Both the position numbers and the translations under genes were made by a program. Below the pieces are notes generated by a model. That model had not been told where the DNA came from, searched no databases, and saw only the letters and a list, made by a program, of their open reading frames with translations. A stretch of DNA of 64,000 bases from Branchiostoma floridae (taxonomy: Eukaryota; Chordata; Leptocardii; Amphioxiformes; Branchiostomatidae): the NCBI RefSeq assembly GCF_000003815.2, contig NC_049997.1, forward strand, positions 2,096,484 through 2,160,483, given 5' to 3'. Below, piece after piece: positions 1 to 64,000 of the stretch. The first letter of the stretch is position 1, and the number at the start of each line of letters is the position of its first letter.

Positions 1-560
1 GCGCACTTAAGATCATGATGGGAAGCCAGGAACACCAGGAAACATTACACCAACTGGGAGACAGCTGGGTCGTTCCCCCGGACTTGTTCAGTAAGATCGA
101 ACGTTTCGTATGCCAGATGTACGTGTCCGCTACGACCGTTGCCGAGGTAAACGAGCTGCGGTACCATCTTTTCACTGCGAAGAAAGGATGCGAGTCAAGT
201 GAGCTGCCTCCCTGCTCAGACTGCCTGCATCTGCATACAGCGCGAGCCAACTACCAGGCCACAATATGGAAGAGGTGTCTTCTAAGTAAGCCAGACACTC
301 CAAGCCCAGTCGGCGCGGGATGGAGACTGGATGAGGATGGCAATCTTGCCATCAAGTGGCTGAAGTCACCCCCCGCGCCAGCTGCGGTGATGGAGTTCCT
401 CACCTGCAAGTGTACCAGGTCATGTAAACTACCAACATGTACGTGTTTAGTGAATGGCCTAAGGTGTACAGATATGTGCAAGCTTAAGCAGTGCAGTAAT
501 ATGGCACATGACGAGGTGGATGGGGAAGTATTGACAAATGACTCAGATGACGATGATTGA
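1..560 (+). CDS. C-terminal part of a Cys-rich protein, probably transposon-associated (partial)
   Basis: The reading frame is open from base 3, so the first Met (15) need not be the true start; the stop is at 558-560. The last third carries a tight cysteine block (TCKCTRSCKLPTCTCLVNGL followed by more C-x3-C spacing) preceded by a W-x-DEDGNL-x-IKWL segment, and the protein ends in an acidic tail. The block resembles the CXC (tesmin/TSO1-like) Cys pattern. From memory, similar C-termini occur in many uncharacterised, multi-copy proteins of marine invertebrates, suggesting a transposon-derived ORF; that is an inference. No catalytic domain is visible in the window. It lies downstream of, and antisense to, the DENND4 gene. 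Confidence 0.5.
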   Translation, partial: ALKIMMGSQEHQETLHQLGDSWVVPPDLFSKIERFVCQMYVSATTVAEVNELRYHLFTAKKGCESSELPPCSDCLHLHTARANYQATIWKRCLLSKPDTPSPVGAGWRLDEDGNLAIKWLKSPPAPAAVMEFLTCKCTRSCKLPTCTCLVNGLRCTDMCKLKQCSNMAHDEVDGEVLTNDSDDDD

Positions 561-3208
561 ACGTACGTTCAAACACAGGGCCATTGTTTTCAATTGTTAG
601 TTAACTTAGGACATAACTGTCAGGGTGTTTCCCCCAGAAAATAGTAAAAAGTTATGCATATCTATAGATAATTGGTACTTATGACGAAAATTGGATGTGA
701 ACCGTTAAACACAACGGCTATAGTTTGTTTTCAGCTCTTTCGTTATGATAAAATTGTCAGCTAATGTTAGATAATGTTAGATGTGCATCTTCTTCACATA
801 TCTGTCTACGGGACAGATAAGACGATGTTATTACTCCTTCATCTGGTGATAAGTCCCTGGTGATATTTTTCTTGCCATCCTTTGCAAGGTCGTTGTCACA
901 AGAGACGGATCAAGTCTTGACATAACCGTGCGATCTTAAAGATGGCACATACTACTAGCTAAGGTATACTCTCGGCAGTTACAAATAACTATTTCTACAG
1001 TTATGTGCACAATGAAATTTGGTGAGCATCGCACAGATCTATGTATTAACACTCAGGAATTAAGAGTTGTTCTTTCGGATCCAGTTGCTAGCATTTGTTA
1101 AAGTATGTACTCATGCGTGTTGGTAACAATGTAATGAAAAATTGTTTGTATTAACGACTGGAAAATAGGAGACCATTATATATGCACATCCTAGCGATCC
1201 GTCCCGGGTCTCTGAATAGCATATTGTACCTTAACGTAAGTTCGAGGCTAATTCTTATTCAGTCTTCAGAAATGACAATCTTTTTCTAAAATACCGTATA
1301 TGTTTTGCATGTTGCTATAGACGTGTGCATTTACATTGTAATGACAGTGTTGTAATATTCAGTTTCAATCACTAGATATGACAGCTTGATAGAAGTGACT
1401 TTAAGTTAGTATTGATGACAAGTGGATTATCGCTACAGCTAAAGAGTAAAGAAAAGATTAGCTAGCTAGTCAATGCAGCCAATCTTCATGTAATCAAGAT
1501 GTAATCAATATGATCATAGATACAAGAGATATTTAGAGCTTTTGCAGATTTCATGAAAATGGCTATTTTGCCATTTTTGTACTGATCATGCAACCCGGTT
1601 CCTCATTTGCGTGTTTGGTATCTATTTATGTTCCATCTGCCATGAATAACTATTGTGTTACATTTATTGAAGACTTTGCCCAGTTATGAAAATGATGGAA
1701 TTACAGAATTTCCTATCATATATTTTTGAGTGTTTCTGTAGGCCACAGATAGTGTATGGTGGGCGAGATTACATGTAAGCATTCATAGATAAAAAATGAC
1801 CGTTGTCATGGCAACCGGTGACACCAGTTGACCCCAAATGTACCTTTTTTGTATGATTATATAAAGGCATCACACTTTTGGGAAAGGTCGATGTTTTGAC
1901 TTTGACCACTTTTTTTCTACAGACAGCGTCTTAATGTTACCCATGATGCATTGCAATACCAGGGTGATTGATAAAACGCCCGCAGGGGTGTAATTCTTAA
2001 AATACTTATAACTCCTGATTGAATTGGCGGATTTTCTTGATTTAAAGTCCAAAATGCGGGGAATAATGTGGCTAATCAATATAATTTATTATAAAAGACC
2101 CCATAGGTAGTCCAAAAAAATGCCTGATGTTGGAAAGTAAACAATGCATTTTCTACACAGAAATTACCCCCAAAAGTGGAGTTTAAAGACTCATAACTTC
2201 CTAAAAATGCAGAATATTTACAAAATATTGCTTATTTCGTGTTTCCCAAGGCATGTTTTATCTATAAACCAATTTTCACAGAAAATTGTTGATGTTTGAT
2301 AATTTGTCCTGGCCTTTTGTACTTAGCCCCCCAAAGCGATGTTCATTCCAATGACGTCATTTGGTCACGTGATTACAATAAGAAAGCTGTACATAAAAGC
2401 TTGCTATTTTACGTAAGAATAAACTTTGGTTAATGCAGATTTAAAAAATCCATAGTAGCTCTGGTCCCTCTCGGTGGTACAAAAAATCGTCCTGGCCCAT
2501 GGACTAGATGTCTAGAAAGTAGTCTCAACTAACTGTTGACTTCTGTTTACCTCAGTAACAAAAAGACTACAATTATACCAATACAAAAATCCCATTTCAA
2601 AAGTTTCAAGGCTATCAAGAATGGTTTACTGTAAGTATTAAAAAAAAACAGGCAAAGAAAGATATGTTATTGATTTTCATGTTTGGTAGAAACTGATAGA
2701 CAAGCAACAGGCCTACCTTTGGGAGGATTTTGTGGTTAATGAGCTTTTTATCACCAGGTCTGTAAATAACAAGACAGTGTAATTCAAGGGGTTACTCAAA
2801 ACATGGAACAGGGCTGTTGCACCCTCATACTTTCAATGTGCCCTAGTGCCCTATTGTCGTGGGAGCAGATTTTGATCAAAGTGGAAAATTCAGACTGACC
2901 ACGACTGACCCCCGTAAACCCAAATTTGGGATGTCATCAGTTACAAATTACCTTGCATCAATTTTTCAAACAGGCCAATATTCCTCTGGCACAAGATGCG
3001 AGGACTGTAAATTTTGAAACTTTCGTGGTGGTTTTAAACTTTTATGTGTTTTTTTTTGTGGTGACCTCTCCACTGCAAATTAATTACACCGTGACTAAGT
3101 CTGTTTGTATGACTAATGTACTGCAGAACTGTTCCTCCTACCACAAAATAGAAACTCGGTGAAAGTAAATAAATTTACAGAAGCTGAGAAACACAAGAAC
3201 AAACTTAC
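561..3208. other. non-coding stretch, 3' side of DENND4 exon 9
   Basis: AT-rich sequence with no convincing exon on either strand. Probably the intron that follows DENND4 exon 9 (minus strand), since that exon ends in a good donor and the rest of the protein is not found in the window. The part around 1790-2520 reads like an old dispersed repeat, but I could not find ends. Confidence 0.4.
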
Positions 3209-6200
3209 TGTCTGATGGAGTTAGTGTCCAGATCCACACAGATGACATCCTGGGGTGGCTCATATAAGTCAAAGTATCTGGAGTCAACACCTGGTAAGGA
3301 AAAAAATCATAAGGAACTAGAAAGGCCGACATTTGCTTGGGTGCAAATACAGCATATTTCAGCCATACCCATTCCCACGCAACATTGGACTGTTCTAAGT
3401 CACCCCTGCGCAAAAATGGAACATTTTAACAGTAAGTTATTCTCGCCACTGTCAAACTTACGTATCAAAACTAAACGCAAACTGGCCAATTTCCCCGCGT
3501 TTTCCGCCAAATAACATTTTCTGATGATTCATATTCAATTGCCATGCGGAGTGTTGGTAAATTCAATAACAAAGACTTGTATTCTAACGTTCAATGCACG
3601 CGTACCGTCCGCTACCGCTCAAATGACCCTGTCTGAACTCCAAATCCTCGCAAACTACAATTTTAAACCGGGCACAGGGTGACACATCACTTTGAAAATT
3701 TGACAGGAGAAAGAAGATACATTACGAACACAATATATTTCATCATGCAAAGTATTGCTAACATATAAATAATGCACATATTATCTTCCCATATTCTTTG
3801 CAGTACCTTTTATTGAGTAACATAAATTTCAAAATCCTCCCAAATATGCATGGTTGCGTCTACATACACACGTGACAATGTTAGCCAATCAGCTTCAGTT
3901 TTGGAAATTCGNNNNNNNNNNNNNNNNNNNNNNNNNNNNNNNNNNNNNNNNNNNNNNNNNNNNNNNNNNNNNNNNNNNNNNNNNNNNNNNNNNNNNNNNN
4001 NNNNNNNNNNNNNNNNNNNNNNNNNNNNNNNNNNNNNNNNNNNNNNNNNNNNNNNNNNNNNNNNNNNNNNNNNNNNNNNNNNNNNNTGGCCAAAACAAGT
4101 CAAGTAAATTGAGAATGACAAAAAATCCCCAAATATATCATTTTGAAGAGGTTTATGCCAAAAATTATACATCCGTCATTTGAATAAGTATCTAGTGCAC
4201 CCTTTTACCCAAATTTAGGTCATTTGGTTTTAAAACCAGGGTACAGGAGCGAGCCAAAGGTGTACGTTTTTGGTAATAAAATGGCCAAATAATCGGATAC
4301 CAAAGCATTTTGTTGTACTGTATGCCTAAAGTGTTGATGCATCCATCTGCGCATATGTGTATGGCACTCCTATACTAAATTTCAGATCATTTGGTTTTAA
4401 AACCAGGGTACAGGAGCCAAAAGTGTCCTTTTTTGGTCAAAAAATGAACAAAAAATCGAAAAAATAAGCATTTTGTTGCACTGTACACCAAAAGTGTTAT
4501 TGAATTTATATGGGGGGATTATCAAGGCACATCTCTGTCAAATTTCAGCTCATTCGGTTGTAATACCAAGGTACAGGAGTCAAAAGTGTCCTTTTTTGGT
4601 CAAAAAATGAACAAAAAATAGCATTTTGTTGTACTGTACACCAAAAGTGTTATTGAATTTATATGGGGGGATTATCAAGGCACATCTGTGTCAAATTTCA
4701 GCTCATTCGGTTGTAATACCAAGGTACAGGAGCCAAAAGTGTCCTTTTTTGGTCAAAAAATGACCAAAAAATAGCATTTTGTTGTACTGTACACCAAAAG
4801 TGTTATTGAATTTATATGGGGGGATTATCAAGGCACATCTGTGTCAAATTTCAGCTCATTCGGTTGTAATACCAACGTACAGGAGCCAAAAGTGTCCTTT
4901 TTTGGTCAAAAATTGGCCAAAAAATCGCAAAAATAAGCATTTTGTTGTACTGTACACCAAAAGTGTTATTGACTTTATATGGGGGCATTATCAAGGCACA
5001 TCTGTGTCGAATTTCAGCTCATTTGGTTGTAATACCAGGGTACAGGGGCCAAAATATACAGTTTTGGTCTAAAATTGACCAAAAAACCTTAATAAAACCT
5101 CTTAAGAGACAGATATGAAAAAATTGGAAAAATCACCCGAGGGTATTAGCCCACTCTACCATTGTGCCAAATTTCAGGTCATTCGGTTTACGAACGACGG
5201 AGATGAATCACTTTGAAAATTTGACAGGAGAAAGAAAGAAAGAAAGAAGAAAGAAAGAAACATTACGAATACAATATATTTCACCATACTATGTATGGCT
5301 GAAATATAAATACTTGATATTCAAAATCATAGTCTTTCTCTCACTTTTATTTGAACATTTAAAATTCTCCAATATCTCTTGAACTTCAATATTTTTTCTA
5401 TCTAATGTCTGAACCCTCCTATCTATTTGTAGAGTTTGCACCCAACTCAGCTATGCTACACAGTCTCATATAAGCACTCCTCCCATCCACATTCTTGACC
5501 AACTTTCTACCAAATGATGTTGTCCAAATCCTATCCCATCCTTCAGCACTGTGCCATGCTGTAGTGTGGGTGCTCAGTGAGAGGAGATTATTATTGAGGT
5601 GACTACAGAAGTCAGCTTGTCCTTACCGACGATGAAGGGTACAGGAGCATTGATGACATCAGCGAGGTCCAGAGGACAGAGGGGGATGTATGGACACGGC
5701 CAATGGAGGGGGAACAATATCTGATAGAAAACCAAAATCACATGTCAGCAAAACTAATGCATACTTTCAATGTGGTGACAACATGTTTGAAAGTAACAAA
5801 ACTGTCAAAGATATTGGTAAATCTAAATCTTTCATCTAAATCCCTCAAATTTTCAATCTATAGGAAAACCCCTAAAATTTCATTCAACTGCGATGGGGGG
5901 ATTTACAAACTACTAATAACCCCTGTTTTGCTGTTAACATATTCTAAGAAATCAGATCCTCAGTCACCCTTAAAAAGACTAGATCATTAAAGTTAAAATT
6001 TGGTGAGTCCAGTCCTTGTGATGTAAAAGAGGCTTGTTCATGTTGTTGATTTTGCATATATTTGTGCATATCAACACAGAATGAAGTAAGTTTCTATTTC
6101 ATTAGCCTGAGTATCAGCCTGGTTAGTTAACCCCCTCACTAACCATTGTATACGGTTGTATAGGAGCCCCGGTAAACTAACCAGGCTAATACTCAGGCTA

Positions 6201-9200
6201 TTACTTCATAACTATGGCACACTGAACTGACCAGTTGTAGTGCCTCTGCCACGCTGGTGAGAACGGCAGGTCGTAGGGAGTGCAGGAGGATCTTGTTCTC
6301 CAACAGGGCAAACAACAGCAGGTTCATGGCATTGTCTGGGCCCAGGTTGGTCAGCAGGGCTGTCAGGGAGGCACCACTACACAACAAAGGGCACAGTTAG
6401 CATTAGGGCTGCATCACTATACATAACATTAGGCAAATAGCCTTGGCTACAGGTCTTATCTATATGATTCAACAAAGTAGTTTTCAATGATGGCAGAACA
6501 GGTATGATTAACTTGGACGTTTGGTATCTCATACAAAAAAACTACTCTCATTATAGGATCTCAAGTATGAGACAGCAGTGATTTCAATGTCCATACAATG
6601 TTTCCATCTGATTTTTTTAATGTAGTAGAACTACAGAAGAAGTGTATAATTGAGTGTAATTTTGATTGGGTACAGTACCGACAGATTGACATTGTGTAGT
6701 TTGAACCTGTACCTTTAAGATTTCCATTATACTGTACTGGTGCTCATTACTGGTGCACATGTTACTGCCCCTGTCACAACAATCTCTTACGGCCAAGTTT
6801 AGTTTAGGACCTTACCTGAGGGGCAGGGGAGAATGGTGAGGCTGCATCAGCAACAGGGAGTCAACAGCACCCATCTATCAACAAGAAAAAAAAACAAGGA
6901 GTCATCATACATTTAGCTGCCCACTTTCTTTTTAGTTTTTGGAATGTTTCATTTATGCACTTGTTGAAACAGTCCAGTTTTGCATGGGAATGGATGGGAG
7001 TACTGCAAATGCATTTTGTAGGGATTAAATTCAATGTTAATGAGAAAATGAGTGTTTGCGGTGCTCTACAGTTCTGGGAAACACTATAGCCCCATGCTTT
7101 ATAGTGATGGAAACAATGTCTACATGAACCAAGAACACAAAACAACAAAAATCTAATGAATTAAAGTATCCTACATTTTCTTCCAAACGTTGACTTTTTA
7201 GTATGCATTTTCTCAAGTTTTCTTTAGAGTTCTTTTAGCAGGTTGCCACTTCAGACACTCCTGGTATGGAAAACATTGCAGTATAGATTGAGTTTTCACC
7301 TGTACGAGTATTCTTGGTCGCTGGGGCGATGGGAACGGGACGTCATGCATGAAGTGCGAGATGTGTCTCTCTAAGGGCACAGCGTGCGGACCTGACACAG
7401 ACAACCTGTACAGGTAGGTCAGAAACTTTCGAAACGCATCAAAGAACGGCCAATGAGACATCAGGGAGATGCACTTGTTGGTGTGGATGGTCTTGGTTTG
7501 CCTGTCTAGTTCAGTCTGATAGTTTAGTGTCTTGCGCTGTTCCTCTGTGAGTTTCTCTGGAGGATAGCTCTCGTAAAACGACACCGCAGCACCGTAAACC
7601 TGTCAGAAAAGAAGACAATATAGATATTGGGGCTTACAAGCAATATAACATAAGAACCGTGTAAGTCAGATTCTAAGTCTATTATAGTATTAGGGGACCG
7701 TGCCCTTCTTGGCTACAAACCTTACATACCGGTACGACTCAGGGCTGTCTCCAACTTTGAATTTTTTCCATCTGACTCATTGTTTGGGAGCCCATGTTTC
7801 ATTGTTAAATCTGTCATTTTACGTTTACATAGAATAAACTTTCATTCAATTCATGTCATGAAGTACAAATCATTGGGATGGATGGGTAGCAAATTTCCCT
7901 TCCAGAACAGATGTACAGATCCAGGACACAGCCCTGATTACAGCTATGATTTATAGACCACCAAAAGATATCTATTGATGTTGACATGACATGCAACACA
8001 AACATACCTTATCAGCATCCACGTTGGTTAACACAAATGTGGAGAACACAGGGAGTGGGTGCTTGGCATCCATTGGCCAACACTCTATCGTGGCACCCAT
8101 GGGAAGGCAGAAGATGGGAACTTGCTCCGGCAGGGGGAAACTCTCATAATCTTCCATGGGATACCTCCCTATCAAGCCTGTGCACAAGAGAAAAATCAAG
8201 GAAATCAGAGAAAGTAGACTTTACCCTCTCTGAACTCCCATAACTTTACATGGGATATTTTCCCATCAAGCCTGTACACAAGGGCAGAATATAAAACAGG
8301 ACAATCAGACAAAGCAGTCTTTAAGCCCCTCTGACAACCTACCAGAACTGCACTGTCTCCCTCTAGCAGAACATACTGAAACCACAGTGTAGAATAAAAC
8401 ACAAACAAGCCCAAAACAATTATCTTTCTCTCCCATGGTAGTTAAGACTTAAGTAAACATACAATGCTGACAGTGACACTTCATTTGTTCACTTGTTCAT
8501 CCATTCATCCATTTATTCATTCAGATTGGAATGGGAAAAAAGTAAGCTGTGAAGTAAGGATAGGGAGCTCCATACCTGCTTTGTAAGATATGTAGTTCAT
8601 CTTGGCCATGGACTTCTTGTAACAGAGAAAGACATCAGAGCCAACCTGTTGGAGGAATGTTATCAAACAACTAGTCAGATAATCTAGGAAATACATGGAC
8701 TTTTGCTCTACAAATGGCTAATAAACTGGGAGATGTACCAATTACATGTACCAAGTACTTAATACCAGATCAGAAAAGAACAAGAAATACTCATGCCTTT
8801 AGAAGCAATATCAATCTAAAACTAATGTTAAAAAAAGTCACATTTCCCAATAACTATAATATATCATATACATGTATAATAGAGTGGAACTTCTTGCTAT
8901 CAAATAATGTAGCAGCATCCTCATTTGATAGTTATATTTAGTATTTTGTAGCTTTTAACAATGCTTCCAAAAATTAGGTGTGAAAGGTGGTTCAGTATGG
9001 TATAACCAGCTGCTGCAGCATAGTGTGCCTGCGAAGCTTGTACGTTACTCAGAAAGGCAGATCCACAGACTATACAGATACAGAACTTTACAACTCAAAA
9101 ATAAACTTGGCACAACTTACCATGCCCTTGTTAAGGTTCTTGTCTATCTGACAGAATGCATGGGGCGGGGTCTCGCCCTTGTTGGTAAGTATTACACAGA

Positions 9201-12200
9201 TATCCGTGACCGCTAAGGAATTGTGGGCAGCATTTTCCGAGGCTCTTCTGGTGGTGATATAAGTTCTGTGTCCCCCTAGGGGAGCCTTGTTATTTACATT
9301 GGCAGGCCGGCCGTAGGGTGTGCTATGTATGATCTCACAACCGGCCATGACTCGTTCTTTGCCTTCATATAGAACTCTGAAAAGAAGATGGATAAGTTAT
9401 TATCATCGATAGATCATGGAACATACACACTCTATCCTATCAAAGTGTTTATGGCACCAATAACACAAAAGTACAACATTTTCTGATTGCATTCAGTAAT
9501 GACAGAATCATTCCTGAACACAGACATTTGCAAAAATCATACAACTATTTTACCGTTGAGTGGTTCAAATGTGGTTGTCTACATGATACAGCTGCCGGTA
9601 GATAAACCTGTATTTCTATATACTGTATTCCATATACTATGAAACATGTCCCTGGTAGATTGGGCCATGTACCAATCTTTTTAAGAGCGAATGTCTGTAA
9701 GGGTCAAACAATGGTGGCACCGGTCAAAAAATAGATTTGGCTCCTTTTTTGCACAGTGATAGTACTTGGTACACAACCCCTCAAAATAGCTTTCTTTTTT
9801 CTCAGAACCCCTCGTTGCCATGGCAACAGGCCAAAGAAGTTTGGGGGCCATTTTGCCGGATTTGGGCATGTCAAAAACATGAAAATTTGCCAACTTTAGG
9901 GCACTATCACTGAACAATGCTTTAACTAAACAACAAAGGCAGAATATGCTGATCAGAGCAATGCCTAAACTTGTACGAAATAGCAGTAAAGTTAATCTCC
10001 TGTAAATTCTAAGGCCCTGGGCAGCCTGAATACAATACACTGTTTTCAGGTTGTAAAGAATCTGAAATTTTGCCCAACTTCAAAGCACTGAAAGTCCATA
10101 AGTATAAAATATTTTCGATTGCAATTTACTACAAATAATAACCCACTATAGGGCTATTACATGAATGCTAGCAAAGTTTGGGTTCTTGTTTTGTTGCTAC
10201 GCAATCGTCCATCGAAGTGGGTCAAATTTCATGATTTTGAAATTATGTCATTTTGTGCTCTCTTTAAACAATCATAAGTCCCATATCAAAGTTGCTCTGC
10301 AATTAAAATTCTCATGGATTATAAACCAATGTATTGTCTATCAAATGCATGTTTGTAAAGTTCGGGTTCTTGTTTCGTTGCTACGTAATTGTCCTTTAAA
10401 GTGGGTCAATTTTCATGATTTTGATAAAATACCTTATTTTGCATCATCTTCGAACAATCATAACTCACAAGCCAAAATTGTTCTGTAACAAGAATTTACC
10501 TGAAATGTAAACCAAGATATTGTTTCTCAAGGCCATGCTTGTAGAGTTTGGGTTCTTGTTTTGTTGCTAAGCAATTGTCCGTTAAAGTGGGTCAATTTTC
10601 ATGATTTTGATGATATATCATTTTGTGCTCTCTTTGAACTGTCATAAGTTGCAAAGTAAATTTGTTCTGAAATTGAAATTAAGAAGGAATACAAAGGAAT
10701 ATATTGTCTATCAAATGCATGTTTGGACAGTTCAAGTTCGGGTATTCTAACAGTGAATGTACATGTCCCTGAAAGTAGGTCGTATTCCACTGACTTTTCC
10801 ACAAATCATGTTCTTGACAACAGTGATACACATGTCACAGTCTTTGTTTTTATAGAACCGATGTAACAATGTGCTATCACCAAAACAAAACATTTGTAGG
10901 GATTATATACTACACAAAGTCATATTTATGTTTAATGTCAGATTAATCCACTCTGAACTTTCAAACATTCTGCTAGTTTTACTGCTAAGCATGATGTATG
11001 ACTACAGTCTTAAACATGTTTGCATCCCCACAATATGACTCTCGAAGACTTATATAGCTTATACAATGTATACACATATTTGGAACGAATATCATAAATC
11101 TCTGTGCATCTTTCTTTTCACGGTAGCATTCATGTGAAAACATGCGTTTTTCAGTTTCTGCTATTCAATGGACCATACTCGTTTTAAGCAAGGGCAAGAA
11201 CGAACCTAGTAGGTACTCTTGAGGTTTGCCTGAAATGCCAACTCCTGGCGGCGATTGAAGTTTGTCTGCTAGTCTGTCTGTGGGGAAATTAGCTTGACAG
11301 GCTAACGTCAAAATACGGCAGAGGATGATGAAGGTCAGCATCTTGACCTAACTCTGTTCGAATCTATCAACAGTATAGATAAAAATGAAGCAACGAATGA
11401 CGTTTATCTACGACTTCCTTTCTGGGAGACACATATGGCTCGTTCTCATTTAAATGTCGAAATGCTGTCGCCTGACTATACGCCTTGATATGGAGAAAAA
11501 TATAGACAACATCACTGGTTCCTTCATTTTTCCACAACCCCATTAATGTTTTACAAAAGATGCACAACAATATTCGAATAGGTTTATGGGTTAGACGATT
11601 ATTATAGCCACGGGTGGGATTTCATACCCTAAAAAATGGCTGTCGCCTGAGAAGAAACGAAGAATTCAAATAGTAGCCAAAAATGTAACAATTAAGTTCC
11701 CAGAATGATTGTTCGGCAGGTGAAACCAGCTACCCAGGCCCTATGCCCGATCAAGTCAGATCGCTCCTGTCACTGATCCTGGAGGCTGTGTGAGGTGGTT
11801 TATGCCTGTCGCCAGATTCTGTAACAAACGTTGCCACAACTAGTACGATGGTTGCCATGGTTATATTATGCACGTATAAGATTAGAAATGGCCGTTTTTG
11901 TGACGCTATACAGTTTTTCTGGCTTTCTAAAGAAACAAGAAAGGGTTGTTGACTGTCATTTGTATCCCACCTTGCTCAACAAAATGTTGTACAGAAATGA
12001 CTGTAACAAACGTTACCATCGTTCGATGCTGTCTAAGCTTTCTATTTGACCAGGTGTAAAAAAGCTGCCCACTTTTCAAATGTCCCTAGGGACATCCACT
12101 TATACCTAAATGATGTAGTCAATAAGGTAAGTCCATTCGAAGATCACAGGGTAAAGTCTACTGTTGTAACAAACGTTACCGGCCCTGTAATGCATTACCA

Positions 12201-14559
12201 ATGGGACCGAAAATAATAAGTTGCCATTTTTTGGCTACGGTTAAAAGAGCAATTTTCCCATACAACCAAGTAGTTTTCAGTGAAAATAAAGCCGATTTAT
12301 TTTTTCGACCAAAAAAATGCCATTTTCGACATTTCAATGAGAACGAGTGATATAAGCTTGCAATATAGCAAGGAAATTGAACTTTACGAACTAACATTCC
12401 TAAATCTGATTTGCGATCACCAATAATTGATTGCCTTTGGAAGTCCATATTTGTGGCAAAAATTCAAGAATACCGAAGTTCATGTCCTTGCTGAAAATAA
12501 GTATGTTAGCAGAAGTTGAAAACACACATGTTTTTCACATTACTGTGAAAAGAAAGATGCACAGAGATTTATGATATTTGTTCCAATGTAGAAATAAGTC
12601 GTCATATTGTGGGGATGCAAACATGTTTAAGACTGTAGTCATACGTACTGCTTAGCTTTAAAACTAGCAAAGTGTTTAAAAGTTCAGAATGGATTAATCT
12701 GACATTAAACATAAATATGACTTTGTGTAGAATATAATCCCTACAAATGTTGTTTTTTTCATGGTGATAGCACATTGCTACATCGGTTCTATAAAAACAA
12801 AGACGGTGTATCACTGTTGTCAAGAACATGATTTGTGGGAAAGTCAGTGGAATACGACCTACTTTCAGGGACATGTACATTCACTGTTAGAATACCCGAA
12901 CTTGAACTGTCCAAACATGCATTTGATAGACAATATATTCCTTTGTATTCCTTCTAATTTCAATTTCAGAACAAATTTACTTTGCAACTTTTGACAGTTC
13001 AAAGAGAGCACAAAATGATATATCATCAAAATCATGAAAATTGACCCACTTTAACGGACAATTTCTTAGCAACAAAACAAGAACCCAAACTTTACAAGCA
13101 TGACCTTGAGAAACAATATCTTGGTTTACATTTCAGGTAAATTCTAGTTACAGAACAATTTTGGCTTGCCGCTTGTGAGTTATGATTGTTCGAAGATGAT
13201 GCAAAATAAGATATTTTAGCAAAATCATGAAAATTGACCCACTTTAAAGGACAATTACGTAGCAACGAAACAAGAACCCGAACTTTACAAACATGCATTT
13301 GATAGACAATACATTGGTTTATAATCCATGTGAATTTTAATTGCAGAGCAACTTTGATATGGGACATATGATTGTTTAAAGAGAGCACAAAATGACATAT
13401 TGTCAAAATCATGAAATTTGACCCACTTCGATGGACGATTGCGTAGCAACAAAACAAGAACCCAAACTTTGCTAGCATTCATCTAATAGCCCTATAGTAG
13501 GTTATTATTTGTAGTAAATTGCAATCGAAAATATTTTATACTTATGGACTGTCAGTGCTTTGAAGTTGGGCAAAATTTCAGATTCTTTACAACCTGAAAA
13601 CAGTGTATTGTATTCAGGCTGCCCAGGGCCTTAGAATTTACAGGAGATTAACTTTACTGCTATTTCATACAAGTTTAGGCATTGCTCTGATCAGCATATT
13701 CTGCCTTTGTTGTTTAGTTAAAGCATTGTTCAGTGATAGTGCCCTAAAGTTGGCAAATTTTCAAGTTTTTGACATGCCCAAATCCGGCAAAATGGCCCCC
13801 AAACTTCTTTGGCCTGTTGCCATGGCAACGAGGGGTTCTGAGAAAAAAGAAAGCTATTTTGAGGGGTTGTGTACCAAGTACTATCACTGTGCAAAAAATG
13901 AGCCAAATCTATTTTTTGACCGGTGCCACCATTGTTTGACCCTTACAGACATTCGCTCTTAAGTACTGTAAATGTATTTAAGTTCGCGGGGATTTAATTT
14001 CGCGGTAGCCGGAAAAAGGACTTTTCGCGGTGGATTTAAGTTCGCGGTAACACAATACACTGCAATCTAATATCATAATAGAAAAATGTTGGCGGTGGTT
14101 TTAAATTCGCGGTGAAGTGGTCACCGCAAAAACCGCGAACATTAATCCACCTCGAACATTTCTGCATTTACAGTACTGCATAAGATATTCTGTATTCCTC
14201 ATAGATTACGCTGTCCCTTGAACCCTACTTGGCCATAACTCACTTCTGTATAATACCTACCCTATATCTGTGAGCGGTGGTTTATCCCGTCCTCTTCTAT
14301 AACACAGGTGTATGGGTGAAGTCCGCAGGCTTCCATGGTTCAAGTCCGCGGGGAAGCCAAACGGCGTATGTTCTATACACGTGAACCCCTGCGGGGCCGT
14401 CTCTCCCTGTCCGCGGTGGATCACGGCAAGTTCAACGATTGGGTCTTGCGGCGCAATAGTTCTGTGGGAGTTGTCGATTTCTTCTACAAGCGTCTTGGAC
14501 GTCTCTTTAAGTCCGGCAACCACAAAATACTCCACCACTCGCTGGTTTCTCTCCTCCAT
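3209..14559 (-). CDS. DENND4: DENND4-family Rab GEF, N-terminal nine coding exons (partial)
   Basis: DENN-domain guanine nucleotide exchange factor; vertebrate DENND4A/B/C and fly Crag act on Rab10. Minus-strand exons: 14261-14559, 9121-9376, 8576-8645, 8008-8177, 7300-7599, 6816-6874, 6232-6376, 5627-5720, 3209-3290. Every junction has GT-AG and matching phase, giving about 491 residues of a protein that is usually 1,500-1,900 long. Recognisable blocks in order: [10 protein letters not shown] (start), [51 protein letters not shown] (MABP-type domain); [45 protein letters not shown] (uDENN); [53 protein letters not shown] and [12 protein letters not shown] (cDENN). Start chosen at 14559 because it gives the family N-terminus. 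The C-terminal two thirds lie outside the window. One gene is present, so it may predate the vertebrate A/B/C split. Exon 9 is across the 175-N gap, supporting that join. Confidence 0.93.
3322..3760 (+). repeat. internally deleted copy of the hairpin-ended tandem-core repeat
   Basis: Its 5' end (from AAAGGCCGACATTTGCTTG to ATATTTCAGCCAT) matches the copy at 43667-44488, and its 3' end (CAGGAGAAAG to ATTACGAACACAATATATTTC, about 3696-3755) matches that copy's 3' end. The tandem core is missing. It sits in the DENND4 intron between exons 8 and 9. Confidence 0.6.
3912..4086. other. assembly gap, 175 N
   Basis: Run of N. The only gap here that is not exactly 100 N, so probably sized by read pairs. 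DENND4 exons on both sides agree in strand and phase. Confidence 0.99.
4087..5312 (+). repeat. tandem-core repeat element, five units of about 155 bp, with 3' hairpin
   Basis: Units begin with GCATTTTGTTGTACTGTA at about 4305, 4468, 4621, 4774 and 4938 (periods 153-164 bp), each containing a GTACAGGAGCCAAAA motif. The array is followed by a (GAAA)n tract near 5230-5260, then CAATATATTTCACC and a hairpin CCATAC-TAT-GTATGG ending in CTGAAATATA. The 5' end is lost in the N gap. Same family as 33987-34808 and 43667-44488. Confidence 0.75.
6103..6200. mobile_element. short palindromic MITE in DENND4 intron
   Basis: TAGCCTGAGTATCAGCCTGG at the left is inverted at the right (CCAGGCTAATACTCAGGCTA), with about 27-bp arms around a short centre. 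It lies between DENND4 exons 7 and 8. Superfamily not assigned. Confidence 0.6.
8234..8290 (-). pseudogene. decayed tandem copy of the 5' edge of DENND4 exon 4
   Basis: Just upstream (in gene sense) of exon 4 is a diverged copy of its acceptor and first codons: LIGRYPM of the real exon reads LMGKYPM then a stop. The flanking words CATGGGATA and CATCAAGCCTG are shared. It looks like a local duplication of roughly 100 bp that has decayed. It keeps an AG before GCTTG, so it could act as a poor cryptic acceptor. Confidence 0.6.
10166..10745. repeat. tandem repeat of about 180 bp inside the left arm (mirror copy 12895-13485)
   Basis: The words GGTTCTTGTTTTGTTGCTAC, CAATTGTCC and GTGGGTCAATTTTCATGATT recur, with GGTTCTTGTT at 10191, 10365 and 10551, plus a partial fourth unit at about 10719. 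The same array is present in reverse in the right arm, so it predates the arm duplication or was copied with it. Confidence 0.8.
11818..12180. repeat. three spaced copies of TGTAACAAACGTTRCC in the fold-back loop
   Basis: GTAACAAACGTT starts at 11821, 12003 and 12166; the sequence between copies is not obviously repeated. The core AACGTT is self-complementary. Its role is unknown; a protein-binding site is possible. Confidence 0.6.
13966..14173. mobile_element. mariner-like MITE, 208 bp, TA-flanked
   Basis: Flanked by TA on both sides. Ends are CTGTAAATGTATTTAAGTTC and, inverted, CTGTAAATGCAGAAATGTTC; the interior is rich in TTCGCGGT words. A second 208-bp copy lies at 30112-30319 in the opposite orientation. 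It starts two bases after the fold-back element ends. Confidence 0.75.
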
Positions 14560-15496
14560 CTTAGTTCTATTACCTCACTGACTTTCTCTCAAAAGGAAAA
14601 CAGGTCTGAAAAGGACATGAAGAAAACATTTTATTCACTCAGGATAAATACTTAATTCAACAATACTATAACAGATATAAATACACAATTGTACACACAA
14701 GTAACATATATACATAACAGAAGCATAACAGAAACAAGGAAATTCCACCACTCATTTGCATACTACTTCAAATTTGATAAACAAAAGATCCCAGGCAAAT
14801 AATCGACCACATCAACATGCTTGGGAATCTAGAACACTGGACCTAAATCCAATCATCACATTTAGAAAACATACCAAAACAATTACACCTGAACAACAAT
14901 CAAATCTTGAAACCTGATACATTTGTAGGCCTACTTATCACTAAATACCACTAGATGGAAGACCAGTTTTCACAGCACAGATGCAAGAAAAAAAACACTA
15001 AAGAAGTAAAGTACACTAACTTATTTGCTTTTAACTCTTAACTATAAACTTCTTTCCTAAAACATATAATTTTCAAATTTAATATGAAGGATCTGGCTCA
15101 GTTTTAGTGTTTAATGCCTGTTTTGGCAGCATTTACTAAGTTTTTTCAGTAGTGTACCTTTATAACTCTTTGATGAAAAGGAAAGACAGCTTAAATTAAA
15201 GACAGCATAAATTAAAGACAGCTTAAGAAAATTTAATACTTGAAAAAATTAGTAACACCCTGACTTCAATCCTATTTGCTTGGATATAATTCTATCTTAC
15301 ACCCCCATTCCACTAGAGGCTGTAACCACTCAGTATCCATTGAGCAACTGCTGAGCAACCAGAGATTTAACAGATCGCTTGAGAGAAATGAATTTCACAA
15401 GGCCAATTATGAAATAAAGGGTTGCAGAAATCTAATTTTGGTTGGTACATACGGTAACCTAAATCACTGTCTAGTATAGTGGAAAGTAGTCCTTAC

Positions 15497-15556
15497 CTGG
15501 CTGTCAGACCTTTGAACATTGAAACAGGTGTAGCAAACAGCCAATCCTGACCAATA
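15497..15556 (-). other. possible 60-nt exon upstream of DENND4 exon 1
   Basis: The segment is bounded on the minus strand by a good acceptor (CTATTGCAG) and a good donor (CAG/GTAAGG) and is open in one frame (20 codons). It could be a 5' UTR exon of DENND4, or chance. No homology recognised. Confidence 0.22.
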
Positions 15557-17427
15557 CTGCAATAGGTCACCATAGATTTGTGTGACTATTGCCTTCAGTC
15601 AAGACTATAAGACATCCACACACAAAAATGTCTCCAGCATGCTGATTCTGCCAACAACAAGGCAACCTAACTGCTGTTACTTTATCTACAGGAAACACAC
15701 TGACCACAAGCCTACACCACCTGGCAGGAAGTGTTTTGAGGGCGGAACGACTGAGCACATGGACTCTTACCTTCCTCATTATTATGAACAAAATTTGGCT
15801 AAAAAAAAGCAACTGTAATTACTGGTATTGTTCCCCTTCTTGATAGTGTTAAGTGTAAAAACAAATGCTGTTACAAACATGCTTGAAGGCACAAACATGT
15901 ACTATGTGCTAATGTATGAGACTATAACATCATAATATGACACAGAACATACATGAGTCAATCTAGGGGATCCTACCTCTCATGGTTGTAGTTGTAGTAA
16001 GTTGTAGTTGCATTGAATTTTTTTATCACAACGGGTCCTTAGAAAGTTGATCTAGTCTAAAGCCATAATAATCTAATTTGTTGAATCCTTGATTTAAAAA
16101 AAACCTACACTGAAAAATTAACAGACCAGGGGGAAGTGATACACATACTATGGTCTGGGGGAAAGAATACTGTCAGATGTAGCTAACTTTGTGTTTTTTT
16201 TCTTGGCCCACCTTTTTTATTGTGACCTCTTCCTGATCAAAAAGATTTAGCTTGGCCGACAAAAAGTCTACTTGTGCCATATGCATGGACTACCTTGCAT
16301 TCAGCAAGTTGCAGTCTAGACCAGCTCACTTGCAAATATTTGTTCTATCAGATGACAGAGTGTGAGCTAGGGGTCATTAACAATACCAAAGGTGTTATTA
16401 TAATCAGTAACATTTTAACAGTTACACTGACCGATTGAAGCAGCATTGTTTGTTACCAACTGGAGTCTTAAAGTATAGCTTTATCTATTATCTATTATTA
16501 TTTTTGACAAATATGGGTGAATTACATGTTGATACACTTGAATTTCTAACGACAACCCATCCAAAGGGTAAGCGTGTCAATCATCAGGACACGCAAAGTT
16601 AAACAATGACTCACATGTTTGGTTTAAGTTTTAGCGGGAAATTCAGTTGATGTCAACACTTAACTGAATTTCCTGCTATAACACTGTTGAATTTCTCACT
16701 AAATTAGCAGTTTGATACAACATTACTTTGGACTTAATCTGATAATGAATTGGAGAAAGGTAGAGAAATTGATTGATGTTTGACATCAGATTAGTTATCA
16801 TAAAGTAAATCCAGAGCAAAAGTTATACCCAAAGACATATTCCAAGTGCATGAACATGGTACACAGGAGACATGCATGTAACAATGTACTATAGAAATTA
16901 AGAAAGGTATCCGCATCTGTATATATCATATGTGATTGTAAATTGCAACATTAACCAAACAAGGGATGTTTGATCAAAGTTTTAATAAGAAAACAAATAA
17001 AGGATGATGTAACATGCATTGGCATAATACCGGTAGTAAGACTTATACCGGTAGATTAAAAATACTGGAACTTAAAGAGATCTACACATGCAACAATAGT
17101 CATTTCTGAGCTGTGCACACTTCAGACATCTAGGTGTCCAATACATCATTTACAAAGCATTGATAACAATGCATTCGAAGACAACAAGGCGAAAAGTTTT
17201 CAGTATCTTTTTCGGGGTAGGCAGCTCGTCGTGGGACGAACACACTGTCACATTCATTGCCAAATTTATAGATCATAATTACACATGCTCACGGCACAAG
17301 ACGAACATGATTCAACAACAATCTTGAATTTCTGTTGGTGACCTACAACTCATGTAAAAGTGTGAAGAATCGTTGCATAATAGCACGGATCTACGACTGA
17401 ATGGGCAAAATTGAACGTACGCAGTCA

Positions 17428-17474
17428 TTTTCCCGCCATTTTTATATCTACGCTAGCAGTGAAGTGTTACGTCA
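17428..17474. promoter_or_regulatory. candidate promoter motifs: E2F-like and CRE-like sites
   Basis: TTTTCCCGCC (17428-17437) fits an E2F site and TTACGTCA (17467-17474) a CRE-like site, 30 bp apart in a locally GC-richer patch. If DENND4 has an upstream non-coding exon, this is a reasonable place for its promoter. The only evidence is the motif match. Confidence 0.22.
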
Positions 17475-18484
17475 TAGCAGTTGTGACGGACAGAAGTTAA
17501 ATGAAAATTCTTGACAGTATACGTCCGTTTTCTCATGACATTTTGTATGCTCATGCAGGTTTATGTTTTATGCATTTACTAACAGAAAAGGAAGGAACAT
17601 CAGAGGATGTATAAATGTACATAGCGGCAGTTAATTGTGCCGTGTTTCTTCCTACCGGTATTTTTTACCCCCTCCCAACCACTCGTCCGTTCGCTGTGTA
17701 ATTCCGCGGCGTGTTACAATTACAATATTACGCTTTTAGCAGGACAAGAGTGGCAGAAAAGCTACACAGAAGAAGTGGCAAGGGTAACCTATAACAGCAA
17801 CATGTAACTGGAGAAAATGATGCCTCGACAATTTGTCAAATCAGTATGGCTAGAGAAATCGTCGTAAACGTACCGGTATTATGATAATAGATGTTACCAT
17901 ATGTCCTCATAGACATTTCACAATTTTGGATAATTCGTTATTCAGGTGCAATATACATTGCAACATACTGTATTATTACTTAAGTTTAGGAATTCTTCTT
18001 GCTGCCTTATAAGACAATTTGTAATTGTATGCCAAAGAGTGAAAGACATACAATTTCGCTGTTTGCCATTGTCCAACAACCAGAAATTTTCACAATGCTT
18101 GTTTTGCTTGAGTCACTGTGAAATTTTACTCCTAAAATTGGTGCCAAACAAACAGGATTAAACAGGACTGCTGTAACGCCGCCTCTTTCTTTCCTACAAC
18201 AAAATTAAGTTCCTGCAAGCTCTACTGAATTTCAGGTATCATTGACCTAATTATTTTTATCCTAGCTACATTAATCAGCTCAGACTGAGAGAATACATGC
18301 TAAATCCTACACACACCTAGACCCTGCCCAGGGCCTGGCATCTTTTTCAGACACCTTGTTGACTCAGCCAGCCCACTCATGACATACCATGTGATACAAC
18401 AAGTAAGTTGAAAAACTCACATTCAAAAGATTTTCACATCTCTATGTATGTGTACCTAGCCTTGCTGCTTTAATATTTTACCAA

Positions 18485-19789
18485 CAGGCTTTTAGCTAGC
18501 AATGCGTACGGGCGTACAATGTACGCCCTTTAATAAAAATATCACAAAATGTACGCCCTGTTTTTTGGATGTACGGCTTCTGTACGCCCTTCTTTTCCCC
18601 CGGAAAGTTCGCTCAAAGTTCAAAATTCGCCGATTCCGGGCCGAGCGCCGAGCACCGAGCCGCCATTTTGGGTGATTCTACCTCAAGTCTCGCACCAACT
18701 CACATCTCGCGAATCGCGAGAGTCGCACCCCATTGGCCATTTCGGCGTGACGTAGCGCGCCCGGGCGCCATTATTGGTGGAATATCTGATATCCCCGCTG
18801 TTTTCGCGGGAAAAATCACGCAGGGAAGCGTAAAAACTTTGATTTGTTTACGAAAACTCGTCGAATGCCTGAAGTCATTGGTGATAAGTACATGTATAGG
18901 ATTGTTTTGGAGGTTTTTTTTGCTTGTTTGTCGGTGGAATGTGGGAAAAACAACAGCTAATGTGACGATGACATACTGGGGAGGGGGGCGGTTTCGGCAC
19001 TGAATTCGTAGAAAATGTTGAACGGAGGTCGCGATTTTTTCACGGTAACTTGAGATATTACTTTTGTTGCAGTCTTTATTTTCAAAATATTGATACATGG
19101 ATGTTGTTTGTTGAGAAAATTTCGCTTAATTTGCCCTTGGAGCACATCTTTTCTGCTATATATTTTCGATGAATTAAATGTTTGTACACATATTTTTCTG
19201 TACTGTGTAAAGTTAACGCTGATGTTACAGGCTACAAGTAACTTTTCAGTGCATTTATTTTCAGCTATGTTCTTAACAGAGTAGATACACAAAAGAAATA
19301 TAAGATGTACCTGGCAGTCCTGGCTACACTTTCTCCTCTGTTGGTTTGCAGATTTTCTTGTAGACTTCTTTAGCTTGCTGTTGTTATATATGTAACATCA
19401 CCTTTAGCAGTGAGGTTAATTTACTCTCTCTGATTGTATGTATTAACTCATGAAACATTATATTGTAAGGAATCAGTGTTATATTACTTGAAAATTACCT
19501 CATGTATTCTTTAAGCCATACCCACCTCTAATCAAGAACACATACCCCCCATTCTCAGGACAAAAGTAGTAATGCAGCAAAGACAAATATTTGGCTATAT
19601 TCTACTTCAAAATGCAGGAAATAGCATTTCAGAGGCTTTAAATTTAAAAATTTTCCGGGGGAGGATACCCCCGGACCCCCCTACAATGCTCGCGCCTTCG
19701 GCGCTCGTCGCGCGGCTCCGCCGCGCAGTGCGGAGAGTACAACACATTACAGATGTACACCCTAAAAAAAATTCCTAGCTAAAAGCCTG
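18485..19789. mobile_element. non-autonomous hAT-type transposon, 1305 bp
   Basis: Flanked by the 8-bp direct repeat TTTACCAA (18477-18484 and 19790-19797). Terminal inverted repeats read CAGGCTTTTAGCTAG at both ends. An 8-bp duplication and CAGG-type termini are hAT hallmarks. The left subterminal part carries several TGTACGCCC words, with a related TGTACACCC near the right end, as expected of transposase-binding motifs. The interior is GC-rich in places and has no transposase. Confidence 0.85.
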
Positions 19790-19797
19790 TTTACCAA

Positions 19798-21536
19798 CGT
19801 CACAGTGCTAGGATTTATACTGTACAAAATTAAACAGAAAACAAAGGTGAAGAAAATTCTAAAAGTCCTATAATCAAAGTACATGTATATATGATATGAT
19901 CCTTTCGATAATAAGGGAATCATTTTCCTTGGTTGTAAATAAAATTATTACTCTAAATATTTTCACCATCAAGTTCATGAATATAGTTATCAGTACAGCA
20001 TCCAAAAAATGTTCCTTATCAGAGAAATCTTGGGATGGGGTATCCTGTTCTCTTTGTAAACCAAGATGTATAAATATATTCTCTTCTGCAATTTCAAAAA
20101 CTTTNNNNNNNNNNNNNNNNNNNNNNNNNNNNNNNNNNNNNNNNNNNNNNNNNNNNNNNNNNNNNNNNNNNNNNNNNNNNNNNNNNNNNNNNNNNNNNNN
20201 NNNNAATTTGCTCTCCCTATTCTATTTATCATCTGTTTTGTCTCTCTACTTTCAAGAAAAACTTTTCACACACAGATTTCTGCATATACAGTAAGGTGTT
20301 TAACTGTGCATGTACATGTACAGTACTACCAGTACATACACATTCACAAAGACATGTCTACAATCATAGGTTGCATCTAAACCCACATTCTACTTTAAAA
20401 TATCATGTCCAAAACCATGCAAGTGGTTTCTTGCACCAGACAAGTTCTAATTGTTTCACAAGGACAGAGAGAAGTGGGTCAGGTTGCCTTCAAGGGTCCA
20501 GTTCCCATGACAGGACAACCAGGCTTGTTGTTAGCATGGCTGGACCTGAGGAATGTTAACACACACATACAAAACGTACTCTACCTACCTTTCCTTGCAA
20601 TATGTACATTTTTGCAGAAAAATTATAAGACACTAGAGACGATCAGATCGGCTTATACAACAAGAACAGACCATTCTACAATTAGGGGTGTCCAAAAAGA
20701 TTTTGAACTACAAACTTCAGAATTTACAATACCAGTGAAGGACACACTTCCATTCATGTATCATAAATGCTAATGTACAAATGTATACAGTTTTTCTGCT
20801 CTGAGTTATCCTGTAAATTCTACCAATTGTCTGTTGATGACATTTTAAACTATGTTGTCTACTCCACATTCCTCTGGCATACAGATACTACGATTTGCAT
20901 GGGAGTGTCTGTGTGCACATCATATAATACAATAAAAAAAAACTTATCTCGACTGAAATTAGTGACAACATACAAAACAAGGGTAGGAGATAAAGCTTCC
21001 AATCCCTTCACTTATTCCATTTGTCATGACCCAGACAGACATGTATACAAGCCCAACTCTGATACAGACAAGGAAACTGGAAACCAGCCACCCTTGCATT
21101 TGACCTTCAGACTAGCACAGTTCAATTTGCAATGTCTGACCTACATAATCCATGTGGCAACTCCATACACAGGCCAGGACTGATCTATGCAGCTGGGGGA
21201 CAACCATTGAAGACCTACCTACATGTGTTATGAATGCTTATGATGTAAACAGATAGTTTCCCAATTCTAACTGCTTTTGTGCATTTTTCCTGATACATCG
21301 AATTTCCATGCCCATGCAAGGATGCATTGAACTGTGGCTTGACGTCACTGTCTGTGCCATATATAATTGCTACATACCCCTGTGTAGGTTTATCTCCGAA
21401 TTGGGAGATTGAATATCATCAAATTTTGTCTTTTCTGTATAATGCAGTGTGCTTAGAAAAGAAAACAAAATATGGATGAGCTTCTTTGTTTGTCTCACTA
21501 GAATCTTTGGCTTATTCCGGGTGTTTCGGTCAGACT
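19798..21536. other. non-coding stretch with a 100-N gap
   Basis: AT-rich sequence on both sides of the gap at 20105-20204. Open frames here (for example 20405-20773) show no recognisable domain, splice structure or codon bias. I see no supported gene. Confidence 0.4.
20105..20204. other. assembly gap, 100 N
   Basis: Fixed-length scaffold join; order and orientation of the neighbouring contigs are not confirmed by any gene crossing it. Confidence 0.99.
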
Positions 21537-21734
21537 ACCGTAAATTCATCCATTTATTTTTAAGTGAGGGGTGGCAGTAGAAGGGGATATTATTAGCAAC
21601 ATAATATTGTAAGTTTGCAACATTGAAATTATTCCCTTTGTGATACAAAGCACACCTGTATTTGCAGCGTCATGATTTTGCAGTGCAGAGGTCACTATAA
21701 AGATAAAACCATTGCAAACATTTCAAGATTTACA
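21537..21734. mobile_element. degenerate TA-flanked MITE
   Basis: Ends read TA-CCGTAAAT and ATTTACAG-TA. The right part (AAAACCATTGCAAACATTTC) matches sequence near 37045-37070, so it is a dispersed family, but the arms are too decayed to define. Confidence 0.35.
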
Positions 21735-21791
21735 GTATCTATATTTGTGTTAGTATAACAAGAGGATACTCAAATTTGTAACTTGTCAGTA

Positions 21792-22329
21792 CAGTCGAAC
21801 CTGTATTAGCAGCCACCTTTGCATAGCGACCACCTGGCCATTGTGGTCACTTTTTGTCGGTCCCTTGGATTTTTCCCATTGACCTAAGCATTAAGAAATA
21901 GTCTATAGCAGCCACCTGTCCAACGCGGCCACGGCCACACGATTTCCGGCATATTGCGGTCATACAGTGGTTGTATGTCACCCTGCACCGAGTTTAAAAT
22001 CGTAGTTTGTGAAGATTTGGATTTCCAGACAAGGTCATTTTGGCAGTAGCGAAAGGTACACATGCCTTGAACATTTACCAACATCCGTCATGGCAATACC
22101 AATCATTTTCGGTAGATTTGACTTTGGCAGGTTAAGTTGAATTCTGAGATGATGGAGACAATGTTACTTGGTAAAAAAGATTAGTGGGTGCTGAAATCAT
22201 GTGTAACTTATTGCTCGTACGATCATGGCCAACTGATTAACATATTCTCTATAGTGAACACCTGTCTTTAGTGGCCACTGGCCACATTTCTCTAGTCCAT
22301 TGAGTGACCGCTATAGGCAGGTTTGACTG
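21792..22329. mobile_element. Tc1/mariner-type non-autonomous element, 538 bp
   Basis: TA-flanked. Termini CAGTCGAACCTG and, inverted, CAGTCAAACCTG. The terminal regions contain diverged AGCAGCCACCT / AGCGGTCACT words in inverted orientation. The CAGTCGAACCTG end type is common for mariner/pogo-like MITEs in many animals. No transposase ORF. Confidence 0.75.
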
Positions 22330-22436
22330 TACAATGATAAAGAGTTGTTTTATTTTTATTTTTCATACAAAAGTCTGGCTATATTGACTACAAATTGGAT
22401 ACATTACAACATGGGCAAAGAACTGAGCTACAAATC

Positions 22437-22603
22437 CTAACCACAGAAATGAAAGCAAGAAGACTTTGTAACAACACACTTTGTCAGCCAGTTGTGTTGA
22501 GTGATTCCTACATCAGACATGGATTCCAGTGGATCACTGGGCCATGATGGTACCCTCTGTGTGACCTCTGGGGTCCATGTTACACCATCAAGATAGAATC
22601 TAC
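22437..22603 (-). CDS. possible terminal exon of an unrecognised gene
   Basis: On the minus strand an acceptor (TTGGCAG) at 22604-22610 opens a 55-codon frame (phase 1 entry) ending at a stop at 22437. It begins RFYLDGVTWTPEVTQRVPSW and continues with SDPLESMSDVGITQHNWLTK, which reads like real protein rather than random AT-rich translation. I do not recognise the family and found no partner exon. It could be a pseudogene fragment. Confidence 0.3.
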
Positions 22604-23216
22604 CTGCCAATCAATCAATCAATTAACTGCAATACAAACATCTGGTAATGGACAGAACAGATCCAACACACCATATGTAGGGACAAGCTAGTTAGTTAGT
22701 TCAGAACAGCAAATGAATGACACTACAGGCCTTGAAATAATATTACTACTACCACAATCTGACCAACTACTGAAGATCACCAAATAATGTAAAAAAAAAT
22801 CATAAAAAAGCTGTCTTATAATTGCATCACTCCAACTAATTTTAGTCATTGACGATGTTTAAAATACTGCTAATGCCTCCTTCTAACCTGAAATTTAGTC
22901 ACTGCAAACTTAAAACATTTTACAGTACTTAATCTAGATCACCTCAAGTTATCCTTATGGCTATCAGTATCATTATCAGATCATTACCATTATCAAAATC
23001 AACATGTACATGGCCTTCTCCCAGTACATTGAGAATGCACACAGATTCAACATACAAAATGTACTCTTCAACAACCCTCAAGCACAAGTCAACAAGAGCT
23101 AAATACCCACAGAGACAATTGACTCAAAAAAGAACCAAGAGGCCACCATCTAGCATGGTGGCGTTAAATGAGGACAACAAAAATAACAAAAACAAAAACT
23201 GTTACCATCTACCAAA

Positions 23217-24823
23217 GAGGGTCTGCATGCTCTTTTCCGTAAGGCGTTGGCAGGCCTTTTTAATTTCCGTAATTCGTAGAGAAGCTATTTTATTTCACGT
23301 AATTCGTAATAAGGATGGAAAATTTCACGTAAAGCGTAGCCAGTGTATTTCACGTAAAGCGTAATCGAGCCTAAAAATTTCACGTAAAGCGTAATTAAGC
23401 CTAAAAAATACCCGTAAATCGTAGCCTGGCCTCCCAAATTTCGTAAGTTGAAGCGTATTCTACCAGTAAAGTTAGCCCCTCAAAACACAGGAAATTACGT
23501 TTCAGAGGATCAAGATTTCAAAATTTCTCTCGGGCCTCCCTTGCTACTCCTTTCATCTTCGGTCATCGACATGGTAAAAATATGTATCGGGGGCCTCGCC
23601 CTCAAAAACCTTATTTGCTATAAATAGAAATGTAATTGAAGTTAGCTAGCTTAGTCTGCCAGTAAAATTTGTCCATCAAAATGCAGGAAATATCATTTTA
23701 GAGGGCAGATTTCAAAAATTTCATGGGTCTCCCTTGCGACGCCTCGCGCCTTTGGCACTCGAAATGCTGAAAATATGTTGGGGGATGTGTCAAAACTTAA
23801 AGACCTGTTGTGCTAATAGAAATATCATTGTCTACCAGCAAAATTTGCCCATCAAGATGCAAGAAATATCATTTTATAGAGGGTCAGAATTTCAAAATTT
23901 CGCCGAATCTCCCTTGCCACTCTTTTCACCTTCGGTCATCGACATGGCATTGCGGGCCTTGCTCTCAAAAACCCTTTTTTTAAAATAGAAATGTCATTGA
24001 AGTTAGCTTAGTCTACCAGCAAAATTTGCCTATCGAAATGCAGGAAATATCATTTTATAGACTAATAGAGGGTCAGGATTTCAAAATTTCGCCGGACCTC
24101 CCTTGCCACTCTTTTCACCTTCGGTCATCAACTTGGTAAAAACATGTATCATGGTCTCGCCTTCAAAAACCTTTTTTTGCTAATAGAAATGTCATTTAAG
24201 TTAGCTTAGTCTGCCAGCAAAATTTGCCCATCAAAATGCAAGAAATGTCATTTTAGAGGGTCAAGATTTAAAAATTCCCTTGCGCCGCCTCGCGCCTTTG
24301 GCGCTCGAAATGCTGAAAATTTGTTGGGGGATGTGACGTGTCAACCTCAAACACCATTTTTGCCGATAGAAATGTCATTTAACTTAGCTTTATATATTAG
24401 CCAGCAAAATTTTGCCTAAAAAAATCCCTAGGAAATGGCGTTTCAGGGGTCAGGATTTCAAAATCTTCACGGAATTCCCTTGTGACGCCTCGCCCCTTCG
24501 GCGCTCGACATGGCAAAAATATGTTGGGTGGTGTACCCTCAAAAGCTTGCGCTGAGTGAACCCTTGGGAATCTTTAATAAGATATGCAATTTGTCTTAGC
24601 TTTGTCCACCAGCGAAACTTTCCCCTCAGAGAGTCAAATTTCAATCTTCTCATGGCTCCACCTCTGTCGAGCGTTGCCAGCTTTCCAGAATTTAACGTAA
24701 ACCGTTGCCAGCCTTTCTGAATTTAGCGTAAAACGTTGCCGGCCTCTTGAATTTAACGTAAAGCGTTGTCGACCGTCCAGAATTTACCGTAAAGCGTTGT
24801 CAGGACCCCCCATGCAGACCCTC
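23217..24823. mobile_element. unclassified non-autonomous transposon built of minisatellites, 1607 bp
   Basis: Termini GAGGGTCTGCATG in inverted orientation, flanked by the 6-bp direct repeat ACCAAA (23211-23216 and 24824-24829). Each end carries a short array: TTTCACGTAAAGCGTA-type at the left, TTTAACGTAAAGCGTTG-type at the right. The core holds seven diverged units starting with CCAG(C/T)AAAATTTGCCC at about 23463, 23659, 23834, 24015, 24214, 24400 and 24609 (periods 175-209 bp). No transposase ORF. The superfamily is uncertain; a 6-bp duplication would fit IS3EU or Dada types better than hAT. Confidence 0.7.
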
Positions 24824-24829
24824 ACCAAA

Positions 24830-27800
24830 ATTTGGACTTAAACTCAACTTTTGGAGGCTTTGTAGATACTGTTAATTAATATTTCTATGGCAGTACTACA
24901 TAATGGAAGCTTTCTCCCTCTCATAAATATCAAAAGACAAGATGACAGCAAGTTTTTGTATAGACAACAATCTATGTCAACATGACATTTAGCCCATCTC
25001 TGTGATCAATAAACAGATAAGTCCATATAATCCTGTTGCTGTCTACTGTTCATGCAGTATGAAATTACATGATCATGTATACAAACTGATGATACTCTTA
25101 TCCTTTAACTGCTGAACACATATTTACTTATTTATCATAAAGTAATAGGATGCAAATGAGTTGTTCCACAGACTTCCACAGGGTTGTTTACCAGGTACTA
25201 CAAATTCAAGTTTGTGTGAAATTAACTCTGTGGTAGGAGCCGTTTAGTCAGGCTGGTTTAGTAGTAGTGGTACCTTAAGTTAAGTTTGCCACCGTTTTAA
25301 AAGAAGTAATAATTGATGTCAGACAGAAATTCAGCATATGTTATTATTAATCCAAAGATTAAGTGACTACAATCACCTGCACTGTAATATGAAAATTTTA
25401 ACACCTTCTTTTGGCTAAGAATCCACTACAATGCCCAGTGCAGTTAACCAACAAATTTGCATCACAATCATCATAATTACCAGCTAGACTTGTCTGTGTA
25501 CATTACATTAGGTACTCCAGACAGTTATTTACAAAACAAAAGAAATCTTCCTCAACAAGGGAAAAATGTCTCCTGACACACAACATTTTCCAGCCATGCC
25601 ATACCTGTAACACTAGTTGTCACAGAAATGATTAAACAAAACTTTGCAACACAAAACAACCGTCAGTCATTACAAACATATTTCTTTTCTGTCTGAGACG
25701 ACACGACAGCCGGTTCAAATCGATACAAACGTCCGTGTATCGATCCGTCCAGGTCCCGTTTTAGACTCAAAAGTGCCCTCATCGTCAAAATCCTAGCTGT
25801 GATTGCTTCCAATATAGCCTGCTGGACGAAGTTTTAAGTTGTTGACGTTATAACAGTAACATAATTTTTTAACTGGAAAATCAAAACTACCAAATATGTC
25901 TACCACTACCAGGTCTAAAGCTGACGAAATATTTTCTTGAAACAAACCTACACGTAGTTGCGACGTGCTAGCGAATTTTATACTACACTAGTGGGGTTAT
26001 TATGTAATCCAGATGCCACAGATCGTCACTGAGAAATAAACTATATATAAGTAAAGTCTGCATGCTTAAAAGGTGTTTTGTGAGCACGTGTCCAGGTTTA
26101 CAACCGACATACTACTATCAGTCGACCGCCGGACCGAGTTCAGACGAGCAGGACCGACCTATCGAGTCTACAAACATCATGACATGCGATGCAGCTTTGG
26201 ATTCGGTTAAGAAATAGATGGGCTAGTAGTTACAGGAATACCATATGAGTAGTTTTAGAATGATCTTTGTGGGTTGTTTACATGTTATTCTGAAATCATG
26301 TTACACAAACGACCTCGTCACCTGTGCCCCCCTCCCCACCACCTAAACAGTCACAACGCCCCTTCACAAAACACGTACCGTTTTTCCGTGTTACGTGAAG
26401 TCCGGAGGAGATTAAGCCACATGGGGCGACGAAAACAGCCTTCGTCCTTCTGAGACTTACTGAAATTCTTACTTGAGCTAGAGCAAATCCGTATCATTGT
26501 GTCGAAGTTTGTGGGAAATGTCTAACCTTTCACGTAAGCCTCCAAAGAAGCCCCGCCATGTTTAGAGCTTGTTAACACACGTAAACGTATGCATTCTTCC
26601 GCATAACAAAAATGTTACTCAATCAATTCCAGAAAAGATCTCATTATCTATCTATTTCGGTACTTTTAAATGATCAACAAATGTCAAAGAAAATAAGGAA
26701 AGCAACGTTTCTGTATGGTTTACATTTTTTTGGTCAATTCTACGACGTTAAACTATTTTTTTGTAACAAGCCTGAAGACATCACTAATTTGTGAAGCATA
26801 TCACTCCGCCACCAGCTTCATTGGGAGTCAAGGCGGGCACTTCAAAGTTGTGTCATGACTTTCAAATCACATCCAGTTGCATATAATAAGGACTGCCGAG
26901 CCAAAAATGTTTCACTCTCGAAAATACATATTTTGTTATACTCAAGAAGCTTGTGTTTTCAGTAGTGTTTGTAAAAGTTTACGGAAGACCATTAATTAGA
27001 AGGACGCTGTAATTGTTATACTGGAAGTTTATTTGAAAGTTATGTTATATATATTTGCAAGTTATGTTATATATAAACAACACCTTGAGAAGACCAAGGA
27101 GCTTTTATCAATAAAAGCTCCTTAAGAGTACCAGTATAATTCGAGATGAACTGCATGTATGTGGGTAGGTCTTGATTAGACTTGTGGCTTGTTCTTGTTA
27201 CTGCAACAGAACTGGGTTCAATGGTCTTCAATATCTGATGTTCTGGTTATGCCAAGACTGGCAACGTTGGCTTTAGTTATGCTTCATATGATTAGATAAA
27301 TACTAATTATGCAAACCAGAATCTGAATCGCATCATTAATGTCTGTTGTTGTTGTCAAGTTCATAACCACATACACTTTGTTCAATTGTAAGACTATTCC
27401 AACACTGAATGTATCTGAGAAAGAGAACACTGGTAACTTAGATAAACATTATGCAAACAGGGGAGCTAATTTGTAGAATTAGTGAGAAAATGCTATCCAG
27501 TTGTATTATCTGTTCATTTTCTAATCGGTCCAAAATATAGTCCACTCAGGTCTGTTTTTTCCGGACCGGTCCAACAAGAAAAAACAGTTTTGTACTGGTA
27601 CACTGAACCAGTACCCGCCCCTTGTAACTTAGATAATGATCCATGCTGGACTGACTAATTGTGTTACCCAAGAGTACTCAAGATGCGCAGTACTATTTGA
27701 GCCTTATAATTGTCATGGCTAATCATCAATGGCTTTATTCACATAAGGGCTGAGCCTTCGGTACCATAACAATCTGTACAAAATACTCCAGTTGGTATGT

Positions 27801-28407
27801 ACATCTTTGCCTTTGAGTAGTATGAGGTACTAGTATAATTCCTATCAAACAGTTCTGATTGCATCATTTTTAAAGTAAATTTGAATACATATGCTTCAGG
27901 GGTAGCCTCCTTCATAGACTTCTACCAGCATAGCTTTTATATTTTAGGTAGAGCGATGGCCAGCATGGAAACTTCCTCTCTTGTCATAAGAGAAAAAAAA
28001 CATAAGTCAGAGCTGCTAAAATAAACATAAGTCAGAGCTGCTAAAAGTCTGCGTAGGAGGCTACTTCAGGTGCAGCAGGTAGAATACTAAAATGTACATG
28101 TATATACCTGGGTAGACATGTGTTCTGACCAAGGGTACCTTCTGGCCGGACACACCTGTAACTATGTAACATACTTTCAGAATATGGAAGCTTTTAACCA
28201 ACTGGTACAGCAATGAGCTTTCCAACTGACGGAAACGTCACACACTTTATGGAAAACATTACATTCAAAGGCAGCACCATCATTTTAAGTCTGTAGACAT
28301 ACCATGGAAGGTCTACGGATAACCCTGACACATATAGTTTTAATACACCTGTTTCTGGTCTAATGCGTATACTGGTAGTGCTGTATACTATTACAACACA
28401 TTTTTCT
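24830..28407. other. non-coding stretch
   Basis: No supported exon. Around 26100-26215 is a GC-richer patch with a short ATG frame (MTCDAALDS) that meets a GT donor, which could be a first exon, but nothing confirms it. A perfect hairpin at 27096-27123 is listed separately. Confidence 0.35.
27096..27123. repeat. perfect hairpin, 13-bp stem
   Basis: AAGGAGCTTTTAT-CA-ATAAAAGCTCCTT. A related but distinct hairpin, TCAAGGAGCT-TTCATC-AGCTCCTTGA, occurs at about 36976-37001. Confidence 0.7.
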
Positions 28408-28507
28408 NNNNNNNNNNNNNNNNNNNNNNNNNNNNNNNNNNNNNNNNNNNNNNNNNNNNNNNNNNNNNNNNNNNNNNNNNNNNNNNNNNNNNNNNNNNNN
28501 NNNNNNN
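28408..28507. other. assembly gap, 100 N
   Basis: Fixed-length join; left end of the contig (28508-35044) that carries exons B-E of the zinc-finger gene. Confidence 0.99.
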
Positions 28508-30111
28508 AACAAGGCATTTCCACATGAAAAGAGTCTGAAAAGTTTCATCTTAATATTCTAATGCAGTATATAACAAAGAAATTGTGTTTTTTTTATACAT
28601 ACTCTGGTAACAAACACAAACTACAATGAATAACTTTACGTGCACATGGTTGCTTCATAAACCAAATATTGAGGCCTCAAAGGATCATTTTCATTCTTAT
28701 GCTTCCTGATACAAAAGGGTTTTAAGGTAAGCTTGCTGATAGAAATCTACTACTTTTACCATCTCCAAACCTGATACAATGTACCACTTTCTTAGTATGA
28801 AAGCATTCTTCCTACAAAGTGTTACATGTATCAAAGAATCAATCAATACATATCTAACATGTATTGACGAAGTACAAAGTGTATTGGAAGATCTACTAAG
28901 CTTCAAGATACAAACTTAACATATCACAAAATACAATACATGTACTATTAAGGTTCTCTTTAACAGGATAGTGGAGATTTGTTACTGCTGAAATTTTGAC
29001 ATTTGTAAACTTAGAGTATTCAAACCTTGCGCACCCATGTTACTAGGTATGTGTATAAATTGAGCTACTAAACTATATACCTCAAGCAATAACGTACATG
29101 TGCTTTTAAAGCTTAACGTGTACATTTCATTTTCTACATGTACATGTAAGCATTCTTTCACACTATATTGAGCACCAGGACATAGTCAGCTTTCACCGTT
29201 TTTGGCACAAACCTGTAACAAATACAGATCATATTGAAATGGCATGGGCTTTTTACCTGTATGATACCCTTCATATACACGAAAGACATGGAACTTGCTT
29301 ACTTCATGTTTTCACTTCTGCAAATTGAAATCTAAACAGGATGCTAGGCACACAGTGTCATTAAGATACACCTCTAGACAGTCTTAATCTACATAGTTTT
29401 AAACTTAAACTTTTCACGCTTACACGAAAAATACACGATACATCTATGAACCATCTACAAACTATATATATAATATTTCAGTTCTATTGTTCTTGAAATC
29501 ACACGCTACCACTACAAAATATCGAAATACATAAGTTGCCATATACATGCACTGATTCACTACTGGTATGATTTCTATAGATCCATTGTATGTTAAGTGG
29601 CATACTGTATTATCAGGAAAAGTTAGAATATCACTTGACCTTCCCTGAAAAGTTCAAAAGCGTACTTTATATGCTAAATATGCCCAAAAGTCATGTTCTT
29701 TCACATATTACCCCATCCATGTAGCTGCTCAATGCTCAAAATGTCCTCCACGGTTCCCTGGTCTTTCAATAGCACATCACAAAAAAGGACAGCCATTAAA
29801 AGATATTAAAAATGTGTTTGATGCATTTGCAAAGATTTTGGTTAAAAGAATTGTTTTAGTACAGTTCCAAAATACCCAAACATCAATGTTTTATACTTAC
29901 TTCCTAGTAAATACTTGTTTTGTTACTAAAAACCGATGTTATCCCTACTAGAAAAATTTAGAAAATTTACCACCAACATAAAAAAAAATTAAACACAAAA
30001 GACATTGAACTCTAGCATGGGTTCTTTGCATGATGACATCATACACCAATACAGTTAACTGAATTATTCAGGTACAGGCATAGGTACAGGCACTGTACGC
30101 AATTCTATGTA
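28508..30111. other. non-coding stretch downstream of the zinc-finger gene
   Basis: AT-rich, with short overlapping ORFs only. In the sense of the minus-strand zinc-finger gene this is downstream flank or 3' UTR. No feature supported. Confidence 0.4.
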
Positions 30112-30319
30112 CCGTAAATGCAGAAATGTTTGCGGTGGATTAATGTTCGCAGTTTTCGCGGGGAACTCTTTACCGCGAACTTAAAACTACCGCGAACATT
30201 TTTCTATTATGGTATTAGACTGCAGTCTATGGTGTTACCGCGAACTTAAATCCACCACGAAAAGTCCCTTTTTCCGCTACCACGAAATTAAATCCCCGCG
30301 AACTTAAATACATTTACAG
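30112..30319. mobile_element. mariner-like MITE, 208 bp, second copy
   Basis: Reverse-orientation relative of the element at 13966-14173, again TA-flanked, ends CCGTAAATGCAGAAATGTT and CATTTACAG. Same length; words such as ACCGCGAACTTAAA are shared. Confidence 0.75.
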
Positions 30320-30349
30320 TACTTTGGTATTACTATCATTACTTTCAGG

Positions 30350-30569
30350 TAACGCTAGTTCACCTTTATCCGTGGGGTAACCTTTATCCCTTGTTATTCA
30401 AAGCAGGGTATTTAGGGACATCAAGGGAATAGGTGGTACTTTAAAACTGCAAAATACTCAAAATATTGCAATTTGAAACCAATGTCCGTTGATGTGATAT
30501 CCCAAAATAACCCTGTTTTTTAAAGCAACGGATATAGGTTACCCAATGGATAAAGGTTAACTAGCGTTA
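30350..30569. mobile_element. MITE with TAACGCTAGTT termini
   Basis: Left end TAACGCTAGTTCACCTTTAT is inverted at the right (ATAAAGGTTAACTAGCGTTA). Inner GGGTAACC / GGTTACCC words and a nested AGGGTATTT / CCCTGTT pair are also inverted. About 220 bp, no ORF. Confidence 0.65.
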
Positions 30570-31356
30570 CATACTAGCCATATACTCAATGTTTTTGTTT
30601 TACAGGTTAAGAAAACTCCACTGCCAGTACTCTCTGACATTTCTTGATACTGTTCTCATGAACTATTAACACAACGATAAGTATAAAATCTACAGGTTTA
30701 CAATATCAGATGCAAGCATATCCCTGAAATATGTCCATTCCAAGTAACATGCTCCTTCTCAGTCAAGCTCGAAATTGCACAAAGACCAATGCCTCTAAAT
30801 GTGGTGCTAGTTGCATTATTGAAGTTAGCAAATTATTTGCTGCAAAAAATCACTTAAGAGGATACAATCATATAATTATGTCATGGAAGCTCCTGGTCCC
30901 TGAGTTACAGTTATACTGCATGATTATGGGTATCATCAACACGAAGCAATCAATAACAAACAAAACCAAAGAATGAAACAGAAATAATTGTTAACATGTT
31001 TTTATAGCTAACCCACTGTGATTTTCTAATATCGATATACAGTTGGATGGACAGAGAATGGGTCCTTACAAAATCTAGAAATTCAAAAGGTACAGGTTCT
31101 AAATCTTATACTAGTGTTCACATTTGTTATGCTTCATCTACAAAATATGAATATATAACTGGAACAAAATTTTCAAAAATACTACTTTCAAACTTTTCAT
31201 TCAATTTGTTTGGTGGTGAAACAGACAAGTAACTAATGGATCATAAATCTCATATGCATATTTGTGACATGGTAATACAACATCTGTAACATTAAGTGTT
31301 TCAGATACTGTACAATGTCTATATATAAGTAGTACAGAGTTCACAGGGTAAGAATC

Positions 31357-33449
31357 TTAGTTCATCTTTCTCTTGGACCTCCTCCTCATCTGATGTGCAC
31401 CAGAGACTTTTGACTCTTCTCTTTTTCCCAGATTCTTCTGGCCAGCCTTTTTCCTTACATGTGGCCTTTTTTGTGGAAGTACTGAAAAGGGGAAAAAGAT
31501 GTGTTTTTTAACAAGTTAATAGACTAATGTTTTCTAATGTGAGCCTCAATTAAGAATTGTATAAGCAATGTACACCAATAATGTACATGTGATAATAATG
31601 CAAGACAAAAAACCTGGGCTATTAGTTACAAACTAACTTCAGAATTTATATGTTCTTTAAGTTTAAGTGAATAGTTTTTGGAAAAAGGTTGGTACTGTAA
31701 ATTGTAAAATATTCAGTAGTATTATCTTAATTTTCATGGTGACTTTTCACATATGCTCTGTCTTACACTACATTACTACAGTTGTTTCAACTACACACTT
31801 GGACGCCCAAAATACATCATTTACCCTCCTAGCACAAAATTGAGTCCCTTAAAAAAAGTACAATATCACTATGGTAGATGTACCTGTCTTAGTGGGTTTT
31901 ACAGGCTTTGCCTTTGTTACTGCCCCAGTTGTCAGTGCCCTGTGGTCTCTGCAATGCTCAGATATGGCTGGTCTGGATACTGTACTGAACTGGCACTGAC
32001 CACACTGGTATCTATGGGGAAAATGGACTTAATGAAGACTTCATTGTCCAAAAAAGTGAGAATGGGCTCTAAAATAAGACATTTGCATTTCATTATGTTG
32101 TGTTTTAGTGTGTTTTCCTTTGTTGTGTTTGTGTTTTTTTGTGTGTGTGTGTTGTGTTGCCTTGTGTTGGGAAGCAGGTTCAATCAAATCTTATTATGCT
32201 ATTGTCAGCCGAGACGGCCTACCGGTAGATCGGATTGTTAAGCACTATCTAAAGTTAGGCCATATCAATTTCATTTGTTGATTCTCTTACCTTTTCAGAA
32301 AATAATGTGAAGCGATATGGCGAAAAAAATTGCAAAACGTCTGCAGTAAAGAAAGGCCTAATATTAAACATAAACAATAAAAAGTTTTCTCAGCTTATAA
32401 AAAAAATCACTACCACTATGCAGTAGATAAAGCTGTTTGTTGAAAATTATCAAAAGTGCAGTTTCTATGAATGCATTTATTCCCTTTATGAATGAAAAAC
32501 AGTGTGCATTGATAACACACTGTAAGGAGCTTATACGTTATCCAGTTCGCTTCTGCACCTTTTAAGGAGAGGTCCAGATCCCTCAGCTTGCTGTCAAGGT
32601 TGTTTTTTTTTCACTATAAAGGCACTAACTTAGTGACTAAGGCCAATTTTTGCTGTGGAAAATCATTGAATGGCTTCATATATAGAAATTTCATGGTGAA
32701 AGTTTCCAAAGAGAAGATGTGGTGATTTTTTTTCTTCCTGTTTTGTTATTTTTTGAAAAAAATAGGTGTGGGCAATTTTGAGAACCAATTAATTACATTG
32801 ATGAGGCCTTACCTACCAAAGATTTGCCAAATCAAAACATTAACCCAAAAGATGTTGCAGGTTGTTTGTATACCTACCTGTTACCAACATGATGCCACAG
32901 AATGAGAGCAGAGGGTTTTCTTTTGGCATTGCCTGCAGGAATGTCAGGAACAGCAATAGCAATACATGACACAAAATATGCAACAACAATAAATTTCAAG
33001 GGACAGTTCCCTTGATCTTATGGATCATACTTATCTAAGCAGACAACATTAAAAGTGAAACAATATTTGTCTTATCTATTTATCTATTTTGTAGACACAA
33101 AAGATCAAAAACATTACATTCATCGTTTTGTGCTATGTTTAGACAATTTTTTTAACTGTTATGAAGAAATTTGCTGCCAAAATTTGTCATACTTTGCACC
33201 TGAAAGAGATTTATTGCATAGAAATTGCAAAAGGCCTGTGCAACTGCTGTGCAATTAAGTTCATCACTTCATCATATTTAGTTAAAAATTGGCTATAGGG
33301 AATTCATAGCTAAAGTGCTATAAGATCCTGGACTCCATACATGATACTTACTTGCACCTTTCCACTTCCCGTGGTCTAAGACATGCTTGTTATGGATGTG
33401 AAATTCTAGCTTCTTCTGCGAACTGCATTTAAACGTACACTTTGGACAC
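31357..33449 (-). CDS. C2H2 zinc-finger gene, exons B-E (3' part)
   Basis: Minus-strand exons: B 33352-33449, C 32878-32932, D 31884-32011, E 31357-31481 (stop TAA 31357-31359). B encodes a finger C-x2-C-x12-H-x4-H (CPKC...HIHNKH). D encodes a second, C-x2-C-x12-H-x3-H (YQCGQC...EHCRDH). E is a very basic tail (QMRRRSKRKMN at the end) that may be a nuclear localisation signal. All junctions are GT-AG and in phase (B ends phase 1, C phase 2, D phase 1). B and C are exact copies of plus-strand 45026-45123 and 45543-45597. Exon A lies only in the neighbouring contig at 36709-36926. Joined A-E gives 624 nt, 207 residues. Likely a nuclear DNA- or RNA-binding protein; ortholog not recognised. Confidence 0.82.
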
Positions 33450-35044
33450 CTGAGAAAACAGAGAAAGAGAAAAGAAAAGATGCATATGACAGTTTAACGA
33501 CACCATTCCCAAATAGGTGTTTTCCCTTCTGCACATCACTGTTGATAGATGTATCAAAAGGACAGCATCATGGCATGCCCCCTAGCAGCCAGTAGAACAA
33601 CTGCAGACAATGGTAGAATACTAGTACTAGACTTTATATCCATTTACCAATGTAAGGGGGCGGTCACACGTCTGTGATGTATGATTTGAGTTATTCCAAT
33701 AGAATCCAAATTTTGGGCATACAGATGTACAGCAGCATATTGACAATTTTCATACGAACCTCGTATGGACTTGAATATATAGTACGCATGTGATCGCATG
33801 CTAAGTCAGTTATAAATTTGGAGGTACATTGTACTAGTATGTGCACTGAAATATTTTTTCTTTGGTCATATGACAGGTAAAGTGCCTAAAGGCGTAACAC
33901 TCCAGTTCACAAGCTGCACTGTCATGTAAAGCAACAACTCAAGCATACGTGTGATCACACATCAAGTTTAACATGCTCGAGGTGTAATTATATTTCAGCC
34001 ATACCATAGGTATGGTGAAATATATTGTATTCGTAATGTTTCTTTCTTTCTTCTTTCTTTCTTTCTTTCTCCTGCCAAATCTTCAAATCGAATCAACTCC
34101 GCCGTTTTTTAACCGATTGACTTGAAATTTGGCACAAAGGTAGAGTAAGCCAATACCCTTAGGTGTTTTTTTCATTTTTTTCATATCTGCCTTTGAAATG
34201 ATTTTATTGAGGTTTTTGTCAATTTTTATGTATATTTTGGGCTCCTGTACCCTGGTATTACAGCCGAATGACATGAAATTTGGTACAGAGGTGCCCTGAT
34301 CATATGCCCACCCAGATTTAATAGCAGTTTTGGTATACGGTACAACAAAATGCTTAATTTTGCGATTTTTGGCCATTTTTTGACAAAAAAAGCACATTTT
34401 TGCCTCCTGTACCCTCGTTTTACAACCAAATGACCTGAAATTTGGTATACAAGTGCCCTTCAATTTTGTGCGCATGAATTCAATAACAGTTTTTCCATAC
34501 AGTACAACATAATGCTCAATATTGCATTTTTATGGCCATATTTAGACAAAAATTGGACATTTTTGGCTCCTGTTCCCTCGTTTTACAACCAAATGACCCA
34601 AAATTTGGTAAAGGGGTGCTCTAGATATTTATCCAAATGACCCATGTATAATTTTTGGCATGGAACACTTTAAAATGATATATTTGGGAATTTTTTGGGT
34701 CATTTTCCAATGGCCAAAGGGGTCAACGACCTCAAGGCCTATTGTTGCATGAGGAAGATGGCTGAAATATGCTGTATTTGCTCTCAAGCAAATGTCGGCC
34801 TTTCTAGTGCTTCACATATGATCGTACATGTACCATTGAAAATTCATCACTAGTGGAAGCTACGTCCTCATTTTCACCTGAGTCAAATGAGTCAAATGGG
34901 ACACAATAGCTTTTAATAGACCTACTACATCACAAAATTGTTTGTTTGTTTGAATTTTTCTTCATGAAAACTGTAATTTGCCGTTTTTCATTGAGGTCAT
35001 GAGGGAAGAGGTAAGGGTCAGATAAGATATAACAGAAACGCAGA
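32641..35044. repeat. 2404-bp segment duplicated in reverse at 43431-45834 (contig overlap)
   Basis: Position x here corresponds to 78475-x there. All stretches I compared were identical, including three long ORFs and both exon copies. This arm ends exactly at the N gap starting at 35045; the partner ends exactly at the N gap starting at 45835. Equal length and gap-abutting ends point to an unmerged contig overlap rather than biology. Confidence 0.92.
33987..34808 (-). repeat. tandem-core repeat with hairpin end (copy inside the duplicated arm)
   Basis: Reverse complement of 43667-44488. Contains (CTTT)n, the CCATACC-TAT-GGTATGG hairpin and two to three core units. The long minus-strand ORF at 34083-34475 is an accident of these units. 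Confidence 0.75.
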
Positions 35045-35144
35045 NNNNNNNNNNNNNNNNNNNNNNNNNNNNNNNNNNNNNNNNNNNNNNNNNNNNNNNN
35101 NNNNNNNNNNNNNNNNNNNNNNNNNNNNNNNNNNNNNNNNNNNN
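35045..35144. other. assembly gap, 100 N, probably a wrong join
   Basis: Separates contig 28508-35044 from contig 35145-45834. The overlap and exon evidence say the left contig should join the right end (45834 side) of the next contig in reverse orientation. Confidence 0.95.
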
Positions 35145-35201
35145 CCCAGGACACATATAAGGCGATTGGAGAGTACAGAATTAATTATATCTCAAACTCA
35201 C

Positions 35202-35729
35202 CTTTCCGATATTCGTATTGGCTTCTTTGTTGCCAATGTTAGCAAGTGCAGCGCGTGGTCTGCCTGTCGCCATCTTGTTCTTGGCCATGAGGGCTTTGCC
35301 GGCCAAAATATTCTCATTCTGGCTCTGAAAAGTAAAGAAAAGAAAGTAAATATTAGATGCCTACACATGCAAAACGCGGAATGAAGACCCACTATGAAGG
35401 TGATACAATTTCACAAGCTATTTGGGATTCGCAATTTTGGTATTTAAATTTCAAAACCTCCCTGGTAGAAATGCCGTTGCGCCAAGACAAAGTTTGCTGC
35501 AGTTCAAAATAGTTTCGACCATCTGCTAGTAAATAATAGTAGCCGTAGTTTGCAATAGATAGATCTTTCAACAATTAAAATTACGCGATGAAAAGTGACT
35601 ATATATGCGTAAAAATCGTTCGACGATGCGATAATATGCTCAACAAACCACGCCAAAGCATTTTTATGAAGACAAAGACTGAGTGAAGCTCACCGTGGCA
35701 GCAGAAGCGGAGCGGGTCCTCAAAGCCAT
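35202..35729 (-). CDS. CCNB: cyclin B, first two coding exons (partial)
   Basis: Exon 1 is 35694-35729 (MALRTRSASAAT, ends phase 0 at GTGAGC); exon 2 is 35202-35324 (41 codons, acceptor TTTTCAG, donor GTGAGT, phase 0). Residues 36-44 read RAALANIGN, an exact match to the mitotic cyclin destruction box (R-x-x-L-x-x-I-x-N) recognised by the APC/C. A short N-terminus followed by this box is the B-type arrangement; cyclin A boxes differ. The cyclin fold itself is not in the window: the contig ends 57 bp past exon 2. B-type cyclins bind and activate CDK1 for entry into mitosis. The start is the only Met in frame and follows CCAAT/CHR elements. Confidence 0.85.
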
Positions 35730-35909
35730 TTTCTCCAAAAATAAGTACAGCTGGGAACTGAGAAGCGGTGGACGGCTTCGATATGCTCTTGAGTGAAGTT
35801 CCTTGTGAAAAACGAACGAATCGCAGGTAAAACTCTGCAAAACTGACGACCAAACAATCGGGAAACGCAGCCAAACTTGCAACTGTGTGCTTGTCTGTGA
35901 GCAGCGCTT

Positions 35910-35981
35910 TTCAAATGCTTCATAAACCACGCGCTGAGCTGTCATTGGCCAGAAATGTTAGCCACTCGGAGCTCCCATTGG
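35910..35981 (-). promoter_or_regulatory. G2/M-type promoter of cyclin B: CHR and two CCAAT boxes
   Basis: On the minus strand: CCAAT at 35977-35981 and 35944-35948, spaced 33 bp, then a CHR element TTTGAA at 35910-35915, about 30 bp further down, and the ATG at 35729. Two NF-Y CCAAT boxes about 31-33 bp apart upstream of a CHR (DREAM/MuvB site) is the known layout of vertebrate cyclin B and other G2/M promoters. Confidence 0.65.
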
Positions 35982-36185
35982 ACGCAGTTGACCCTTAAAA
36001 TGCGTTTTCATGGCAACAGGACAAAGGTTAATTTTTTGGGAGAATAAAATGTTAAAAGTTACTGCTGATATATAAAAAAAGGACAAAAAGATTATTTGTA
36101 AAGCATAATTATTTTTATCTTTAACTTAAATGCTCCGAAAGAACATTCCGTATCTTGTTGGTGTCAAAGGTCAACAAGGTATTTT

Positions 36186-36196
36186 AAAATGGCGGC
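36186..36196 (+). promoter_or_regulatory. YY1-like AAAATGGCGGC motif, probable promoter of the zinc-finger gene
   Basis: AAAATGGCGGC resembles the YY1 motif often found just downstream of metazoan transcription starts. It lies between the cyclin B CCAAT boxes and exon A of the zinc-finger gene, consistent with a divergent promoter. The short ATG frame inside it ends after 17 codons. Confidence 0.35.
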
Positions 36197-36700
36197 GTCT
36201 TTCCAAATTTGGGCTGCTGAGTTGGTGTGTTTTGTTTGATTTTGGCGGGTGTTTTATTCATAAAAAAGTTTGCTGTTAGAATAGTGCTAGTGTGCATTCA
36301 TTGCAGCTTTATTTGGAAGATCAACCCTCTTAAAGGTTTGGACAATCCCTTTTATTCTACCGACTAGGGTAGTAAACTATTTGAAGTTTAAAACTTTGTG
36401 TCAATAAGCTCTAACGTTACCACCTAGGGAGAAGCAACACTTGTTGCCGTGCCCAATAGATCTGTTATTTTCAGTGATAACTGCAAAAAAAAGCATGTAC
36501 ATACCGGTCTATTACACTAAGAAGGTCAAAATAGACTATATATGCATGTTTAATACTTAATTTTTGACGACATTTACAAATTTTGATCATGATAAAAATT
36601 AGATATGAACATTTGTAATGTGACAGGCACATATGGAGAATATAGGCATGATGATAAAAGAAAATGAATGAATGTATCGTATTGTATGATATCTTTCCAG

Positions 36701-39700
36701 GTTTAGCCATGACTTCACGGGTGTCGTTGACAAGATCGCCATGTGGCAAGGCAGCGTGTCTGGGATGTGCCGATCACACAGTCCATCACCGAGATACGCC
36801 AACCAGACGGCCGGTCAAGCCCAGGATGTTTCTGTGCAATGAGAAGAACTGCAACAAACAGTTTTCCTCCATGGACAAGCTGGGGGCTCATCTGAGGGTT
36901 CACAACAAACCCAGCGTCTTCTACCCGTGAGTACAGTGAATTCGCACATGTTCACGAGGATTCTATTCACCAGGTCAAGGAGCTTTCATCAGCTCCTTGA
37001 TTTCACAGTAGAGGGGGAACGGAGTAACACATATTCACTTTGTAAAAATAAAACCATGGCAAACATTTCAACTTTTACGTTATGACCCGAAAGTTCATTT
37101 GTCTGTACTTTGCTGTCTCCAGATGCTGTTGTTCTGTTCCTTGATAAAGTTTTGCTCTATCGGACATGTCTCCCTGGACAAACAAAAAAATTTGAACTTC
37201 ATATCATTTTTGTTAGGTTGTCAACAGTGCCAAAGGGCTGTCACAGAATCAGGATGAAGCCATTCACTTCTCAGAAATATGAGCTCAAGATTTCCTTTAC
37301 TCTATGTGCTGAGCAATACCCTGTCTCCTAGTCCTAGATTCTTGTCTCCTTTGGCACTCTTCACAGAGCTTTGCTTCATGAAAGAAAATTGATGGGACAA
37401 GCTGAAATTTAGAGCTGCATAGAGTGAAGTGCATCTGACTTAAGTGGCCATGGGGCATATTGGTGACAACTTGTATTGTAAATACATGTACATAGTGTTT
37501 CCTTCCCACTTAACCAGGTACTGCACTTTGGGACTGTGTAGCACAGTTGTAGTTTGTTTACCTCGGAACCGAGAGGTTGCGGGTTCAAACCCGACTGCCG
37601 TGCCACCGATCTTGTGCCCTTAGGAAAGGCACTTTACACGGCTTTCCTCACTTTACTCGGGTGTAAATGAGTACCTAGCTTCGGCTAGGGCTTCGTGTAT
37701 GGGGAGAGAGCCACACCCCATGCACGTTAAAGAACCCCCACATGTGCAATGGTGCGGTGTGCGTTGGTGCAAATCCTTCTGTCGGAAGTTGGTGATTCAC
37801 TTCAAATCACCTGTATGGAGGCCTGGCGAACCTCTGTCTCGTATCAGTCACATGGTGATTTACATCATTCACCCGGACGGGTGTGTCACCCCGCAAGGGG
37901 CGGTATAACCCGGTACCCAGTGTATTGGTACCCACCCCTAATTGGAACCAGAATGTTTTCAGAGGCATTTCCAAGGCCATGAAGGAACGTGGCTTCAGCA
38001 AGACATTGGAATGTCGGACGACTCGGACCATTACCAACTCGGCCCAGTCAACTCGGCCCATCTGCCGGGACAACTCGGACCATCGCCCTTGGTCAACTCG
38101 GACCATCGCCCTTGGTCAACTCGGACCATTATTGGAGACAGAAATTAGACACAAACACACACACGCACAATAATAATTTTCGATATACATCGAGCTTTAA
38201 TCATCGGTTGTGTTCAATTTAATCCAACTGTGTTTTTTTTTCCACAGGTAACGAGTAGAACTGGTGCTACTCCTAACTCGACAACGTCAAAAAAGACGGT
38301 GTGAGCCGGTCGGCAAAAATATCTACTAAGTATTTCGAGCTTAGTTAACGGCAAATACTACTCTACAAAGCGATCTTAGTTTAAACGGCAAAGAGTACCA
38401 AAATCATACTGATGAACACACTATTGGGCAAACTAAGTATATACACGTACAAGTTGAGCCATTTTTACATTCACATATTATTTCGCTGTCTTCGTATACA
38501 TCGTCGCATGCGGTCGGCAAAAATATCTACAAAGTATTTCGAGCTTATAAGCTTAGTTAACGGCAAATACTACTCTACAAAGCGAGATTAGTTAACGGCA
38601 AAGACTACCAAAATTATAGTAATGAACACATGAAACTATTGGGCAAACTATCTAAGTATATACACGTACAAGTTGAACCATTTTTACATTCACATATTTC
38701 CTGTCTTCGTACACATCGTCGCATGCGGTCGGCAAAAATATCTACTGTACAAAGTATTTCGAGCTTATAAGCTTAGTTGACGGCAAATACTACTCTACAA
38801 AGCGAGATTAGTTAACGGCAAAGGCTACCAAAATTATAGTAATGAACACATGAAGCGATTGGGCAAACTATCTAAAGTATATACACGTACAAGTTGAGCC
38901 AGGAATCACAAACATAAACAAAGGAAAACATGGCGTCTCCGATGGGGGCAAGCTATCCCATGAACCACTGCGAAACGGCGGGAACTAACGAAGTTAGGAA
39001 ACGGCGGGAATTTTGAATATATTTTTTCCTTTCACGAAACTTGGGCGGGAACTTTGAATGCGTTGAATAGTGTTTTCTACAGTGTTAAATAGTGTTGTCT
39101 CGTGCTGATTGTGCTAACAAGTGTGACTTACTGACGGTCGTCGGAGGTCAGGCGGATGTGGCGGATGGTCGGGCCATAGATTCGGGCACACACCTCGAGC
39201 AGCTCCCTTGCCGTGTAGAAGTCGTCGTCGAACCGCTCCCATGCTGTGAAGATCTTGCCCTGGAGATTCTTGTATTTCTGCCTCTGATGACTGCGGAGGC
39301 GCCCCTCGCACACCATGCGGACCTGGGCTTTCACGATGAGGCTCTCCCTGTGCAGCAGGTCCACCAGCAGATAGAAGGGTAGCTTGGCCTTCCTTGCCTT
39401 CATGTTGAGCCTTCTATGCCACCCTTCTACATCGTTGTTCGTTCGCACAGACTGCATGTAGACGCTCCAGCGACGTGGAGTGAAGATGGTACTGTTGAGC
39501 CAGGTCTGCCTCACGTATTCAGCCAGGCTGGTCAGCTCTCCTGCTGATTTCCTCGTCAGTTCTTCCAGTGCTGCGGGAATGCTGGCGGCTGGCAAGAAGG
39601 GGAGTGCCATGAGTTGTCTAACCCAGGCATGGACGCGCTGGTCCCTCCGGTACGCCGTCTGCAGCCCATGCTCCTGCACTTTCTTCCATACCGCCTGACA

Positions 39701-42700
39701 CCAGTGAAACACACACCCCTTGAACCGTACATCAGGAAACACAAGTGCAAACGCCTGCCATGCTGCTACCTCAAAGTCCATCACGCACTCCTCTAGTTCG
39801 ATCTCATCCGGCAGTGCGTTTCGCAGTTCCTGGAGTACGGCTTCGTAGTCCTTCCTGCGCTTGCCGGACATGAAGGCGAAGGCGAGGGGTACTTGTTTGA
39901 CGTCTTCTCCGCGCCTGATGAACGCGTGCACTGAGAATAACTGATAGAAAGGAGCACGTACAACCTTAAACGTAGAGTCCACATACCAACGTTTGGCTTC
40001 TGCGAGGCGCTCAATCTGGTACGGGGTAGCGAGGAGGATGTGCCTGTTCTTAGCTCCCGTTCTCGGTGACGTCACCTCGATGTCCTCAACCAGGAAGTCC
40101 TCTGGGATGTGCCCGATGTCAAGTTCGAAGTCCAAATCTTGAGGTTCGTCCGGTCGAAGCTTGGACTTGGCCCGATTGACTTGTCGGATGAGGGCTGCAT
40201 GGCTCGGTAGACCTGGGTTGTCTGCGTTGGCTACAATCACCTCGTCCACGAGGTTCGATGCCGGTTCGAAGATCTGTTGTGGGGCCTTCGTTCTGATGTC
40301 TACAGTGATTCTAGCACGGAGTTCTGCGTCCTGATTGGCTGGATGTATGTGATCCGGCAGGCCCGGTTCGAACACATCTCCTTTCTGTATCACGGTTGCA
40401 GGACAGTCGGTGGTTTTGTTTCTCACGGCGCATCGCCAGTGCACGCTGGTCTGGGTATCCCTCTTGAACGTGTAGGTATACCCATCACTGCTAATCAGCT
40501 TGCCCTTGCCCCTTTGCGTGGATGCGGGGATCAAGGTGAAGGTAGTAGCCGGGTTGTCGTTGACGTACGGGTCTTCGTCGAATGTCACGTCGTCAGGATG
40601 CCGCTGTGGTAGCTCCTGAACGTCTTCGACATCAGACACAGTTCCGTGACTGAAGTCTGACAGACCGTTTACGTCCTCTTCATCTTCGGACTCAGACTGA
40701 CTGTACATGTCGTCATCTTCGGGCTCGGACTCAGACTGACTGTACATGTCGTCATCTTCGGGCTGAAGCTGAGAACAGTCGTTGCACCTCCAAGCCGCCA
40801 GCTCTTCATTGGCCTCCCCTCGATTCATGCGTCGGTAGCTCTCTCTGGAGATACCTAGGAGAAACAGAAAACAATGGATTATTAATATTGCATCTATAAG
40901 ATAAGGTCCGGAAATCAAACTAGGTAAGCGATGTTTTAGCTAGTACAAATGCAGAGAAGAGCTTGCCATACTATCAAGGGTAGCAACTATACTGGATATT
41001 CATATATGATATATGATATAGAACACAGACTTTAATTATCTGTTATCTGTATTAGTTATAATCAATCAATTAACTAGAATAACCCATAACTTAACTGCCT
41101 AAATTGAAATAAAGCAAAATTTTCTCTTACCTGTCTGACAAGCACGATGCTGCCACTTCTCGCAATCACACTGTAGTGCCTCCTGTCTCCGACGAACCGC
41201 TTTCCTGCATACTACACAAGTAACCATGACTGCCGCTCTCGGGTGTAAACTGGATGACAACTAGACTGGTTTGCCATAACATATCTGTTTTATAGCCCAA
41301 CATGTTGTCTAACAAAAAGCCGCGGTCTCTATTCAAAATCACGTTGATTGCCTTAGCGCCGGCGGTTTGGGACGTCAAAAACTTCAAAGTCAACAGCTAG
41401 AAGTTGTCTGACAAAAAGCCGCGGTCTCTAAAAGTCTATTCAAAATCACGTCGATTGCCTAAGCGCCGGCGGTTTGGGACAAAGTCAACAGCTAGAAGTT
41501 GTCTGACAAAAAGCCGCGGTCTCTAAAAGTCTATTCAAAATCGTGTTGATTGCATAAGCGCCGGCGGTTTGGGACGTCAAAAACCTCAAAGTCACAGTTA
41601 GACATTGTAGGACAGAGACACATTTACAAAGTGTCAAATAAACATATATTCAAAGTTCCCGCCGTTTGCTAACTTACCGCAGTGATCCGTGGGATAGCTT
41701 GCCCCTGGCGGAGACGCCATGTTTTCCTTTGTTTTTGTTTGGGATTTCTTTAACCAAATCATGCATCAACGATACTAGCTCCAAGCTCAGAACTTGTGAA
41801 TAAGAAGACAGTTTGGTCAACCATATGTTTCTTTTGTTCTCGGTGCCATTCGCTGCTATTTCATTTGTGTAAGTGACAAGGGGTAGATATTTTTACTTAG
41901 TAAGATATTTTTGCCGACCGGCTCACGCCGTCATTTTTGACGTTGTTGAGTTAGGAGTAGCACCAGTTCTACTCATTACCCGTGGAAAAAAATGAACACA
42001 GTTGGATTAAATTGAACACAACCGATGATTAAAGCTCGATGTACATTGTATATCGAAAATTATTATTGTGCGTTTGTGTCTAATTTCTGTCTCCAATAAT
42101 GGTCCGAGTTGACCAAGGGCGATGGTCCGAGTTGACTAAGGGGGTGGTCCGACTTGTCCATGGGATGGTCCGACTTGTCCCAGCAGATGGGCCGAGTTGA
42201 CCAGATTTCCAGTGGGCCGAGTTGGAAATGGTCCGAGTCGTCCTGCTTCCCAAGACATTGCTTCATTTCCAATCAAAGACCAATAATCTGATGCAGAAGA
42301 ACAGGATTTTGCAGGATAACAACAACCTCAGTGAGTCAGAGGTCACATTACCATGCATTACCATGCCCTTTTCAACGAACTGAAATGGTTTGCCCGTGGG
42401 AACAAGTTTGCATTGTGAATGCAAGATGCAAATCATTTGCTATCAGGTCAAACAGATAAAACCGTTTGGATTTTTGCATCATGTACAGGACCCAACATGC
42501 AAAATTTGTTGGCTCTTACAGTGTTCAAAAACCAGTTACCCTGTGGTTCCATATTACCTTGTTGCAAAATCTTAAGACTACTTTGAAAGGTCAGAAAACC
42601 AAGGACATCTTGTATGACCCTGGAACTCCACCAAATAGGTTGTAAATAACTTGTCATATCAATCATAAAAGTGTAATTGTAATGCACTGTGCAAATGTTC

Positions 42701-45597
42701 ACATGTTTTCCAATACCATTGTCTCTTAGAAGCACAGTTTTCATTTCAAAACCATTCATACAACTGTAAGTTTCCTACAGTAAAGTTGTCTTCATGCTAT
42801 TGACCTTCGTGTCATCTTGTGACAGCCAGGGGCACTGCAGCTATTGTTGTTTCTTGTGAATCTGTACTTGCTGCCCTTGGGTTGCCAATGTAAACTCGCC
42901 TCACCCATTTTTTTTATCAATACATAGCACAACAGTAAAAAAATCTTTCTTATTCCTTAAAAAATTGATACTGTTTTCTTCCAAGGCACTTGGACCAATC
43001 AGAATAGGATGCAATAACAAAGTAGCCTGCCCTAGGGCACATGACTAATGGATTTTTAAAAAAGTCTCAAAGTCTCAACAAGTACATACTGTATGCACTT
43101 TTTGTTTTGTATATGGCATCCTATCCTGATGCGAATAGAGAAAAATAAAGAATTAGCTTAACAGACAAGGTAGCTTTCTTTTGAAAATATAGACAGGATA
43201 GAGGTGTTGTGAGAAGGAGCATAATGCCACAGAGACTCCTAGTAAAACAAGCAAAATAACTGAAAAAAGGGAAAAGACAACAAAAGGAAGTGTTGATTAG
43301 CTCTTGTCTTGTCACATCCTTTGTTCTTCCCAGCAGTTTGTCACCTTGTGGTAACATAGCTTGGGTGTGAACATAGTTATCTTTTTATTATTATTGTAAA
43401 CTCAGGAGTACATGCTAATTTATTGATTAATCTGCGTTTCTGTTATATCTTATCTGACCCTTACCTCTTCCCTCATGACCTCAATGAAAAACGGCAAATT
43501 ACAGTTTTCATGAAGAAAAATTCAAACAAACAAACAATTTTGTGATGTAGTAGGTCTATTAAAAGCTATTGTGTCCCATTTGACTCATTTGACTCAGGTG
43601 AAAATGAGGACGTAGCTTCCACTAGTGATGAATTTTCAATGGTACATGTACGATCATATGTGAAGCACTAGAAAGGCCGACATTTGCTTGAGAGCAAATA
43701 CAGCATATTTCAGCCATCTTCCTCATGCAACAATAGGCCTTGAGGTCGTTGACCCCTTTGGCCATTGGAAAATGACCCAAAAAATTCCCAAATATATCAT
43801 TTTAAAGTGTTCCATGCCAAAAATTATACATGGGTCATTTGGATAAATATCTAGAGCACCCCTTTACCAAATTTTGGGTCATTTGGTTGTAAAACGAGGG
43901 AACAGGAGCCAAAAATGTCCAATTTTTGTCTAAATATGGCCATAAAAATGCAATATTGAGCATTATGTTGTACTGTATGGAAAAACTGTTATTGAATTCA
44001 TGCGCACAAAATTGAAGGGCACTTGTATACCAAATTTCAGGTCATTTGGTTGTAAAACGAGGGTACAGGAGGCAAAAATGTGCTTTTTTTGTCAAAAAAT
44101 GGCCAAAAATCGCAAAATTAAGCATTTTGTTGTACCGTATACCAAAACTGCTATTAAATCTGGGTGGGCATATGATCAGGGCACCTCTGTACCAAATTTC
44201 ATGTCATTCGGCTGTAATACCAGGGTACAGGAGCCCAAAATATACATAAAAATTGACAAAAACCTCAATAAAATCATTTCAAAGGCAGATATGAAAAAAA
44301 TGAAAAAAACACCTAAGGGTATTGGCTTACTCTACCTTTGTGCCAAATTTCAAGTCAATCGGTTAAAAAACGGCGGAGTTGATTCGATTTGAAGATTTGG
44401 CAGGAGAAAGAAAGAAAGAAAGAAGAAAGAAAGAAACATTACGAATACAATATATTTCACCATACCTATGGTATGGCTGAAATATAATTACACCTCGAGC
44501 ATGTTAAACTTGATGTGTGATCACACGTATGCTTGAGTTGTTGCTTTACATGACAGTGCAGCTTGTGAACTGGAGTGTTACGCCTTTAGGCACTTTACCT
44601 GTCATATGACCAAAGAAAAAATATTTCAGTGCACATACTAGTACAATGTACCTCCAAATTTATAACTGACTTAGCATGCGATCACATGCGTACTATATAT
44701 TCAAGTCCATACGAGGTTCGTATGAAAATTGTCAATATGCTGCTGTACATCTGTATGCCCAAAATTTGGATTCTATTGGAATAACTCAAATCATACATCA
44801 CAGACGTGTGACCGCCCCCTTACATTGGTAAATGGATATAAAGTCTAGTACTAGTATTCTACCATTGTCTGCAGTTGTTCTACTGGCTGCTAGGGGGCAT
44901 GCCATGATGCTGTCCTTTTGATACATCTATCAACAGTGATGTGCAGAAGGGAAAACACCTATTTGGGAATGGTGTCGTTAAACTGTCATATGCATCTTTT
45001 CTTTTCTCTTTCTCTGTTTTCTCAGGTGTCCAAAGTGTACGTTTAAATGCAGTTCGCAGAAGAAGCTAGAATTTCACATCCATAACAAGCATGTCTTAGA
45101 CCACGGGAAGTGGAAAGGTGCAAGTAAGTATCATGTATGGAGTCCAGGATCTTATAGCACTTTAGCTATGAATTCCCTATAGCCAATTTTTAACTAAATA
45201 TGATGAAGTGATGAACTTAATTGCACAGCAGTTGCACAGGCCTTTTGCAATTTCTATGCAATAAATCTCTTTCAGGTGCAAAGTATGACAAATTTTGGCA
45301 GCAAATTTCTTCATAACAGTTAAAAAAATTGTCTAAACATAGCACAAAACGATGAATGTAATGTTTTTGATCTTTTGTGTCTACAAAATAGATAAATAGA
45401 TAAGACAAATATTGTTTCACTTTTAATGTTGTCTGCTTAGATAAGTATGATCCATAAGATCAAGGGAACTGTCCCTTGAAATTTATTGTTGTTGCATATT
45501 TTGTGTCATGTATTGCTATTGCTGTTCCTGACATTCCTGCAGGCAATGCCAAAAGAAAACCCTCTGCTCTCATTCTGTGGCATCATGTTGGTAACAG
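36701..45597 (+). CDS. C2H2 zinc-finger gene, exons A-C (5' part)
   Basis: Exon A: acceptor TTTCCAG, exon 36701-36926, start ATG 36709 in a good context (GCCATGA); an upstream non-coding exon is implied. It encodes a first finger C-x4-C-x12-H-x3-H (LCNEKNC...HLRVH) and ends phase 2 at GTGAGT. Exon B 45026-45123 completes the split codon as Pro and enters YPCPKCTF without a break. Exon C 45543-45597 follows (phase 1 to phase 2). Exon C then meets the 100-N gap; its continuation, exon D, is on the minus strand of the previous contig (31884-32011) and matches in phase (AG+A gives Arg, then YQCGQC). Exons A to B span 8.1 kb because of the SINE, MULE and tandem-core repeat in the intron. Confidence 0.8.
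36976..37001. repeat. hairpin TCAAGGAGCT...AGCTCCTTGA
   Basis: Ten-base stem around TTCATC, inside a degenerate MITE-like stretch (about 36934-37080) just after exon A. Shares AAGGAGCTTTYATCA with the hairpin at 27096-27123. Confidence 0.6.
37533..37910 (+). mobile_element. tRNA-derived SINE
   Basis: A-box-like TAGCACAGTTG and a perfect B box GGTTCAAACCC (37582-37592) mark a tRNA-related head. The body includes TAAATGAGTACCTAGC, GCACGTTAAAGAAC, CAAATCCTTCTGTCGGA and CATGGTGATTTACAT. A diverged body copy is at 47998-48330. Too long and unfolded to be a tRNA gene. Confidence 0.75.
38020..38135. repeat. subterminal CAACTCGGACCAT / CAACTCGGCCCA array, left end of MULE
   Basis: At least six copies of CTCGG(A/C)CCA in direct orientation within 110 bp, two as an exact duplicate CATCGCCCTTGGTCAACTCG. 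The right end (42092-42240) carries the inverted counterpart with about seven copies. Likely transposase-binding sites. Confidence 0.75.
38307..38905. repeat. three tandem units of about 205-215 bp inside MULE left arm
   Basis: Units start with CGGTCGGCAAAAATATCTAC at 38307, 38511 and 38726. Each contains TTCGAGCTTAGTTAACGGCA and GTATATACACGTACAAGTTG. The right arm has only a single start of this unit (near 41905-41925), so expansion is one-sided. Confidence 0.8.
39128..41227 (-). CDS. MULE transposase with PHD-like and FLYWCH-like zinc fingers
   Basis: Two exons: 41131-41227 (ATG at 41227, donor GTAAGA, phase 1) and 39128-40854 (acceptor CTCCTAG; stop TAA), 607 residues. The unspliced ORF from 40918 would replace the first finger half with intron sequence, so the spliced start is preferred. 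Domains: PHD-like finger, residues 4-59 (C4, C7, C20, C22, H27, C30, C56, C59; the second pair is C-x-C); acidic region with a duplicated DDDMYSQSESE; FLYWCH-like finger about 150-203 (WRC at 172-174, CPATV from 183, H201, H203); MULE DDE core with D325 (YVDSTF), D392 (VMDFE), a GCVFHWCQAVWKK helix and E509 (NNDVEGWHRRLN). No stops or frameshifts, all three acidic residues present, so it may be functional or very recent. It cuts and pastes the element 38009-42251. Confidence 0.92.
41305..41605. repeat. three tandem units of about 100 bp upstream of the transposase
   Basis: Each has AAAAAGCCGCGGTCTCT, TCTATTCAAAATC, TTGATTGCCT and GCGCCGGCGGTTTGGGAC. They lie just 5' of the transposase start codon and may belong to its promoter. 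Confidence 0.75.
42261..43430. other. non-coding stretch (zinc-finger gene intron)
   Basis: No exon or clear repeat ends seen. It lies in the intron between exons A and B, and is unique to this contig (outside the overlap). Confidence 0.45.
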
Positions 45598-45834
45598 GTA
45601 GGTATACAAACAACCTGCAACATCTTTTGGGTTAATGTTTTGATTTGGCAAATCTTTGGTAGGTAAGGCCTCATCAATGTAATTAATTGGTTCTCAAAAT
45701 TGCCCACACCTATTTTTTTCAAAAAATAACAAAACAGGAAGAAAAAAAATCACCACATCTTCTCTTTGGAAACTTTCACCATGAAATTTCTATATATGAA
45801 GCCATTCAATGATTTTCCACAGCAAAAATTGGCC
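43431..45834. repeat. 2404-bp reverse copy of 32641-35044 (contig overlap)
   Basis: See 32641-35044. This copy ends exactly at the gap at 45835; its other end (43431) continues into sequence absent from the partner contig. Confidence 0.92.
43667..44488 (+). repeat. tandem-core repeat element with hairpin end, complete copy
   Basis: 5' end CTAGAAAGGCCGACATTTGC with stem ATTTGCT/AGCAAAT, then ATATTTCAGCCAT. The core units start with GCATTTTGTTGTAC-like words at 43960 and 44122. The 3' part has (GAAA)n, CATTACGAATACAATATATT, hairpin CCATACC-TAT-GGTATGG, then CTGAAATAT. ATATTTCAGCCAT at the 5' side is inverted as ATGGCTGAAATAT at the 3' side. No ORF of its own. Confidence 0.75.
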
Positions 45835-45934
45835 NNNNNNNNNNNNNNNNNNNNNNNNNNNNNNNNNNNNNNNNNNNNNNNNNNNNNNNNNNNNNNNNNN
45901 NNNNNNNNNNNNNNNNNNNNNNNNNNNNNNNNNN
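45835..45934. other. assembly gap, 100 N, probably a wrong join
   Basis: Follows the overlap copy. If contig 35145-45834 is flipped, the base at 45834 belongs beside 32640 rather than beside 45935. Confidence 0.95.
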
Positions 45935-46139
45935 TTTTTATCCTCTTCTATTCCTGTAATTCTCAGAGTGATAACAAATCCATATGTAACGTGATAAGAT
46001 CTAGAATTTCTGACATGTCATATATATTCAAACCTTCTGTCATAGTTTGAGTATTGATACTGGTAAGCCAAGGATTTATAAGACCTGTGAAACAGCATAT
46101 ACTATGGAAAATATTTGACTTACTTGATCTTTCTTGCCC

Positions 46140-47210
46140 CTTCGGGAGCACAGGGCCTCAGTAATTCGTCCTCACCTCCTTTGATCTTCGGCAGTCTTCT
46201 TCGCCTCGTGCCATGAGGTGTTTTTGTGTTCTAGGTCTTTCTTCACCCCTCTCCTCCATGACATTCTGGGTCTTCCCCTTCTTCTCTTGCCCTGGAGGTT
46301 ACACTTTAGTACTGCCCTCGTGATGGAAGATGGTGGTTTTCTCAAGGTGTGTCCAATCCATCTCCATTTCTTACGTCTGATTGTTACTTCCACGGGTTCC
46401 TGGAGGTCTTCATTGCTTATCATCTGTACTGTGGCCACCAGATGCCGAGTATGTAGCGAAGTCTTGCATTGATGAAGGTTTTGGAATTACCTGATGTTGT
46501 GTTGTGTCAGGCCCCACGTTTCGCACCCATATAGCAAGATGAACTTCACGTTGGATTCAAAGATCCGCAGCTTTGTTCTGAGGTGGATGTTCCTGGCCCT
46601 CCGTCACTGCTGATGACACTCCCAAAGCACATGAACTCACTGTCTTCAGTTTTGTACGTCTGCAGCACACCGGTCTGGCGCTCCCCACTATTTTGTCTCG
46701 CATCTCTTCGGTTTTTGTTGCCTTTATGGTCAGTCCGACTTGGCCCGAGTTGTGTTCTAGTTTCTGTGCCTTTTCCCTCATCTGGCTGATGCTGTGGCTC
46801 AGGAGGGCGAGGTCATCAGCGAAGTCTAGGTCATCTTACTCTTAGGCCGGACACAGTAAGAAAAAATGACAAAATAGAAAGCCCGATAAAAACGACTAAA
46901 AAAAACGTTAAAAAACAGCCGGAGCCTAACCTCTGCTTGGAGAGTAGGTCATCTAACATGCTTGTCAGTGTCCACTGAATTCCTGTTCTTCCCGCTTCAC
47001 TTTCTTTCATCATCCAGTCAAATACAGTTATAAACAGCAGCGGACTCAGGAGGCACCCTTGTCGTACTCCAGTGGTCAGGTCTCCTTCGTGAGTTACTTG
47101 TGCCTGAAAGCTGGTGTGAAATACTTTTAATCATGCTGATTATCTTTGATGGATACCGTAGTGGGCAAGGAGATTCCACAGTGTAGCCCTGTCAACCGAG
47201 TCGAAACATA
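46140..47210 (-). pseudogene. LINE reverse transcriptase fragment, decayed
   Basis: Minus-strand translation in several frames shows non-LTR reverse transcriptase motifs: FDSVDRATLWNLL (motif A), GVRQGCLLSPLLF (B), DLDFADDLALLSHS (C, FADD), then GLTIKATKTEEM. The C-terminal part reads KKWRWIGHTLRKPPSSITRA and GKRRRGRPRMSWRRG. Stops and frame changes (for example after HYGIHQR and near 46172), and a 108-bp insertion at 46837-46944, break it. The 5' part and endonuclease are missing, as in 5'-truncated LINE copies. The clade is not assigned with confidence. Confidence 0.85.
46837..46944. mobile_element. 108-bp insertion in the LINE, 10-bp target duplication
   Basis: TAGGTCATCT occurs at 46827-46836 and 46945-46954, and removing the insert plus one copy restores DDLDFADDLALL. 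The ends are imperfectly inverted (TTAGGCCGG / CCGGAGCCTAA); the centre is T-rich on the minus strand. Confidence 0.75.
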
Positions 47211-47997
47211 TTTAGAATTAGATAATTTGATCTACGCTCCGCTCTGCAAAATTATAATCAGCGGACACCCCCCACCCCCACCCTGAACCCAATAGAGGCT
47301 GTACAAGAAGTTGCCTGCGTCCGAAAGAACTTGTAGATCCTCACCTCACCTCACCTCACCTCACCTATCTCTTGACCTCAAACTTGTATATACTGAATGT
47401 CAAACATAGTGGAAGACTTCTAAGATTGCGAATTAAAAGAGCTTTTTAAAAAGGCCACGAAATTCCTTCCGCATTTCCCCGTGTTTACAGACAAAAAAAA
47501 ACTACATTCCTTCTAACATCACAGAACCCACACCTTAAAGAAAAAGTGGGATCCTTTGTCTTCCACTGCCGAACCCAAAAAGTTTAGAGTTATCTTTGGA
47601 CTAGAGTGGACATATTCTATACTGTTGTGTTCTACACTGTTTGTTTGTCCCCGTTCATGTCAACTGCAATTAGCCCTCGGGCAGGAATCTGCAATAAACT
47701 ATTATTACTAATTAACTCGCTATTATTAGAACACCGTAAAAAATGTATACAAGAAAACTGTATGATATCTGATGAAGCATACACGAGGTGCAAGTGGTAG
47801 CGCAACACCGTTGCTTGTCCATCTGATCAAATCCCAAAATTTTCCAAATTACAACCCCCATGCAACAATGGGCTCTACCATTCAAAACTTACTCAAGAAC
47901 CCAAAACATAAATCCTGGGTGTACAAATAACTACGTGTGTGTGCGTGTGAGTGCTCGCGCGTTCGTGTTTGGAAGGGGTATGAGTGATTATGAATGC
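47211..47997. other. non-coding stretch with short microsatellite
   Basis: Contains (CACCT)n at about 47341-47367 and a diverged tRNA-SINE-like head near 47785-47834 (GTGGTAGCGCAAC and GATCAAATCCC). No coding sequence supported. Confidence 0.4.
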
Positions 47998-48330
47998 TTT
48001 ACTCAACAACAACACTTCCTCACTTCACTCAGGTTAAAATGAGTACCTAGCTACTGCTAGGGGCGCCCCTCGGATAGGACGAGAAATGGAGGTCCCGTGT
48101 TGGGGGAAAGCCACACGCCACGCACGTTAAAGTACCCACGTGCCTCCGTACAAATCCTTCCGTCTGGAGTTGGTGATTTACTACAAATCACCCGGATGGA
48201 GGCCTGGTGAACCTCCATCTCGTGTCAGCTATACTATACGGTGATTTACATGATTCAACTGGGCGAAAGACCTGGCGCACCCTGTCTTGTATCTGTCAGA
48301 GAAAGGGTAATTACACCTGGGGGTGGTATA
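47998..48330 (+). mobile_element. diverged SINE body, same family as 37533-37910
   Basis: Shares AAATGAGTACCTAGCT, CACGCACGTTAAAG, CAAATCCTTCCGTCTGGAGT, GTGATTTACTACAAATCACC and ATGGAGGCCTGG with the first copy. The normal tRNA head is not directly attached. Confidence 0.65.
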
Positions 48331-48399
48331 AACAGAATCTTACAGAAGTGATACCTTTCTGGGGGAACAGTGCGCCAGCTACAGTTCGGCAGTCTACAT

Positions 48400-48844
48400 C
48401 CACTGTGGCACCGGCGCGTCGAAATATGCAGAAAGTTTGCAAGGACACTGGAACCTGTGCTGCTTCCTCCGTGGCTGTGGTAGTATTTATTCCGCTTATG
48501 GATGTCCACCACTGGGGTCTATCCAAGTGTGTGCATAATGGTGTATAGAGGTCACAAGGTGTATAGAGGTCACAGCCCAGGATAACCCTACCTGCCCTGT
48601 TTTGGAGTTTCTGTAGTTTGTCTATGTAAACCTTGTTGCCTTGGTTCCAGACAGTACTACAGTACTGTATGTGTGGAAGGAAAAGGGATGTATATATTGT
48701 CAGTAAGGCTTGTCTGTTAGTTAAAGGCTTCAGGCACTTCATGATGCCGATAGCTTGCGAGAGTTTCTTTGTGACACGAATGATCATTCCACTGTAGAGC
48801 ACTGTCAATGACTATAATTAAGTACTTAAAAGTGTAAACCTGGT
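48400..48844 (-). pseudogene. second LINE reverse transcriptase remnant (CR1/L2/Jockey-like C-terminus)
   Basis: Minus-strand translation gives VIDSALQWNDH, then after a frameshift VTKKLSQAIGIMKCLKPLTN, LLTIYTSLFLPHIQYCSTVW, and KLQKLQNRAGRVILGCDLYT. This is the thumb/C-terminal region of CR1/L2-like reverse transcriptases. An 18-bp duplication (GGTGTATAGAGGTCACA) and frame changes follow. The 5' side is cut by the gap at 48845. Confidence 0.85.
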
Positions 48845-48944
48845 NNNNNNNNNNNNNNNNNNNNNNNNNNNNNNNNNNNNNNNNNNNNNNNNNNNNNNNN
48901 NNNNNNNNNNNNNNNNNNNNNNNNNNNNNNNNNNNNNNNNNNNN
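48845..48944. other. assembly gap, 100 N
   Basis: Cuts the LINE remnant at 48400-48844. Confidence 0.99.
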
Positions 48945-49239
48945 CAAAGGCATATGCAAGATATCGTAGTGTGTTCCAAACTTTTACCATAGAATGAAAT
49001 ATCTAAAATGATTAACTTTAAGACTCCTTTCTATTTCGATTGAAACATTTCTTTCATAAGATAAAAGCATTGGCCAAGAGAACCTACGACGTCTCTTCAG
49101 ATGGGAAAAACAATACAATGTACTAGTATTTGAAAGACAATAACGTTACAAGCGGTAACGTTACACATCGAAAACTATCTATCTAATCTATTATTGACCT
49201 ACCCTGGGAAAACGCAGACTCCTAACGAGGCACGCAAAG

Positions 49240-49421
49240 TTTACCGATCCCTACAACACGCACGCACGGGACACCCGCCGCCTAACACCCGCCGGCCCTC
49301 GAACCAGCTGGCCCCTACTACCACTTGCAGCGATGTTGGGGACCGGCGTAAGTGGGGCCAGCTGGTAGTGGGGCGGGTGCATAGAGGCTGGAGGGCGCGC
49401 GTTAGGCTGGGGATCGGTAAC
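49240..49421. repeat. GC-rich inverted-repeat element
   Basis: GTTTACCGATCCCTA at the left pairs with GGGGATCGGTAAC at the right, and inner blocks ACCAGCTGGCCCC / GGGGCCAGCTGGT are also inverted. Probably a MITE-like element; no ORF. Confidence 0.5.
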
Positions 49422-49423
49422 TC

Positions 49424-49633
49424 TTATTTGCGAAGCTTCTCGAGCAGGTTTCCCAGGGTATTATTGACCACATCGCCTACTAACCTGCAGAAGTTGATGG
49501 CTCTGTCCCCCAGTTGTGGGAAGAAGTACATGCAGACGAAAACTGCAAGTCCCAGCACTGTGCACAGCACGAACACCAACCATAACAAGATCACCAACAG
49601 GGCTACTGCGATCTCTAACAACATCTTGAACAT
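49424..49633 (-). CDS. possible small single-pass membrane protein, 69 residues
   Basis: Single-exon frame MFKMLLEIAVALLVILLWLV..., with one hydrophobic run at about residues 5-38 and an amphipathic C-terminus ending in KLRK. The composition is less AT-driven than neighbouring chance ORFs. I recognise no family, and no promoter or poly(A) signal was confirmed. It could be a spurious ORF. Confidence 0.3.
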   Translation of the reverse strand: MFKMLLEIAVALLVILLWLVFVLCTVLGLAVFVCMYFFPQLGDRAINFCRLVGDVVNNTLGNLLEKLRK

Positions 49634-50277
49634 GCCTAATATTTATAAGGAACATGAACGTTCTCAAGATAGCGATCAGCAAGGCGTCTTGGTCACTAAG
49701 GCAACAACTGTTTGAAGACTTTTAGGTATCTGATAAGGTTGTTCTGTATTACTACACTCTAGGTGTACTGTGGTCTCCTTGTATTCCTATACTTCCAAAC
49801 TGAGTCATAAAGTCAGATGTCCCCAACGCTTACGTGTACTTCCGGGTTTTCAACATGCAACAGTTTCAGGTGTTGGTTTTCCTCAAATGATACAGTCAAA
49901 GTGTCGTGTTTGTGCTTCATTAATGATGAAGCTTGTCCCAGGAAACAGTCAGCTCCTCGTCCTTCTAGATTTGTCCGATCGTGAAGAAATGATATTTTGC
50001 AGACTTCTGTTGACGATGTTGTTGTGGGAGGGTACTAGGGTGGGATCTTGGGATGACCAAGTTGAGTCATTCAAACGTTAATCTCACGTTTGCTCAATTT
50101 CTAACGATCTTAAATCGACGAGATGATCCTTGGTGAAACACCACCTCCCCAAGATCAAAAGTTGAACATCTGTGGCTATGAAAACTGAAGAAAACACCAG
50201 GCGCACAATTACAAGTCGACTACAGATAACCTTGCTTCCGCACAGCTGACTATGGGTCAAAGGTCAGCCAGACCAAA

Positions 50278-50728
50278 ATGGCTGCCACGGGTGTGTTGGC
50301 GATAGGGTTTGTCGGTTTGTTGGCAGTTTTCGCGCTGCTGAGGTTGTTCTTCGTGTTCAGAGGATTGGGAAAAGACAGAAAACCCTTGGCAAGATCCGAT
50401 GGCACCATCAGGACGTTAGTTGTTGTCGGTTCAGGTGAGAAATACGCGTTAAGCCTCGGGGGGAGGGGCGAACGTTAACGGGACTGTCCTGCGAACTTTG
50501 AGCGTTTACAATTCCGATCTAAGCTAAATTTTCACGTTTAGTATAAACTTTATGATATCTTTATATTGCACATTTGCAGGAGGCCACACAACTGAGGTTC
50601 TACGTCTCATGAGTGGGCTGTCAGACACGTATTCCCCGCGCTATTACATCATCGCTGAGACAGACCAAATGAGCGAGGAAAAAGTTCACAGGTTCGAGAG
50701 AGGAAAACATCCAGGAAAGAAGGGCGTG
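50278..50728 (+). CDS. ALG14: ALG14, UDP-GlcNAc transferase membrane subunit, exons 1-2 (partial)
   Basis: Exon 1 is 50278-50434 (ATG at 50278, donor GTGAGA, phase 1); exon 2 is 50580-50728 (acceptor TTTGCAG, donor GTAAGT, phase 0). The protein starts with a hydrophobic anchor (about residues 3-27) and continues with LVVVGSGGHTTEVLRLMSGL and YSPRYYIIAETDQMSEEKVH, the conserved start of ALG14. ALG14 is the ER membrane anchor that recruits ALG13 to form the transferase adding the second GlcNAc to dolichol-PP-GlcNAc in N-glycan synthesis. About 101 of an expected 215 or so residues are present. The contig ends 21 bp after exon 2 and no later exon is seen after the gap. Confidence 0.92.
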
Positions 50729-50749
50729 GTAAGTCTGCCATTCATAGCT

Positions 50750-50849
50750 NNNNNNNNNNNNNNNNNNNNNNNNNNNNNNNNNNNNNNNNNNNNNNNNNNN
50801 NNNNNNNNNNNNNNNNNNNNNNNNNNNNNNNNNNNNNNNNNNNNNNNNN
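50750..50849. other. assembly gap, 100 N
   Basis: Interrupts ALG14 after exon 2. The next contig carries PLD exons on the other strand and no ALG14 exon, so either the missing exons are in the gap or the contig order is wrong. Confidence 0.99.
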
Positions 50850-51014
50850 GTGAAACTTCCCCGTCTCAATTGCATGGGCTAAGACGGACAATAAAATACT
50901 GACTTAAGAACTATTCCAGGTTTTGAGCTATTGTGCCTTTTTCTTCTTGTCTCGAAATACTGACTACAACTCTTCCATGTTTTGAGCTAGGACCCTACAT
51001 GCCCTTGGACCTAC

Positions 51015-52960
51015 CGCTTTTCTCTTCAGGACTTGGTCGAGTCTCCATTTTTCCCCTTCAGCGGCTACGGGACGAATGAGGTAGATCTCTGGACTGAACC
51101 TAAGAAACACAGAGTTTTGATAATCACGTGCTTGAATTCGAATACATTGACAAAGGTTAGACATTGAGGTAGGTTAGATATGATAGATAACAGTTACTCA
51201 AATGGATAAGTTACAAAAGGACAACAGTCTTGCCAAAGACTTGAGCTATTTCAACCAGTAGACATAAAATTCTCACTGGAAGCTTGTATTTGTTAAGATA
51301 AAAGAAAAAAAAGGATGTTTTGCCAATTTATATAATGATGGAAAGGTTGCTAACTTGGAGTATAATACAAGTCAAGGTACAGACAAAAAAGTCAAAACTA
51401 CAAAAATGTACACAGACAGACAAGACAGGATAAAAGGAAAACAAATAAAGCAAAAAGTAAGCATAAAGGAATGACATTGAATAAGGTGCAACCATGGCAT
51501 GTTTATGGGATATTTGAAAATAATTCTACAAGAAAAATAAAGTTGAGGAATGCCTTTATCGAGACTAGTTTGATTGAAGAAACAAGCATGTAGAGGATAT
51601 GACTGAGGACAGTGGTGAAGCATTAGGAGAAATGGCTACCTGCAGTTCTAGGTGCAGAGGATAGGAGGAGTCGGGAATCTGTAGATGTGGAAAGATGGAA
51701 TCATGCATGACTTTCTCTGCACCGCTAAAAAAAACCTATCATATCTTATACACAGATGGATTTGGTGGTCAGAAACCAGGGACACAGAAACACAAAGGGT
51801 TACACAACAATGGTTAGTTCTGTAGTAACGATGGTTTGGTCACAAAACTTGTCCTGGACCAATACATGTACCGTATTCAAAGAGGTTTGACTATCAAAAG
51901 TATCAAAGCCACATGAAGTTAATGCCAATGGAATGAAGAATCCCATGTATAGCAAACAGAAGAAAATCAGTTGTCAGGCTTTTTTCTTGTAAAAACTTGC
52001 AGATTAAAATTTCAGTGTTTTATACTGCGGCAGAAACAAAATACTAAGTCTAAATCTTTTCTACAGTTCAGACGAATGAAAAATGATTTGAGGAGAGAAA
52101 AGTTTCCGTACCACCAGTCAGCGATGAAGATTTCCTCCTTTGCAGCCTCCAAGCCTTCAGCCACAGCAGCCATGTACGAGGCTGCATCCACAAACCTGGA
52201 GAGGGATCGAAAAGCGGCCGGTAACATGACAGTCGCATGATCATCAAGTTGCTCAGTCAGGAATTACCACATTTATCTAGCAGGCTTGTATTTGCATAAC
52301 ATGATATAACTTGTAAGAATGGTATTCCATTTGAAGTCTCCAAAATTTTTTGTCAAAAAAGAAATTGTAAGAAATGGATGAAATTCTGATGCAATGATGA
52401 CCTAGCAGCCATCAAATACACTGGAATGAACTCTATTCTACTGAGACTGCAAGTTTAAAGACAACATACATGTGTAGACCACCTGATAACACATTGGAAA
52501 TGAGGTATCAGGTCAGTCAAGGATCAAAAAGTGTCTATCTGTTTAATATAGTCTGTTGTACAATTAGAAATTCATAGGAGCAATGTACATGCTTGGCTGA
52601 TCGCTTGGAGTATGTCATAATGTACATTACTTTTTAATGATAGACTGCAGAAAAACTGGACAGCATATGACAGAGTGCAACAGAGTATCCAGATCAAGGA
52701 GTGGCCACATCAGGGGCCACAACAGAACAGAAACCTTCCAGAGGCGCACAGATGGTCTCCTGAGACCGGACTGCCAAAGAGCAGAAAAACTGGGTGGAAT
52801 AATTTCCTACCATTGTGCCTGTGTGTCCGTCCTGACTGGTGCGAATGAGTTGAACCTGTTCCACCGAGTGAAGTCCCTCCCGTAGCGCTTCACAGTCAGC
52901 TCGATCCCACGCTTCCACTCTTCCAGCTTACGGGCCGTCCAACATTCCACCAGCAGGCGC
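51015..52960 (-). CDS. PLD1/2: phospholipase D (PLD1/PLD2 type), three internal exons (partial)
   Basis: Minus-strand exons 52811-52960, 52112-52195 and 51015-51099, joined in phase (2, 2, 0) by GT-AG introns. They encode RLLVECWTARKLEEWKRGIE, RDFTRWNRFNSFAPVRTDTQ-AQW, then [39 protein letters not shown], then EKWRLDQVLKRKA. This is the end of the PH region and the start of the catalytic domain of PX-PH PLDs, which hydrolyse phosphatidylcholine to phosphatidic acid at membranes. The two HKD catalytic motifs are beyond the exons seen. The 5' PX exons and the 3' half are not in this contig. One ortholog of vertebrate PLD1 and PLD2 is likely. Confidence 0.9.
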
Positions 52961-53162
52961 CTGAAAAACATGTCATCTCCATGTCGTATTCCAACTTTGG
53001 TGATTAAAGCTTAACACTGTAGTTTCTACAAGTCAAACAGTTCTCCCATGACATTGTCTGGTCCCCTAATCAACCTACTGATGCTTGGTATCTGTATCCA
53101 ATATACATTTGCTGGCAAGCAGTACAGCAGCAGTTAGTTATATTACAGTGAGTGACCTTCCT

Positions 53163-53262
53163 NNNNNNNNNNNNNNNNNNNNNNNNNNNNNNNNNNNNNN
53201 NNNNNNNNNNNNNNNNNNNNNNNNNNNNNNNNNNNNNNNNNNNNNNNNNNNNNNNNNNNNNN
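53163..53262. other. assembly gap, 100 N
   Basis: No feature crosses this join. Confidence 0.99.
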
Positions 53263-53306
53263 GTCTGGCTACAAGTATTGTTTAAGCTTCATTGTATTTC
53301 ATTTAA

Positions 53307-54267
53307 CCCTCACACCACCGTATGGGGTCAAAACTGACCCCAGACGTATATCAATATGTGCCATTATGACATTTCTGGTTGAAAACAAATTTCCTCCTAT
53401 GAGTTTGTTTGTATATATGTCTTATAACTTCTCATACGTTTTTACCGAGATTGGCCCATTTTTGATTAAGTTATCATAGAAATTTTATGTATGGTCCAGT
53501 GGGGTCAAAAATGACCCCAGCATTTTTGTAAATAAACTTTTGAGACCCACGCCTAAACTGCTTATTGTATGATCACGAAATTTTTATAGAATGATGTACA
53601 TGTGCAACGAAATCATGGTGACAAGTTTTGTGTTGTTGTCATGTTATATGACGACGCCATGACGTCATTTAGATTAAATCGGCCGCCATCTTGGATTTTG
53701 ACTTATGATGTCATCAAATTAGCATAAATTATGAATATTGAATCGTGAAATTTACGTTGAATTTTATAAGATGTCATGCACAAGTGTAATTTGCCAAGAA
53801 AGTCTTACAACTTGAACGTTTAAGCCAAAATTAGAAAATTGCGTAATAAATATGGCTGTCAGAATTCCGTTGCCATGGCAACATGAAAAATAATGAACTT
53901 TTTTTATTCACTGAAATTGCTTGCTGTCAACATTGTCTCAAAAAGGACCAAGTTTGGTGGCCCTAGCATAAGCTATTTAGGGGCTATGTGACTTTGAAGT
54001 TGGTGCAGGCATAAAAAAACCTTACCCGGTCTGAATAGTGTTAGTGCAAAATGTGGACCTCCCGATCTTTTGCATAAATTATGATAATGAGTTAGAATTA
54101 TTCTCACCTAATCATGTCAAACTGTCCCACATAGATTAATGAAGCTATACATATATACAAATCACAGAAAGAGTCACCAAAAAACTGTATTTGTACAAAA
54201 CGTTTTGGGGTCAGTTTTGACCCCATACGGTAATCTACGTCACAAAAAACGTACGGTGGTTTGAGGG
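53307..54267. mobile_element. piggyBac-like non-autonomous element, 961 bp
   Basis: Left end TTAA-CCCTCACACCACCGTA and right end, inverted, CCCTCAAACCACCGTACG. Both arms contain CCGTATGGGGTCAAAACTGA with the palindrome TGGGGTCAAAACTGACCCCA, and a third such palindrome lies near 53500. CCC-type ends next to TTAA are typical of piggyBac. The right-hand target site reads TACA instead of TTAA, so one side has mutated. The interior has no transposase. Confidence 0.75.
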
Positions 54268-54295
54268 TACACGTTTGGCACCCAGACCCAAACTG

Positions 54296-54395
54296 NNNNN
54301 NNNNNNNNNNNNNNNNNNNNNNNNNNNNNNNNNNNNNNNNNNNNNNNNNNNNNNNNNNNNNNNNNNNNNNNNNNNNNNNNNNNNNNNNNNNNNNN
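54296..54395. other. assembly gap, 100 N
   Basis: Cuts the LINE ORF1 on its 3' side. Confidence 0.99.
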
Positions 54396-54718
54396 AACTC
54401 GCGCACCCGACCACGTAGCGTGCTCACATCGGTCGTGAGACCTTCCACTTTCGTGTCCAGAGTACGTATTTGCGCTGAAAGCTTCTCTCCCACGGCGTTG
54501 AATTCCGCTAAGACAGTCTCCTGTTGTTTCTGAACTTGTGATAAGATCAGTTGAGCCAGTGTCTGCAGCTCTGGTGAGAGGGATGTCATGGTCACCTTTT
54601 CTGAACCGGCGTCGGACCGAGAGGTGGCCATTTTCGGCGTCTTGGGAGGGGGGTTCTTTTGCGACGGACTTTTCCCCTCCGTGCTGGAGCCAGTAGACGT
54701 TCGGTTGCGTTTTTTCAT
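54396..54718 (-). CDS. L1/Tx1-like LINE ORF1, N-terminal part (partial)
   Basis: From Met at 54718: MKKRNRTSTGSSTEGKSPSQ, then a basic Pro/Ser-rich segment, then a heptad-rich coiled coil (SPELQTLAQLILSQVQKQQE ... TLDTKVEGLTTDVSTLRGRV). A basic N-terminus followed by a coiled coil is the layout of L1-type ORF1 RNA-binding proteins. The reading continues upstream to 54799, but the Met at 54718 fits better. The RRM and C-terminal parts are lost in the gap. Confidence 0.6.
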
Positions 54719-55223
54719 CAGCCAGGCGAAGTCTATAGGTAGTAGAGCAGCAGTTATACTAGTATGGAGACAGTCTGGGCTGTTTTGGGGCACGGACAAG
54801 TCAAAAGCCTAGGCTTTAATTTATTCCAAAATAAAAGCTTCTTATAAAAAAACTGCGTGAAAAATGCGGTTGCCTGTGTTCATTGACTTGTTCATGCTCA
54901 GAAACTCTTTGTAAGCTGATATTGTGAGATAATACATTTACCATTGTCACTTACCCACTCGAGGTTGTGTTATATGTTTTCAAATGAAGATCGTAATACA
55001 TTTATACATGCAATATGATCGCGATATGACGTTTCCGGTAATACTAGGAAATGTATGCATTAAATATACCCTGTTGCCCACGGTAACAACTTACGTAAAA
55101 GGTCGTTTTGCTTATAGCGCTGTTTACACCCTACACGTACCACAGACAATTTACTTACTCAACGAAGAAGTCCTGCTACGCTTTTGCTCCTGTAGGCAGA
55201 GCATTACAAGAATCAGCGCCAGC

Positions 55224-56612
55224 ATGTTCAATAACAGTTCTGAGTCCTGGTTGCTTACCGAGCAGACATTTGCTCCCGAGATTTCAAACCTGCTGTCCTG
55301 CTACCGTTGGTTCATGCAAAACAAGACCGCATCCATCGCGCAAGCCAACGAAGCATGCTCCGTGTACGGGGACCTTGTTACAGTCGGAACAGGTACGAAC
55401 ACAATCCTTCAGATGATGGGGCTTTTCATAATCATCAGCAATACTGTTGCTCTCCTGGGAATCATTGCAACGCCTGAACTCAGCAAACTGGTCTCTTTGT
55501 TGCTTTCAAATCTGGCCATTACAGACCTTTTGGCAGGTGTGGCACTTCTTTATCGCAGCGTAGGTCACCTCATACATGATCTTCTGTATGAATTTGTCAT
55601 AACGTTTGTCAACCTAACGGCACTGACTCAATTATTGTCTGCATCAGCTCTGTCCTTACTGTCTATTAACAGCTATGTTGCCATAAGGCATCCTATATTC
55701 TTTCGCACACATGCAGACAAAGCCGAAAGATATGTAGGAATTGTTCTTGCTTGTATATGGGTTAGTTTGTCCTTGCTTACCTTGTCGCCTAGTATGGGTA
55801 TGAATTGTATAGACATGCATATTTTGACCACTGGAACTTGTGTTTCATACTACCCGGTGGCAATTGTCGTTATCTGTGCATCTATATTGTTCTTTTTGTG
55901 CGGTGTCATGATGTTCACAAATATGTCTGTAGTCATAGCTATTAAAGAACGATATAAAAGTAAGCCTGTTAAACCAAAGGCAGTTGAAGAAGAAAGAGGT
56001 ACGGATCAAAACAAGACATTGGCCGTGAAAAATCCTCGTAACATTGCACAGGAGGAGGCACGTAGGAAATTTGAAGGGATTGTCCACAGGGCAAAGACTG
56101 TTATGATTCACGTAGTGGTTGCGTTTTTCTTTTGGCTGCTCCCGTGCATACTCGTCGCGATTTGCAGAATTCGCCCGGACTTGTGCCCCAGTAAGGCCGG
56201 CATATTTGCGAGTATTTGTGCCAACTCAGTCACAAATCCACTAGCAACGTTGATCCGTACACCAGACTTAAGGAAGGTAATCTGGCAAAAGCTGACGAAA
56301 TTTCGCCGGACAGTTTTCTCTGTGTTCATCCGGAACCGAGCTATTGAAGAGGAAGAACAACCTGGACCAGAAATCCCACCACCTTTACAAGGTGCTACAC
56401 AGAAAAACACGCGTATTCTGAAAGAGCTTCAGCCTACTTTGGAAAACAGTGACTGTAAAATCCAAAGTGACGAACAGGAGACCACAGGACAAGATAAAAC
56501 ATCTTACAAAACAGACAGTGAAACCAGAAAAATTATGGTGGACAAAATTACAACGGAGAACTCTGAAAAGGACAGAAATGAACGACAGGCAGTTGTAATT
56601 TTTCATATCTGA
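55224..56612 (+). CDS. intronless rhodopsin-class GPCR, MECA-like, 462 residues
   Basis: Start chosen at 55224 (CAGCATG, MFNNSSESW), which gives an ordinary N-terminus with N-glycosylation sites (N3 or N4, N33); the open frame upstream to 54984 lacks receptor features. Seven hydrophobic segments lie at about 62-82, 88-109, 122-149, 170-190, 209-238, 294-314 and 325-345. TM2 keeps LAITD (D101), TM6 has FWLLP, TM7 has NP (338-339). Two Cys in extracellular loop 2 (C195, C206) and no Cys at the start of TM3 match the melanocortin/EDG/cannabinoid/adenosine group. The TM3 end is NSYVAIRHP instead of DRY, and NPxxY is NPLAT. The long third loop and C-tail are charged. A poly(A) signal AATAAA is at 56641. 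Ligand unknown. Confidence 0.85.
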   Translation: MFNNSSESWLLTEQTFAPEISNLLSCYRWFMQNKTASIAQANEACSVYGDLVTVGTGTNTILQMMGLFIIISNTVALLGIIATPELSKLVSLLLSNLAITDLLAGVALLYRSVGHLIHDLLYEFVITFVNLTALTQLLSASALSLLSINSYVAIRHPIFFRTHADKAERYVGIVLACIWVSLSLLTLSPSMGMNCIDMHILTTGTCVSYYPVAIVVICASILFFLCGVMMFTNMSVVIAIKERYKSKPVKPKAVEEERGTDQNKTLAVKNPRNIAQEEARRKFEGIVHRAKTVMIHVVVAFFFWLLPCILVAICRIRPDLCPSKAGIFASICANSVTNPLATLIRTPDLRKVIWQKLTKFRRTVFSVFIRNRAIEEEEQPGPEIPPPLQGATQKNTRILKELQPTLENSDCKIQSDEQETTGQDKTSYKTDSETRKIMVDKITTENSEKDRNERQAVVIFHI

Positions 56613-56640
56613 AATTCAGAAATGAATCTTGCTAACGTTG

Positions 56641-56646
56641 AATAAA
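56641..56646 (+). terminator. poly(A) signal of the GPCR gene
   Basis: AATAAA 28 bases after the stop codon. Confidence 0.5.
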
Positions 56647-57060
56647 TGTAATATGGCATATGAATGGATTTAATTTTCAGAAAAAAATATAGATTTGTAT
56701 TGTGTGTATATTGTGTAATACCATCGATATTAACTGGTTTGAAGGACATTGATATTTGCTTCAATGATCTTAGAGACACCAACTAAGATAAGTGCGCCCG
56801 TAAAAACTGGCCATACAAGGTCACTGTATTTTTTTGTCGTGTCAATAAAGCTAAAGGTATGAAATCCAGACAATGTCATGATTCTTTGAGTCTAAAATTA
56901 TAATTAACCATATTTCGAGTGTGTTTGCGCTGTCGTTGTAGATTATGGTTTGTGTCAAAGCCAAGGATTCTAGAAATGCTGAAATATGTGGGTTTGACGG
57001 AACAGGCATTGAGATTCCCCTACTTGTAAACTATCTAACATTGACTATCATAATTCTAGC

Positions 57061-57223
57061 AGGTGCCATAATACCGCCACCTCTAGTGGTCTTCCCAAGA
57101 TTGTCTTCAACACCGAATGTTAAATATCCTAAATGTAATACAATTCAGTTATTTAGGTGTTGAAGACAATCTTGAGAAGGCCTCTATAACAACGTTTTTT
57201 GAGATGGCGGTATTATGGCACCT
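57061..57223. mobile_element. palindromic MITE, about 163 bp
   Basis: AGGTGCCATAATACCGCC is inverted at the right (GGCGGTATTATGGCACCT), and GATTGTCTTCAACACC pairs with GGTGTTGAAGACAATC. The two arms meet around a short AT centre. A 22-bp asymmetric insert is visible in the right arm. Confidence 0.7.
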
Positions 57224-57245
57224 GGTGGAATTATGTGAATGTATG

Positions 57246-57345
57246 NNNNNNNNNNNNNNNNNNNNNNNNNNNNNNNNNNNNNNNNNNNNNNNNNNNNNNN
57301 NNNNNNNNNNNNNNNNNNNNNNNNNNNNNNNNNNNNNNNNNNNNN
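57246..57345. other. assembly gap, 100 N
   Basis: No feature crosses this join. Confidence 0.99.
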
Positions 57346-57650
57346 TTAGACGTTTAAACAAAATAACAAACGCCCGCTTTAGGCATTACCTTACAAAAAC
57401 CATGGAGGTTATCCTTAACGCTGTATTAAACTCAGCTGTCTGAAAATGACTTATAGGCTTTTGTAGTCTGGAAGCCGGTGATCCCAGTTTAGGTGCTTCC
57501 ACTTTCGGCCACAGTAAATAAATTTTGTGGGATGACATCCTCAGCAGACGACAAGAGTAATTGTTGTTACCCCCCTCCGAAAAAAACGTACAGACAAAAA
57601 CCACGTAGGGCGGCTTGTGCCCTTAGCTTTGGGGCCCATGGATAGAGTCC

Positions 57651-57790
57651 TTGCATGTTTTGAGTTTATTTACATGTTTCTATCGAGTTTCCAGCTAAAA
57701 TCAGCGATTTACCATTATGGCTGTATCCCTAGATCTGCCACCTGTTCAGTCATCAACTTTGAATTAATTGAGACTGTTTCTTGCCAGAGA
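57651..57790 (+). repeat. dispersed repeat, copy 1
   Basis: Shares GAGTTTATTTAC, TTCCAGC(T/C)AAAATCAGCG and CATGGCTGTAT-type words with 61750-61870, 4.1 kb away in the same orientation. Confidence 0.6.
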
Positions 57791-58242
57791 TATTTGATAC
57801 TTGATGCGTTGAAACTTGAAACGCTGTTAAAAAGTAACAAGGGACAAAGCATGGTATCGCAGCCAACAAGTCATTTATTCCTGTATCAAAGATGTGCACT
57901 GATGTAGTAAAAGTGACACTGCTGTGGTAGACTGGTGTCACTTACCTAATTTTTTTAGTTGGCTACTACTAGTACAGTCATTACTTCCATATTTTTGGTG
58001 CCACTTTTACAACTATCAAACTATAGTTTTGCTGCATCAACTACAGTCATGACCATCTTACCAGTGTCACTTTCACAAGTACAATCACTAGCTATAGGCT
58101 ACAATACATTTCCAATTTTCTTACTTTCTCGTCATCCGAAGACTGAATTTTTTTCTGAAATCAGGCGAAATTTCATAAACGCGCTGATGTTAACCCATCA
58201 GTTTATTTGTTGTGGTCTTCGGCTTTTCGAGAAAGGCCACAG

Positions 58243-58500
58243 CCTGTTATACAATTGATCTTACCCGGGGCAGCATTTATTTACCGCTTACCTTTCTTGA
58301 AGCTGGCTGAAGTCCTTGGTCTGAAAGCCGATGATCTACGAATAACAGTCGTTTCCACTTTGCACGTAGTCTCAGTTTGCTATACAATTGATCTATCCTG
58401 GGGCCGCACGTTTTATTGCTTACTATTCTTGAAACCGGCTTTTATAATCCAATGATCCAAGAATAACAGTCGTTTGAACTTTGCACATAGTCTATGAAGA
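58243..58500 (+). repeat. local tandem duplication of about 135 bp
   Basis: TATACAATTGATCT, TTTATT(T/G), CTTGAA, GAATAACAGTCGTTT and TTTGCAC-TAGTC recur in the same order in 58249-58370 and 58381-58500. Confidence 0.6.
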
Positions 58501-59424
58501 TTATCATGCGTTTTACACAACAGGGGGTCAGTGACATTTGTACAATCAACATTTTTATTCCCGTTTTAATGCTCTAGTTTTTATGTATCATCCAAAGGGC
58601 CTGACTTAGTTTCGCTGACCACAATTTTCCAGGATCACAACCATGACGCCCTTATTGGTGAATTGCACAGCCCAGATACAATCATGTAAATGTACCCTGA
58701 CTCTTGCTAAGCCTAATGGTTAGTGAAATTCAAATAGGAGTAAAATAGAGTCTATTGTAGCTGAGCAATCACGGATATCGGGCGTACCTGAATCTGCCAA
58801 GGTACAATTGAAGTTCATTGCAAGTTCTTACCGGTGGAATATCTCAGGTAATACGAAAGTCACCTAATCTGAAAATCCAATCGCTTGAGTTCAGTAACTG
58901 CTTTTTGACGTATCATAGTTTATTACCCGGATGTCTAACCTTCATCGACGTATGTTTTCTGTTATGCCATTGAAAATAGTTCCTAAAAATGTGAATGTAT
59001 TAGTGGTAGAGATTCGTTTGGGGGTTGGGGTCCGGTAAACGAATTCAAGTCCGATAATTGTTGGCTTACAATCGAACCGCAGTCCTCCACTGACATCTGT
59101 TCCACGCAGCATTCTGAAATACGGAATGCGCTGGCGATTTCAAGACATTTGAATAGCTTTAGAAGTTGATTACATTTCTAAGTGAATAAGCATAACTTAT
59201 CCGAGACAATCTTGTTTACAGCGTGGGTTTCTAATAGTGAGTGACCTATGATGTCATCATATTTCTAATGAGTCTGGGCTGACAGAATAAGAAGAAAACT
59301 AGAGTGGGTCTTGTTTTCATAGTCCACCACTTCCAACCCTGATCCCACCATATTCTGCCACTTAACGTCGCAAACGTCACTTAGAAATTCGATTAGAGAG
59401 ACATCTTTTCCAAACAAAGCACCT

Positions 59425-59935
59425 TTGCAGAAAAAAATGCAGACGGCCACGGTGAATGAGAATACAGTCCGAGCTGTACCGCGCCTTAAGAACACGGACT
59501 GTGAGTCAGACCCTGTTGACAGGCCTCATACCGAGATTCCCCTCTCTCGAACTGATATTCAGACAGTAAAAGAACCTCCCATGCCACACCTGGTTGGAGA
59601 CACAACAGCTCATAAGGAATCTGATTCAACCGATGGACAACGAGATGGTCAAGATGCGGTTCAAGAAAGTTGCAAGACTCTTTCACTTATCTATGAAGAC
59701 ACGGCGGAAAAACCGGTCAGGCCAATGTCAGGTATCTACGATCCACGAGACTGTACAGATCACGAGGTTTCGTCAAAGATCTATCAGGAATCAAACGAAA
59801 CATCTGCTGAGAAAAAGGAGTCCGAGTCTGCGATGTACCAGGCAGGGGCCACACTCGAACAACACGGCGCCAAAGGGGATGAAACTGGAGACATATCTGC
59901 CTTCATTCCTGATCCTACAGCAAAGAGAACTACAG
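59425..59935 (+). CDS. candidate first exon with Tyr-based motifs, unrecognised gene
   Basis: Open frame of about 170 codons from ATG 59425 (or 59437) to a possible donor at 59936 (ACAG/GTTGGT). It is hydrophilic and probably disordered. Repeated tyrosine sites lie in LSLIYEDTAE, MSGIYDPRD, SKIYQESNE and ESAMYQAGA. From memory, amphioxus type II membrane C-type lectin-like proteins have cytoplasmic N-termini of this style (IYED..., ...MYxxGA); that is a guess about family, not a match. No transmembrane exon was found downstream. Confidence 0.4.
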
Positions 59936-60000
59936 GTTGGTATTCAAAAATATTTATACTGATAAAGGGGGCCGCCCTAAGATGGTTCCCGTCGTAAGAT

Positions 60001-63000
60001 GGCACGGATTTTTTGCTGATCTTATCATCCATAAGTACACCGTGTTTGTTGCCACTGACTATGCTGATTACAAAGGTAAATAAACCAAGTCCATGCACAC
60101 AGCTTTAATTTGCATTCCAAGTATACTATATATATTTACTTCATGTTTTTTTTTTTAAACAGACTTCTAACAGTAATGTTGACAGTGCTGAATCACTGCG
60201 GTCACCGGCCTCTGCGTATTGGCAGCTCGTGTCGCTAACTATACGAACTCTTCCAAGCAGTCACACAACTGCCATGATACACATAAATAAAGCACCATAA
60301 AACAGTATAAATATGGGTCTTCAAATGTTTGTTGAGTAGAAAAGCAACCAAAAGGAAGCGACATAAACATTGCCACCACTGTACTCCCAAGGGAGTGTGG
60401 CCGTGAAGGTGGCAGACTAGAGAACGCTCCAGAGATTTAATTGACTGTAACAAATGATTCGTGCTGTCTATGAAAATAAGAGTTGATAGAGAGATGTAGA
60501 TGATATTTTCATATAATCAGACAGAGTTTTGTTGATGTTGGCGGTGTCGTTTTTTTGTAATGTTTCGGGCATTCACAATCAGTGCATTCAGCCCATTGCC
60601 CGTAAAACATCAGCTGGATTGTTCTAGGTACAGCCTTCCTCATGTGATACAAGAAGTACATACGGTCACGATTTCACTGTCAAAAGAAAGCTAAAATATC
60701 ATACTATTAATTCTTTTCTGTGTACTTAAATTTACCACTTACAAGAGAGCAAAATGTAAAAAAAGCGTACCAAGTCAGGCCCACTGTCCAGCATAGCACG
60801 AAATTGTCTCACAGTGTTTGCCGCTTGTAACACGCAGCGCGAAAGGTTCATGAACCACATGAATGCATTTCTTATTCAAGTATGTTGTTCAAATCTATGT
60901 GTAAAAAATTCAGTTATCAAAATTTGACCACTCTCAGGCAACTAGTGATGGAGCGCTATGAGTTTGAGCGCAAGAAAAAGCGTACCATGTTGGGGCACCT
61001 CCCGTTACATAGAAATACGACATTGGTATAATTTGGAATTTTTAGTGATTCATTATCTCTCAAAATATTGAATATTTATACTACTTACAAGGCTAAAGGG
61101 GATCTAACAAAAGAGCCGATAACAATTGATCTTTAACACGTTATCTCAAAACATTTTCATTCTTTGTAGCCCTAATTATTACACAAGAAAAGCTGTGATT
61201 TTGCCATAAAAGATGCATCCCTATAGCTAGTCTAGCTCTAAAGGGTTGCCCTGGCATCTGTTAATCATTAACTCCCAAAAGACATAGATATCTGGAATCA
61301 CAGCCCTACCTCACCGTGTGTGATGTTACTGACAATTCACACATTCGCCTCCTTAGGATAGTAAATTGATATATGAGGGTATATATGGGGTAGGCCATTT
61401 TTGTTCATTTCTATGGGGATTGATTTGGCATTAGTCGCAAGCCACATGCTTCAGTTAACTCATATCTATAAAAAATGACGTTTCCTTCTTCCTTAGTTTT
61501 TTTTAACCCTGCCTCCAAGTAGCGCATCAAAATTCAGGAACTGATGTTGGCATTCGAGGGGAGAACTGCTAGTCTTATGTCATGTTGTGTTTTGCGTTGT
61601 CAAACTATTTTAGGGTTCTGCCTTGTTGATGATTGCCCTATATCTATACGTGTAATCGTCTATATCTCTTAAGGATCATGAATAGACCTTCGGTCTGCCC
61701 TCATACGTTATTGAAAGGGTACGTAGGGATCTGATGTAAAGAACAAATGATAACATGTTTGGAGTTTATTTACTTGCTTCTTTCAGGTTTCCAGCCAAAA
61801 TCAGCGATTTGCCATCATGGCTGTATCTTTAGCTCTGACACCTGTTTTCTTGTCAGAGAGGCAGTGATATTTATTATGTTAGTTCAAAATTTAACGATAT
61901 GGCTGACAGCTGTCAATTACATGTCTGTATATATGTCAATTACATGTCTGAATTCTTCTAGAAGTAGGGACCCCACAATTCTCTCGTGCACGCAGAATCC
62001 ATCAAAAACCATAAATTTAGACTATTGAAAACCCTCTCTTAGTGCGATTTTATCTGGCACGTATGTAGTTTTGGGGTGGCTAAGGTAGCTATGGAAAACC
62101 CTAAAATGTTTAATAAGTTTAAAGAAATCACCATCTTTGGGGGTTTCTCACCCCTGCGGATATTGGGATCATTGTGAGTTGGCTGTTATGGGCTTACAGG
62201 GTGGGTTTGTTTTTTTGTTTGTTCATTCGCAAAAAACACATAAAACAATACAAAAAAGAATACATAAAACACTACAGGTGCAGGAGGAGGGAAAAAACGT
62301 AAACGGCTTCTACTATGCCCTCCTTCTCAATACTAAACAAAATGTATGATAGTCAATAATTAACGAAGAAATGTAAGACAGAGGATGTGATAATGAAAAT
62401 AGGATCATCAAATGATAATAGAAAAAAAAATGATATAAGATAATAACTGACCATATGAGACTACTATAAGGGGCTAGGTTTTTTGCCAACTAGCCGCATG
62501 GAATTTTTTGAAAATGTGTTTATCAAAAGCAAGATGACAGTTGTTGGAACATGGGAGCATTTAGGGAGAGAATTTTCAAGTTTGAAAGTATTGCCTCTTC
62601 CTCCACCCATTTTTTTAGGATAACACACATTACTGGTATATACTGGAACAGTGTATGATTTTGATTTGATTTAATCGGCTGTATAATATGAGAAATACAG
62701 CCAGGACTATCCAACTAGCCGGATGCTATCATCAAGGGCTAGCCCTGGTAGCAGTACAATATACAATAACAGCATTATCGATACAGGTAACTTTGGCTAC
62801 AGAGGTGATCCGTGTTTACAGCTTGACTAGTAGTCGTACGATCTATGATATCAGTCTATGATGCAAGTTATATCACTAGGTTATCAATATAAGGCTACTT
62901 TGCGCGATTACCACATGTGGACGCTATAATTTATACGTATTATACAGTGCATATCGTTCAGTAAGAAAAGTGTTAGTTGCTAGCAGTAGTAATATCAGTA

Positions 63001-63160
63001 ATACAATTACTATTACTATTATTATTGTCCCAATCTTTTACAATGCAATGAGAGACTTAAAAATGACTTTTCTTAATCCAAATATTAGTATGAAGTAATG
63101 CTAAATGATTGATGTATATTACGATAACCTCTGGTGGGTTGATAGGTAAGTTATTGTGAC
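60001..63160. other. non-coding stretch
   Basis: AT-rich, no supported exon. Apart from the repeat at 61750-61870, I see only short runs such as ATTATT near 63000. Confidence 0.4.
61750..61870 (+). repeat. dispersed repeat, copy 2
   Basis: Direct counterpart of 57651-57790. Confidence 0.6.
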
Positions 63161-63167
63161 GGCGCGT

Positions 63168-64000
63168 TTATTACCTTCGCCGAGAAGTTTGTATTTTCTG
63201 TTAAGGCCTCATGTTGTGTTCCTATATGTAGGTCAACAGCATATAACTCGAGAAGCTGTGTATGGATTTTAATGATATTTGGTATTTCAGTAGTGGTTGC
63301 GGACAGGAAGGTCGTGTTTGGAAATGGTGGGCGTAACCTTTTTCCGTCAGGGCGGTAGCGGGCCGAACGTGTGCGTCCGCTTTCTTGTGAACAGCATTAC
63401 TCGAGAAACCTTGAATGGATCCTGATATTTGGTAGGTGGGTGGGGGTCAGAATAAAAATCAAGGTCAAGTTCGATAATTGGCCCCCTAGTGTCTGTCTAA
63501 GGTACTGCAGCAAAACTTTTAATTTTGACACTTCATGTTCTGGACATGCCGTGGTCATGATTTTGAGTGGTAGATAGCCCTTGGAGCAGAGAGTAAGTGC
63601 TGTAATTTTGTACCCCCTAGCGGCTTTTTTAGAACTGCAGGCACAGATTTCCTTTCAAACTTTGGACGAAAATAACTCGAGAACGTGCTGACAGATCATC
63701 AGGATTTTGGTATGTAAATAGAATGAGTGATGACTTACATAATTACTAATTATGCTAATCAACAGCTAATTTACATAGTTAATGAGGAAAGTTCATAAAC
63801 CCATGCCAACAGCATATAACTCAAGAAGCTGTGTATTGATTTTCATGACATTTTGTATTTAGGTAGCGGTTGCAGAGAGAAAGGTTGTGTTCGAAAATGG
63901 TTGGCGTAGCATTTTTTGTTAGGACGGTAGCGGGCCGAGTGTGCGCGTCTGTTTGTTTGTGGAATGCATAACTCGAGTAGCCTTGAAAGTATCCTGATAA
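63168..64000 (+). repeat. repeat with period about 570 bp, running off the window
   Basis: CAACAGCATATAACTC(G/A)AGAAGCTGTGTAT occurs at about 63234 and 63808, each followed by GTAGTGGTTGC/GTAGCGGTTGC, GGTAGCGGGCCGA and a second ACTCGAG box. ATAACTCGAGAA boxes also recur inside each unit. Begins near TTACCTTCGCCGAGAAG. Family not assigned. Confidence 0.65.

Follow-up and report, generated by a model that had tools for sequence, protein, structure and literature searches.

The question raised by this locus is whether a perfect inverted repeat that ends at two assembly gaps belongs to the genome of Branchiostoma floridae or to the way in which its contigs were laid out. The window, by which we mean the whole 64,000-nucleotide stretch of DNA that was analysed, corresponds to positions 2096484-2160483 of its scaffold. 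The repeat involves two adjacent contigs, here called A and B, that share a segment, R. An earlier note had read this arrangement as an unmerged overlap of two 3' ends, with one of the contigs reversed. The features concerned are the following.

28508..35044, plus strand: contig A, 6537 bp, with a 100-N gap on either side.
32641..35044, plus strand: the copy of segment R at the right end of contig A, identical at 2404/2404 positions to the reverse complement of 43431-45834.
35045..35144, no strand: the 100-N gap between A and B, a placeholder; if B lies backwards, the true A/B distance would be an overlap of 2404 bp.
35145..45834, minus strand: contig B, 10690 bp, which on the same reading would have to be reverse-complemented (x to 78475-x).
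43431..45834, minus strand: the copy of segment R at the right end of contig B, the reverse complement of the copy in A.
45835..45934, no strand: the 100-N gap that separates B from the contig that follows.

Direct base comparison of the two arms detected 0 differences, and the identity of these equal-length reverse complements, which had been claimed before, is now complete. Each arm stops exactly at a 100-N gap, as was also claimed, and the opposite borders (32640/32641 and 43430/43431) run into unshared sequence inside their own contigs. The geometry is that of a dovetail overlap of two 3' ends: the end of A at 35044 equals 43431 inside B, and the end of B at 45834 equals 32641 inside A. 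The conversion of x to 78475-x that had been proposed for B is correct for both pairs of positions. In the present layout the two arms of the inverted repeat lie about 8.4 kb apart. It is impossible for a match of this length to have originated by chance.

To place this overlap among the other contig ends, prefixes and suffixes were compared in both orientations. The window contains 11 contigs, of which the outer two are cut at its edges; among them, the A/B pair provided the sole exact end overlap of at least 12 bp. A 200-kb sample of the same scaffold, with 23 contigs (the outermost being cut by the sampling) and 22 gaps, contained just one further exact end overlap of at least 15 bp, 19 bp long, between two contigs of one tandem array. 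A long exact end overlap was found at 1 of the 22 gaps, a sample too small to give an error rate; no second flipped overlap was present in the 200 kb sampled, and a general habit of the assembly is not demonstrated. At 2070609-2079483 of the scaffold, four short contigs separated by gaps of 171, 729 and 940 N make up one diverged tandem array, the contig pieces of which are 88-100% identical (the fully identical piece is 40 bp long). This array looks like an incompletely assembled satellite.

Self-comparison of the window showed that its longest other repeat pair measures 1370 bp, with 96.4% identity. Outside R, contigs A and B had no match with each other at E <= 1e-10. We also observed an inverted repeat at 9681-13962 with arms of approximately 1.36 kb that are 96.4% identical, with a tandem repeat of about 190 bp inside each arm; it looks like a foldback-type element. 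This repeat lies within one contig, away from the contig ends, whereas the R pair is located at contig ends.

We then asked how often R and the unshared parts of B occur in the genome (513,431,437 bp in 431 contigs, the window's scaffold accounting for 17.1 Mb). Three features are relevant to this search.

33983..34808, also 43667-44492, no strand: a dispersed repeat of about 826 bp in R with a tandem core of about 162 bp, recognised from genome matches.
38049..42177, no strand: a DNA transposon of the MULE type within contig B; close to its ends it carries imperfect inverted repeats of about 284 bp (89%).
39128-40918, minus strand: the MULE transposase frame, 596 aa, with a MULE transposase domain (E 1.5e-10) and a FLYWCH finger (E 1.5e-7).

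Full-length R was found at 2 places only among the 52 matches listed genome-wide, which came from the best 40 of 4607 candidates. The other 50 listed matches were partial, and all fell inside R positions 1342-2185. No third full copy of R was found among the scored matches, and because the candidates were scored best first, such a copy should have shown among them. Nor did a second haplotype of R appear among the matches scored from these 40 of 4607 candidates. A repeat-driven match as the source of the overlap was rejected, since only R 1342-2185 is repetitive genome-wide among the matches listed. Copies of the 826-bp repeat, up to 98% identical, occur on many scaffolds, and the repeat is probably a young non-autonomous element; a diverged relative of it at 3316-5313 spans a 175-N gap. 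The unshared flanks of B likewise had no second copy: the segment 35145-37700 gave itself and 39 short matches confined to query positions 2375-2548 (best 40 of 3021 candidates), and the segment 42178-43430 gave itself and 39 matches confined to query positions 66-337 (best 40 of 298). A short check for a target-site duplication of the MULE element at the ends of the BLAST match found none, and the true ends of the element are thus not fixed.

The gaps and the sequences that border them bear on how R came to lie at two contig ends. Gaps of exactly 100 N make up 9/10 of those in the window and 14/22 of those in the 200 kb, where the remaining 8 have varied lengths, from 171 to 2161. We infer that the 100-N gaps are placeholders introduced by the scaffolder and that the varied gaps are estimates made by the shotgun assembler. 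In the 400-base ends that were compared, neither the left end of B (35145) nor the left end of the next contig (45935) carries a tail of R; the local alignment scores at these two present joins were 9 and 9, and 50 shuffles for each join averaged 9.3 and 9.0. The join that would be made by reversing B, between reversed B and the contig at 45935, showed no shared sequence either (score 9, shuffled mean 8.9). This is expected of an ordinary gap and counts neither way. All four tested pairs of 400-base contig ends scored 9, no better than the shuffles. Five successive contigs of 1.0-2.9 kb, with 100-N gaps between them, follow at 45935-57245; if they were placed by contact data alone, their order and orientation would be as doubtful as those of B.

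The earlier reading of an unmerged 3' overlap and a reversed contig is supported by the complete identity of the arms, the dovetail, the lack of a third full copy among the scored matches and the joins without tails. On this reading the true order would be the one that had been put forward, 28508-35044 followed by the reverse complement of 35145-43430, which amounts to 14,823 bp (6537 + 8286). Judging from the sequence, we think it very likely that A and B overlap, were left unmerged and that B was placed backwards, in which case the inverted repeat would be an assembly artefact rather than a new biological feature.

A course of events that would produce this layout can be outlined. A and B would be adjacent in the genome, with ends that derive from the same 2404 bp of one haplotype. 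Thin coverage, or the near-identical, many-copy 826-bp repeat within the overlap, may have kept the assembler from merging them. A later scaffolding step would have inserted the 100-N placeholders and reversed B, and with B reversed the overlap appears as an inverted repeat. The error may have arisen at this scaffolding step, and it is presumably B in place, rather than a larger block, that is misoriented. The history of the assembly, as described in portions of PMC7269912, includes steps of this kind: ARACHNE was run on about tenfold Sanger data from a single diploid animal, giving separate assemblies of its two divergent haplotypes, HaploMerger2 then resolved these, and the contigs were ordered and oriented by HiRise from Chicago and Hi-C data. 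According to the sections of PMC6719893 that deal with Hi-C scaffolding, inversion errors are common for short input contigs. Together, these two accounts point to a possible cause of the misorientation of B. As in the cases of PMC6719893, the contig here is short (about 10 kb) and is bordered by 100-N placeholder gaps, and its orientation was presumably set by contact data. From an overlap such as that between A and B, an assembly graph could also have given the orientation of the contig (PMC6719893). The scaffolders tested in those sections are, however, other than HiRise, which was used for B. floridae.

The coding potential around the junction may also bear on the orientation. When the 200 kb were scanned in six frames for the C2H2 finger motif, 33 hits were returned, a count that includes overlapping matches and both R copies; most of the hits look like chance matches. 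From these 33 hits, three exon-like finger loci were chosen by eye.

33352..33449, minus strand: a probable C2H2 zinc-finger exon in R, 98 nt; its other copy is at 45026-45123 on the plus strand.
31942..32004, minus strand: a C2H2 finger motif that lies in A outside R, from the motif scan, with a Pfam match to zf-C2H2_16 only (E 0.039, under the cut-off).
36835..36903, plus strand: a C2H2 finger motif that lies in B outside R, from the motif scan; after reversal of B it would lie at 41572-41640 on the minus strand.

The R finger matched Zn_SUZ12 (E 0.0061) and zf-C2H2_16 (E 0.028 and 0.01) in Pfam, all under the curated cut-offs. The matches of the B finger, zf-C2H2_8 (E 4e-5) and zf-C2H2_6 (E 3.5e-4), are fair, yet both are under the curated cut-offs as well. 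In the present layout, each contig would carry a different truncated piece of a finger gene. Reversal of B brings all three fingers onto the minus strand, with the B finger first, then the R finger and then the A finger. The three fingers would agree in strand by chance with a probability of 1/4, and their arrangement on one strand modestly favours the reversal of B.

Splice signals were read by eye. The exon containing the B finger ends in ...CC/GTGAGT, and a strong AG acceptor precedes the R exon, whose first base is G, so that the phases fit; because both exons are in contig B, this fit supports the gene and not the A/B join. The nearest clear splice acceptor of the A finger does not match the phase left by the R exon, and a link between the two would require an extra exon or another splice site. 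When exons were modelled from simple splice scores, the initial thresholds returned none; with relaxed thresholds the R exon was recovered in both contigs, with two alternative ends, and no other exon was. For the fingers of B and A, the exons are accordingly proposed from the motif scan and from the reading by eye. When the R finger alone was used as query, no candidate homologue that could fix the order of the gene was obtained. The two exons of contig B gave 7 matches in their own genome when the best 150 of 1721 candidates were scored; 3 were at the locus, and the 4 elsewhere were weak (E 1.3e-4 to 9.7e-4). The best match in the PDB was zinc finger protein 410 (E 4.5e-11), one of 53 sequences at E <= 0.01, and as far as similarity allows us to judge, this is general finger similarity without a named orthologue. 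It seems that the placement of B cuts a probable zinc-finger gene.

Other explanations of the repeat have to be weighed against the reversed overlap. Because haplotypes were held apart in this assembly and merged with HaploMerger2 (PMC7269912), A and B could be overlapping pieces of two haplotypes that were left adjacent after merging. Heterozygosity is given in the relevant part of PMC12862219 as about 3% in B. floridae parents and as 3.2-4.2% in sequenced species, which predicts approximately 72-101 allelic differences over 2404 sites. Where alleles would differ at that many sites 0 differences were found, and we conclude that both arms come from one haplotype; the failure of A and B to match outside R speaks against two haplotypes as well. 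An overlap of haplotypes, being incompatible with heterozygosity of 3-4%, was rejected, and we would give it scarcely any credence. Much the same small weight falls to the idea that R is an old inverted repeat or segmental duplication of the ordinary kind, its arms homogenised by gene conversion. Other inverted repeats do have similar arms, the one at 9681-13962 in the window (96.4%) being an example, but the arms of R are wholly identical and both stop exactly at contig ends, and the next longest pair in the window reaches only 1370 bp and 96.4%.

A real inversion deserves closer attention. One could envision a young, polymorphic inversion of about 8.3 kb with staggered breaks, in which the 2404-bp breakpoint segment was duplicated in inverted orientation, the zinc-finger gene was split on one haplotype and the assembler broke the contigs at the borders of the duplicate. 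Read from left to right, unique A is followed by R, the inverted segment, R reversed and the next contig, which is the outcome of staggered breaks described for Drosophila (PMC5080602), where, in the D. subobscura inversions that this source covers, an inverted duplicate is located on both sides of the inverted segment. The R duplicate does flank the inverted segment here, although this is equally expected of the artefact. Complete identity of the arms would require only that the event be young: at a mutation rate of 5.89e-9 per base per generation (PMC12862219), one difference is expected per approximately 35,000 generations, and a real duplicate could therefore be no older than some tens of thousands of generations. 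Unlike the D. subobscura breakpoints as PMC5080602 describes them, however, both R copies stop precisely at an assembly gap, and no R tail is carried by the flanking contigs. Such a tail would be expected on the contigs at 35145 and 45935 if reads had crossed the breakpoints, and neither has one; this is evidence against an inversion but no disproof, since the assembler could have trimmed the tails. An inversion would further need contig breaks exactly at both borders of the duplicate and would break a probable gene, whereas Hi-C scaffolding, according to PMC6719893, commonly misorients short contigs. A real small inversion with a duplicated breakpoint is less likely than a flipped contig, and we regard it as quite improbable, if somewhat less so than the two explanations considered above.

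If, as we think, A and B are overlapping neighbours and B was laid backwards, users of the assembly would meet an inverted repeat and a 2.4-kb duplication that do not exist, as well as a spurious inversion relative to other assemblies. The reversed contig would also break the model of the probable zinc-finger gene. Similar errors could be found genome-wide, and corrected, by searching for exact end overlaps in the wrong orientation across placeholder gaps.
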